Source of the DNA: Siphonodentalium dalli
Taxonomy: Eukaryota > Mollusca > Scaphopoda > Gadilida > Siphonodentaliidae
DNA: 64,000 nt
Direction of reading: 5' to 3'
NCBI GenBank assembly: GCA_032622095.1
Contig: CP136069.1
Coordinates: 124,949,450-125,013,449, forward strand
Below the pieces are notes generated by a model, which did not search any database, had not been told where the DNA came from, and worked only from the letters and a program-made list of their open reading frames with translations. Of the stretch, positions 1 to 64,000 are shown piece after piece (within the stretch, counting starts at the first letter, position 1; each line of letters begins with the position of its first letter). A program made the translations under genes and the position numbers.

Positions 1-718
1 TTGGATTTCATTTCTGGCGACAAAACTATATCGTTTGTTTTCCTTTACGAAATTACTCCTAGTTACAACGGGTTACACGTTAGAGCCCTCTTCGTGGAAT
101 ATGCTTATACCAATAAGTGATGTCACCACGACTTTTTGGGCAAACTGCGAAAATCCCCATTGGTTTCAGTGTTAAATTTTGATCGCAACTGTACCCAACT
201 GACTGTCCAACACTCTTTGTCTGGTGACAAAATATGTCGCAGAGTAAGAATTACTGTATATACGAAATTTCAGGTTAATTGCGACATTTAATATTTGTTA
301 CGGTCACGAAAATTTAACGCTCTTTAATTTCTGAAACCCCATTAACAAATAAATAAATATATACGTATGTATGATCTAAACTATGAAAAACGATTTGGGC
401 CTATACGTGCATGCAGAGGTGGGAGATCCGGTTGAGCAATCACAAACGAATTTCGATTCGGGGTTCTAGTCCATCTGAAGCACGACATACAGATAGACAT
501 ACAGATTACAGAACAGCCATACGTTGATCATCAGATCATTTCAACGGGAAACGTACATATACGGTATACAAACTTTAGTTTGCACAGTAAGATGCTATAG
601 GAATTATACGTACCTGTATATAGCAAATATTCCCCATTGTTCCGTGCAGTTTGGGGCCATTCCGACCGAAATTTCCTATCATGAACCGTACGACAAATAA
701 AATAAATATAAGCAATAT
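1..718. other. AT-rich non-coding DNA
   Basis: No reading frame, RNA gene or clear repeat structure could be supported here. It resembles the AT-rich spacer around the MITEs that follow. Confidence 0.5.
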
Positions 719-1105
719 TTAAAGGTACTCAATCCGATTAGTTGGTCCCCATATCATCATATTCCAACAACAATTTTTTTGAAATGCCGCTTCAGTTATC
801 AGAATCGATTAATTGCCCAAAAATAATGCTAACCACATTCAACTATAGTATAAATCCTGTTATTTATCAACATTTTGTTCAACGAAATTTTGCCGGTTTG
901 TCAAATATCTGACACAAATAACGCCACTTTTATTTTAGAGTTATCCATCTTCATGCGCAATTTGGTCCGAGACACTCTTCGCGTTGACTTTTACTGGGCC
1001 ACTAAATATTCCAGGTGGTGAAAAATAATACATTTGAAAAATCGACATCTGATCACTCTGAGCTTTGATGAGTGGGTTCCTCGACTCGAATCAAATTTTT
1101 TTTAC
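719..1105 (+). mobile_element. MITE family 2, right-truncated copy
   Basis: It begins TTAAAGGTACTCAATCCGAT, the end shared with copies at 5,988, 25,950 and 29,941. The interior carries the family's 'cagttatcagaatcgatt' and 'gggttcctcgactcgaatcaaa' segments. The expected right terminal inverted repeat is missing and the sequence diverges near 1,105. The TTAA at the end may be the target site. No coding capacity. Confidence 0.7.
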
Positions 1106-1165
1106 CGGTGTGAGAAAATTTTGAAATCTGAACAAGAATATTGCAAAATCCTAGCATCTAGACTA

Positions 1166-1575
1166 GCCTCAAGCCTTCCCAGAGTTGGACATTTCAAACC
1201 TGACCAAACTGGGAAATTTCCAACTGATGACAAATCCAATGATAATTAATGCTGACCAAATGTATGACAATATTGTTTTCTTAAATTAACTAGCATTTAT
1301 TGACTGGCCATGGGGGAGGGACCATGACACAAGCTTTCCAAGTGTTGGAAATTTCCAACCTGTCACCCCCTAAGGTTGGAAAATTTCCAACTGATGACCA
1401 TTTTAGTCAAAAAATTTGACAAAAAATATACAAATATTGGTTGAAAAATAATTAATTCCCCCAATAAATTGTTTGAAAATCAACTACAAGAACATTTTCA
1501 ACCTATTGTTGGTGTGAAATTTCCAACTGATGTTTTGGCAGGTATGAAATTTCCAACTGTTGAAAATTTTGACCA
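1166..1575. repeat. Dispersed repeat with repeated TTGGAAATTTCCAA boxes
   Basis: The near-palindrome GTTGGAAATTTCCAAC and variants recur many times here (around 1,175, 1,205, 1,345, 1,375, 1,515 and 1,545). A related copy lies in inverted orientation at about 18,880-19,195, sharing the 'catacatttggtcaa...ttgtcat' segment. Short frames inside it are a by-product of the repeat. Confidence 0.6.
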
Positions 1576-3717
1576 ACCCCCAATATACACTGTTGTTATT
1601 GTGTATTCATATGTTATTTGTTCTCATGCGCCTTTCATTCTTTCTTCGAACCATTATCAACTGGTGTAAGAATAAACTGCTTTGGTCTGCTGATAATTGA
1701 TTTTTTTTTTGTCTGGCCTAAACTGACACGACTCATAGTGAATTGTCAATTACCAGAGTACTGCATGATGAGCGCGTGTTCATTATCAGTATTCATGTTG
1801 TGATCACAGTAATATGCGACACGTGACTTCACACAGATCTGCATGCAGATCTACATCAATGTAAACGTACCCTTACCTGTTTTGTCACAATAATCGCTTG
1901 TACCATATTTCACAAAGAAATTCCTGGCAGATTTCGAGAAAAATCCATTTTTAAATACTATAGGAAATTTGGGCAAAACGTGCGTCTGACCCTTAATTGT
2001 TATTCACCTAACGGATATCCCCTAAAACTTTACCGCGGATGCAGCTGACTGATGTGATAATAAATTATAAATAAAATTTATCTTAATTGATAGACATTTC
2101 GGACAGGTGTCCTCGATCTATTATTTTATACCCCAGATTATATATAAAACTCTATGGGAAGAGATACGCCATCTTTAAGTGCATTGCGTGGTCACACAAA
2201 CAAGGAAGTTGTTTGAATTGAGTCGTGCGTGCGGCTGAGGTATATGCCCCATGCATGATTTGATACATTCAAATATTTTTTTGAAATTTAACGCAGCGCG
2301 ACTTTGAATGAAAGCATGTAAGGCTTGCAATGGATCGAATGACAATTCAAGCCCGTATGGCTCAAGTGTAGTCGAAAGGCATGTTATATATAATATATAT
2401 ATGCGCTTAGAATGCGACTGATGACACATGATGATGTATGGGAAGTACAATGCTACACGTACGGTATAGGCCGTGTGAATATGGACTACATGTAGGCTAT
2501 GTGACCCTGTGTTCTACACTATTTGTTTAGTATTTCTACGTGCATAATGTGTCAGTTTCGTAGAATTCAACATTTCAAATGTAGCTGGTGCTCTGCATAT
2601 TTTCTCTTGGACATTTTGTTGGTTCTTATTCTTATTTTACCAAGTAAGTACCAACTAACCATTTCTATACTAAATGGATTCTCACATTCAGTTATAAAAG
2701 AACACAATGGAACCATCTATTTTTCATGTGGAGCGGTGTTCATGTAATAAAAGCAGACGACATATATACAGAACGAGAGGCCGATCACGGTCATCAGATG
2801 TTTACCCATCCCTTGGTGATAGTAAATTGCTATGATCGAAATAATTATCAAGAGTTTTGATGTGGAATTATAAGTATACTGTTGTGTACTAAAGTAGTAT
2901 ATACTGTAATAACACAACTTATTTGAATTTACGGGTCAAAATAGAAGAGTTAATTGGAATTTATGGATCAAAAGAGAAGGGTTAATATAACATCTATAAG
3001 CCTGTCACCACTACCATAATGTAAGCAGTTCTATTTATGTTGTAGAAAATGGTCATGGGACATATACAAACTAATATAGTTACTTAATAATGGAAAAGGT
3101 TGAAAGACACGGAATGGATAAAAGGGGTGAAATATCATATCTGGGCTCTCTTTGATTCAATACAAGTATAAGCATACAAAAGGACATAAGGCTATAGTAG
3201 AGCTCCACATATATAGTTGACTAAATTAACCTAGCTAAGTGGTGGAGGTGTTAAAAGAACACCATTAGACAAACAATAGTATCCATGCTCTGTGGAACCT
3301 TTGTTTATTCAATTGTCAGATAACATCAAATCTGACATATAATTTGGTCAGGAAATTAATTGTAGGTATTGTTCTCAAAACAAGATAAAAGTATAACTTT
3401 GACAAGGAATTGTGGTGCGGGTAGGAGGAGCGACAAGGGTAGGGAGGGGCATCGGAGGTGGTGGTAGGAGTGGTTAGAATGTGGGACTCCCAAGTGGAAG
3501 CCAAGGGTCACTTGGAAAGTGTGACACTAGCTCTGGTTCTTTTCGACAAGTGTGTCACATTTTAACAATCTGAATAACTAGGCCTACAGATTAATCAGCT
3601 TGATGGTTCACGAGAAGATGTTTAAATGCATGAGTTTCTTTCTTCTTCTTTTTTATAAATAATTTGTTTTTGTTTAATTGATCAAGAAGTTCAATCTAAA
3701 ATAGTTCAATTTTTTTC
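1576..3717. other. No gene recognised
   Basis: Frames here are at most about 90 codons, with no recognisable domain or splice pattern. AT-rich spacer with scattered short repeats. Confidence 0.45.
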
Positions 3718-3935
3718 TTCGAAAAAGGGCCATAACTCCTTCAAAATAAATCAGATCAAACCCATATTCGAAATCGATCTGTATTTTGGGCTGAGACACC
3801 CATAAACCAAATTTGGTTCCAATCGGATAGAAAATGTTTGAGTTATCGAACCATGGGTAAAGTGTCTACGGACGATTAGACAGACGGACTGACGGACGAA
3901 CGACGAGTGGTCAACCCAGACGTCGACACCAGACA
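3718..3935. repeat. Dispersed repeat ('gggccataactcc' type)
   Basis: It contains 'gggccataactcc', 'ccaatcggatagaaaatgttt' and a run of ACGGACGGACG-like units ('gacagacggactgacggacg'). A related fragment ('gagttatggccctttgttga') lies near 27,310. I recall similar repeats as common in mollusc and other marine invertebrate genomes; that is memory, not a search. Confidence 0.5.
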
Positions 3936-4255
3936 ATACAAGATCAGAATGAATCATGCAGTTGTGGGAAAATTTAATTAGTTAATTAGATAATTAGTTC
4001 AACAACATTTGTGGAACTTATAATCTGAACATTTCCTAAGGGAACTACTCGTCAATAAGTATTTAGTATATAAAGTGTTAACCCTTTACCCAACAGAACG
4101 GCCCTGTAGGTCGCCTCGCATATATAAGAGAATGCATTGGCTTAACACATTAAAAATTATAAAATTGTTCAAGAAATGTAAGAAAAAATCGTAAAAAGTG
4201 TTAAAAAAAGATTTGTTTTAGGCCAATGCATTCTCTTATATATTCGAGGCGACCT

Positions 4256-5252
4256 AGATAGATAGATAGATAGATTTTATTTGTACAATAAACATAGCAT
4301 ATTACAGTTAAACTAAAGATACAAAATTAATGATATTGTACAGGGACTGCATGGCCAATACTGACCGTCTTCCTGCAGTCCCTTAAATAAATAACAAATT
4401 ATCCACTACCTGGCGGTAATTGTCAAATAATAAGTATATATATATATAATATATATAATATAATATGATAAAATTTAGAATAATATAATATCCGCAGACC
4501 AGATTCAATTGTACATGTAGGCATCGAATGTTGACTATATAGATTGAATGTAAATAAATAAATAAGGACAGAAAGTCAGTGAACGTTAATACTAGTCATA
4601 TTATAGTCATGGGCTATGTTCAATGGGTGTCATTATAGTAGCTGGTCACATCGAGTTCATTACGATATTTTTAAGTGATACGTGTGCAAATTGATTGAAC
4701 TTGTTATGACCAGACGGGTGAAATATCCAGAAAGAATGACATCAATATCAATAAGTATAATTATAATATTTAGTTATAGGATATAGTTATAATATTTAGT
4801 TATAACATTTAGTTCCCGGGGTTATTTTGTAATGAGCAACTGTAACAGTTTTTATTTTTGCAATCGACAATGTATTTGGATATTATTTGATGTGATAGAG
4901 TTTTCTTGAACGTAGCTCTAAATTTACATCCTCTTGATGTTTTATCAATTTGAATTCCAAATGTCTGGGAAGGAGTGTTTTGGGAGGGATGCTGAAAATG
5001 ATGATTTCGGTGTTATCAGACGTATATTATTCGCATTTCTCGTATTTTTCGCGAGAGAATAAGAGTAGCACGTTTTAAATGATTTCGGTAAGTTATTTCT
5101 AGTCCAATCATACATAAAGCAAGCTGCATTAACTCTAAATATGTCATTGAGGTTCAGGATTCCTTCTTGTTTGAACAGAGGTTCGGTGTGAGCTCTATAA
5201 CTGGCATTGCAAAAAATACGTATTGCCCTTTTCTGCTGTTTTAAAAGTGAAT
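4256..5252 (-). mobile_element. 5'-truncated non-LTR retrotransposon
   Basis: Read on the minus strand, it encodes the C-terminus of a reverse-transcriptase protein, then a 3' UTR, and ends in a TATC microsatellite (at 4,256-4,275 on the plus strand, 'agatagatagatag'). A microsatellite 3' tail with a 5' truncation is typical of CR1/Jockey-type LINEs. It sits inside the piggyBac-like MITE: the flanks 'gacct' and 'cctatggtcgac' rejoin to match the uninterrupted sister copy. Confidence 0.8.
4809..5250 (-). pseudogene. Reverse transcriptase C-terminal fragment (LINE)
   Basis: The minus-strand frame from about 5,250 to 4,945 reads LLKQQKRAIRIFCNASYRAH and later DIFRVNAACFMYDW, the characteristic C-terminal region of CR1/Jockey-like non-LTR reverse transcriptases. 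It stops after DIWNSN. The expected continuation, with F-K-x-x-L then C-x-N-x-x-C-x-x-C, is visible in another frame down to 4,809, so there is at least one frameshift. The palm and endonuclease are absent. A dead 5'-truncated copy. Confidence 0.75.
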
Positions 5253-5443
5253 CCTATGGTCGACTCGCATATATAAGAGAATGCATTGGCACATGGCATA
5301 ACTGTAACCATCACAATGTGATCAATGAGCCGGTTCCAATGATATCCATATTTGTATGGTTTTATTGAGACAGACCCAAGATAATTTAGGCTGTTGCAGC
5401 TTTATTTGGCCGTTTTTGGCCGGTTTGTTGGGTAAAGGGTTAA

Positions 5444-5987
5444 TGCAGCATTATACATGCATGTAGACCCACGTATGCTCAACTATAGTGAACTACTATA
5501 CTTTTTTTTTTATTTGCCCTCACTTTTGGGTCGTCAGTGTTTGATAGATAATGGAGCTATACATGTATTATACTATATAACTATACATATAGTCACCATA
5601 TAAATGTCCCTTCGTCGATTGGTCCACCAATCGATTGTCGTCGCTCACCCATCTGTAGATCAATATTTCGTTTCACATCGGAATTAAAAGCCCAATAATA
5701 TACGGGGCATGCGGGAGGTGACAACTGACAAGTGAACTCTTTTTTCTTTTAATCTATTTATATATAACAAAATCTTATAAAAGTTATTTCGTTATATCAA
5801 AATATTATTTTCTTACAACGAAATAAGTTTTCGATATATCTACGACTAGTTGCGAACTATTTCCCACTCAAGTTTGTAACGGGAATCATTAGAAACACAC
5901 ATTCCTCGTGATGTATCGTACGTCACGGTGTTATGTTTCTTTTGGTATCGAGAGAAGTTTCACATTGCCGTTCGTATTGACATAAAT
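5444..5987. other. No gene recognised
   Basis: AT-rich spacer between two MITEs. Nothing coding or clearly structured was seen. Confidence 0.45.
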
Positions 5988-6459
5988 TTAAAGGTATTCA
6001 ATCCGATCAGACGCTCCTAAATTACTATTTATTTGGCTTCGGGGATAAAAAATATTTGATTCGAGTCGAGGAACCCACCCACCAAAGCTCAGAATGATCA
6101 GATATAGAGTTCTGAAGGTTGTTATGTCTCGAGATATGTAATAATATGTGGCCTAGAAACACGTGGTCAAACGGAGGGTCTGGGACAAAATTGTGGATGA
6201 AGATGGATAACTCTAAAATCAAGTGGTAATACGGTCATATTTCGTTATACTTTAGTGATAATACGGCCATATTTTGTTGAACAAAATGTTGATAAATAAC
6301 AAGTTTTGAGAATTTTATACCATAGTTGACAGTGTTAGCATTAATTTGTTGCAATAAATCGATTCTGATAACTAAAGCGTATTTTGAACAAACGTTGTTG
6401 TTGTTGTTGTATCTTGATGGTATGACCCGGGGACGTCTGATCGGATTGAGTACCTTTAA
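5988..6459. mobile_element. MITE family 2, complete copy (about 470 bp)
   Basis: The ends are TTAAAGGTATTCAATCCGATCAGACG and its inverted partner CGTCTGATCGGATTGAGTACCTTTAA, giving a terminal inverted repeat of about 22 bp bounded by TTAA. This is the reference copy for recognising the truncated ones at 719, 16,828, 25,950 and 29,941. Non-coding. Confidence 0.8.
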
Positions 6460-6484
6460 CGTTCATGGCCCAATTATGGAAAAC

Positions 6485-6668
6485 TATTAGGGCCACTTCC
6501 TAATGGCGCGCACCAAAAGCGACAAAAAGTGCGCCATTAGTAACGCGCCGAAAGCGACAAAATGTGCGCTAATATCGCACATTTTGTAACGCGCCGAAAG
6601 CGACAAACTGTGCACCATTAGCGTTATTTCGGCGCGTTATTAATGACGCACTTTTTGTCGCTTTCCAG
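6485..6668. repeat. Inverted repeat with 'aagcgacaaaaagtgcg' arms
   Basis: The left segment 'aagcgacaaaaagtgcgccattagtaacgcgccgaaa' is mirrored by the right segment 'tttcggcgcgttattaatgacgcactttttgtcgctt'. Between them the motif 'acgcgccgaaagcgacaaa' recurs directly and 'aatgtgcgctaatatcgcacatt' is itself a small palindrome. The DNA can fold into a nested hairpin. Probably a foldback MITE or its end. Confidence 0.7.
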
Positions 6669-6689
6669 TACTTATTTACTTGAAATTGG

Positions 6690-7165
6690 CCCAAAAAGGG
6701 GAATTAGGGGTCCCTGGGGGCTTGATTCCCTCATATGGTTTGCTTATTAAATTAAAATGTGGTAACCCCCCCATATTTTCATGTTATCAGCATCTCTGCC
6801 CCACGAATGTGTGTCTCCATCCCGGAGTTCTAGTAAAGTTTAGTAAGGGGATATCTCCTGCACAGATATTTAGCATTTCCATGGTAATAAAAAGGGAATT
6901 ATGAGTTATTGCAGGACTGCTTCCTGCATATAGTATTCGAAATTCGAATACAAGACATATTTCCAAATGAATATCAGCATCCGTGCCCCAGGAATGTGTC
7001 TCCACCCCGGAGTTCTAGTAAATTCTAGTAAATGGACATTTCTTGCACATATATATACAATTTTGATGGCCAGGGAAAGGGAATTAGGGGTCCCTGGGGC
7101 TTGCTTCCCTCATTTTGAGTCGAAAATGTGCTGTAAATTTGGAGCATTTTAGTCATATTATCGAC
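6690..7165. repeat. Diverged direct repeat, about 0.18-0.4 kb spacing
   Basis: 'gggaattaggggtccctggggg' near 6,700 recurs near 7,080, and 'cccacgaatgtgtgtctccatcccggagttctagtaaa' near 6,800 recurs near 6,985. Short frames in both strands are not gene-like. Confidence 0.6.
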
Positions 7166-7512
7166 TAACAATGAGGCACTTCTAGGCAGATTATGTGCGT
7201 ACAATGACAACAGTAAGCCAACTCACGAGTTTTCATGTGTCAGCTCTTTAATATGTGTTTTCACTATATCCCGCGCCATAAAACGAAATAACGGGTATTA
7301 AGTAGGCGATTTAGCAACTGACTTATGATAAATGTTTGAACAGCTCTATTAGGACATATAGTTTGGGATTTTTCTATGAACTAGTGGCGGCACAAGAAAA
7401 ATCCACAAGGAGAGCTTCGTGTCTGCTATGGTTCCGCGTAAAAGTGCGCTTATGCAACGAAAAATAGCATTTCCCCAGTATTTTGACACAACGAACGACA
7501 TACGACCAATGT
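7107..7512. repeat. Arm of a large inverted repeat (partner 11,700-12,110)
   Basis: This stretch reappears in reverse orientation at about 11,700-12,110, including 'gcgtaaaagtgcgcttatgcaacgaaaaatagcatttccccagtattttga' (shared in part). A second inverted pair links about 7,708-7,805 with 11,301-11,405. The two pairs suggest two opposed copies of one element family about 4 kb apart. Confidence 0.65.
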
Positions 7513-8530
7513 TTTAAACAACTGGACGGTCACACATAATAGTGTTTGTAATTTTCAACATATTTTCGTACAAATTGGTTCACATTGGACCGAATTAATC
7601 ACATAGGTTTATTTTGAACTTATTTGATTCTCAAATTATACAGTTGAATGGCACGGGCCACAGTGAACACGCAATACAACGAACGTACACCTATAGTAAG
7701 TATTCTCTGCTTATAATATAATTGGTCTTAGTTAGATAATCTGCTTTGAATCGTCTCATTTTGAGTCGATAATAAACTGAAAATGAGAGCATTTTAGTCC
7801 TATTATCGACGCATGGCTTCATTACAGGTTGCTTATGTGAGGAGAGTGAGGTAAATAAATCACCTTTTCTCCTCGGTGACGAGGACATACATGTAATCAC
7901 ACCATACATATATCAAGTATGGATAACTAGAGTAGTTTAGATGGCACAGTATATGGTAGAATTACTTGGTTGGCATTTACATGTATGGCAATCAGAAAAG
8001 GAAAGGAAATTTAATAGTGGAATGAGGAGTGCTGAATCTGATTGTAGTTACAAATAAGCGGAACAGGTCGTTGCTGGAGCAGTAATCACAGAACCATGCA
8101 GTATGCCTGTTTCTATAGGGTTGACAATTACTTCACAATTTCATATCTATTATCCAATTTTGTATATTGTTTAATCATAATAATGTTATAGTTTACAAAA
8201 AACCTTGTTAGATATGCAAATTCTTGAGATATGCAATCATTTCAAAATTTTTGATTCAATTTTTTTTTTTAAATCTTGATTTAAATCAATGATTTAAATC
8301 GCTTGATTTAAATCAGCCAACCCTGCTTTTCGGGTGTACGTTGTTTAAAGTATGCTTTCACTGTCGCCCGCGCCATAAAATGGAATAACGGATGAGTCCA
8401 TTATCTGCTTATTTCAGAATAAAATAATCAAATATGAATCAATTTGCACAATATAGGATGATTATGTGCGTATTTGCACGATGATATGTTGCAAAGTTTT
8501 GTAATTTTTAGATGGACTAGTGACTGCACA
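7513..8530. other. No gene recognised
   Basis: It contains the 7,708-7,805 repeat shared with 11,301-11,405 and a short palindromic run of 'gatttaaatc' boxes near 8,275-8,310. Nothing coding. Confidence 0.4.
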
Positions 8531-8832
8531 AAAAGAATCCACAAGGATAGCACCGTGGTTGCAGTGGTTATACCAACAGCAGATGTGCATATATAACTTT
8601 AGTTTAAAATATTCCATGCCAAATCGTAATTATCACAGATATATTGCTGACCAAAAATATTATTGCATGCCCTATTATATGAAAAGAATCCACAAGGATA
8701 GCACCGTGGTTGCAGTGGTTATACCAACAGCAGATGTGCATATATAACTTTAATTTAAAATATTCCATGCCAAATCGTAATTATCACAGATATATTGCTG
8801 ACCAAAAATATTATTGCATGCCCTATTATATG
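8531..8832. repeat. Tandem duplication of a 151-bp unit
   Basis: 8,531-8,681 and 8,682-8,832 are nearly identical, starting 'aaaagaatccacaaggatag' and ending 'gcatgccctattatatg'. Only about one base differs ('agttt' against 'aattt'), so the duplication is recent. Confidence 0.9.
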
Positions 8833-9429
8833 ACCTATATGCCGTATATGGACCATTACATTATATGAAATGATTGCTTCTAAAAGTTAGTTGAAACCTG
8901 TAAAACACGTAAAATTTAAGCTTAATGTAATATGTTCTCCTATGAATGAGAGGTGTAAGGCGAGTAAGACAGTGAGTAACACCACACACCACCCTATTAC
9001 AGATACATGTACGAATACACCCTTTCAATGATAGGCTTAATTAACTAAGATAATCCGTACAAATTCAAAATATGATAATATGTATCTATAGAGCAATAAT
9101 TGTAATCCGTATTCAATTAATGTATTTAAAAATGAATTGCTAGTGGTGGTGGGTGGTTTTAAGTACGCATGTGATGGCACTGGGCCCTACCTGATTATCA
9201 GCTGCCATGTGTCGCAACACGACACTGGAAGGGATAGTCAGTGGGGGCCCAGATCATTTTTTGGAAAGTCAGGATGCGTGGTGTGATCGTTATGGTGGCG
9301 CGTGCGTGATGTATATTGTATTTTGATTTTGTATTTTGTATTTTGTCTTGTATGTCATATATTTTCTTGACGAAGGCAATAAAACTATTGATATTGGTAA
9401 TTGTAGATGAACGATTTACGCCCATTGTT
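8833..9429. other. No gene recognised
   Basis: AT-rich spacer before the next TTAA-flanked MITE. Confidence 0.4.
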
Positions 9430-9886
9430 TTAACCCTTTACCCAACAGAACGGTCCTGTGCCAATGCATTCTCTTATATACGCGAGTCGCCATAGGTCGC
9501 CTCGCACACATAAGAGAATGCATCGGCTTAACACATATTAAAAATGATAAAATTGTCAAAGAATGTAGAAAAATATTATAAAAATTGTTAATAAATGTAA
9601 GAAAAAATTATAAAATTGTCAAAGAATGTATGTAAGAAAAAATGGTCAAAAGTGTTTTTTTTAGGCCAATGCATTCTCTTATATATGCGAGGCGACATAT
9701 GGTCGACTCGCATATATAAGAGATTGCATTGGCACAGGGCATAACTGTAACCATCACAATGTGGTCAATGAACCGGTTCCAATAATATCCATATTTGTAT
9801 AGTGTTATTGAGACAGACCGAAGATATTTTAGGCTGTTGAAGCTTTATTTGGCCGTTTTTGGCCGTTTTTTTGGGTAAAGGGTTAA
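9430..9886. mobile_element. piggyBac-like MITE, uninterrupted copy (457 bp)
   Basis: It is bounded by TTAA, with ends CCCTTTACCCAACAG and TTTGGGTAAAGGG. It contains four oppositely oriented copies of the 'tatataagagaatgcattggc' box, which pair into two hairpins. It matches the interrupted copy at 4,078-5,443 and the distant relative at 26,572-26,867. Confidence 0.85.
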
Positions 9887-9947
9887 ACAGCTGGACGGGT
9901 ATACATCACATTGTTTATAATTTTCAACATATACACGAGCAAATAGA

Positions 9948-10080
9948 TTCATATTGGACCTAAATATTCATATAGGTTTACATTGGACTTAAATATTCAC
10001 GCAAGTTTATATTGGACTTAAATATCCACACAGGTTTATATTGGACTTAAATATTCACACAGGTTTATATTGGACTTATT
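9948..10080. repeat. Minisatellite, about 30-33 bp units
   Basis: Four to five copies of a unit like 'ttatattggacttaaatattcacacagg'. Confidence 0.8.
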
Positions 10081-10597
10081 CCGTTGGATGGCAAGGGCCA
10101 CAGTGAAAACGCCAAATATGAAACGTAAATCTACTAAGTCATGAGTTGGCTTCTTCTTGTTATTTTCCAGCGTGTTGCCGTGAACATGCCGGCTTATTTC
10201 ATATCTAAATAGTCTCATGTAGGGCTGTTTTGATAACCAGAGTAATTAGGCCCATATAGAATGCCAATATCAACTTATTTCACCCAATTAAATATAAGCT
10301 CATATTATGCTTATTTTCTCGAGATTTTCCATACTGTTCTCGGGGGGGGGGGGGGCGGGTGAAACAAAAATTCCGGCACGTATGCCGGGGTGGGTGGGTG
10401 TTCAAAGTTGTTCAAGTTGCGGAATATTTTGTTTGTCCTTGACCTAGACGTACCCGCCACGATAACGCGCTATTCTCGTGATAACCTTCATCCATATACA
10501 CCCACGCGGTGTGACCTGTAACCCCTGATAGCTCAGTATCAGGCGCTTAGGGTTTAGGCAGTCAAACCGTCTACTAGAATACGTAGACTATACTACT
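10081..10597. other. No gene recognised
   Basis: It includes a poly-G tract at about 10,341-10,355 followed by 'gaaacaaaaattccggcacgtatgccgg', also found near 12,616-12,650 in front of the second copy of the next repeat. Confidence 0.4.
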
Positions 10598-11097
10598 ACC
10601 AACAAGCAATTTTTTTCAGCAACTAAAACAATTCCTGCTTGTTTTTTTAGTGTTTTGGCAATGAGTTGGGCTTCAAAACCACTTTGAATGAGAGAAATAA
10701 TGTAATTCTAACTGGTAAACTGACTGCAGTCAGTTATCGTGTTGTATTTTGTTGCAAATTTTGAAATCCAAGATGGCCGCTGGCAGCCATGTTTTTTTGG
10801 CCGAATGACCTCAAAATGACTCATTCCTATTTACATGTCCATGTTAACATCCATGATAAATAGTATGCACAGAAATTCATATACAGCTGTTTACAGTAAA
10901 TTTCCCCCCGCAAATCTGTTTTACTGTTAAAAGGGGGATGGGTGTCAAAAAATGGTCGGAAAAAACTGCCGAAAACGGAAAAAACATTTGGCGGTGGGGG
11001 GGTGGGTGGGTACAAAAAATGATCGAAAGGGAAAAAATGCCATACGTGCCTGAAATTTTTGTCCGACTCCCCCCCCCCCCCCCCCCCCCCCCCCCCG
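10598..11097. repeat. Dispersed repeat, copy 1 (partner 12,650-13,135)
   Basis: About 500 bp, directly repeated at 12,650-13,135 with few differences: 'gtgttttggcaatgagttgggcttcaaaaccactttgaatgagag' and 'aaatccaagatggccgctggcagccatg' (in part) are in both. Copy 1 ends in a 28-base C run. Frames inside both copies are not conserved as protein. Confidence 0.85.
11069..11096 (+). repeat. Poly-C tract (C28)
   Basis: 28 consecutive C in the window. Length at such tracts is prone to sequencing and assembly error. Confidence 0.9.
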
Positions 11098-11299
11098 CTG
11101 TTCTCGTGAAAAAGGCACAATATATACGGGCTTATTTTTTATCTGTTTAGTACCATTTAGAACGTAAAATACGCTATGTGCCTAAAACGCGGCGTTCAGA
11201 ATAAGAACAATATGTACTTATTTCAATACGAAAATAAGCTCATACTGACACTATTTAATCTACTTGTTTTCATCCACTCGATTGACCGAATAATTATGA

Positions 11300-12110
11300 G
11301 TCGATAATATGACTAAACTGCTCTCATTTTCAGTTTATTATCGACTCGAAATGAGGCGATTCTAAGCAGATTATCTAACTAAGACCAATTATATTATAAG
11401 CAGATAATGTGGGGTTTTTTGGGGGAAAAGGGCTGCACTTGCTCCATCCAAAAATCTCCCATCGTGCCAATATGTTCAAATTGGGCCTATTTATTCACAC
11501 AGGTTGACATTGGACTTATTTTTTATGAAATAAGCCTATATTTAACTTGTACCCGTTGAATCGGGCGGGTCACACTGAAAATACATTACAGAAAAGCGCG
11601 CAAAAGTCGTTATCGATGGAAAAATAGATTAAATAGTGCCAATATGGGCTTACTTCATTTGAAATAACCATACCATGCTTATTTTGAACGCCGCCTTATT
11701 TAAAATATTGGTCGTAAGTCGTTCGTTTGGGTCAAAATACTGGGGAAAAATGCTATTTTTCGTCGCATAAGCGCACTTTTACGCGGAACCATAGCAGCCA
11801 CGAAGCTCTCCTTGTGGATTTTCCTTGTGCCGCCACTAGTTCATAGAAAAATCCCAAACTATATGCCCATAGAGCTGTTCAAACATTTATCATAAGTCAG
11901 TTGCTAAATCGCCTACTTAATACCCGTTATTTCGTTTGATTGTTGCGGGCTATAGTGAAAATACATATTAAAGAGCAGACACATGAAAACTCGTGAGTTG
12001 GCTTACTGTTGTCATTGTACGCACATAATCTGCCTAGAAGTGAGTCATTGTGAGTCGATAATGTGACTAAAACGCTCTAAATTTACAGCACATTTTCGAA
12101 TCAAAATGAG
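11300..12110. repeat. Inverted partners of the 7.1-7.8 kb repeats
   Basis: 11,301-11,405 is the reverse of 7,708-7,805, and 11,700-12,110 is the reverse of 7,107-7,512. No transposase is seen between the arms. Confidence 0.65.
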
Positions 12111-12649
12111 CTAGGCAACTAGCAGATTAACTGGCTAAAACGTGTTCTAAGCTGATCATGTGTGGTTTTTGGGGAGAACAAGCTGAATAACCACAACAAC
12201 AAGCAACAACGGGTTTATCCTTGTGGATTCTTGTTATACCACTGTTCCATCTACAAAGTGCTCATTCATGCCCTTTCAGCTGTTCATAAATTGGGCGTAA
12301 GTATGTTTTATAACTAAATCGCATCTGTGTGCATACCCAATACAACCACGGTGCTATATAATGATTGTGTGATTCTTATTGTGCCACTAGTCCCATTTAA
12401 AAATCCTAACATATCGTCGTGCCAATAGGTTCAAATTGGACCTATATATATATATATAGGTACTCGCATTGATGAAATAAATTATTAGCCGACAAGAAAT
12501 CACTGAGCGCTAGATGTTTAGTTTATCGTTTGACGGATTTCAATTATAGTAAGCTGTATGGGTGGTGATCTCAGAGGAACATATCGGCCATTGCTCCTGA
12601 GTTCGATCAAATCAGGGGGGGGTGAAAAAAAAAATCCGGCACATATGCC
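12111..12649. other. No gene recognised
   Basis: AT-rich, with a 'tatatatatata' run near 12,450. Nothing coding. Confidence 0.4.
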
Positions 12650-13135
12650 GGACAACAAGCAATTTTTTCCGCAACTAAAAAAAAAATTTCCTGCTTGATT
12701 TTTCAAGTAGTGTTTTGGCAATGAGTTGGGCTTCAAAACCACTTTGAATGAGAGAAATAATGTAATTCTAACTGGTAAACTGACTGCAGGCAGTTATCGT
12801 GTTGTATTTTGTTGCAAATTTTGAAATCCAAGATGGCCGCTGGCAGCCATGTTTTTTTGGCCGAATGACCTCAAAATGACTCATTCCTATTTACATGTCC
12901 ATGTTAACATCCATGATAAATAGTATGCACAGAAATTCATATACAGCTGTTTACAGTGAATTTCCCCCCGCAAATCTCTGTTTTAGTGTTAAAAGGGGGG
13001 GTGGGTGTCAAAAAATGGTCGGAAAAAACTGCCGAAAACGGAAAAACATTTGGCGGTGGGGGTGGGTGGGTACAAAAAATGATCGAAAGGGGAAAAATGC
13101 CATACGTGCCTGAATTTTTTTTCCGACCCACCCCT
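12650..13135. repeat. Dispersed repeat, copy 2
   Basis: Direct copy of 10,598-11,097, about 2 kb downstream. Confidence 0.85.
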
Positions 13136-14930
13136 GATCAAACTGGAAATTTACGCTGTCCTGAGACCATATTCGGTGGTAAATTTTTTTTATCAAATGC
13201 TATGGATATAAATGGTTCTGATGGGAGCTTGTGGTATTAATTGAAAGATGAATCCTTCGCCGACACATCCGTGGCAATATCGATAGCATTACTCGGATAA
13301 ATGGGCTAAAAACGGGGAAAAACTACAGTTCCCCTTGTCTCTATAATACTACCATTAACTTGAAGCAGGCGCGTATATATACCGTAGAAGCGGCGTATAT
13401 GGGCGGCACAAAAGGGGGGCGGACAGCGGAGCGCGTTACAGGCCCTGTGATTAGTGCCACTAAATGTGCACGATTGATGCGATCCTCACACAGTGAAAAT
13501 GTATTCCGAACAACCGGCACAGTATATACACAGTTAAAACGCAATTTTTGAGCCATCTAGGTGATAATTCGATTAGTTTTTCCATTCCCCTCATAAGCTA
13601 TATGGTCCCAAATAACGTAAACATAATGAAAATCCTATTGTGCGAGTAATAACAACGACGAAAACTGCGAATCGTGATATCTCGATCGGTTCTCTCCCGA
13701 TCGAGTCGGTTCTCTCCCAATTTAATCGGTTCGTCGGAGAAATACGATGACTATTATTTTACAGGATACGTGAAAATAACCAAGTGAACACAACGAAATA
13801 TCAATCATTTTGAATTTACACCACTTATGATCAATTTCTGTGAGTTACACTGCCTTCTTATATATAATTTTGCGTCAACAGTAGTAACAGAATCGTTCAC
13901 TTTATTGTGACGCAAAGCATGCAATTTGTCACGAATGGACAATGTGAACTGCGAAGACTGATTTTTCCTCCAACAATCCAATCATAATGGTCGACTGATT
14001 CAAAATGGCCGCCACGAGTATATCGCCACCAGTTATACACGCGGCGCGCGTAATAACTATATACCAATACAATTTCGATGGTGTCACGACATTTATTTTC
14101 ACGTTTATATCGCGCATGTTTTGCCATACACGATACCCGTTTCTTTTAACTCAGTTACCCGTATCGCGTTCAAACCCTGCCTGTTGTTGGTGGACAATGT
14201 ATACTGTTATAATTATATATAGAATTAGAAACACGGCCTTTGTTAAATTTACTTGCAGATCGTGTGTTTATATCAGGCATCCTTTTAAAATATGGAGCTG
14301 TGTTGTGATCATATCTCCCAATAAATATCATCCCTGTTGTCGGTTTAATTGTTGTAGTCGAGGCTGTCACAGTGGCGGCGGTATGTGTCACACAAACCAA
14401 GGGGTGGGGGGGGGGGTAAAAAGTTTCGGGTGTGTGCATGCCCAGAGGCCAACACAAGTATCCTCCTATAGTATATATATAGATCATGCAATTTTTATGC
14501 AAATAGTATATCTTACTTTGTGTTTAGTTTAAAACAGCTTGCAGATGTTCTAGTTTGTTCTATTGACTAGAAACGAAGCACTTAAAGGAGTTTTCACCCC
14601 CTGATTATAGGTGATATATATAACATTGGTGAAATCAACTAAAATCTAATGGTGAAAGGTGGTAGGACTGGTGTCTTTTTGTGAACGGAAAAACACATTA
14701 CTTGTGTATGTCCACAAAATGTTGACCTATACACGAAGCTCTTCCTAGCTGTAAACATGGTTATTCAAGATTTGTGAAGAATAATGTCATCAAATCTAGT
14801 TTATTTTAATAAAGACTAGATGCTGGTAGACTAGACAGACAATTGCATGTAACATGCAATGGTATTTAGTTTCATTATACACATCAACGGTGAATACTTT
14901 ATCTTCAATATGCATATCTCGCAGGACAAT
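13136..14930. other. No gene recognised; fragment shared with 38.7 and 48.9 kb
   Basis: 13,366-13,460 ('gaagcaggcgcgtatatataccg...gcggagcgcgttacaggcc') is a reverse copy of sequence near 38,700-38,780 and 48,900-48,970. The 175- and 110-codon frames at 14.0-14.5 kb lie on both strands of the same DNA and show no domain. Confidence 0.4.
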
Positions 14931-16850
14931 ACATTTGATGTTCGATCCGCATTTAGAAGCATTCTGGTGTGGTGAAACCTGTACTAATAAGCCGTAGTTG
15001 TTTGTAATAATTCGAAGGATTGGTTGTTTTAACGGAATTCTGAGGCGGTGAATTCATGTAACCAATATGTTTTATATTATAATGTGGTTATTTTGGGACG
15101 CGTTAAAGTTGTACTGCGACCCCGAGTCCGATAAAAGCTGTAGTTGGGATGTCCAAGTTCGTGGAAGTTCTATTGACTATGCCGATGACTTGAGAAGCTT
15201 TATTGTTTTAGGATATTGTAGAAAAGCTAATCTGACCATGTCAAATTGAGCTATAGCGATGGGGTATCTCGCAGGAAAACACATTTCGGGTTTTCGTGGG
15301 CGTGTGTATTCGCTAGATGTCTTAGAGTTGCAGTATATAAACCAGTATGACCGCGTTAATTGCTTTCGACGTTTAGGAATGAACAATGGCTGGGCCATGC
15401 ACTCTTGGCGGGAACACAATACCTCCGATGTTTGATCCGCATTTAGAAGCTTTCTGGTGTGGTGAAACCTGTAGTAATAAGCCGTAGTTTTTTTGTAATA
15501 ATTTGAAGGATTAGTTGTTTTAACGGAATTCTGAGGCGGTGCACTCATGTAACCAATATATTTTATAATTTATATTTATGGCTAATAATATGATCTTGGT
15601 GGTGTTACCATTTCTGACTATGGTTTTCTGTTACCACTTGATTTTAGAGTTATAAAATAATTGATTCTAGTCGAGGAACCTACCCATCAACGCTCAGAAT
15701 GATCAGATATCAATTTTTGAAGTTTTGTTATTTCTATTGTTTCTGGCCCATAAACACGCCGTCAAAAGGATGGTCTCAGTCAAAATTGCGTTATTATTAA
15801 CACCACAAGGTGTAATCTGTGGGCCAACTTATAAAATTCCGTGGTCCCATGCAAGTTTTATGGTTTTTCCGGTTTATTAGTTAAAAAGTCGAACTGCGCG
15901 ATCAGGAGGCCGGTCACCGGTTTATTAGTTTAAAAGTCGAACAGCGTGATCAGGAGTCCGGTCATCGGTAAACGGTGTAGTTGGGAATTTAAATTTCGTT
16001 TATTGGCCTTTACATTATTATGTCAGTAATGTTGATTTTTGGTTTGTGACAAGCTATGTCAATTACCAATAAAAGAAATTAAAAAGATAATTTGTAAGTC
16101 TTATATTTCAACTTTTATAGACATTTTTCGTTCAGCAGCCCACAGATGGTTGTGTTGTGGTGGTATTGTAGTTGCAGTATGTAATAATTATCACCGCGTT
16201 AATTGCTTTCGATCTTTAGGTATGAACAATGGCTGGACCATACACTCTTGGCGGGAACACACTCCCTCCGATTTTGTATCCGCATTTAGAAGCTTTCTGG
16301 TGTGGTGAATGAAAAACCTGCAGTAATAAGCCGTAGTTGTTTGTAGTAATTCGAAGGATTGGTTGTTTTAACGGAATTCTGAGGCGATGAATTCATGTAA
16401 CCAATATGTTTTATATTATAATGCGGTTATTTTGGGACGCGTTAAAGTTGTACTGCGACCCCGAGTCCGATAAAAGCTGTAGTTGGAATGTGCAAGTTCG
16501 TGGAAGTTCTATTGACTATGCCGATGATTTGAGAAGCTTTATTGTTTAGGATATTGTAGAAAAGCTAATCTGGCCGTGTCAAATTGAGCTATAGCGATGG
16601 GGTATCTCGCAGGACAACACATTTGATGTTTGATCCGCATTTAGAAACTTTCTGGTGTGGTGAAACCTGTAGTAATAAGCCGTAGTTTTTTTGTAATAAT
16701 TTGAAGGATTAGTTGTTTTAACGGAATTCTGAGGCGGTGCATTCATGTAACCAATATATTTTATAATTTATATTTATGGCTAATAATATGATATTGGTGG
16801 TGTTACCATTTCTGACTATGGTTTTCTTGTTACCACTTGATTTTAGAGTT
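14930..16850 (+). repeat. Cluster of four direct copies of a dispersed repeat
   Basis: The block 'tgatccgcatttagaagc...ctggtgtggtgaaacctg...aagccgtagtt...aacggaattctgaggcggtg' occurs near 14,945, 15,430, 16,270 and 16,625. Two copies continue into 'gacgcgttaaagttgtactgcgaccccgagtccg'. Further copies lie at 45.7-46.0 and 47.0-47.2 kb. The units look like partial copies of one non-autonomous element; no protein is conserved. Confidence 0.7.
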
Positions 16851-17069
16851 ATCCATCTTCGTCTGTTTGAATAAATTTTTCTGGGGGAAATTACAAACTT
16901 AGGGGCAATTATTAGTACACATCTCGAGAAAATTACAAACTTCAAAAATCAATATCTAATAACTCTGAGCTTTGATGGATGGGTTCCTCGACTCGAATCA
17001 AATATTGTTTACCCCTGAAGCCAAAGAAATAGAAATTTAGGGGTGCTTAATCGGATTGAGTACCTTTAA
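16828..17069. mobile_element. MITE family 2, right-hand part
   Basis: It carries the family segments 'ttgattttagagttatccatcttc' and 'gggttcctcgactcgaatcaaat', and ends ATCGGATTGAGTACCTTTAA. The left part is missing or replaced by the dispersed repeat. Confidence 0.65.
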
Positions 17070-17411
17070 TCATACAGGGGTGAGGAAAACAATTCAGGAT
17101 ACAATGTTGATTTTTTTTTTTGGGACCCACCGCCCCGGGAACGCCCCGGATGAAATGCCAATCATAATCTCAATGAAAAGCTCCAGAAATCTCAGAAAAT
17201 CACAATATCTTGCTCTTCGTTGTTCACAAAACTTGTAAATAATGGTGTAATAATTTATAAATATTCTCTCCCAAGAAGGAGGTAATAATAAAGATTAATT
17301 TAGAGTCGAAACTTTATAGCTTTGGTTCGAACATCGGCTCAGGAATGTTGTCCTAGATGCGGCTTGTTTTGGGTATATAAAAGCCGAAAACTGTAGCTTG
17401 GTCGAACGTAT

Positions 17412-17515
17412 GCATGATCTGATGTGGTGTATTTCATGCTTGAACGCAGGGTCTGATGTTGTGTATTTCATGATTGAACGCGGTTTCTCATGTGGGGTAT
17501 TTCACAATTGAAGTA
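17412..17515 (+). repeat. Short tandem repeat after a TATATAAAA box
   Basis: Three diverged units of about 43 bp, each with 'tgatctgatgtggtgtatttcatgcttgaacgc'-like sequence. GGGTATATAAAAGCCG at 17,371-17,386 lies just upstream. Whether this is a promoter for the receptor gene starting at 17,590 is unproven, because no start codon in the right phase was seen between them. Confidence 0.4.
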
Positions 17516-17589
17516 TAATATATTACTAAATTTTATCTTACAGAGATATTTGCACCAACAAATTAAAACCAAACTATTATATCTTGTAG

Positions 17590-20500
17590 ATGGTTCGGAG
17601 TCTTCTGTCATCGACTGTAACTTTGAAAATGGGATGTGTGGTTGGGAAAATGATCTACCGACCATATCAAAGCCTTGGGAAAAACAGCTAGGACCAACAG
17701 ATCCAACAGGAATAGGACCTAATAATGGGCACACATACCAACACAAATCAAGTAAGGACAAATTCGGATAATGTAGAAGTTAGAGTTAAATCTAACGTCG
17801 CCCGTAAATTTTACGCATACCATACATTAGAGCAGCTTTCCTTTATTCAAATATATCGATGTTTTTTTGTTGGTAGAGCTCGCTCAGTGTATTTCTTAAA
17901 GGGGTACTGTACGCCATTTTCAATATAATTTCCGGTGATAACAACCAACTATTATCTATAATATATAGAAACATAAGTAATTTGAGTCGAAGATGTATTC
18001 TGTAAACGCTCAGGTTAATGGGCTATCTTAAAATTTAATAATTTAAAAAATGGCGTAAATTAAAATACGATTTCCGTGTACAAAACGTAATCAAATTATA
18101 ATTGAGGGATACTGGAATAGTAAACCCATTGGACACACGATCGTTTGAAACATTATGCTGATACGGGGAGAAAACTCAAGCCACTCACTGACTAGTGACG
18201 ATACAATAACTTAAATGAGTATATGGGACTAGTATGCGTATAATATAACTTTTATTTGATTTATTTGGTTGAAAACTGTACAAATATTACTCGACAACGA
18301 CAATTTGTATTTTTGCATTCCGGTAAATTTGCCATCCATAACACTACTTCGTACTCAACAGACTTTCAAATAATGGAAAAAGTGTTACCATTTTCTCCGA
18401 CTCGGAGACTATAGAAACCAACAACAACATTTTGGGTACAGTATCCCTTTAAAGTGTTACAATTCAGCACAAAGCGGTGGTTCTCAAAATTATGATTGTA
18501 TCGGAAAAAGCACACTTTTTTTGCAATGACCTTGACCTTCACATATGACCTTGACCTTCCCAAGAAGTGAACCTCGTTTAAAAAGTTTTACAATGATGGG
18601 TGTTCATATAAACCAACATAACGTTTGAGATAATTGCAATATTTCTCGCCATGCACGCAATTTAATACCTAGTTTCCACAATCAGTTAAAATCACCCCTC
18701 GTTGCCATGGAAACAGAAATTTTGCTCTTTGTCCCAAATATTGTTCCATAAGATTTGAGTATATTGCATATATTGACTTACTCTATAATATATATGGTGG
18801 CACTTTGTCATTTGTGTTGCAATTAGTTCCGGGTTCAACCCAGAGACGTGGCGACAGGGGGGTGTCTTACCCCCAACTTTGGTAAAAATTTTCAAGTTGG
18901 AAATGTCATACCTGCCAAAACATTAGTTAGAAATTTCACACCAACAATAGGTTGAAAATGTTCTTGTTGTTTGATTTATTAGGGGGAATTAAATGGTTTT
19001 GGACCATTTTCAAACTGGGGGGGGGGGGTGACAGGTTGGACATTTTCAAAACTTGGAAAGCTTGTGTCCTGGACCTTCCCCCGTCGCCAGACAAAAACTG
19101 TTAGTTAATTTAAGAAATCAATATTGTCATACATTTGGTCAACATTGTCATTGGAATTGTCATCAGTTGGATATTTTCCAACCTAAGAAAACGCTTATGG
19201 CTCAAACGTAGTTGCCACAATGCTTTCCGGGAAGGCATTCTCGCGAGCACTCAGATGTCATTTCCTTGTAGACGGAGCCCTTACTAATAAGCTGTTGGAT
19301 GAATTGATCTCTGAGGATTCAAATGAAATTTAAAAGTCGACAGCCGATAACGCGGCATCAAACGCGACATCAGATACCGAATTATCGGCAAAATCAAATC
19401 TCGAAGTACCTTCAACGTTAAATATCGAAGTACCTTCCACATCAAATGTCGATGAATTGGCAATCGAAGGAATCGCTACAACTGGTACTGACAGTTTCGA
19501 ATGGGAGAAGCTTAGTCAGGCTGAAGTGAAAGCAATAATTGAGCTGTGTGAAAAAGTGTTCGATGGGTCCATCCCAGTTTCGGCTGTTTCCGTTTCAATA
19601 GAACTGCTCAAATTGAACGAACTTATGTTATATTACAAGACATACCTTGGCGAGAAATTCAGAACATCCAAACTTTTGTTACAGTATATGGAGAGTTTAG
19701 AAATGTTGACAGATTTTATTCGAGCTGAGAGAACAGGAGATTGGAATCTCCAGTTAGTAGTTGTTGGAAAAATGTTGAATTTGTTTGCCGCCACTGGGCA
19801 CGTGCACTATGCGAAGTGCTGTCGCTTGTTTTTGCAAATGATGTTTGACTTACCCAAGAAATATCCGTGGTTATACAAGTGTTTTATAGAGGATGGTGTT
19901 CATACTATTCGAAGGAGAAGTAGGTTTTTGGCATGGCTGTCATGTGACCTAGTTATTGAGCAAATCATGACGCGTTCCATCAAAAGTCGGGGTGGACTTA
20001 CGCGAGGAAGAGACATAACTAAATCTGTACGCCAGCAATGGGTTTATGATGAAACGATTAGAATCGTCTGCTCAACTGCAACATTTTTCCATAGAAATCA
20101 GCAATCGGGCTGCGTCAGCTTAAGTTGCCTAACATGTACGCGAGGCAGGTTCGAAGAATTTCATTCAAATGTACTCGGGCAAAGATGGAGAGTCCCTCGA
20201 TCATCTAAGATACGCGAAGTTCATGACCATGGTTTCCTCCGGCAGGTCTGCTATCGAACATCAGAAATTGCCACACAATTAAAGAGGGCAGCCTATATTT
20301 CCATAGTATTAGGGTTCACTTACATGTTTTAATCTGGGGATATCTCGGGGAAATAGATCCTTATCACAATAATGATTGACCAAGAACCAGCACCAGAAAT
20401 TCTTCTTAAATTCATTCGATGCAATTGAAAAATGTCAAGAAATCCTTGTGGCAGAAACCAATGTTCATGTCGGAAAAAAAGACTTAAGTGCCTCACTGCC

Positions 20501-23500
20501 TGTGGGGATTGTCGTGGGGAGATTTGCACGAATTTGTTCAACGGTTGTTGATCAGGAACTGGATTGAATGTGGCTTTATCGCCAGAAAGCAACATCAACA
20601 CTCAATAGATATATCTTTCGATTGGTTGGTGGATTCAAAGTAAATACATTCATAATGTGGAAAATTAGAGGAAAAATAAATAAAGACACATATTTTCCGG
20701 TTTTGGCCACCATGTTTAGGTATTTTACCCGGAAACAACACATTTTGTTCTGGAAATATATTGTATACACTACCAAAGGACTTTTGGTTATAAAAAGGGT
20801 TGATAGTTTTATATTGTGCGTCAAACAATAGACTTCTCGAAATTTTCAACTTTCAAGCGGCCATGTTGGACGCCATCTTGAATAAAATAAAAATCCCCAA
20901 TGCGGAATTTAGCGGATTTTGGATATGTTCAACAGGGGGTAATGCTGCATCGAATGACACCAAATTCAGCTTGTTAAGAATTTTGTTTTTCCGGGTTCAA
21001 CCCTTCAACATCCAGACTAAATTCGCCTGTACTAAAGATAAATACTCCGATTTGATACCCCTACATTACTATTTCTTCGGCTTCGAGGGTAAACAATATT
21101 TGATTTGAGACGAGGAACACACATATCAAAGCTCAGAGGGATATGATGCGGACGGGATGCACTGGAAATATATTACTGAAAATAGATTGCGTGCAGAGAG
21201 ATGATGCGGCGAGCTAAAGAGGAATTGAGAACGAGAGAGAGAGAGAGCGAGAGAGAGAGAGAGAGAGAGGGGGAGACAGAGAGAGAGAGGGGAGGAGAGA
21301 GGAGAGAGAGAGAGAGAGAGGAGAGGGGGGGGGAGAGATGTTAGGAACTTTAGGGTTCTCATGGATGCAGTTGGAACATTAGTATTGGAACCCCCACTCT
21401 CCCCACCAAATATAGACCATTAACTTTGGTCATGTTCCTGCTGGATATCACTTTCAAGAAGTATAACATCTTGAGTTTTGAATTGTAGATTACTATATTA
21501 ACACGCCCGTCGGAGTTTATGGCGAATTCATATTGTATAGTCCAGTGCTCTCCGTCACAACAGAATCCTGCCTCACCCTCTGGTATAATATGCATGGTAA
21601 CTACCCATCGAAGCTGTCAGTGAATCTGGAGACGGCTGCATTGAACACGACCACTCCGATCGACGACATCAGCGGAAATGGCACGACCGAATGGATCTGC
21701 GAAATGCTTGATGTTCCGGTAGTTTCTGAAACTCAGGTCAGTATATATTATTATTATATATTATTATTATTATATATAGTGATTCGCTAACATCATCTGG
21801 CGGCGAAATTATCTAACAGTAAGACGTTAAAGATAGGTATAATGTGAAGTTTTAATTCAGCCCATTAATTAAATTGGTCAGATTTTGAGTTTCGTGGGGA
21901 GGGGGGGGGGACACGTTCTGCCTTTCTGTTAAGCTAGCAAAAAATCCAATTGCCGTCTATGCGTTCGTTTCTCAGTGGCAGTATATATTCCAGAACATCA
22001 ACTGTGATCGTTTGTACTTGTTACAACGAAAAACCGAGTGATGGTTTTCTTGATTTACGCGATGCCTTCAGAAGTTCCATAAAAATTATGGGGTAAGCTG
22101 AATATTACCGCAGGAAAGTTTTACTAATTTTGTGTCAAATCGTACAGTGGCTCTTTAATTTAGACTTTCGCGGTTTCAGCATCATTATGGTGATGATGAT
22201 GATGATGATGATGATGAAGGTGACGATGGTGTCATGATGATGCCGCTGCTGCTGCTGATGATGATGATGATGACGACGATGATGATGGCGATGATGATAA
22301 TGATGATGATGGTGATGATGATGATGACTATTGTGATGCTGAGAGATGATGATGGTGATAATGACGACGATGATGACTACGATGATGCCGATGATGATGG
22401 CGATGATGATGATGATGACGGCGGTGATGATGGCGATGATGATGGCAGTGTAGTGATGCTGACCGGACCGAACCACCTTGGGTGGTCCGGTCCACTGCCA
22501 AGGCGGTCCAGTCCGGTCCGGTCCAGGCCATTCCGGTCCGGTACACATGCCTGGACCGGTCCAACACGGTCCGGTCCACCTATAATAGGCTATATGTTAA
22601 TGAATTCTCTGTTTTCTCAAAGTGTTTACTCTGTATAGTACAAAATATATAAGGTCACTGAGTTCAGTGCATTGCAATGAGTCCACATATGTTAAAACTT
22701 ACATTGTTTGTCGATTGTATGCATCATTGTCTGTCTCTGGTGGGATATTCTGGGAACGATGCACGATAATAGTATTTCTAGTAATGCGAACATGCACTAA
22801 TTAAATGTATTGGACAGATATATATATAGCTAGGGCCAGAATGTGTTATAACAAATCTAACATGGCACTCAACTGATCGTATGCATGATTCGTATCATAC
22901 TTATTTTCATTAAATTGAAATTTAAACGAAATGACTATACTGATGACAATTATATAAATGTGCAATAATATGACTACTACATTAATATTGGAGTCTTGGA
23001 GATTGTGATGGCTGATTGTATAGTTGTATAACAATTAGTTATATACCTATATAAAGTACAACTATTATTGGATTAATGTGACTGTCTTGTGAATGTACTA
23101 TGTAATGTGGTTTGCATCATGACACACTGGCACATTCATTATAAGGAAAGTGACATGTACAAAGTACATATATACATTGTTTTCGTGGCATCAAACGTTT
23201 AATAGATATTAACCACTTGAATGCGTCAATACATCGTTGCTAATTGATATATGACGGCGAATACGCACTAATATTCGCGATAGTTTATTATAACTGAAGT
23301 AAAATAGTGGACCGGACCGGAGAGTACCGGACTGGCGGCAAAAAGCGGTCCGGTCCGGTCCAGTGACACCCGGTCCGGACCGGACCGCGTCCACCCTGGA
23401 CCGCGGACCGGACCGGTCCAAATCGGTCCGGTCCGCATCACTATGGGAGTGATGATGACGACGACGATGCTGATGATGATGATACAATGATGATTATGAT

Positions 23501-23917
23501 CACAATACGATTATGATGATTATGGTGATTGTGGACGATTGCGCGATTGAGCGAGTGTACGATTGTGCGTGAAGATTCGCGTAATATTTCGAAAACCAGC
23601 GACCGGGATCCGGTGCGTGCCATTTCACTGCACAACGGAGAAACGCAGTCTGGCACGGATATCCGCATTGTGGCGCAAGTCGGCGAGTATGGCGGTACAT
23701 TTTATGTGTGTCTTGTTGGCATCAAACATCAAACAGAATGTTTACTCAATGACCAGTCTTGCCCTCAGTCTTATCAGTCTTATCACGCAACCCAACACTC
23801 CAATGTGGAATAGCTAAGGTGTCTTTCAGGCCTGTATTATATACGGACTAAACCACAACGTTATTGTTCTGTTTGTCAAAAATCGAACGTATGATAACGA
23901 TGATAAATGATGGCGTA

Positions 23918-23977
<60 letters not shown>

Positions 23978-26900
23978 GGTGGTGGTGGTGGTGAAGACGT
24001 TTGGGCGGTCGCTGTTTCGTTTTGTACATTTATGCTTCTATTCGTTCTTTCCATCTTTTTTAATATAATTTCGTTTCCTCAATACCTTATTAATTGGATC
24101 AGAGAATACAGCTATTATTGTTTTTATAGATTGTTCTGAGTGTCGACGTTGCTCAACCGACGATGACAGAAGTGGCGGTTGACGACATCAGTCTCCATCC
24201 GAATCCTTGCGATCAAAACAGTGAGTGTCTATTTGAAAATGGGTGTCAGTCATGTGCAATTTCAAGTTCCAATGCATGAACTTCAGTCTGACATCATGAC
24301 ATCCCACTATGCAAGAAAAATGAGTGGTGTATACTGGATTGACTTTATCCGTCTGTCCATCCGCTGTCCGACATTCTGTCTGTATGTCAGTCCGGGCATA
24401 TATCTCAGTCATGGTCGGGTTATGGGATTTGAATGAAATTTGGTATGGATGTTCGCCATCATGACTGCTTTCAAATAAGAAGCAAATGACAATGTTTTCA
24501 TTTTCCGTTCTAGCGTTATCTTCTTTGTTTATTTTAAATATGGGGCTCGTCCTGTCCATGATACAATGGCCTTTGGCGAGGTCCAGACCTAATTTACTGG
24601 ACGAGTTTTATAAATTCCTCTATAAACTTGGACGAGTTGCAGATTCTATTTATTACATGATCCAAAACCTCGACAAAACATACTTAAATCAACAAATGGG
24701 TCGCGAAACTAACATCGGTTTCAATAAGGCATGCGGTGATGTTTCACGTAACTTTGTGTTGTTTGCCCGCGTAAAGAAATAGTCCCTGATTAATAAAGAC
24801 TCTTTGGCATATTTAATGGCGTATATTTTATGACATAACTTTTAAAACTTTCCATTCATTATAGATTGTTAGAAAAATATTGGAAGCCAGAGTATTTTGA
24901 GACGTTGCGTGAGGAATGTAAACAAACTACAAACCGGAAGGCAAAGGTCACTTGGCACTATTTCCTGTTATTAAACGAACGTTTAATATCACAATTTGTA
25001 GCATGGGTTTATTGAATGGAATAAGGTTAGGATCATGTAATGAATTCGATTTTATTATCCTAAATTCATTTTATGATATAACTAATTCGAATTAGATATC
25101 ATATATTCATTTTGTGATATCAATAAATGCTAGTTATTTTATGATACAACTAATTCACGGACCCATGGGCGCCGTTCGTCCATTTATTACCTATTTTGTG
25201 ATATCAATAATTCATTTTGTGATATCATTAAATGAATATATGAGATCACAAAATCGAATATATAATATCATTAATATTAAATGGTATCTGAAATGATTTT
25301 ACGATATTACTAATTCCGAAAATATATCAATCTTGACATATAATTATCGATTGATCAAGTGTTGTATGAATTCAGCGTTTTTAATTGGCTAGCCACAACT
25401 GATCACGTACCGTGCATCTGTGGATGCACATGGGATTTATCTAGTTCTACTGTGGTGACATGGGGACTTGTTTAGTTTCGATCTCCGCGTTTCCTGTCTT
25501 CATAGTAGTGCACTTATAATATGATCAATAGGAATTATACATTGAGAGTATTGTTCAATTTTATGTCCTATTAAAAGTAAAAATGCCGCACAATTTAGTA
25601 ATTTTGAGCACTAATAAGGTGCATATAGTAATACGATACCTACAGTTTTTGTTTGATTGACTTCTAGCTCATTCGTATCTTTGAAGTTGCGAGCGAAAAT
25701 TCATATTTCTTTCCAGACACGAATGAGATATTTCGGTATTCATTCAAAAACTGTAGGTATTCTCTATTTGTTTATATATTTTGACTGAATACATGTTTCT
25801 ATCCAAAAAACAGTGTGCTCTGGGCGGCTTCCACCAGTCAAATCGACTCAGACTACAGTTCATGTTTCACAAACGACGAATGGGGTCACTTTAAGTTCTA
25901 CAACAAGCGAACCGGTGCGGGGAAATCAAGATGAGATACGTAAGCTAACATAAAGCTACTCAATCCGATTAGACGGTCCACATATCATCAAGAAACAAAA
26001 CAACAACAACATTTCTTCAAAATACGCTTAATTCAGTTATCAGAATCGGTTAATTGCAACAAAATAATGCTAACCACTGTCAACTATGGTATCAAATTTC
26101 CCAAAACGTGTTATTAATAAACAGTTGGTTCAACGAAATATGGCCGTATTATCACTTGAGTATTGGGAGCGTTAATTCGGATTATGCATCTTTAAAGATG
26201 CATTATCAGAATTACTATTTCTTTGGCTTCGGGGGTAAACAAATATGTGATTCGAGTCGATGAACCCACCCATCAAACCTCAGAGTGGTCAGATATCGAT
26301 TTTTTATGTTTGTTATTTTTCGAGATGTGCATTGGTTTGTGGCCCAGAAAAACGTCGTCAAACGGACGTTCTAGGACAAAAATACGGCCATATATCGTTG
26401 AACAACATGTTGATAAATAACACGTTTTGGGAAATGTTATACCATAGTAGACAGCGGTTAGCATTCATTTGTTGTAATTAATCGATTCTGATAACTAAAG
26501 CGTATTTTGAAGAAATGTTATTGTTGTTGTAACTTGATGATATGTGGACCGTCTGATCGGATTGAGTACATTTAACCCTTTCGTGACAGTAGCTGCATGC
26601 GACGATGCAGCATTAACGATCATGATGTGCCAGTGCATTCTGTTATATACGTGAGTCTCCCAGATGGAGACTCGCCTATATAAGAGAATGCACTGGCTTA
26701 CAAGGTATATGTACATATTGTTACGGTTTATGTAAATATTGTTAGGCCAATGCATTCTTCTATACATATATATGTGAGGCTCCCTATGGGAAACTCGCAT
26801 ATATAAGATAATTTATTGACACAGGGTTTTCGCAAAATTTCAGGAAGCTCCAGTCATGAAAGGTTAAACGAACAAGGCTCATTTCAACCTCGATAATGTT

Positions 26901-28615
26901 ATACAAGCCTTGAAATATTGTGTCTGTCGTTTGCAGAATGAGATCCACAGAGGGTGAATTTAGTTACATTATCCCGCGCTGTGGGCTAGGATCACCAAAT
27001 TAACCATCTGGGAACCTCATTCTGGACATTCTGCTGAGGCATCAACTGCTATGGGAGACATAATTATGATCAGATCGAAGTTTTGATATTAAGATAACCT
27101 GAACTTTTACAGAAGACATCTTCGACTCAAATGAAATATTTCGTTTTGAAGAAAAAAATGGGACATATTATGTTATTGGTCCGTCGGGGTGTGCGTATGT
27201 CTAGTCGTCTGTCCGCGCGTCCGTAATTCACTGACTAGAATGTGAGCTAACTGAGCTTACTAGCCCAAAATACAGGTAAAGTTCGAATTTGGGTTCCGCA
27301 CGCCAATTTTCACTAGAGTTATGGCCCTTTGTTGAAATTACCACGATCCGCATAGGCCTATATATATATTTTGGCTCGCCCTAGCGATGCTCTTTTTATA
27401 TACATTATCGATATTAGATCGTTGTTATTACTGGGAATATATTTAAATTGGGGTACATTCTCCCTTTATAATATATGTATTATTTAAATATAATAATAGA
27501 ACATACCAATCAAAAACATGATTCTTTAGGGTGTTATGGTTTATTATTACCACTTTAGAGGGCGTTCTATAGTAGATTAACAGAATTTTGCCCTCATGAT
27601 AAGAATGCATAATTTTGAGGCGAAGTTGACCGGAAGCTTGCGGCGGGCGTTAACGAATTACGCTTTGTTTCATTAACGCCCACCACCCGCTCCCGGTTGT
27701 CACAGATCACACACGAGACTAGAGTGGCAATACTAGTAATAACATGGTTTTGTCCGGCGTCATGGTTTATTAACGGCCCTCCAGGAATGATTAACAGCCC
27801 TCGGGCCTATTAGCGGCCATCTATACTGCGTCTCGGTCCTCTAATAGGCACTCGGGCTGTTAATCATTCCTGTCGGGCCGTTAATAAACCACAACGCCTT
27901 CAAAAATCATTTATTGGTATATTGACGGTCCGATAGAAATGATTAATAATTTAATAGCCCGATGGCATATTAGGTTATTATTACCACTCCGTCCTCGTGT
28001 GATAACGTGACCATTGAACTAACCGGAAGCGGGTGGCGGACGTTAATGGAAACAAAGCTTCGCTAACGCCCGCCGCCCGCTTCCGGTCAACTTTGCCTGA
28101 ATTAAAGTATGGAATCTTATTGTGCGGGTAAAATGTTGTTAATATAGCAGAGAACGCCCTCTAAAGTGGTATTGCTAGATGGTATTAAAATATACCAATT
28201 TATGTTTCATATAAACAGAGTTATTTTGTCGTTTTCAGTGTCCATATTACCTTACCTTGTGGCCATTCCGGCAGGATTAATTATCTTGGCCATCATCGGG
28301 ATCTGCATATATTACCGAAAATTCCGGAAGCAGGATGATATCATAATGAATGCGAGGGAGTCACGGGAACGGAAGAACCGAAAACACAGCGAGCACAATA
28401 ATGTGTACTTGGGTCCAGTGGAAAGTGTGTACGCCGAGGCAAAGGACGTTCCGGAGGTGTATAACGAGATCGATGACAGCAGAGTGTATACTGACTCACA
28501 ATTACGCGCAAAATCTGCGCCCAATCCTTATTTAGAATTGACTGATAATGGCCCAACACCAAGTGCGCAAGTCAACGGTGGATATCTTGAGTTAATAGAT
28601 GTTCCGCGAGTTTAA
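17590..28615 (+). CDS. MAM-domain single-pass membrane protein, five 3' exons
   Basis: Five exons join in phase: 17,590-17,751; 21,489-21,736; 24,130-24,220; 25,814-25,939; 28,239-28,615 (stop included), with AG acceptors and GT donors. The first three make one MAM domain: VIDCNFENGMCGWEND at its start, YSPVLSV and CLTLWYNMHG in the middle, TEVAVDDISLHPNPC at its end. N-glycosylation sites NTT and NGT lie in exon 2. Exon 4 is a Ser/Thr-rich stalk. Exon 5 has a transmembrane helix (YLVAIPAGLIILAIIGICIYY), basic stop-transfer residues, then a tail with six tyrosines including YNEI and two YLEL sites that could bind SH2 proteins when phosphorylated. MAM domains mediate extracellular adhesion in receptor phosphatases, meprins and neuropilins. 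No catalytic domain follows, so it is probably an adhesion or signalling receptor. Exon 1 starts in phase 1; the 5' exons and signal peptide were not located. Confidence 0.8.
18880..19195. repeat. Inverted copy of the TTGGAAATTTCCAA repeat
   Basis: It lies in intron 1 of the MAM gene and matches 1,166-1,575 in reverse, with the same 'catacatttggtcaa' segment and a poly-G tract replacing part of it. Confidence 0.55.
19220..20575 (+). pseudogene. Broken repeat-associated gene (GKAFSRALR...CSCRK family)
   Basis: The frame starts MLSGKAFSRALRCHFLVDGAL at 19,220 but hits an in-frame TAA at 19,331. The same frame then runs to about 20,130 with FIRAERTGDWNLQL, GHVHYAKCCRLFL and KSRGGLTRGRDITKSVR. 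After about 20,110 the family pattern continues only by changing frame: LDHLRYAKFMTMV, then YFHSIRVHLHVLIW, then EPAPEILLKFIRCN with a stop, then NQCSCRKK and LKCLTACGDCRG. I recognise this protein from many marine invertebrate genomes, where it is repetitive and probably transposon-derived, but I cannot name the superfamily. It has at least two stops and three frameshifts, so it is dead. It lies in intron 1 of the MAM gene, same strand. Longest surviving frame 19,457-20,332. Confidence 0.75.
21021..21140. mobile_element. MITE family 2 fragment
   Basis: 'attactatttcttcggcttcgagggtaaacaatatttgat...gaggaacacacatatcaaagctcagag' is the left part of this family, truncated on both sides. Confidence 0.55.
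21231..21341 (+). repeat. (GA)n microsatellite
   Basis: About 110 bp of GAGA with short G runs, in intron 1 of the MAM gene. The leucine/serine-rich minus frame across it is an artefact. Confidence 0.9.
22185..22455 (+). repeat. (GAT)n trinucleotide repeat
   Basis: Imperfect GATGATGACGATG over about 270 bp in intron 2 of the MAM gene. The Met/Asp-rich and His-rich frames across it are artefacts. Confidence 0.9.
22451..23445. mobile_element. About 1-kb element with GGACC-rich inverted ends
   Basis: The left end is 'agtgatgctgaccggaccgaacc' followed by about 125 bp of GGTCCGGTCC units. The right end reads, in reverse, 'agtgatgcggaccggaccgattt' followed by the same kind of units. Roughly 720 bp of AT-rich DNA lies between, without a transposase. 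GAT repeats on both outer sides suggest insertion into the microsatellite. Confidence 0.65.
23919..23993 (+). repeat. (GAT)n(GGT)n microsatellite
   Basis: A pure GAT run passing into a GGT run, in intron 2 of the MAM gene. Confidence 0.9.
25950..26575. mobile_element. MITE family 2, composite copy
   Basis: It starts TAAAGCTACTCAATCCGATTAGACGG, 11 bp after the splice donor of MAM exon 4, and ends CCGTCTGATCGGATTGAGTACATTTAA. An inner 'ggattatgcatctttaaagatgcatta' junction at 26,177-26,203 shows two partial copies merged. The final TTAA is shared with the next element. Confidence 0.75.
26572..26867. mobile_element. piggyBac-like MITE, diverged copy
   Basis: TTAACCCTTTCGTGACAG and CAGTCATGAAAGGTTAA are its ends. 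The interior has the same inverted 'tatataagagaatgcactggc' boxes as the copies at 4,078 and 9,430, with different TIR sequence after CCCTTT. Confidence 0.75.
27548..28171. mobile_element. Foldback MITE with three nested hairpins
   Basis: The outer ends are TACCACTTTAGAGGGCGTTCT and AGAACGCCCTCTAAAGTGGTA. Inside each arm a smaller hairpin is formed by 'ttgaccggaagc...gcggcgggcgttaacg' and its reverse, and the centre is a palindrome 'ggtttattaacggccc...gggccgttaataaacc'. It lies 67 bp before the acceptor of MAM exon 5. Non-coding. Confidence 0.8.
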
Positions 28616-29334
28616 GAAGCCAATACTTTCTACTAAATAGCCTATACTCTCGTGACGATAAACAATTCCTCCAAAAGTTATGAGTTCAATAACGTATGTC
28701 ACGCTTTTTTTTTCAGCACCTCTTTTTCGTTTTAACAATATTGTAGAATCAAGCTTCCCAAGGGTATGTGCCTTACTCCACAACCCCCTTAGGAAATGTT
28801 CAGATAATAAGATTAAAAATGATTCATTTGTTGAACTAATTATTTGAACATTTACCACCAATGGATATGAATCCTTCTGCAATTGTATTATATGTCCGGC
28901 TGTCTGTCGTCTGCTCATATTTCCTGAACATACCTCCAGATGAATAATATACCAGTCCAATTTATATGTTTACAACTGAATGGGAGAATCCATTAAGTAA
29001 AGGAATTAAGGGTTATAACCCATTGATTGAATAAAAATCAATACGAATCTAAAGCGTCATTTTGGAATATCATTTTGTTTGTTTGTTAGATTCTGTCGTC
29101 ACCACTGTGTTGACTAATATCCCTGAGATGATTATAAGCCTCTTGTGTTGGTCCTCTGCATGGCACCCCTCCCATGAATCATGAATACCAGTTAACAGAG
29201 GGGGTGAATCCCGCGTATACCGTTTAAGAAAATATATTCATGGTTAATTATTTCACACCAATGTGATAATTTTCACACTTAAATTTAGCTGAAGTGATCT
29301 CCTTAACTTCAACATATCAATATGTATGATACTG
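28616..29334. other. 3' flank of the MAM gene
   Basis: 28,780-28,870 ('ttaggaaatgttcagataataag...') resembles 3,990-4,050 in reverse. No further exon recognised. 'gaataaa' at 29,028-29,034 could be a poly-A signal. Confidence 0.4.
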
Positions 29335-29535
29335 AATGAGTGAGATCACCGAGTCGCTACCATATCCATCCAGCCCCCACTCCGCGGTTTAAGTGCTACA
29401 GGTCGTTCCATATATTGAATTCATGAATATCCAAAAGCTCCATATATGGAATGCTACTCCAGAACTTTGACCTGTAGCACTAAATGCGCGGAACGGGTAT
29501 GTATGAATCCAATATGGTAGCGACTCAGTGATATC
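29335..29535. mobile_element. Foldback MITE family 3
   Basis: Arms: 'gagtcgctaccatat...agtgctacaggtc' and 'gacctgtagcactaaa...atatggtagcgactc'. Further copies at about 36,449-36,640 and 42,832-43,020. Confidence 0.75.
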
Positions 29536-29983
29536 GCTTATATATGAGACTGAATTGCATCATAATATGCCAGTCTGGCTAATAAATAATCCAAATGTCA
29601 ACTGTGATGCAATAGAAGCTGTGTATATATACCAGCCTTGTTGTTGAATCCTGAATGCCGGTTAAAATGGTCATATTAATCCCGAGTACAAGTTAACAGA
29701 GGGATGCGAATTCAGCACTTCAAAATCACCCGCATTGATCCCGCGCACAGAAGGGGGTGAGTTTGATGGGGGTGGTGACACCCTCATTATATCTGCTGTT
29801 GTATCAATAATAATGTAATGCTGAATTTAGAATTTAGAATAGCTCATTGTTCACACAGGAATGAGAGATGGATTATGTCCAAATAAAATATTTATATCAC
29901 AATAAAATGAAATGAAATTTAATGAGTTTGTGGACAACGCTTAAAGGTATTCAATCCGATTCGATGGTCCCCATATAATCAGA

Positions 29984-30177
29984 GGTAGCGGGGTAATGTC
30001 TCAAATCGACTCCACCCACCTGCCACCCACCCCGCATTTGCAATTTGACATATATCAAGATGTTCCACCCACTGTCTGTTCTAGAAACCACCCGAAAGAG
30101 ACCCGGTAATTAGTTGAATATAGCGTACCAATTCGGAGCTGAAGGTCGAGTATAGCTCTTGCGACATTACCCCTACC
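29984..30177. mobile_element. 194-bp hAT-like MITE
   Basis: Terminal inverted repeats GGTAGCGGGGTAATGTC and GACATTACCCCTACC, flanked by the direct repeat ATAATCAGA on both sides (29,975-29,983 and 30,178-30,186). Removing it restores the family 2 sequence 'catataatcagattccaac'. An 8-9 bp target duplication suits the hAT superfamily. Confidence 0.75.
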
Positions 30178-30426
30178 ATAATCAGATTCCAACAACAACA
30201 ACATTTTTTAGAAATGCCGCTTCAATTATCAGAATCGATTAATTGTCCAAAAATAATGCTAACAACTGTCAATTATAGTATAAAATTGCCCGAAACGTGT
30301 TATTTATCAATATGTTGTTCAACGAAATTTGGCCTTATATATAACAGAAAGCCTCTTGATTTTAGAGTTACACATCTTCATCCTCAATTTTGTCCGAAAC
30401 CGTCGGTTCGACGACTTTTAACTTGG

Positions 30427-30622
30427 ACTCGTTCCTAGCGCCCAGCCGCCTCTAAGCTGAGGCGTTGCAGTTCCGACATGGAGCGTTACCAATCGCAACT
30501 TCTCGGGTATCGTTCTTGCAGTAAATTATTTGCGTACGGAAATCACCGAGGTTTGCCGATTGGTAGCGTTACGTCGTGGAGTTGGAAGGAACAGTGAGCG
30601 GAGTGCTTGAGCCAGGTACGAG
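30427..30622. mobile_element. Short inverted-repeat insertion
   Basis: The ends CTCGTTCCTAGCGC and GAGCCAGGTACGAG are imperfect inverted repeats, and 'accaatcgcaact...accgattggta'-like arms (tagcg-ttacc / ggtagcgtta) lie inside. It interrupts the family 2 MITE. Confidence 0.55.
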
Positions 30623-30801
30623 ACTACTTTTTACTGGGCCACGAATAAATCTCGATGGTGAAAAATAATAGGTTTCAAACATCGATATTGAATAACTCGA
30701 TTCGAGCTTCGGTGGGCAGGTTCCTCGAATCAAGTAGTTTTTACCCCCGAATCCAAATAAATAGTAATTGAGGGGCGCTTAATGGGATTATGCATCTTTA
30801 A

Positions 30802-31348
30802 AGGCCCACTTAAGTTTCGAGTCACCGATTATTTTGTATAGTTCCTTGATATACGTTTTTATTAACAATCTATAACATAAAATATAATTAAAATACTGTA
30901 ATTCATCACCATTAAATTTTGGAGAGTCTGCGTCTCAGAAGGTGCCTATAGAGTAATAGGAAATAGCTGAAATCATAGAAACATTTCCCCCTCTCGCTCC
31001 CAGAATGCAACATAATTCAAACTAAGATATAGAGTTATTCCCCTTCCATTGACAATTATAGACTTTGCAGCACAAACCAGATGAAACTTAAGAATAACAA
31101 CACGTCGGTACCCCAACACAAACAACATGTTCAAAGTTTATTACACCGGATAAGTTGATAATACAAAGTTTCGCAGCTTCCTCTTTCAAGTGTTATATAA
31201 TATGGAATATATTTTATATAATGTGATCTGGGTGTGATGATATCGCCCCAGTTATAATTAGCATAAGCTGACGTAACGAAAAAGTACATGACCTATTTGT
31301 TCTGCAGTACCCCAGTTGGGGGGTAATTAGCATAATGAACGTATTAGC
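30802..31348. other. No gene recognised
   Basis: AT-rich spacer leading into the repeat array. Confidence 0.4.
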
Positions 31349-31990
31349 GTATGAGGTCACCTATGTGTTCTGCTGTATTCCCGTTGGGGATAATTAGCAT
31401 AATCCGAGATCACTAAAAAGTACACGACCTATTCTGCAGTACTCCAGTTGGGGGATAATTAGCATAATCTGAGGTCACGAAAAGTACATGACCTAATTAT
31501 ATGTTCGTGTATTATCGTGCATAATCTGAGGTCACGAAATGTACATGACCTAATATGTTCGTGTATTACGTGATGACCCCGCTGAACGATGTCACTCCCT
31601 ATGAACGGTATATTATCTATATGTATATCACGTGATGACCTCGCTGAACGAGGGGTAGCTTCAGCCTTGAATATTAAAGGGAGACAATGTGCACGCGTAT
31701 GAGGTCACCTATTTGTTCTGCTGTATTCCCGTTGGGGATAATTAGCATAATCGAGATCACGAAAAAGTACACGACCTATTCTGCAGTACTCCAGTTGGGG
31801 GATAATTAGCATAATCTGAGGTCACGAAAAGTACATGACCTAATTATATGTTCGTGTATTTCGTGATGACCCCACTGAACGATGTCGCTCCCTATGAACG
31901 GTGTATTATCTACATGTATATCACGTGATGACCTCGCTGAACGATGGGTAGCTTCCGCCCTGAATATTAAATAGAGACAATGCGCTCGCG
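31349..31990 (+). repeat. Direct repeat, period about 350 bp
   Basis: 'cgtatgaggtcacctatgtgttctgctgtattcccgttggggataattagcataat' at 31,348 recurs at 31,698, and the following segments repeat in order to 'cacgtgatgacctcgctgaacgat...gtagcttc'. Within each copy, 'gggataattagcataatctgaggtcacgaaaagtacatgacct' is itself repeated. Confidence 0.8.
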
Positions 31991-32270
31991 ATGTTAAAAA
32001 GAGGACACTCTCGGTATGTGAATTTTAAAGGGACACGAGGCGCTCTGTGTGAATGTTGAGGGGATGTGATGCAATCTCGGCGCGTGAATGTTAAAGTGAC
32101 ACGAGGTAATCTCGATGTGTGAATATTAATGGGAGACAATGCGCTAGCAATGCATGTTAAAGGGACGTGATGCAATCTCGGTGTATGAATATTAAAGGCA
32201 CACAATGCACTCTAAAGCGACAGGCTACACTCACTGTGGATGAATGTTAAAGGGACCCCCGTCACTCGAA
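31960..32270 (+). repeat. Minisatellite with 'tgaatgttaaagggacacgatgc' units
   Basis: About eight diverged units of 35-40 bp. The minus-strand frame across it (His/Thr-rich, 94 codons) is a repeat translation and not a gene. Confidence 0.75.
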
Positions 32271-32433
32271 CTTTCAATATTAAAAAAAAAAAAAACAATT
32301 CAAAACTTCGAAAACTTAAAAAAAATTAACAAAATTAAAAAAAAAAAATCAAATTTTTCAAAAATTAAAATTAAAATTTTTTCAAAAATTAAAATTAAAT
32401 AAACTTCAATTATTTCAAGAATTAAGCATAAAT

Positions 32434-32760
32434 TTATTTATTTATTTTTAGGAGTTTCTTGAATTTTCTCATTGCTTCATCCGAAGCCCATTCATTATAA
32501 TATCCGAGTTTGGTCAGCTTGAGCATTTTCCTCATGATAGTGTTATGTATGGGGGATGTTTTCAAGCGATGCTGGTATTCTATCAATCGTATGTAACTTT
32601 TGAGAAAGAGTTCAAACTCTGTGTCGCTCCATTCTCGTTGAGCTTTTTCCTCAGCCACTTCTTCCAGCATGCTCTCTTCTTTCATTAGTTGATCAACCTT
32701 ATCTGACCACACTGCCACCGCTGCAACATACTTTTGAATGTGTCCATCTCGTCGACACAT
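32434..32760 (-). CDS. Uncertain 108-aa charged helical ORF
   Basis: The frame reads MCRRDGHIQKYVAAVAVWSD at its start, with an acidic central stretch (MLEEVAEEKAQREWSDTEFE) and a Lys-rich end (KFKKLLKINK). Composition is unlike the surrounding repeats and suggests helices. The minus-strand sequence just upstream (32,760-32,945) contains acidic coding-like segments in other frames, for example DIDSDEDERE, so this may be the end of a longer, frameshifted or spliced gene. I do not recognise a family. The AT-rich tract 32,280-32,430 follows it. Confidence 0.3.
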   Translation of the reverse strand: MCRRDGHIQKYVAAVAVWSDKVDQLMKEESMLEEVAEEKAQREWSDTEFELFLKSYIRLIEYQHRLKTSPIHNTIMRKMLKLTKLGYYNEWASDEAMRKFKKLLKINK

Positions 32761-33194
32761 TATGCAGCTTTCTTACAGCCGATTGCCGCGCTACTACCGG
32801 CGACGCTATCATCCTCCGAATCTGATATATCGTTTCCCGTTCATCTTCGTCCGAATCTATATCCGTTTCTTGGTCATACGCGGACTACACAGTATCTTCG
32901 TATCAATCAAATATCTCGTTCTTCGACGGTGTTCCTGACATAACTCCGTGTCTACTATTCTTATGTATTTGTAGATTGTAGTTCGTCGATGATATCTCCG
33001 CATAAATGGCACCCGTGCATTATCTCGAATTATGGGAAGAACGACCGTTCTTATATGAGCGAAAAGAGAGAATATGGTGTGGTATTATAAACTCGCCCCG
33101 TTCGTACGTTTATTTTCTTTTAGAGTTATAGTTCTTAGGTAAAACAAAAGGTGCGCACGTGTCCCCGTCCCCTCCTTTTTTAGTCGGGGGGGGG

Positions 33195-33690
33195 GGGGTT
33201 GTATGGGGGATCGTGCATCGAAAAAAAAACGAGAAAAGAGCAAATCAGCGATAAAGAAGAGGAGAAAAAGATCAAATGAGAAGAGTGGAGAGGGAAAACA
33301 GCAACTGAGCAAATGGGGAGAGGGGAAAGGAGCAAATGAGCAATAGATGAAAAGGGTAAAGAGCAAATGTGCATTCAAGGAGAGGAAAAAAGAACAAATG
33401 AGCAAGAGGGGAGAGGTAAAAAGCATCTGAGCAAAATGGGAGTGGGGAAAAGAGCAAATGAGCAAGAGGGGAGAGTGAAAAGAGCAATTGAGCAAATGGG
33501 GAGAGGGGAAAAGAGCAAATGATCAATAGATGAGAAGGGAAAAGAGCATATACGCATTTGAGGAGAGTTGAAAAGAACAAATGAGCGATAGCGGAGAGGA
33601 GAAAAAAGAGCAAATGAGGAATAGATGAGAAGTGAAAAGAGCAAATTAGCGATATATAAAAAAGAGCAACTGAGCTTATCTTGCAAATTT
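33195..33690 (+). repeat. Purine-rich minisatellite (gagcaaatgagcaa units)
   Basis: Diverged units of roughly 32-38 bp such as 'gagcaaatgagcaagaggggagaggtaaaaa'. Cys/Ser/Phe-rich minus frames over it are artefacts. Confidence 0.8.
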
Positions 33691-34093
33691 TTACTGCAGA
33701 ACTATCTCATGTATTAAACAATTTCTCCTCCAATGGTATCAGAAAACAGTTATATGCTGGTATCTCACTCATCTCATTTGCATCTTTTTCAAAGTCGAGG
33801 TAATGACTAGTTGTAATTTTTTAAAGTGCATACAAAGCGTTGCGATCACCAATATACATGTTTGTACATGTCATGACATCACGAGGTACAAATCTGCGTT
33901 CTACTGGTAGACAATGACCAATTTAGTCATAATAATCTAAACTAAGTTACCAAGCACCTTCTCGTGAATTGTATGCTCCGGTGTTTTTTTTTCGGTTTCC
34001 GGTCAAACTGAGTTGTTGTCCGGTTGGGGTAGATTTGATTTTTCTGGGGGGGGGGGGCAATGGTCAGTGGAAAAAACTGCAGTTTTTGCTGGG
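33691..34093. other. No gene recognised
   Basis: It ends with poly-T and poly-G tracts that mark the start of duplicated block A1. Confidence 0.4.
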
Positions 34094-34327
34094 TTTTTTT
34101 GGAGGGGGGGGGGTACCCAAACCGAAGAAAACAGTTTTTTTCCACCCTGTGTCTGCAGTTTTTTCCGCCCCCCCCCCGGTCAGGATGGTGTTAATGGCCA
34201 TGAAACGTCACCGGAGTGTATATTTGATGGTTCTAGATACACAGGATGAAGTTACTTCGCATGATCACCTTCAAAATCGATTGAATTTACCTCAATACAA
34301 ACAACCAGTTTTGGCGGTGCAGATGAA

Positions 34328-35279
34328 TGTTTATGACGGTGTAGAATGTTGGGTGTCAGACCGGTTTTCCGAAGACCTATTACTACGAAGGCCCACAACT
34401 CCGAAGACCCGATTCTCCGACGGCCCACAATTCCGAAGACCCGATTCTCCGACGGCCCATAACTCCGAAGACCCGATTCTCCGACGGCCCATAACTCCGA
34501 AGATCCGATTCTCCGAAAGCCCATAACTCCGAAGGGCCGATTCTCCGAAGACCTATAACTCCGAAGACCTATAACTCCGAAGGCCCGATTCTCCGACGGC
34601 CCATAACTCCGAAGGTCCGATTCTCCGAAGATCCGATTCTCCGAAGATTTTGTTTTATCGGGGTATTATCGTTTACTAAATAGTGTACAGTCTAGTGGCG
34701 AAGCCAAGGGAATGTGTGGGGGATATATCATGCATATGATATGCCGAAAGCATATCACGAAGGCCTGATTTGGGGAGCGCATACATGGGAGGGGTCGCCC
34801 CCAATCGTTGGTCCGGGGGCTCCCCTGGGCAGGAACACTGTGAATATTTGAATGCCTAGGAGGGATTTCCTGACGTTTACATGACATTTGACACGTTTTT
34901 TGGGGGCGGTCTTCCCTAGGGCCCCATTGACTCCGCCACTGGACTGTACACTATTTAATAAGAGATAAAACATGATCTTCGGAGAATCGGACCTTCGGAG
35001 AATCGGACCTTCGGAGAATCGGCCCTTCGGAGTTATAGACCTTCGAGTTATGGGCGTTCGGAGTTATAGGCCTTCGGAGTTATGGGCTTTCGGAGTTATG
35101 GGTCTTCGGAGTTATGGGATTTCGGAGAATCGGGACTTCGGAGTTATGGGCTTTCGGAGAATCGGGGCGTCGGAGAATCGGACCTTCGGAGAATCGGACC
35201 TTCTGAGTTATGGGTCTTCGGAAAAACGCTACGTAACCAGAATGTTGTCTGGTTACCGCGAATAGCAATAAGTAATGAT
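34328..35279. mobile_element. Foldback element made of 'ttctccgaag/ataactccgaag' repeats
   Basis: The left arm (about 34,360-34,655) is a tandem array of CCGATTCTCCGAAG and CCCATAACTCCGAAG units; the right arm (about 34,975-35,225) is the same array in reverse (CTTCGGAGAATCGG, CTTCGGAGTTATGGG). The centre has its own inverted ends, 'aatagtgtacagtctagtggcg' and 'cgccactggactgtacactatt'. A2 and A3 lack it, so the insertion site is exact. The structure resembles Drosophila foldback-type elements. Frames in the arms are repeat translations. Confidence 0.85.
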
Positions 35280-36448
35280 GGGGTAGATGAAATACACGAT
35301 GATGGTGTATATGAATCTAGACTTGGTGGTGTCGAGGAACGTCGTGATATACTAATACAAATGGCCATAATCGAAAGCTGTCATCTTCATCCAGTTCTCA
35401 AGACATAGCAGATGTACTAGATGTATCTGCGATCCGGCTCAATTATGGACATGGATGTCGTGTCTTATCAGAATTCTACACCACAGTAGCTATTCCCGCC
35501 TGTCTAATATTAATGGCGTGATGTCACTTGCCTAATAATGACCACTAATTTGGAGAACACGAAAAATATCTTTTCTTTTATATTCTGGTAAATAAATTGA
35601 GAGAGAAAATTGTTCATTTGGATGGATACCAGATATATCATGTTTCGGAAAACTAAAAACCCATAATATACGTTAGTATTGGAATAGGTTTGAAATTGAA
35701 ATAGTGAAACAAGCAGAAAACCAAATTATATAATTGCCTCATAAGAAGTCATATTTGACCCCGACATTGAGACAATCTACAGGGGAATGCGTGGTACAAT
35801 AGGTAGATATAATATTATTTCATGAAAAATTACCGGTTAATGCTCGATTAGATATGCATAATAAGCCACTCTAAACACCACAAGGATGTGTGATCTTAAT
35901 GTAAATATAAACTCCACACTAAGATATTTTGGTCCCAAATTGGTAATGTTCCATGATAATGTATGTTTTGTGAATCAACTGAAGCTCTAGTCGAATGTCA
36001 CATGGTATTCTTCCTAAAAATGATGCCTTAGCTACAATTAATAGACATATTGTATAATTAAAGCATGGTTATGACACTCCATTGCAGGGGTAATCAATTC
36101 GATTTAGGAGAGCGCACACATCTCAAACGAAAACTTAAAAGTGGAAAAGTGTCACAGCCAGAGGGGCCAGCGAGAAACCCATTTCCTGTGAGAAAATTTC
36201 ACCGTGTCCATGCAGGAATGAAAAATATTTGCAGACATCAGGCGGGGATTAAACTTTCAGATATATATAAAGAATAAACACACGATAGGTATAATATCTG
36301 TTGCCCTTCCTGTTTACCCCAACTCGTCGGAAAGAATGGTTATATACTCTGCATTTCGTGAATTCTTCTAAGGCTTATTTCGTTCCCCGTAAGGCATGCA
36401 ATATTAACAATGCTGTACATTGATATATACAATAAGCCTTGGTACTGC

Positions 36449-36640
36449 ATGAGTCGCGGCCATATTGGATCCACCCAGCCCCGTTCCGTTTAGTGCTACG
36501 TACAATGTCAAAGTTCTGGAGCAGCATGCCGTCTGAATGTTCATGAATTCCATATATGGAATGCTACTCCAGAACTTTGACATGTAGCACTAAAACAACA
36601 GAACGGGTCTGGATTGATGGTCTCGACTCAGTGACAAAGC
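36449..36640. mobile_element. Foldback MITE family 3, copy in A1
   Basis: Arms 'cccgttccgtttagtgctacgta...aaagttctgga' and 'ctccagaactttgacatgtagcactaaa...agaacggg'. The A2 copy is at 42,832-43,020. A3 ends before this position. Confidence 0.7.
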
Positions 36641-37084
36641 TTATACAATTACAGGCTATGGTATTTTTGTGACAACTTCCCTGTTATTGAATAAAGATCT
36701 ACCATCGAAGTATAAACAAAGTAGACCCTGTCTCGTTATTCAGTAACGCACAACATATATACATGTCATACATAACATATAATGATGACGATGTAGAGTA
36801 AAATATTTATGATGGTGTAGATTATTTTCTAAATTAAATACCTGGATGTGTAATTATAAGCAACCAACGTCGTTTGTGATGTCATTTCGGGCGTAGACCT
36901 AACTATCAATGTCAGGCATTATAGGCATACGGTATAGGCTATTTTGTACGGCAATTTCGGCTTCTGACACCTACCATTGGCCTATGCATACATGACATGG
37001 CAAACGACGTTGATTCCATAATTATATTGTATAGCGCAGGAAATTCACTCATGATATGACCTCTCATAAGGATTAATGAAAATA

Positions 37085-37555
37085 CATGTATGGTTCCATG
37101 AGGGTAAATTAAAATATGGTCACACCCAGAGAGGGTTAATTGAAATATGGTCCGATGAGGGTAAATTAAAATATCACATCACGGTTTTAAAAAATATGGT
37201 CCTATGGGGGTTAATTGATATATGGTCTAATGGGGTTAATAAAAAATATGGTCACATGATGGTTAATTAAAATTGTACCCTGATTCTTAATTAAAATACG
37301 GTCCCATGAGGGTTAATAAAAATATGGACCCATGGGGGGGGGGGGGGGTAATTGAAATATGGTCCCATTGTGAGGGTTAATTAAAATTCAAGTATGATGT
37401 CATCGGTGTTTATTAAACTACGGTCCCACTGGGGTGAAATACAATATAGTCCCATGAGGGTCAATTAAAAATGGTCCAATGAGGACTAATTATAATAAGC
37501 ACAGGGCTCCCCCATGAGGATCAATTAAAACATGGTCCCAGAAGGGGGGGGGGTA
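37085..37555 (+). repeat. Minisatellite 'atggtcccatgagggttaattaaaat'
   Basis: About 15 diverged units of 28-35 bp; the same array lies at 47,275-47,750 in block B2. Confidence 0.85.
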
Positions 37556-39871
37556 ATTTCTGAACATTCTTCAATTCATATAGCATTCTTATATACCCCC
37601 AGTACACATAAATAAAAATGTTGTTTATAATTAGGCCACATTGTATATTAAACAACCAATGTGAAGTGTTAGTGTTGGAACTTTTCTTATTAACATCTCT
37701 ATGCATAGCTCCGATATATTCCGCATACAAAGAAATGAAAAGTCAATATTTACAAACAGCACGAAGGAGTAACGTGGGAATTGGTTAATAAATACCATCC
37801 CAATTCATTTGGAATATAACATGCCGATATTTGTCTCGTATAACTAAATGAAAAAGTTCACTAAAACGATATTAAATAACATTTTAAACACCGATATAAA
37901 CACACACCGTCTAGGATTCATGTTCGAATTAAAGTTCTTATACAATCATCAAATCCCCGTGCAGTATAATAGTAGATAGCATTCCGATTTAATTCCGATT
38001 TAATTCACGCGAATTCCCGTTAGAATTAATCGGCTCGCACTTCTTGGCATGCTAATAACAAACCATGTGTCAATCATGCATGTCTCGAGAGACGCCCGCT
38101 GCATGAAATAATAATGTAAACGACAATAAACGAAATTGAAATTCCCAACTACACCTTTTACCGGACTCGGCCTCGGGGGGTCGCACTACAACTTTTAATG
38201 TGTCATAAAAATCCCCATTTCTATAAATAAAACGCCCATGCGTCCTTTGAATACCAAGAAACAGTAGCTCTGATTATACACCCGGATGGCGAAATAGCGT
38301 TATTTAAGGTGCACACACCACTCCGGATCGGACAGCATATACTGCACCAACGACAACATGCCTGGACAAATGTTGTAATGTGCCGGGGAAGTCGGCATTT
38401 GGCATTCAGTGGTTTCGAATGAGACTTTTCAGCCTGACAATCTTGGTATCTGAGAGTGTGGCACGGTGGACCATGGGGCCACGGTGGATTATTGGCTTTA
38501 AAAAAAAATCAGTTTGGAGGATATCCCTATATATGATGTCATCGGTGGGCCCCTATGTGTTGGTATCTGGATTTATAAGTCGGCTCCGCGCGAAGTCGGC
38601 CCCATATGAAGATGGCCCTGAGCACGAGGTGGGAGTTGAATGAAGACTTAATGCGGCTTAATTTGACTGAGTTCTGATTTATGTTAGAATACCCACAGGG
38701 GCCTGTAACGCGCTCCGCTGCCATCCCCATTTTGCACTGCCCATATATACGCAGCCTCTATACGCGCCTGCTTCACGTTTATGGTCCTTATTAACACCAC
38801 CGGTGTATGCTGTGCTTGAGATTTTAGAAAGCTGTGGGCGCTGACATTAACAGTGGGTGTTTTATTTATAGAATGGGAAATTTCGGTTTATTTAAAAGTC
38901 GAACTACGCGACCAGGAGGCCGAGTCCGGTAAAAGGTGTAGTTGGGAATTTCAATTTCGTTTATTGTCCTTTACATTATTATGTGACAAGCTATGTCAAT
39001 TACCAATAAAAAAATTTAAAAGATAATTTGTAAGTCTTATATTTCAACTTTTATATATATTTTTCGTTCTGCAGCCCACTGATGGTTGTGGTCGGAGACG
39101 GCCGATTCGGCCGCCGTTTCGTTAATTAGGTGCTGTTTGTTATTTCGGCCAATTTGGCCGTTTACTTCATGTCTGTTTTTCATCTGACGTGTGTGTCGAA
39201 TAAATGATGTGGAGGATTTATGTAAATGTTAGCCCAAACTACATTTCCAAGTAACGATGGTTTTGTTGTTTATTTTGAGGACTAATACCGCGTCAGATGA
39301 ATTCAGCCCAAATATGTTAACAGTTGTCGTGTAAAACATTCGGCAGTAGGTTAGCGTTATTTAGTATTTGTGGATGTCCTTTAACATGGGGAAAATAGAC
39401 TACTGCGCTTGAACGAGCATGTGAATTTGTCGTTTTTAATGTATAGCAACTTGATAATCAATAACAGAGGCATTCTCTGTCAAATATGGTCGCTCTATTT
39501 ACGGTATTAATTGCGGAACTTTCTAAAGTAAACTACGCGTAAACGGATACATACGGTAAATTATAGAAGGTGCCGGAATCGGCCTAATCGCCCCAGGGCC
39601 AACTCGCCCCAGTCGACGTGTGTCAATTCGGTACCTACTATAACATGTACCCGAGGATGAGTCCGGCTCGGAATAAAATATGTATACGGGTGTTATATAG
39701 CGTTTTGTCCGTTGTTTCTCAATGAATATTATTGAAATTTGGTGTATATGTCCGGGCTGGGACATGGAATACAACAACGTTTGAATTGTTTTTAAATTTA
39801 CAAATTTGTTGATTTTATTAAAAAAAAAATTCGTTCTGAAAACACACTATAAAGTGTATATAATATAATAA

Positions 39872-40168
39872 CGAACACGAGACATACATAATTTATAAAC
39901 TGTTAACAAAAGATATCAAATTCAATACATGACAAAGATGACTCAGTGGAGTTTATAAAGTGAACATAAAAACATTGAGGTAAGAATCTTTTTAAGGAAT
40001 GCAACTTTATTTAATGATAATAAACACATAAATTAAAATAACAAACATGAGACATACATAATTTATAAACTGTTAACAAAAGATATCAAACTCAATACAT
40101 GACAAAGATGACTCAGTGAAGTTTATAAAGTGAACATAAAAATATTAAGGTAAGAATCTTTTTAAGCA
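39872..40168 (+). repeat. Tandem repeat, period about 170 bp
   Basis: 'gagacatacataatttataaactgttaacaaaagatatcaaa' occurs at 39,879 and 40,049 with the same following sequence. B2 carries the same pair at about 50,097-50,386. Confidence 0.85.
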
Positions 40169-41420
40169 TTACCAAACCGTTTAGCACAGACTACAGTCCA
40201 CTTCACTCATCCGATCATCACCAAACTTCATATTTATCTTGATATTGATCTATCAGATGAGAGCTATCAAATATTTTTTTAATTTCATAGGAAAAAATGG
40301 TCGCCAGCGGCCATATTGCATTTACGTTATATGTTATCGCGTTATGTCGATATCTAGTATTACTTAGAAATTTCACCTTTCCAGATTCATAATTGCTCCA
40401 TTGACTGTAACAGATGAAATTATTCCCCTCTTCGGATAGAGTGTCACTGAAACTTTATTTTGTCAGACTGTCTGTATAATCACTGATTATATATGGCAAT
40501 AATCTGTAATAAGATGTAGCACTATTTTATTTTATATTTACACGCATGCTGTTTTTATACAACAATTCGAATCCCCCCTAGATCATCATGTGATCGACCA
40601 TACATCGCGCGAGGACCTGGTTGAATGAAGGGGGGTTTTATGGATCACTTCTGTCCTCAAGCTAGATTATACTTATGACATTTAATGGCATTTTTCCTAA
40701 CGTGGAGGGTTAGATATGCTTGAGAAACCACCACTCTTTAATTCACACCAAGTTCTCAGCTGTCATGAACCCATAGCCATGATATATGGTTTATTTTATG
40801 TATACTAGTAATATAGTTATTTTCAGTACCTTTATATACCAGTACTGTGTATAACAATGCATATAAATTAATCAATGTATACATGTATATTGATTCAACG
40901 GATTCAGTGGTTTTGTCCATCAGTCTATCAAATTTGCGGGGAAAACATGGCCACAAGCAGTACACCCTGCTAAATTTCGAATTTGAATCAATTGGCGCAC
41001 CCTGCAGCCAGCTTTTATTGGAGAACTTTTTCTCATGTGGATATTTTGGGTCACCGCTAGATGTGAGCCATATTTTGTTCTCAAACTGTCCTTGTGAAGA
41101 CATCACTGCCAGCGGTGATCTTCAATTTTACTATTTTTATGGCTAAATAATTTGGTTGATCCTACAGACGACACCCCTTGTCCGATCGTCACCATATTCC
41201 ACAATGATCTTCTGGATAACCAGCGTGAGAGTAATCTAATTTTCCCGAATTTCGTTAAAAAACATTACCACAGGCAGCAATTTGGTATCTTACTCTTTGA
41301 TCCTCTTTTGCATGACTGAATTGTTTAGCAACTGTACAGACATATCCCTCATCTGATAGTCACCAAACTTCATATTGATCTTCGGGCTGACAACTAGATG
41401 GGAGCTATCGAATGCTTTGA

Positions 41421-43360
41421 TTTTTTTTTTTGGAGGGGGGGGGTACCCAAACCGAAGAAAACAGTTTTTTTCCACCCTGTGTCTGCAGTTTTTTCCGCCC
41501 CCCCCCCGGTCAGGATGGTGTTAATGGCCATGAAACGTCACCGGAGTGTATATTTGATGGTTCTAGATACACAGGATGAAGTTACTTCGCATGATCACCT
41601 TCAAAATCGGTTGAATTTACCTCAATACAAACAACCAGTTTTGGCGGTGCAGATGAATGGGGTAGATGAAATACACGATGATGGTGTATATGAATCTAGA
41701 CTTGGTGGTGTCGAGGAACGTCGTGATATACTAATACAAATGGCCATAATCGAAAGCTGTCATCTTCATCCAGTTCTCAAGACATAGCAGATGTACTAGA
41801 TGTATCTGCGATCCGGCTCAATTATGGACATGGATGTCGTGTCTTATCAGAATTCTACACCACAGTAGCTATTCCCGCCTGTCTAATATTAATGACGTGA
41901 TGTCACTTGCCTAATAATGACCACTAATTTGGAGAACACGAAAAATATCTTTTCTTTTATATTCTGGTAAATAAATTGAGAGAGAAAATTGTTCATTTGG
42001 ATGGATACCAGATATATCATGTTTCGGAAAACCAAAAACCCATAATATACGTTAGTATTGGAATAGGTTTGAAATTGAAATAATGAAACAAGCAGAAAAC
42101 CAAATTATATAATTGCCTCATAAGAAGTCATATTTGACCCCGACGTTGAGACAATCTACAGGGGAATGCGTGGTACAATAGGTATATAGATATAATATTA
42201 TTTCATGAAAAATGACCGGTTAATGCTCGATTAGATATGCATAATAAGCCACTCTAAACACCACAAGGATGTGTGATCTTAATGTAAATATAAACTCCAC
42301 ACTAAGATATTTTGGTCCTAAATTGGTAATGTTCCATGATAATGTATGTTTTGTGAATCAACTGAAGCTCTAGTCGAATGTCACATGGTATTCTTCTTAA
42401 AAATGATGCCTTAGCTACAATTAATAGACATATTGTATAATTAAAGCATGGTTATGACACTCCATTGCAGGGGCAATCAATTCGATTTAGGAGAGCGCAC
42501 ACATCTCAAACGAAAACTTAAAAGTGGAAAAGTGTCACAGCCAGAGGGGCCAGCGAGAAACCCATTTCCTGTGAGAAAATTTCACCGTGTCCATGCAGGA
42601 ATGAAAAATATTTGCAGACATCAGGCGGGGATTAAACTTTCAGATATATATAAAGAATAAACACACGATAGGTATAATATCTATTGCCCTTCCTGTTTAC
42701 CCCAACTCGTCGGAAAGAATGGTTATATACTCTGCATTTCGTGAATTCTTCTAAGGCTTATTTCGTTCCCCGTAAGGCATGCAATATTTCCAATGCTGTA
42801 CATTGATATATACAATAAGCCTTGGTACTGCATGAGTCGCGGCCATATTGGATCCACCCAGCCCCGTTCCGTTTAGTGCTACGTACAATGTCAAAGTTCT
42901 GGAGCAGCATGCCGTCTGAATGTTCATGAATTCCATATATGGAATGCTACTCCAGAACTTTGACATGTAGCACTAAAACAACAGAACGGGTCTGGATTGA
43001 TGGTCTCGACTCAGTGACAAAGCTTATACAATTACAGGCTATGGTATTTTTGTGACAACTTCCCTGTTATTGAATAAAGATCTACCATCGAAGTATAAAC
43101 AAAGTAGACCCTGTCTCGTTATTCAGTAACGCACAACATATATACATGTCATACATAACATATAATGATGACGATGTAGAGTAAAATATTTATGATGGTA
43201 TAGATTATTTTCTAAATTAAATACCTGGATGTGTAATTATAACTATCAATGTCAGGCATTATAGGCATACGGTATAGGCTATTTTGTACGGCAATTTCGG
43301 CTTCTGACACCTACATTGGCCTATGCATACACATGGCAAACGACGTTGATTCCATAATTA
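41421..43360 (+). repeat. Segmental duplication block A, copy 2
   Basis: It joins B1 at a poly-T/poly-G tract. It lacks the foldback insertion of A1 and continues past the point where A3 is cut. It carries the second copy of the 70-codon frame (42,448-42,660). Confidence 0.85.
42832..43020. mobile_element. Foldback MITE family 3, copy in A2
   Basis: Same arms as at 36,449-36,640. Confidence 0.7.
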
Positions 43361-43429
43361 TTACGCCACCTAGTGTGGTGTTACTTGCATTTGGTTTTTT
43401 TATATCGCATGGAGTACAGGGCGAATGTA

Positions 43430-43910
43430 TTCTTGGAGATTGTTTGTACCTTACTCAATCGTACCGATATAATCACGTAGATGCCGAAATTGTAAAGTTA
43501 ACGCCAGCGGTGTATAATACGTTTATGAAAATATGATAAATCCTATCGATAGAGTCAGGACAGGCTCAAATTGTAAACTTAAAGTCACCGGTGTAATAAT
43601 ATGTTGTTGAAAATATAAATAATCTGATAGCCTGAAAATATTGTATAACCTATTGGGAGCCCATAATAAATGGGAATAACCTATTGGGAGCCCCTTCTGT
43701 ATTTTATGGAGATTGTTTGTACCTTACTGAATCGTACCGATATAATCACGTAGATGCCGAAGTTGTAAAGTTAACGCCACTGGTGTATAATATGTTTATG
43801 ATAAATCGTATCGATAGAGTGAGGACAGGCTCAAATTGTAAACTTAAAGTCGAAAATATAAATAATCTGATAGCCTGAAAACATTGTATAACCTGTTGGG
43901 AGCCCCCTGG
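43430..43910 (+). repeat. Direct repeat, two copies of about 0.2 kb
   Basis: 'gagattgtttgtaccttactcaatcgtaccgatataatcacgtagatgccgaaattgtaaagttaacgcca' recurs from about 43,708 with few changes, up to 'aataatctgatagcctgaaaa'. Confidence 0.8.
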
Positions 43911-44224
43911 TGTAGTGAACTGAATTATGGGTAATTTTACTTGGAGTGCGCATGTCTGTTTTTTTTGTAGTAACGGCCATCTTTTATTTTCTGCATGCGC
44001 AGTCTATATGCGTTCTTTTGGGGAAATTCGCTATTTTGGTTAAGTGAAACAATGGTATGAGTTCAATGTTTGTTTGTATATAAGAAAGTATATTGAATTT
44101 TGGAGGCCGACAATTGTATCTATTTGAAGATTAAAAGTTGCTTGTGTGTATTTAGCTGTGCATGGTTCGTTAATTAGGCCAGCCTATTGTCATATTAGAA
44201 CGTCTCCAATAACATACAACCTCT

Positions 44225-44312
44225 CTGCAGTTAACATTGTGAATTTGGCAACAGTCCAAGCAGGCCCTCTAATGGAGCACTGTGAATTTGGCAACAGTCC
44301 AAGACACGTGGG
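44225..44312 (+). repeat. Short direct repeat
   Basis: 'ttgtgaatttggcaacagtccaag' and 'ctgtgaatttggcaacagtccaag' lie about 45 bp apart, just before the palindrome. Confidence 0.75.
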
Positions 44313-44322
44313 GTATATATAG

Positions 44323-44464
44323 AATACACACGTAGTGTTTCTGAATACCAAATTTACACCACGAGTGGGATTGATGGTTTACCACACGAGCTTTAGCGAG
44401 TGTGGTAAATCATCAATCCCACGAGTGGTGTAAATTTGGTATTCAGAAACACTACGTGTGTATT
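44323..44464. repeat. 142-bp near-perfect palindrome
   Basis: Left arm 'aatacacacgtagtgtttctg...accacac' and right arm 'gtgtggtaaatc...cagaaacactacgtgtgtatt' pair over about 65 bp with a centre near 'gagctttagc'. It could extrude as a cruciform. No TIR transposon hallmark beyond the palindrome. Confidence 0.9.
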
Positions 44465-46010
44465 TTGTTTATACCATGACCGGTACAGGAGCAACAACTG
44501 CTATGAAATCGAAATAAACCCACTTAAATTAAGATGATTCTGTCGCACCATTCACAATCATCCCCGTTGTGTTCCCCACACTTGGCCGTACATCGACGTA
44601 CACTATCACAGCTGATCAGGCGTATTGATACATTGAATTAGGTCAACATTCAATTGTACGAATATGGTATCATTGTAGCCAATTCACAATAAACTGTAAT
44701 CATGATGAAACCGCCATAAATAAACAACATGAATATATATATGGGAATACGAATTTAATGAATATAAATATAACACATTGCGGGAACTTTTTTTTCTCCG
44801 CCGTACAGTGAACAGGAAACCACGAAAGTCATTTTGAAATCCACCGTTTGTTGTTCGAGTTTTTTACGTCTATTTCTTGAAATATATGTTCAATTTGTTG
44901 ATCTGGATGTGATTTCCACGGAAATAACTGTTCGTTTTTATCGCATTAGTGAGTATAATATTCAATTGAATCGAAAGTATCAAATTGTTTTCATCGCGAG
45001 GCGCTACATTTTAAAAATAGAGTGATTTTGATCGAGGTCATGGAAGGTTAATGAAAGGTCAACTCGGATGTAGTTCTACTATGGGTATAAACTTTAACCA
45101 TTGAAATGCCATTAAAACGTGTTACCCACAGTAGAAACGTGTTACCCACGGTCGGACTCCTGTTCACACACAGTAGGGTGTACAGCACAAATATATTATA
45201 TAGCATGTTTGTACACAGTACAATAGGGAGTCATGGTATAAAATAACTGAACACCTGTGGCCAACTTGATCTCCAGAATGTTTTTAAGTGGAAGGGACAG
45301 TGTAGTGGGGTGGGGGTGGAAGTTAGATTTTGAGTGTGTATGATTCACAACTTTTGTAAAAAAAAGTTAATGCACATGTAGTTGGAAATTTCATACATTA
45401 TTACACTACAACATAAAGGTTAAAATACATGGTTACCATTGCCTGGTATCCCAACTAGTAATTATTGTCCCCATTATGATGGGGACGGGGATCGAATGAT
45501 GGAGGTATTTTGAGGGGGTGGGAGTCACAACTGTTATAAAGAATTTTAACAGTTGGAAATTTCATACATGATTACACTAACTTTTTGTCCCCATTTATTT
45601 TACTGCTGTCTTGTTTGTTACTGTATTCCTGATATGGAAATAATAAAGAGCATTTATTACGCCACCTGTGGTGTATCTAGCTGCTGAGATTTTGATATTG
45701 CGTGGTGGACAGGGCGAATGCATTGTGGGGCTTTTATTTATAGAGTTGGAAATTCCGTTTATTTAAAAGTCGGAACTACGCGACCAGTAGCCCAAGTCCA
45801 GTAAAACGGTTCGTTATAGGTGCTGGTTGTTATTGTTATTTTAACGGAATTCTGAGTTGGTCATTCGCGAAACCAATATATTTTATATTCTATAATTAAA
45901 ACCGTGGGTATATAATATATGATCCTCTTTATGGATATTGTAGGAAGGTAAATTTAGCTAAAGCGGTGGGATATCTTGCAAGACAACACATTTCGGTTTG
46001 CGCTATAACT
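44465..46010. other. No gene recognised
   Basis: 45,660-46,000 holds fragments of the repeat family clustered at 14.9-16.8 kb ('aacggaattctgagttggt') and a fragment shared with 43,366 ('acgccacc..tgtggtgt'). Confidence 0.4.
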
Positions 46011-46694
46011 GCTCAATGTTTTAAGGTGTTACACAACGTCTGATAAAAAGAGTTCTATCGGGAATATTCACACTATTTTTTCAGAGAACATGCATAGAGT
46101 AAACATAGTCCTATCGGACTATCGTAAAGTAGTTCCGTTTAATTCGGGATTAATTAACCCTCAGACTGCCGAAACTGCCGACAATAAATTCGCTTGTTCG
46201 TGTCCGCCGAAAATCAAACTTGCCTGTTTAGAGGTCCCATTTTCGTGGCTAATGGTGATAGAATCACAATTTCAGTCAAATTCATGGATAAATTACATTA
46301 CACTTAATCGGCTTATGTCCGCGGCCATAAACCTGCGTTTTGATAACAATTTATTTGAGACAAACTGTTGCGCGGGTATCAGTCGGCGCTTATCGGTTGA
46401 AGTTATTATGATCGTGCAGCCTGCGCGTGCAACAAGTGTTCAAATACAACAGAAGAAACAAATACTATGTCAAATAAATAACGTCATCAATGGACAGACA
46501 AGTTTCATTTCCGCGGGACACGAAAAAGCGAATTTAATGTCGTCAGTTTCGGCAGTCTGAGGGGTTTAATTAATCTCCTTTACGATATCCCGATAGGACT
46601 ATATTTACACTATGTTCTCTGAAAAAAAATGGTGTGAATATTCCCGATAGAACTATTTTTATCAGACGTTTTGTAACACATTAAAACATTGAGC
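46011..46694. mobile_element. 684-bp MITE with long terminal inverted repeats (about 225 bp)
   Basis: It starts GCTCAATGTTTTAAGGTGTTAC and ends GTAACACATTAAAACATTGAGC. The arms match, with few changes, through 'gttctatcgggaatattcacac', 'cctatcgg', 'cagactgccgaaactg' and 'aaattcgctt..tcgtgtc'. A 156-codon frame spans most of it (46,090-46,560) but lies across both arms and has no domain. No transposase. Confidence 0.85.
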
Positions 46695-46989
46695 ATTTGG
46701 CGCAATTTTCTGGAATTTCGGACTATTTCGTCTATAAAAATACGATGAGCAACTGAAAATGTTTTTCAACATTCTGGAAGGGGTAGATGTCCAGGTATAT
46801 ATGTTTAAAATTTCACGCATAAACTATGACAGATAACAAAGTTATAATTAGTTTTATAGGCCCACCATAAATCCCCTATAATAAACGCATGCCCCCGTAA
46901 GCACATGGCTTTGCTGTGGATGCTTTCGTTCCCAGCATGCATCATTCTCGCTATCTGTAAAATGTCTATGAACAATGGCTGTGCCACGC

Positions 46990-47213
46990 ACTCTTAGCTT
47001 TGATCCGCATTTAGAAGCATTCTGGTGTGGCGAATGAGAAACCTGCAGTAATTTATAAGCCGTAGTTCATTGTAATAATTTGAAGAATTACTTATCTTAA
47101 CGGAATTCTGAGGCGGTCCATTCATGTAACCAATATATTTTATATTATGATTTATATTTATGGCTAATAATACGATCTTGGTGGCGTTACCATTTCTGAC
47201 TATGGTTTTCTTG
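46990..47213 (+). repeat. Dispersed repeat copy (family of 14.9-16.8 kb)
   Basis: 'tttgatccgcatttagaagcattctggtgtgg' through 'tttctgactatggttttcttgt' matches 16,625-16,830. Block B2 begins right after it. Confidence 0.7.
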
Positions 47214-50200
47214 TATTGTATAGCGCAGGAAATTCACTCATGATATGACCTCTCATAAGGATTTATGAAAATACATGTATGGTTCCATGAGGGTAAATTA
47301 AAATATGGTCACACCCAGAGAGGGTTAATTGAAATATGGTCCGATGAGGGTAAATTAAAATATCACATCACGGTTTTAAAAAATATGGTCCTATGAGGGT
47401 TAATTGATATATGGTCTAATGGGGGATAATAAAAAATATGGTCACATGATGGTTAATTAAAATTGTACCCTGATTCTTAATTAAAATATGGTCACATGAG
47501 GGTTAATAAAAATATGGACCCATGGGGGGGGGGGGGGGGTAATTGAAATATGGTCCCATTGTGAGGGTTAATTAAAATTCAAGTATGATGTCATCGGTGT
47601 TTATTAAACTACGGTCCCACTGGGGTGAAATACAATATAGTCCCATGAGGGTCAATTAAAAATGGTCCAATGAGGACTAATTATAATAAGCACAGGGCTC
47701 CCCCATGAGGATCAATTAAAACATGGTCCCAGAAGGGGGGGGGGGGGTAATTTCTGAACATTCTTCAATTCATATAGCATTCTTATATACCCCCAGTACA
47801 CATAAATAAAAATGTTGTTTATAATTAGGCCACATTGTATATTAAACAACCAATGTGAAGTGTTAGTGTTGGAACTTTTCTTATTAACATCTCTATGCAT
47901 AGCTCCGATATATTCCGCATACAAAGAAATGAAAAGTCAATATTTACAAACAGCACGAAGGAGTAACGTGGGAATTGGTTAATAAATACCATCCCAATTC
48001 ATTTGGAATATAACATGCCGATATTTGTCTCGTATAACTAAATGAAAAAGTTCACTAAAACGATATTAAATAACATTTTAAACACCGATATAAACACACA
48101 CCGTCTAGGATTCATGTTCGAATTAAAGTTCTTATACAATCATCAAATCCCCGTGCAGTATAATAGTAGATAGCATTCCGATTTAATTCCGATTTAATTC
48201 ACGCGAATTCCCGTTAGAATTAATCGGCTCGCACTTCTTGGCATGCTAATAACAAACCATGTGTCAATCATGCATGTCTCGAGAGACGCCCGCTGCATGA
48301 AATAATAATGTAAACGACAATAAACGAAATTGAAATTCCCAACTACACCTTTTACCGGACTCGGCCTCGGGGGGTCGCACTACAACTTTTAATGTGTCAT
48401 AAAAATCCCCATTTCTATAAATAAAACGCCCATGCGTCCTTTGAATACCAAGAAACAGTAGCTCTGATTATACACCCGGATGGCGAAATAGCGTTATTTA
48501 AGGTGCACACACCACTCCGGATCGGACAGCATATACTGCACCAACGACAACATGCCTGGACAAATGTTGTAATGTGCCGGGGAAGTCGGCATTTGGCATT
48601 CAGTGGTTTCGAATGAGACTTTTCAGCCTGACAATCTTGGTATCTGAGAGTGTGGCACGGTGGACCATGGGGCCACGGTGGATTATTGGCTTTAAAAAAA
48701 AATCAGTTTGGAGGATATCCCTATATATGATGTCATCGGTGGGCCCCTATGTGTTGGTATCTGGATTTATAAGTCGGCTCCGCGCGAAGTCGGCCCCATA
48801 TGAAGATGGCCCTGAGCACGAGGTGGGAGTTGAATGAAGACTTAATGCGGCTTAATTTGACTGAGTTCTGATTTATGTTAGAATACCCACAGGGGCCTGT
48901 AACGCGCTCCGCTGCCATCCCCATTTTGCACTGCCCATATATACGCAGCCTCTATACGCGCCTGCTTCACGTTTATGGTCCTTATTAACACCACCGGTGT
49001 ATGCTGTGCTTGAGATTTTAGAAAGCTGTGGGCGCTGACATTAACAGTGGGTGTTTTATTTATAGAATGGGAAATTTCGGTTTATTTAAAAGTCGAACTA
49101 CGCGACCAGGAGGCCGAGTCCGGTAAAAGGTGTAGTTGGGAATTTCAATTTCGTTTATTGTCCTTTACATTATTATGTCAATAATGTTGAGTTTTGGTTT
49201 GTGACAAGCTATGTCAATTACCAATAAAAAAATTTAAAAGATAATTTGTAAGTCTTATATTTCAACTTTTATATATATTTTTCGTTCTGCAGCCCACTGA
49301 TGGTTGTGGTCGGAGACGGCCGATTCGGCCGCCGTTTCGTTAATTAGGTGCTGTTTGTTATTTCGGCCAATTTGGCCGTTTACTTCATGTCTGTTTTTCA
49401 TCTGACGTGTGTGTCGAATAAATGATGTGGAGGATTTATGTAAATGTTAGCCCAAACTACATTTCCAAGTAACGATGGTTTTGTTGTTTATTTTGAGGAC
49501 TAATACCGCGTCAGATGAATTCAGCCCAAATATGTTAACAGTTGTCGTGTAAAACATTCGGCAGTAGGTTAGCGTTATTTAGTATTTGTGGATGTCCTTT
49601 AACATGGGGAAAATAGACTACTGCGCTTGAACGAGCATGTGAATTTGTCGTTTTTAATGTATAGCAACTTGATAATCAATAACAGAGGCATTCTCTGTCA
49701 AATATGGTCGCTCTATTTACGGTATTAATTGCGGAACTTTCTAAAGTAAACTACGCGTAAACGGATACATACGGTAAATTATAGAAGGTGCCGGAATCGG
49801 CCTAATCGCCCCAGGGCCAACTCGCCCCAGTCGACGTGTGTCAATTCGGTACCTACTATAACATGTACCCGAGGATGAGTCCGGCTCGGAATAAAATATG
49901 TATACGGGTGTTATATAGCGTTTTGTCCGTTGTTTCTCAATGAATATTATTGAAATTTGGTGTATATGTCCGGGCTGGGACATGGAATACAACAACGTTT
50001 GAATTGTTTTTAAATTTACAAATTTGTTGATTTTATTAAAAAAAAAATTCGTTCTGAAAACACACTATAAAGTGTATATAATATAATAACGAACACGAGA
50101 CATACATAATTTATAAACTGTTAACAAAAGATATCAAATTCAATACATGACAAAGATGACTCAGTGGAGTTTATAAAGTGAACATAAAAACATTGAGGTA

Positions 50201-51638
50201 AGAATCTTTTTAAGGAATGCAACTTTATTTAATGATAATAAACACATAAATTAAAATAACAAACATGAGACATACATAATTTATAAACTGTTAACAAAAG
50301 ATATCAAACTCAATACATGACAAAGATGACTCAGTGAAGTTTATAAAGTGAACATAAAAATATTAAGGTAAGAATCTTTTTAAGCATTACCAAACCGTTT
50401 AGCACAGACTACAGTCCACTTCACTCATCCGATCATCACCAAACTTCATATTTATCTTGATATTGATCTATCAGATGAGAGCTATCAAATATTTTTTTAA
50501 TTTCATAGGAAAAAATGGTCGCCAGCGGCCATATTGCATTTACGTTATATGTTATCGCGTTATGTCGATATCTAGTATTACTTAGAAATTTCACCTTTCC
50601 AGATTCATAATTGCTCCATTGACTGTAACAGATGAAATTATTCCCCTCTTCGGATAGAGTGTCACTGAAACTTTATTTTGTCAGACTGTCTGTATAATCA
50701 CTGATTATATATGGCAATAATCTGTAATAAGATGTAGCACTATTTTATTTTATATTTACACGCATGCTGTTTTTATACAACAATTCGAATCCCCCCTAGA
50801 TCATCATGTGATCGACCATACATCGCGCGAGGACCTGGTTGAATGAAGGGGGGTTTTATGGATCACTTCTGTCCTCAAGCTAGATTATACTTATGACATT
50901 TAATGGCATTTTTCCTAACGTGGAGGGTTAGATATGCTTGAGAAACCACCACTCTTTAATTCACACCAAGTTCTCAGCTGTCATGAACCCATAGCCATGA
51001 TATATGGTTTATTTTATGTATACTAGTAATATAGTTATTTTCAGTACCTTTATATACCAGTACTGTGTATAACAATGCATATAAATTAATCAATGTATAC
51101 ATGTATATTGATTCAACGGATTCAGTGGTTTTGTCCATCAGTCTATCAAATTTGCGGGGAAAACATGGCCACAAGCAGTACACCCTGCTAAATTTCGAAT
51201 TTGAATCAATTGGCGCACCCTGCAGCCAGCTTTTATTGGAGAACTTTTTCTCATGTGGATATTTTGGGTCACCGCTAGATGTGAGCCATATTTTGTTCTC
51301 AAACTGTCCTTGTGAAGACATCACTGCCAGCGGTGATCTTCAATTTTACTATTTTTATGGCTAAATAATTTGGTTGATCCTACAGACGACACCCCTTGTC
51401 CGATCGTCACCATATTCCACAATGATCTTCTGGATAACCAGCGTGAGAGTAATCTAATTTTCCCGAATTTCGTTAAAAAACATTACCACAGGCAGCAATT
51501 TGGTATCTTACTCTTTGATCCTCTTTTGCATGACTGAATTGTTTAGCAACTGTACAGACATATCCCTCATCTGATAGTCACCAAACTTCATATTGATCTT
51601 CGGGCTGACAACTAGATGGGAGCTATCGAATGCTTTGA
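47214..51638 (+). repeat. Segmental duplication block B, copy 2
   Basis: Second copy of 37,025-41,420, offset 10,189 bp at its start and about 10,228 bp near its end. It contains the minisatellite (47,275-47,750) and the 170-bp tandem repeat (about 50,090-50,386). Confidence 0.9.
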
Positions 51639-52956
51639 TTTTTTTTTTTGGAGGGGGGGGGGGGGGGGGTACCCAAACCGAAGAAAACAGTTTTTTTCCA
51701 CCCTGTGTCTGCAGTTTTTTCCGCCCCCCCCCCCCGGTCAGGATGGTGTTAATGGCCATGAAACGTCACCGGAGTGTATATTTGATGGTTCTAGATACAC
51801 AGGATGAAGTTACTTCGCATGATCACCTTCAAAATCGGTTGAATTTACCTCAATACAAACAACCAGTTTTGGCGGTGCAGATGAATGGGGTAGATGAAAT
51901 ACACGATGATGGTGTATATGAATCTAGACTTGGTGGTGTCGAGGAACGTCGTGATATACTAATACAAATGGCCATAATCGAAAGCTGTCATCTTCATCCA
52001 GTTCTCAAGACATAGCAGATGTACTAGATGTATCTGCGATCCGGCTCAATTATGGACATGGATGTCGTGTCTTATCAGAATTCTACACCACAGTAGCTAT
52101 TCCCGCCTGTCTAATATTAATGACGTGATGTCACTTGCCTAATAATGACCACTAATTTGGAGAACACGAAAAATATCTTTTCTTTTATATTCTGGTAAAT
52201 AAATTGAGAGAGAAAATTGTTCATTTGGATGGATACCAGATATATCATGTTTCGGAAAACCAAAAACCCATAATATACGTTAGTATTGGAATAGGTTCGA
52301 AATTGAAATAATGAAACAAGCAGAAAACCAAATTATATAATTGCCTCATAAGAAGTCATATTTGACCCCGACATTGAGACAATCTACAGGGGAATGCGTG
52401 GTACAATAGGTATATAGATATAATATTATTTCATGAAAAATGACCGGTTAATGCTCGATTAGATATGCATAATAAGCCACTCTAAACACCACAAGGATGT
52501 GTGATCTTAATGTAAATATAAACTCCACACTAAGATATTTTGGTCCCAAATTGGTAATGTTCCATGATAATGTATGTTTTGTGAATCAACTGAAGCTCTA
52601 GTCGAATGTCACATGGTATTCTTCTTAAAAATGATGCCTTAGCTACAATTAATAGACATATTGTATAATTAAAGCATGGTTATGACACTCCATTGCAGGG
52701 GCAATCAATTCGATTTAGGAGAGCGCACACATCTCAAACGAAAACTTAAAAGTGGAAAAGTGTCACAGCCAGAGGGGCCAGCGAGAAACCCATTTCCTGT
52801 GAGAAAATTTCACCGTGTCCATGCAGGAATGAAAAATATTTGCAGACATCAGGCGGGGATTAAACTTTCAGATATATATAAAGAATAAACACACGATAGG
52901 TATAATATCTATTGCCCTTCCTGTTTACCCCAACTCGTCGGAAAGAATGGTTATAT
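51639..52956 (+). repeat. Segmental duplication block A, copy 3 (truncated by the Polinton)
   Basis: It matches A2 from the poly-T/poly-G tract to 'gtcggaaagaatggttatat'. A1 and A2 then continue 'actctgcatttcgtg', whereas here unrelated sequence begins at 52,957. It carries the third identical copy of the 70-codon frame (52,676-52,888). Confidence 0.85.
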
Positions 52957-53518
52957 GCTGCATAACGGCTGGTTTGGGGGGTAAAGGTACATTATAGAAG
53001 TACATTGGAAGTATGGGTACATATTCTACTGCCCTATTGTCTTCCGACATCAAAGGAGATCAAAGGAAAGTACCCCGCCCCCGCACCGTATGACGTAACG
53101 ACGTTGTATGTAAACAAAGATCAAAGTACCACCGCCCCCGCACCGTATGACGTAACGACGTTGTATGTAAACAAAGATCAAAGTACCACCGCCCCCGCAC
53201 CGTATGACGTAGCGACGCGTGGGTGTTTGAGTATACGCGTGTGTGTATTTGTATACGTCACGGTTGTGTGGGGGGTCCTTCTGTATATGGATGTGTACTT
53301 CGTGGGTGTGGCTATTTGACAATGGTCGTATACGCTTTCGGGCCCTTGAGAACTGTACAATGGGCAATCGTATACTTCCGTCATCGAAGTACGTCGTGTA
53401 TACTGTTCATCAGGTACGAAGTATATTTGACAATGATGGTGTACCCCCGCGGGTGTATCCCTCAGGTGTGCTTATCAAGAATTAATAAGGATGATCCAAG
53501 TACCTCTGCGTTATAACC
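52957..53518. other. Presumed left terminal region of the Polinton
   Basis: About 560 bp between the host junction and the first gene, more GC-rich than the flanks, with the 57-bp tandem array and many GTATAC/CGTATAC words (around 53,229, 53,251, 53,328, 53,368). Polintons have long terminal inverted repeats, so this is where one is expected. Without the right end it cannot be proved. Confidence 0.55.
53066..53217 (+). repeat. Three tandem 57-bp units with CRE-like TGACGTAA
   Basis: The units start near 53,077, 53,134 and 53,191 ('gcccccgcaccgtatgacgta'). TGACGTAA occurs at 53,091-53,098 and 53,148-53,155, and TGACGTAG at 53,205-53,212. The octamer resembles the binding site of CREB/ATF factors. 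Position at the element end, ahead of the plus-strand gene block, would suit an enhancer; this is inference. Confidence 0.85.
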
Positions 53519-53755
53519 ATGGACAGTGATCATACTTCGGAAAAGTGGCAGTTAATGGGTCACAAAGTCCCCAGATCCGAAATAGTTTATTTCTGTCAAA
53601 TTATCATTCTGTACACCATCATAATCACGTCTATCGTCAATTTATCTATAGGACACGAGGCATCGACATTATGGACTAGTCTCCTTTCGTCATCGGCGGG
53701 GTATCTATTACCAGCTCCTTATATACGTAAAAGCGTCACATCTGCGGCGGTATAA
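53519..53755 (+). CDS. Small Polinton membrane protein
   Basis: A 78-residue protein with a short charged N-terminus (MDSDHTSEKWQLMGHKVPRS), one hydrophobic segment (YFCQIIILYTIIITSIVNLS, residues about 29-48) and a second hydrophobic stretch ending LWTSLLSSSAGYLLP. I recall this pattern (hydrophobic segment, then LWxSLLSSxxGYLLP) as a conserved small gene of animal Polintons; its function is unknown to me. The start gives the whole pattern and no upstream in-frame extension is evident. It is the first gene of the plus-strand block, 35 bp before the TBP-like gene. A membrane role in exit or entry is a guess. Confidence 0.75.
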   Translation: MDSDHTSEKWQLMGHKVPRSEIVYFCQIIILYTIIITSIVNLSIGHEASTLWTSLLSSSAGYLLPAPYIRKSVTSAAV

Positions 53756-53757
53756 AG
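53751..53757 (+). promoter_or_regulatory. TATA-like box before the TBP-like gene
   Basis: TATAAAG overlaps the last codons of the membrane-protein gene and lies 40 bp before the TBP-like start codon, a normal distance for a TATA box with a very short leader. Confidence 0.4.
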
Positions 53758-53790
53758 AAAGAATGTGATACAGCTTCGTGTCATTTATCA

Positions 53791-54306
53791 ATGATGGTAC
53801 GTATAACGAACATCGTGTGTTCCAGCCACTTAGGTTATGCTGTCAACATAGTTGGCTTAGCGGAGTCATTGTGTAATGTGATATATCAGAGAGGATTCAT
53901 AATGTGGAAGCACCGTTCCATAGGTGGTTGCTGTTGGATTTATAACACGGGAAAAATAATGTGTATGGGTGCAGCATCGCACGTCCAGGACGGTAGGAAT
54001 AGACTGAGAAAGTACGCCAGAATCATTCAAAAAATGGGTCATCATGTGCGATTGTCACAAGTGCGAATAGTGACAATGTCTGCGGTACACAAGTGCGGTA
54101 AATTATCAGCAGAGGCCATCGTGCGATACATGGACGGTAAATACCATCCGGAAATCTTTCCGGCAGTCACCTTCTATGAACGAGGCATCCACTTCGCTTG
54201 CCACATGAGCGGCACAGTGCTAATAACGGGCATTAAGAAACCGTGTCAGCTTAATAACATCGTGCATCCGAAAATATTGGAGTTGGAGTGCTGTTGCCAT
54301 GGATGA
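53791..54306 (+). CDS. TATA-binding-protein-like protein
   Basis: 171 residues, the size of a bare TBP core. Two TBP-like half repeats are visible. Half 1 has ITNIVCSSHLG (5-15), TGKIMCMGA (53-61) and KYARIIQKMG (74-83); half 2 has YHPEIFP (118-124) and SGTVLITGIKK (140-150). These align in order with the TBP signatures for the strand-turn 'GK+xxTGA', the 'KYARxxQKLG' helix and 'YEPELFPG...SGKVVLTGAK'. Of the four DNA-kinking phenylalanines of TBP, two look kept (F36, F123), one is Tyr (Y51) and one appears to be His (H138). Some DNA viruses carry TBP-like factors for their own promoters. It probably directs RNA polymerase II or a decoy complex to the element's genes (inference). Its stop overlaps the integrase start by 8 bp. 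An alternative start is Met2. Confidence 0.85.
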   Translation: MMVRITNIVCSSHLGYAVNIVGLAESLCNVIYQRGFIMWKHRSIGGCCWIYNTGKIMCMGAASHVQDGRNRLRKYARIIQKMGHHVRLSQVRIVTMSAVHKCGKLSAEAIVRYMDGKYHPEIFPAVTFYERGIHFACHMSGTVLITGIKKPCQLNNIVHPKILELECCCHG

Positions 54307-55372
54307 ATATCTGCAATCGTTATATTATGATCCGGGCAAGCCGGGGAGTTTCGGAGGAGTCGAAAAGCTGTACGAGGCTGTCAAAGCGGAGGGAACACGC
54401 TCTATAAGCCGCAAACAAATTCGTGAATGGTTAAGCTCGCAAGAAACTTACTCGCTGGTTAGACCAGCCAGGCGTAAATTCCCCAGGAGCAGAGTGATCG
54501 TCGAGGGAATCGATTCAATGTGGGATGCCGATTTGGCAGATATGACGGCTTCTGGTAGTCGTTACAAATATATTTTGGTTATTATCGACGTATTTTCAAG
54601 ATTCGCTTGGTGTCGCTCGTTGTTAAAGAAAGATGCCAAACACGTCGGTGAGGCATTCTCAGACGTGTTCGGAGCACAAAGCCGTAAACCGAAAATTCTA
54701 CGAACTGATAAGGGGACAGATTTTAACTCTAGACCCGTGCAAAGAATACTTAAAGAACGAGGAATCAAATACTTATCAACGGAGAACGAAACTAAAGCGA
54801 ACTACGCAGAGAGACTGATAAAGACTTTGAAAACCAAGATATACAGATACCTAGTTCACAACAACGTACTCGATTATTCCGAGGTTTTGCAGGCTGTGGT
54901 AAATAGCTACAATAATACTGTTCACAGATCCACCGGTTTCACACCCGTATCGGTTAGCACGGACAACGAATCGGAAGTGCGTTATGAACAGAAAAGACTT
55001 CTAGGGCATAAACAACCAAAGTTGAAAAAGTATAAGTTGAAAGTCGGCGACAGGGTGCGAATATCCCACGTTAAAGACGTGTATGACAGAGAATTCTACA
55101 AGAAGTGGACTGGTGAAATTTTCGCGATAGTTCGGCGATACAGAAGAGGTGGTGTCAACGTTTACAAGTTGTCTGATTGGAACGAAGAAGATGTGACAGG
55201 CTCATTTTATGAACAAGAATTACAGTTGGCGACGATCAACTCTGACACTTTATACAGAATAGAGAAAGTTCTAAGGAAAAACAGAGGGAAGGTACTCGTT
55301 AGGTGGCTTAATTGGGGGCCAAAATACGATTCTTGGATACCCGAAATTGACCTAGTTAAATACGGACAATGA
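54299..55372 (+). CDS. INT: Retroviral-type integrase with C-terminal chromodomain
   Basis: It joins element ends to host DNA and makes the target duplication. 357 residues: an N-terminal helical part (1-65); an rve catalytic core with D78 (in MWDADLADM), D137 (in LRTDKGTDF) and E171 (in NYAERLIKTLK), so the DDE triad is complete; an SH3-like segment (KLKVGDRVRISH, about 246-257, and KWTGEIFAI); and a chromodomain at the end (YRIEKVLRKNRGKVLVRWLNWG...DSWIP in part, about 319-357). A chromodomain on Polinton integrases could steer insertion to marked histones. It overlaps the TBP-like gene by 8 bp and the next gene by 4 bp (ATGA), so the plus-strand block is tightly packed. No disruption is seen; the enzyme looks functional. 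Confidence 0.95.
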   Translation: MDEYLQSLYYDPGKPGSFGGVEKLYEAVKAEGTRSISRKQIREWLSSQETYSLVRPARRKFPRSRVIVEGIDSMWDADLADMTASGSRYKYILVIIDVFSRFAWCRSLLKKDAKHVGEAFSDVFGAQSRKPKILRTDKGTDFNSRPVQRILKERGIKYLSTENETKANYAERLIKTLKTKIYRYLVHNNVLDYSEVLQAVVNSYNNTVHRSTGFTPVSVSTDNESEVRYEQKRLLGHKQPKLKKYKLKVGDRVRISHVKDVYDREFYKKWTGEIFAIVRRYRRGGVNVYKLSDWNEEDVTGSFYEQELQLATINSDTLYRIEKVLRKNRGKVLVRWLNWGPKYDSWIPEIDLVKYGQ

Positions 55373-55758
55373 GGCTATATATTTCCAGTGATAAATATCA
55401 AGTATATTTTCCAGACAATGAGGCCGGTGATTTTACTTTACCTCTACCATCGAACTTGCATTTGAATAGCGAATGGACCGTCACCTTGGAACAAATATCT
55501 ATGAAACCAAAACCACATAACAGAATAATTTACGTATGCTGCGATATTTGTCAAGATTCTAGACTGCCAACACACTCATTGCAGGTCCTAAGGGCTATAT
55601 ACGAGGATGTCGCGGGAGATTTCACCGGAGGTATCCCAATCCCTGTCGCAGGAGGACCTTCAAACTTTATAAGGATCTATCTGCTGGATGAGAATTTGAG
55701 AAGAATAGAAATTGATTCATTGGATTGTTGCTTGTTACTCAGCGATGGTCGGGACTAG
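55369..55758 (+). CDS. Minor capsid (penton-like) protein
   Basis: 129 residues. The N-terminus has the pattern of Polinton minor capsid proteins: F-P-x(4)-GDFTLPLPSNLHLNSEWTVT followed by LEQI, then IIYVCCDICQDS and a late LRRIEIDSLDC. In Polintons this single jelly-roll protein is thought to form the pentons at capsid vertices. 129 residues is at the short end of what I recall for the family, and the last strands may be reduced. The ATG overlaps the integrase stop (ATGA, 4 bp), and the end overlaps the basic-protein start by 14 bp. Placement directly upstream of the major capsid gene supports the call; an alternative is an unrelated small structural protein. Confidence 0.7.
   Translation: MRLYISSDKYQVYFPDNEAGDFTLPLPSNLHLNSEWTVTLEQISMKPKPHNRIIYVCCDICQDSRLPTHSLQVLRAIYEDVAGDFTGGIPIPVAGGPSNFIRIYLLDENLRRIEIDSLDCCLLLSDGRD
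55667..55674 (+). promoter_or_regulatory. TTATAAGG box upstream of the basic-protein gene
   Basis: TTATAAGG, 70 bp before the start codon at 55,745 and inside the minor capsid gene. It belongs to a set of such boxes in this element (55,961; 58,107; 58,788). Confidence 0.35.
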
Positions 55759-56032
55759 ATATTATTACGATACGGTGCACAGAGTGTATCTGCCGATGGT
55801 GTCCAGCAAAAAGGGTGTGACAAAAGTGAAACCTAATCTTCGGAAAAGTAAGGTCACTAAGAAGAAAATAAAACCTAAAAAAGGTGGAAAAATGAACAAA
55901 TCTCTGAAGCGCGAAAAAAAAAACCACAACCAACCAGGGCGGTTCATGAAGAAGTCAAAAGTTATAAGGGGAAACAGACCCCCGGATGTTTTTGATAAAA
56001 ATGGAAAAGCTACCCATATTCGGAGAAGTTGA
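55745..56032 (+). CDS. Lysine-rich basic core-like protein
   Basis: 95 residues from MVGTRYYYD. About a third are Lys or Arg (22 K, 9 R), with stretches VTKKKIKPKKGGK and SLKREKKNHN, and a tyrosine-rich start. The composition is that of a DNA-condensing virion core protein, like the small basic pX/mu protein of adenoviruses and its proposed counterparts in adintoviruses. A homology claim would need a search. An in-frame ATG at 55,712 lies deep inside the minor capsid gene and gives an atypical hydrophobic start, so 55,745 is preferred. The end overlaps the major capsid frame by 47 bp. Confidence 0.6.
   Translation: MVGTRYYYDTVHRVYLPMVSSKKGVTKVKPNLRKSKVTKKKIKPKKGGKMNKSLKREKKNHNQPGRFMKKSKVIRGNRPPDVFDKNGKATHIRRS
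55961..55968 (+). promoter_or_regulatory. TTATAAGG box before the major capsid gene
   Basis: TTATAAGGGG ends 17 bp before the ATG at 55,986 and 32 bp before the second in-frame ATG at 56,001. If it is a TATA element, transcription starting about 30 bp downstream would favour the 56,001 start. Confidence 0.4.
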
Positions 56033-57221
56033 AGAAGACTGGCACGCGCATAAAGAATGGATGGAGTTCAACCCCACAACAGCCATTACAGAAAACTCGC
56101 CCATAGAATTTTATATACCAGGGACATCTAATGATTATGTCGATTTAAGAAGCAGTACTCTCAGTGTCAAAATCAAAATAGTTAATGATGACGGAACGGC
56201 ATTGGCTTCAGCATCGAAAGTCGGTCCTATTAATATGCCTCTTTCGTCCATATTTAGTTCCGTCAATATGGAATTACAGCATACACCCGTTGGATCCCTA
56301 GGTCCTTATTATCCGTATAAGGCATATCTCGACACGTTACTGGAGTCAACAGAGACGCAACTACGCCATACCTTTTCCGAACGGATATTTGAAAAGGACA
56401 GAGCAGAACATATGGATTCAACTATACTAAATTTGGGCCTAATAACGAGAAAAGAGTATTTCGAGGACAACGCTATCGTGTCAATGTCAGGACCGATCAG
56501 CCATGACTTGTGTCAACAGGGACGCTACATGTTGAATGGAGTTCCAGTCAAAATAACATTATGGCCTGGTAAAAATGACTTTTGTTTAATGAGTGCTGAC
56601 ACTACTCCCAAATACAAAATGAAGATAACCGAAGCTAAATTTAAAGCGTGTTTCGTCAAAATAGAAAATGGGACTGATGTGGAAAGAAAACTCACTACAA
56701 AAGACGCTATCTACCCGTACAGAAAGTCGGTCATTAAAGCTTTCTCTGTTTCCAAAGGGGCATTCAACTTCACAGCGACTAATGTGTTCCAGAATGATGT
56801 TCCACAAAGGGTTCTTATAGTAATTACAGAGGCTGAGGCGTTGAATGGCAGCTACACCAAGAATCCGTTCAATTTTAAACATTATAATTGCAGTCATCTG
56901 GCATTTACGGTGGATGGTCAATCTGTACCTAGTCGACCCCTAAATATGAACTTTAAAAAGGACGACTATATGGAAGCATACCACAACTTGACAAGTGCCT
57001 TCCCCCACTTATCTATCAATAGAGAATCTTATAAAGAAGGTTTCACCATATTCTGCATCGAGCCTTACGGAGAAAATGTTGCGTCTGTCAATAAAGGATT
57101 AGTGCAACTAGACATGAGGTTCAGTGAAGCTCTGCCAGAAACTGCAGTCATCTTAGTTTACGGAACTTTTCCAGCACATTTGACGGTCGATAAAGACAGA
57201 AATGTATTTCTTCCAATGTAA
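55986..57221 (+). CDS. MCP: Major capsid protein (double jelly roll)
   Basis: 411 residues, matching the Polinton major capsid family, often listed in invertebrate genomes as 'F54H12.2-like'. Signatures are NPTTAITENSPIEFYIPGTS (about 30-49) and DYVDLRSSTLSVKIKIVNDDGT (about 51-72) near the start, PYYPYKAYLDTLL in the middle, and PFNFKHYNCSHLAFTVDGQ toward the second domain, with a C-terminal GLVQLDMRF...ILVYGTF strand pair. It forms trimeric hexon-like capsomers in the predicted icosahedral virion. The frame is complete with no stops. Met6 (56,001) is an alternative start that avoids part of the overlap with the basic protein. The last gene of the plus block; a poly-A signal follows 47 bp after the stop. 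Confidence 0.93.
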   Translation: MFLIKMEKLPIFGEVEEDWHAHKEWMEFNPTTAITENSPIEFYIPGTSNDYVDLRSSTLSVKIKIVNDDGTALASASKVGPINMPLSSIFSSVNMELQHTPVGSLGPYYPYKAYLDTLLESTETQLRHTFSERIFEKDRAEHMDSTILNLGLITRKEYFEDNAIVSMSGPISHDLCQQGRYMLNGVPVKITLWPGKNDFCLMSADTTPKYKMKITEAKFKACFVKIENGTDVERKLTTKDAIYPYRKSVIKAFSVSKGAFNFTATNVFQNDVPQRVLIVITEAEALNGSYTKNPFNFKHYNCSHLAFTVDGQSVPSRPLNMNFKKDDYMEAYHNLTSAFPHLSINRESYKEGFTIFCIEPYGENVASVNKGLVQLDMRFSEALPETAVILVYGTFPAHLTVDKDRNVFLPM

Positions 57222-57267
57222 CAGTTGTGAAATGTTTTTTCATTGTTTTGTGCATGTTTCTTTTGTA

Positions 57268-57273
57268 AATAAA
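57268..57273 (+). terminator. Poly-A signal of the plus-strand gene block
   Basis: AATAAA lies 47 bp after the major capsid stop, followed by T-rich sequence. Confidence 0.7.
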
Positions 57274-57445
57274 CTATTGTAAATATTGTAAACAATCTTT
57301 GAGTTATTTCAAATCACCAACTGAGCACTATCAACACCCTCCAACGTATCACTCATTTCTAGATGGCGTAACTCGAACGTAAATGGCGTTTGAAATGTGT
57401 AATGGGGGATTCAAACCAAAATAACAACGTTTTATCATACAGATA

Positions 57446-57451
57446 TTTATT
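57446..57451 (-). terminator. Poly-A signal of the minus-strand gene block
   Basis: TTTATT on the plus strand gives AATAAA on the minus strand, about 160 bp after the stop of the last minus-strand gene. The two convergent blocks are therefore separated by a short region with one signal for each. Confidence 0.6.
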
Positions 57452-57612
57452 AACACAGATGGATACATATATCAAACAATGGACAATGAAATAGACAACG
57501 CAAATTTTTACATAAATGATAAAAAAAAACTATCAGACATTGATTATGGTGCTGTATAGATAACCATACATATACATTTAAAAAAACATTGACAGAGAAC
57601 ACATTTCATTAG

Positions 57613-57798
57613 TCATTTGGGAAGTTGCAGCCATTTGGACTTTATGAGTCCTCTTCTTATTCCGGGCGGAGAAGGTGGCCTATTCACAGTTTCTTCCTGA
57701 GGCGGTTCACTTTCGACTTTCGAATCCTCTCCACATTTTTTCACCAAATTTTGATATTTCTCTAATGGTATCAGAATATTTTTGCCGAAAGTGGCCAT
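57613..57798 (-). CDS. Small proline-rich Polinton protein
   Basis: 61 residues: start MATFGKNILIPLEKYQNLVK, an acidic middle, then RPPSPPGIRRGLIKSKW and a basic end. I recall small proteins of this design (LxPxExYxxL start, PPG-basic-KxKW end) in other Polintons but know no function. Its ATG shares one base with the stop of the upstream gene (TAATG), showing that the two are co-transcribed and perhaps translationally coupled. No other start gives this pattern. Confidence 0.6.
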   Translation of the reverse strand: MATFGKNILIPLEKYQNLVKKCGEDSKVESEPPQEETVNRPPSPPGIRRGLIKSKWLQLPK

Positions 57799-58106
57799 TA
57801 TAGTTCTCGCAATGGAAGATTTTTCAACAATGCAGTCACTGCCTCCGGTCTTCTTTGCAACAGTTGCTTCTTTCTACGAACACCTATTTCTGAACTAGAT
57901 AATCCTCTATACACGTCTTTGTAGGGTTCCAAACTTTCAATATTTGAAACTGGTAACACATCAAACAGAAAGTTTAAACAAATTTCGGCGATGCTTCTAA
58001 CTTGATCATAAGTCACGGAACGTAATATAGCTGACACTTGGTTTTTAGTCTTACTGGAAGACAATATAAACATAAAATCAATGTTTCGTTTGACGAGTTC
58101 GCTCAT
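57798..58106 (-). CDS. Conserved small helical basic Polinton protein
   Basis: 102 residues: MSELVKRNIDFMFILSSSKT, AILRSV, IAEICLNFLFDVLPVS and a basic VRRKKQLLQRRPEAV toward the end. The pattern (K-x-AIL, I-x-E-I/C-x-x-N-L/F, then V-x-R/K-R-K-K) is one I recall as a recurrent small gene of animal Polintons near the ATPase and capsid genes. Predicted all-helical; role unknown, perhaps in virion assembly or DNA binding. It starts 2 bp after the ATPase stop region, and TTATAAGG touches its ATG. It shares TAATG with the next gene. Confidence 0.65.
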   Translation of the reverse strand: MSELVKRNIDFMFILSSSKTKNQVSAILRSVTYDQVRSIAEICLNFLFDVLPVSNIESLEPYKDVYRGLSSSEIGVRRKKQLLQRRPEAVTALLKNLPLREL

Positions 58107-58114
58107 CCTTATAA
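58107..58114 (-). promoter_or_regulatory. TTATAAGG box touching the 102-aa gene start
   Basis: On the minus strand TTATAAGG is followed directly by ATG. So close to the start codon, it would work as a TATA box only for a downstream start, or it may act in translation or be a remnant. Confidence 0.3.
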
Positions 58115-58759
58115 TTTTTTGTATATGATGGGATATTCTCCGGGAAAAATGTCAGTTCTCACACGGAGTTCTTGTTCCGTATTAGGAGTTGTGTCAACAA
58201 CTAAATAACCGTACTGTCTGTCCAAAACTGCATCCTTATAACTATCACTCAGAAAATGAGATTTTCCTGGAAAGAGTTGCTGTCCCAAATATTTCACCTG
58301 ATTGGCATCTCGAACGTTCTTCAAAAGAATGAGATATGAACTGTTCAAAGCTATAGTTCTAGCGTGACGTCCTTTCTGAAATTGGTTTTGAGTTAAAAAT
58401 AAAGTTGTTAGGCGACGATGGTGACAGCCTTGCGTAAACAAACATTCCATTTCTGAACTGTCTAGCACCTTATGGGCTAGATCATCCAGAATAATCATAG
58501 AGGGTGTCCCGTCTGCAAACACATCCAAGGTTTCTACCATAGGTAGCCCTTTGTGAAAAGTTATATTCGGAATAACTCGCTCCATTTCGTGGAACAGCCG
58601 TTGATCGACACCGTAACAATACAAAATTTTCTGAGGGTATTCTCCCGAAATCATTTGTTGTAAATTTTGCAAGAATCGAAATGTCCATCGCGTTTTTCCA
58701 GATTTGGTGGCACCGGACACCATGTAGCTAGAATCCGGTTCAAAAGGTATTAGTGACAT
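58109..58759 (-). CDS. Genome-packaging ATPase (FtsK/HerA type)
   Basis: It pumps the element's DNA into capsids using ATP. 216 residues, typical of Polinton and virophage packaging ATPases. Walker A is GATKSGKT (16-23); Walker B is SMIILDDL (87-94) with the acidic pair D92-D93; a polar motif TTLFLTQNQF (118-127) follows, and RHARTIALNSSYLILLKN carries a likely arginine finger. The N-terminus (MSLIPFEPDSSYMVSG) lacks extra domains. Intronless, unlike the polymerase upstream on the same strand. The frame is intact. The gene start at 58,759 fits because Walker A comes 16 residues in, as usual. Confidence 0.92.
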   Translation of the reverse strand: MSLIPFEPDSSYMVSGATKSGKTRWTFRFLQNLQQMISGEYPQKILYCYGVDQRLFHEMERVIPNITFHKGLPMVETLDVFADGTPSMIILDDLAHKVLDSSEMECLFTQGCHHRRLTTLFLTQNQFQKGRHARTIALNSSYLILLKNVRDANQVKYLGQQLFPGKSHFLSDSYKDAVLDRQYGYLVVDTTPNTEQELRVRTDIFPGEYPIIYKKL

Positions 58760-58787
58760 GACTGATGTGAATTTGAGAATTTTACAT

Positions 58788-58795
58788 CCTTATAA
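58788..58795 (-). promoter_or_regulatory. TTATAAGG box upstream of the ATPase gene
   Basis: On the minus strand GTTATAAGGATG lies 28 bp before the ATPase ATG, a plausible core-promoter spacing for a nearly leaderless mRNA. A second copy of the flanking 'catccttataactatcac' word occurs inside the ATPase gene at 58,232-58,248. Confidence 0.4.
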
Positions 58796-58829
58796 CTATC
58801 AACGAAATTTGTTCCGGAGGTATACAATC

Positions 58830-60602
58830 TTAAAAACCGAAGGGTAATGTGTCAAGGTTTTCTTGTAAAACACGTTTCGTATACACGATGCTGTACTCCT
58901 TGTCCTGTTTCTGATTATATAGTAAGGGCCTGCGGCGACTTCTATTGATTTTATTTTCAGTGATGTACACTTTGCAGTGGTCGTTTAGATCATTCTCAGC
59001 CTTCCTTTTTCTGTTAATCAAAGTGTCCATCACCGAAAAGTTTATCTTCGTCGCGTTCACGTGGTTCAGAGTAAACCCTCTGACCTTACACACTTCCTTG
59101 TTGTTAGTGGTCTGATAGGCATAGTTTTTAGGACCACCACTCCGGAATTTTGTTATGGAATGTCCATCGAGCTCGTCCGTCAGATCACCGAGGTAGTCAC
59201 CAGTCTGAACGGTAGGGCCTCCCGGTCTTTCCACGTAGATGACAGAATCTGCAATGTAAGCATATAATATAAGCTTCGACATAGCCACAATGTATTTAGC
59301 GTTAACATAAGCTTCGACATAACCACAATGTATTTAGCGTTAACCTTCGTCGCCCCGTGATGTACTTAATTGATTACTCACCAGTGTCAAAGTAAAGAAC
59401 GTTTTCTCCAAGGTGTTCCAGAACGTCGTACAATTTGAGACGAGCCCAAGCAGTCGTTAGACTCGCTATAAATACGTTCGTCTTGTCATCAGAGGGAATG
59501 AAGTGTCGGTCGTATACGTATGACAGCTGAATGTGGGTGTCGTTGATGATGTGAAAGTCTTTCACGTGTTTTGTGGAGTCCGAAATCAAACTGAAAAACT
59601 TTTCTGGCTCACTGTCGTGTATGATATCACTTTGAGACATGTTCAACCTCTCTCCGAATTTTCCCCTGAAATATGAAACATAAAATATAATATCACATCA
59701 TTTTTTTTAAAATTTTATTTTTCTCGTTTTTTTATATACGAAAACTTACTTACCAAAGGACATTTAGCATCATTTTTGAAGTGGCTCTTAGTGCGGGTGC
59801 TTTCCTTACGCTGGCAGGATCCAGCTGTATACCTTCCACACTAGCGTAGTCCGCTACGTAACGCTCCTTGTCACTTTCGGTTTCGACCCAAGCTGGCCAA
59901 CCACTCGCTTCCTGTTTCAACTTTAAGAACCTGTAATGAGAAATAATGAATAATATTGTGATAATGTATGAGCCCCCCGCTAACCCGAACCTAATAAAAC
60001 CCTCGTACAAAAAAAGGGAGGGAGGGGGGCGCGCGCGCGCTTTTTGGTTTAATTTTTTTTTTAAAACTAACCTATTGACGTATCCGGAGAAGAGACCTCC
60101 ACTTTTGCTTTCTTTGTCGTATTGGGTGGTTTCTTCCCAGTTGTATACTTCATATATTTTCACCACAGCGTATCCTTTGTCGAGAGCTTTGACTATTTCG
60201 CATGTGGTCCAACAGCCAGTGAGTGAACGATCTGTGTCATCGTGCTTACAAACAGTCTGTAACCTTTCATCCACACAACTCCGACACAAAGGGAACGTGA
60301 GCTTGCCACCTGAACGGTACGGTAATACACCGTGGTACAGTCCACGAGGAGGCAACACTTTCACCGACGCTAGCCCGAAATATTCACGAATATCGCTGAA
60401 GTCACTGGTGATGATTTGAGGATGTTTGGAAACCATCTTGGCTGTCTTATTGATAAAGGGGTATAATGATGTAAAGTCAACATATTTCACCTTCTCCCCC
60501 GGCTGCACATCATACGCCAATTTGCAGGCGTTAGTTCTACCTGAAATAATTTTATTTGAATTTTATTTTGAATTTATTTTGAATTATTTTGAATAATTTA
60601 AA

Positions 60603-60633
<31 letters not shown>

Positions 60634-63600
60634 TTTTGGAGACAAATTATACTCACAACTTATATATTTCCTACTTGAAAACATATCTTTTTAATTGTTT
60701 TTGAATTATTTTGAATTAATTTTGAATTAATTGAATTAATTTTGAATTATTTTTTATTTTGATAAAAATGTGAAAATTCATACTCACCACCGAAAAATGA
60801 GTCACGTGGCTTCAGACGCGGTTGTACGTCCAGGCTCTCCACATAATCCCTCACATCAATGTCATCTTTCAATAGCTTGTCAAACGTGTGTTCCCAGATG
60901 CATACGTACTTGAACCCTGCTTCTTTCAAGAAATTTCGCTTCTTTATAGTTAAAGCGTGCAATTCACTCAGGGACTGTTTAGTGAGTGGATGTTTCGTGG
61001 TGTCACGGTTCAGAGGATGGCACGTAGGGCACGCGTGATAAAAGCAACCTAAAAATAGAAAGGAGTGAATATGTATTCGTGTAAAACCAAAAAATGTTGT
61101 GTGACAACAAAAATAAATGAAATAAATATACATACCGTGGAATTCAAAGCAAGTGTTGGTGTTGTGACAGAATCCATCCACTTTGTATCGACTGTTTGGT
61201 ATCTTGTACTCTCCATTGTGCAGAGCGTGATCTATTTCCAAGCCTTTTTTGTGTGACAGCCAGCATAGCCATTGAATTGATTTTTGGGAATACTGGTCAG
61301 ATTCACGATCTGAATCCACTTTAGCTATGGGTGTGCTGACAAACTTCCCTTCAGATATCTTCATCCCACGAGCATTCAGGAAAGCTTTAGTAACCCACGC
61401 ACCGTCATACAGTATGCTGCACACACCATTTACTTTCTTCATGGGTACATCTTTCAACACCGTAGCGTCTTTCTTTTCGATGGATATTTTATATGTTTCC
61501 TCCAAGAACAACGTTTTATAGGCGTTCATACATGCCGAGCTTATGGTAACAGACTTGAAAGGATCGACTGCACCTTCAGTCACCTCCATGAATAACGCTC
61601 GAAATTTTAAACAAGCCTGTCTGAGAATGTCCACATCGGAGATGCAATAAGCACGAATTTCTTTTCTAAAATTGAAAATTTCTTCAGATTTTCCAGCGTG
61701 CCATTGCAGGAATTTTTCTCTCTCCGAAGGTGACATCGTATCTGGGCCATAATACGCGGCATCGGGGTAGCGTCCCACATAATCTTGGTTGGCTGCGGTG
61801 TTGAAAAAGTGGCAAAAATACCCTGCAAAATAAATTAGACATATACATACGGCGTAAATATGAAAAATATCTTACAACAAAACCCACCTTTATGTAACTT
61901 ACGCAAATCAAAGGATTTCGAGAGTGTGGTCAGTAGCATAGACAATAAGTTGAAGCTGCGCAGCACTCAGAATTCCGAAATGGGGTTTTAAATACATTAT
62001 TTTGGACCTTGAATTTATTTCCCCCCTATAAATATGAAACATATCTTACACCAAAACTCACCTTTATGCAACTCACGCAAATCAAAGGCTTTCGGGAGTG
62101 CAGCCAGTCGCATCGCCAAGAAGTTGAAGCTGTCCATCACCCGAATTCCGAAATGGGTTTTTAAATACATTATTTTGGATCCTGAATACAGGATCCTCGT
62201 TGGTCGTACACCTTGGAACACCAAATATTCGAGCAGCAGGATGGAATCGTACGCCTTGCCATTATGGCTCATGACTGTGTAATACTTGTGAGCGTCCGTA
62301 AACAACCAAAGTCCAAATGTATTCAATGTATGCGTTCCACTGGCTATAAACTGGCGACGTCCGCATCCGTCACAAGGTGCATTCTTGAAAGAACCTTGCT
62401 TGTTCCTGGCATCACAAGCGTTACAACGACTTCCACAATTAGCACATTGCGAATCGGCATCCACAGGTTCCTTGGAACAGGACTCACAGGCCGAATGTGC
62501 GACAACCAGATTAGGGGTGTGTCTATTTAACCCGCACTGTGGAAGCTTGCAGTCTATACATCTGCAATGAAAATCGAAGTGATACATAAATGCCTAATAA
62601 CGTTAATGTCACTTAATACATTATAATGCGCCTGAAGAATCATCAATGATAAACACAACGCCATTCCATAGTTGTTTCCTAAAAAAATGTTAAAAAAAAA
62701 CAACCTTACCTGCGACATTTTGAACATCTTTCATCTTCTGAACAAGTATCCCGGCACGGTGGACCCCTTTTGTAGCCTGTGTCACATTGGAAAAGTTCAT
62801 TCTGCGTGCACTCGAAATCAAAGAATATAAATTTGTGGTCGCTGGGTGTAGGTCGTACACAGGGTCTCAAATAACACAGATGTTGTCCCGTCACCAATTC
62901 GCCGCATGAAGAACACATCCATTCACCGCAAATATGTGGATGTTTTTCCATATTTCGTTTGATGATGTTTATAACTTTTTTACAGGTGATACATTTGTGG
63001 TAAGTATCACATTGTGAATTGCCATTTTGAGGAGTCATTCGATGTCTGTTGAAACACTCGAGACCGCGGCATGTAATGTGGCATTTTTTGCATGACAGTT
63101 CATCAGCCACTTTGCAACCTGCGGTCTTACAATTTATGCAATAGTCATCGCAAGAATGATCCTCTCTGTTATTGTAAGGCTTTAGACAGGTTTCACAGAA
63201 ATAACTTTGACGAAAGAATCCGCAGATAGATACAATAGGGGTGAAATGAGTTTGTTCTTGATAATACACGTAAATATTCCTTTCATACTTGTTGCTGCTT
63301 CTCACTATTTTATTTCCAACTTCCGCACTAATTAGTACCAGATTAATATTGAAATACTCTTCAAAAAGTGGAATGTCACTCAAATCACCGGGCCTATTTG
63401 TTGGTATATTCAGTTCTCTCAAAACTCGGTAGGTGGTGGTTCGTTGAGTACTTCTTTCTGACTTTGTCAGCTCCTTGTAGTTGCAACGTGTGATTTTGTG
63501 ATGTTCTAAAAAAATGTCAGCCGCACTTTGATGAGGATATTGAAGTTTTAAATCCTCATCTGCTATAAATAGTTTAGCTGCGGCTATCACTATGGATCTC

Positions 63601-64000
63601 GCCAAACAGGTGTTGTCCTTGTTCTTTATATAGACCATAGATTTTTTCTTTAGAACATCATTATCACATAGTATGGGTCGCGTGCCACCCCCTGAGCCTC
63701 TCGGTTTACGTATAGATCCTACTGTAACGTTAAATGTTCTATCCAACGATAAACTTTCTTGAGAACTCAGGACGTTGGCTACACGATCCATAACCATCGT
63801 GGGAGTGAGATGTTTCCACTCTGTTAGTTCTACCACGATGGGTCTGTTCAGTTGAACCGTTTGTATAACAACCCGGCCGAGATCTTCATCATCCCTATCG
63901 CCTCTGGCTTTATACAGCACATCTGCGAACATTCGTTCCAACTCCTCCCGTAAGTCTGAAAGTCTCTCAGTATACCACCGCTCATTAAAGGTCACATCGT
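58830..64000 (-). CDS. POLB: Family-B DNA polymerase of the Polinton, eight exons, 5' end outside the window
   Basis: It replicates the element, presumably with protein priming. Exons on the minus strand: 64,000-62,710; 62,561-62,062; 61,822-61,136; 61,048-60,788; 60,540-60,072; 59,930-59,754; 59,665-59,382; 59,248-58,830. They join in frame to about 1,361 codons. Exon 1 holds an N-terminal part with KNKDNTCLARSIV and a later THFTPI (resembling the Cys and His boxes of OTU peptidases), a Cys/His-rich zinc region, and Exo I (FFDFECTQ). Exon 2 has Exo II (HNGKAYDS), exon 3 Exo III (YCISDVDIL). Motif A is DFTSLYP in exon 5, motif B RATSKMMLNVLW spans exons 6-7, and motif C (YFDTDS) is split by the last intron. 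The C-terminus ends DTLPFGF, as I recall for the family. All catalytic residues are present. Confidence 0.93.
61868..62013 (-). pseudogene. Decaying tandem duplicate of the polymerase exon 2 end
   Basis: Within intron 2, this 146-bp stretch repeats the sequence of 62,045-62,190 (end of exon 2 with its splice donor), including 'aaatcaaag.atttcg', 'aagttgaagctg', 'attccgaaatgggttttaaatacattattttgga'. It has accumulated substitutions and small indels, and the donor GGTGAG has become GGTGGG. It is not needed in the joined gene. Confidence 0.75.

Follow-up and report, generated by a model that had tools for sequence, protein, structure and literature searches.

The 64,000-nucleotide stretch of the Siphonodentalium dalli genome analysed here (contig CP136069.1, positions 124,949,450 to 125,013,449), referred to as the window, holds the greater part of a complete Polinton, with a gene for a TATA-binding protein (TBP) near one end and one for a tandem PC4/Sub1 coactivator at the other. 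The element measures 18,739 bp (~18.7 kb; C9:125002405 to 125021143), starts at position 52956 of the window and ends 7.7 kb beyond the window end. Both ends are flanked by the 6-bp sequence GTTATA, a target-site duplication whose left copy was located at 52950..52955 and whose right copy lies outside the window (L140:1695-1700, C9:125021144-125021149). The terminal inverted repeats are 488 bp and 431 bp long; the left repeat (52956..53443, + strand) holds three direct repeats with a 57-nt spacing, and in its alignment with the inverted right end (L140:1264-1694) 423 of 488 columns are identical, with 8 mismatches and 57 gap positions in 4 openings. Within 35275-52956, host repeats (5.7 and 1.6 kb) occur in duplicate, ~99% identical, and provide natural empty sites: the copies near 36345 and 42728 are uninterrupted, and the copy at 52956 is broken by the element. 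The left end, the GTTATA duplication, the right end and the two uninterrupted host-repeat sites bear out the assignment of the TBP gene to the element, which had been made in an earlier note on this DNA.

On the + strand the element opens with a small 78-aa protein gene (53519..53755), putatively of membrane type by its hydrophobic stretch and without a match in the Pfam search, followed by the TBP gene (53791..54306) and the integrase gene (54299..55372; Pfam rve core 7.2e-13, with a weak chromodomain match, Chromo 0.0014, under cut-off). As had been described, the TBP and integrase frames overlap by 8 bp. The next frame (55369..55758) has no above-cut-off Pfam match and is a candidate for the penton-type minor capsid protein. 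A Lys-rich 95-aa frame (55745..56032), also without a Pfam match, precedes the major capsid protein gene (55986..57221), whose likely start is M6 at 56001. The homologue search with this protein returned 60 homologues at E <= 0.001, the best (2.1e-87) being an F54H12.2-like protein of the bivalve Mercenaria mercenaria; proteins of this type are taken here as the Polinton major capsid protein. Two small frames follow, and then, on the - strand, a P-loop frame (58109..58759; AAA_14 0.019, under cut-off), assumed by analogy to be the packaging ATPase, and a DNA polymerase B (PolB) region in pieces (59750..62587). The DNA_pol_B_2 matches of the latter (3e-9, 2e-7 and 1.8e-5, the last under cut-off) stand in profile order. 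Six candidate GT-AG introns were read in this region (59600-62800), with borders set by eye and exons not joined; such introns would point to nuclear transcription and splicing. The neighbouring frames at 58830-59640 and 62706-63998, for which Pfam gives no PolB match, are probably part of PolB. Past the window end the same element carries a BIR+RING (IAP-like) gene (L139:733-1368, Pfam BIR 2e-17), for which a role against apoptosis is possible, and the tandem PC4 gene (Pfam 1.9e-16). The element is identified as a Polinton by a retroviral-type integrase, PolB and a capsid protein together in one element, by the long inverted repeats at its termini and by the 6-bp target duplication. No adenovirus-type protease was identified among the window-element frames searched with Pfam, and the frames of the 18.7 kb element show no RNA polymerase gene.

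The TBP gene is one uninterrupted ATG frame of 171 codons, in which the motifs quoted in the earlier note were found in TBP order. It matches the Pfam TBP profile (PF00352) over two stretches at 7.6e-17 (61.4 bits, curated cut-off 22.9), human TBP was matched by sequence in the PDB at 1.1e-10, and the predicted fold is a two-lobed TBP saddle along the full length of the protein. Both its sequence and its predicted saddle are thus those of a TBP, as had been proposed. Identity to human TBP and TLP is 27-28% (28% to human TBP), and the protein has no N-terminal extension, a trait shared with TLP. When the host genome was searched in six frames with this protein, 150 of 433 candidates were scored and all 150 matched at E <= 1, some of them partially; 141 are free of stops over the matched part and 9 contain stops. 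A chance frame that merely resembles TBP is refuted by these matches, together with the profile and PDB scores and the predicted saddle. Among the matches listed, identities to the window protein are 92-100% (8 matches), 53-65, 46-47 and 41-42%. With a second query, P0062, 150 of 415 candidates were scored, one with a stop, and 147 of the 150 listed matches resemble a second family, family F, by identity and match position.

Using four window proteins, 52 loci were examined. TBP is followed by the integrase on the same strand in 28 of them, corresponding to 27 distinct places with the window copy included, which supplies the orthologues at the same locus to which the earlier note had looked; in some, among them L088, L104, L105, L110 and L119, the integrase is incomplete or broken up. 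The 78-aa gene stands 5' of TBP in 25 of these 28 loci and the penton candidate after the integrase in 26. The remaining loci comprise L117 with TBP alone, 22 family-F loci without an adjoining integrase, and one host TBP exon. In one family-F copy a tandem PC4 gene (9.3e-15) is followed 11 nt later by TBP (2.4e-32), and the other strand carries a capsid protein, a penton candidate and a C5-protease candidate (Peptidase_C5 6e-4; 20.0 bits, just under the cut-off of 21.3). A second copy has an integrase (7e-15) and an ATPase candidate further on, with PolB-like frames on the opposite side. Family F is another Polinton arrangement.

Several arrangements of other kinds were noticed among the copies. 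Seven oppositely oriented TBP pairs lie 5.9-11.4 kb apart (e.g. C3:112391282/112402712, C3:293380832/293386717 and C7:20590264/20596193), as if shorter derivative elements had long terminal repeats with TBP inside. L135 (C2:85769000-85778900) holds three PC4-TBP units with a 2.77-kb spacing, apparently a tandem array, and one TBP match (C8:189091157-189091615) falls inside an open frame of 16,011 aa, perhaps a stop-free repeat array.

Judged from the copies, the TBP gene is conserved across several Polinton groups of the host genome, and constraint is evident in most informative copy pairs among the 19 pairs analysed (four rows were dropped). Values of pN/pS were 0.31 for L081/L086, 0.27 for L081/L087 (Fisher p 0.006), 0.32 for L081/L088 (p 0.005), 0.31 for L111/L112 (p 0.0003), 0.25 for L099/L128 (p 0.001) and 0.33 for L099/L129, and dN/dS was 0.21 for L109/L111. 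Between groups pN/pS was 0.27-0.55, with synonymous sites saturated. Counting against constraint, the mean over 231 family-F pairs was 0.50, and some close pairs gave no sign of it: L109/L110 (~1.0 on five changes), L090/L119 (about 0.65) and L099/L123 (five nonsynonymous and zero synonymous changes). Drift is to be expected in copies that are very young.

In a phylogenetic tree the Polinton TBPs, family F among them, group with P0062 in a single clade (100/99) that lies next to four cellular eukaryotic proteins (93/81) rather than within them; the tree has long branches, includes a single TLP sequence and contains no viral TBP. In the earlier note such a tree had been expected to show capture or old ancestry; by this tree either may apply, since the AU test rejects no joining of the clade with human TLP (p 0.308), human TBP (p 0.089) or both (p 0.285). 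The same values are what a passenger reading has in its favour, in which the gene would be copied from TBP or TRF2 of the host and have no function for the element. Against it, the likeness to human TBP is 92% for the host TBP exon, but 33-34% for the best element copies in the same search and 28% for the window protein, and the single clade, the conserved place of the gene in several groups and the constraint also speak against it; we regard the passenger reading as very improbable.

Fourteen proteins, 13 from the host genome and P0062, were compared at the residues that contact DNA and TFIIB, with numbering and contact roles (kinking Phe, TFIIB contacts) assumed to be those of yeast TBP. The earlier note had reported two of the four DNA-kinking Phe as changed, to Tyr and probably to His; both substitutions were found (F116 to Tyr, F207 to His), but the count is three, since F99 is also lost with a shortened stirrup, and only F190 is kept. 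Because three of its four kinking Phe are lost, the window protein may bend DNA weakly. Among the 14 proteins F99 is kept in three of family F and replaced by Met in P0062, and in the other ten it has gone and the stirrup is shortened; at position 116 ten have Tyr and four Phe, at 207 nine have His, two Tyr and three Phe, and F190 is kept in 13. The three family-F proteins have all four kinking Phe and the window protein one, so that the latter is an eroded form within a family that elsewhere retains the full set. N159 is Thr and V161 is Ser in 14/14, and Glu188 is likewise kept in 14/14; of the TFIIB-contact stirrup (E186, E188, L189) the window protein has His at 186, the retained E188 and Ile at 189. 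The face that meets TFIIB is therefore better kept than the face that meets DNA. In the integrase-adjacent groups the kinking residues are eroded, yet Glu188 and the basic character of residue 138 are retained, as would suit a decoy for host shut-off that mimics the TFIIB- and TFIIA-binding faces, binds DNA poorly and diverts these factors or dampens defence transcription. Family F, of the same clade, retains all four Phe, however, and the pairing with PC4 described below suggests a positive role in transcription, and we consider a decoy unlikely.

PC4 stands directly 5' of TBP in all 22 family-F loci, three of them with frame breaks; in L106, L107 and L117 it likewise lies on the 5' side of TBP. 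Pairing was further assessed by comparing 150 listed TBP with 150 listed PC4 places, the family-F PC4 being too distant in sequence for the PC4 list. Among the matches listed, 34 of the 150 PC4 places lie 5-20 kb downstream of a TBP on the same strand, against a chance expectation of 0.08; these are 7 of the 10 places of the window's own PC4 class, 27 of the 34 of a second class and 0 of the 106 of other classes. For none of these 106 listed places does the TBP list show an entry within 25 kb; 86 of the 106 form facing pairs within 10.5 kb. PC4 is accordingly also present in elements without TBP and, by these positions, seems not to be tied to it. The facing pairs (e.g. C1:103678521/103687328 and C2:29960605/29965678) possibly belong to a further class of elements whose terminal repeats contain PC4. 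Binding of single-stranded DNA is a property of PC4 proteins, which, with the place of the window-class TBP gene near the left terminus and its overlap with the integrase gene, would fit a DNA-bending factor that serves replication, packaging or integration, for example by binding the terminal repeats, and not transcription. The family-F gene has no adjoining integrase and the contacts kept are those associated with general transcription factors, both of which count against such a factor and make it improbable.

A TATAAAG box (53751..53757, + strand) lies 40 nt before the TBP start codon. Of 21 distinct upstream sequences outside family F, 20 have TATAA 35-44 nt ahead of the TBP frame; in the case of L107, which has no ATG there, the distance is counted from the frame start. 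In family F, where TBP directly follows PC4, TATAA was found in 0 of 6. The element TTATAAGGGG (55962..55971, + strand) lies 38 nt before the likely start of the capsid protein. In the window element and two family-F copies, TATAAG occurs 8 times ahead of 23 gene starts (0.9 expected; 0 of 500 simulations reach 8), an enrichment we regard as a lead, the motif having been noticed before testing. TATAAGG was present within 120 nt of the capsid start in 7 of 14 loci and absent in 7, a count that leaves out two family-F loci and whose positives include same-group pairs. The TTATAAGG element before the capsid and ATPase genes is possibly a core promoter unlike the host TATA box.

We infer that the element TBP brings transcription machinery to the element's own promoters, a role supported indirectly by the tandem PC4 gene and the kept TFIIB-contact residue. 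As part of the explanation of the locus as a complete Polinton, we lean towards the view that TBP and PC4 together drive the element promoters via host factors. The TBP gene would be made early, from an ordinary TATA promoter and with host TBP. Its product would act through the kept lobe-2 stirrup (Glu188), the lobe-1 helix and PC4, and a pre-initiation complex would form, with Pol II and TFIIB/TFIIA of the host, on promoters of the element that have a core unlike the host TATA box, possibly TTATAAGG before the capsid and ATPase genes. More tentatively, and with clearly less confidence, we suggest that in this lineage of Polintons a TBP of an old lineage outside cellular TBP/TRF2 and a tandem PC4 make up a promoter-selection module. 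The module would recognise TTATAAGG as a late core promoter of non-host type and so redirect the Pol II of the host.

For small DNA elements, TBP is usually seen as a fixed part of the host. If true, the proposed role would mean a self-encoded basal transcription factor in a transposon-sized element without its own RNA polymerase. With TBP and PC4 genes of its own, this virus-like element of 18.7 kb offers a direct handle on Polinton expression and on a possible early-to-late switch of the viral kind, and more than 100 copies with natural variation at the DNA-contact residues (from four kinking Phe down to one) form a series for the evolution of TBP specificity.

The integrase, PolB, capsid protein, 6-bp target duplication and terminal inverted repeats are common to the window element, animal Polintons/Mavericks and adintoviruses. 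In the literature searched on these elements, a partial search and not proof of absence from print, no TBP or tandem PC4 is described, and a TBP homologue with PC4 as a regular Polinton gene is new here. With cellular TBP and TLP/TRF2 the window protein shares the Pfam TBP match and the predicted saddle, but it differs from them in being the product of a mobile-element gene, in its 27-28% identity, in N159T and V161S (14/14), in lacking three of the four kinking Phe and in its own clade (100/99). Loss of key Phe is likewise described for the TBP of Giardia, with a reported preference for single-stranded DNA (PMC12209930, in the part available); that protein, however, is cellular.

TBPs are already known from mirusviruses, WSSV, many large viruses (by fold) and algal mobile elements. 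Viral fold matches (BFVD) to the window protein were from Heterosigma akashiwo virus, EsV-1-53 and the B263R homologue of Abalone asfa-like virus. The available portions of two reports give TBP in 59% of mirusvirus genomes and the gene cluster concerned in 0% of Nucleocytoviricota (PMC10132985, PMC12768974); the former describes RNA polymerase genes in a 431-kb mirusvirus genome, whereas none was seen in the Polinton, which measures 18.7 kb. The WSSV TBP is stated to branch near NCLDV with weak support (PMC4506587, excerpt). Nuclear mobile elements that sporadically carry TBP genes, as here, are reported from a green alga, but with a putative mirusvirus origin (PMC10675990, excerpt). The best working analogy is KSHV ORF24, a TBP mimic that takes host Pol II to late promoters (PMC12529657). 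The proposed logic is the same, but the Polinton would work through a true TBP homologue; ORF24, as presented in the available text, has a further C-terminal domain on DNA and a model incompatible with direct TFIIB binding, whereas the Polinton protein keeps a TFIIB-contact residue.
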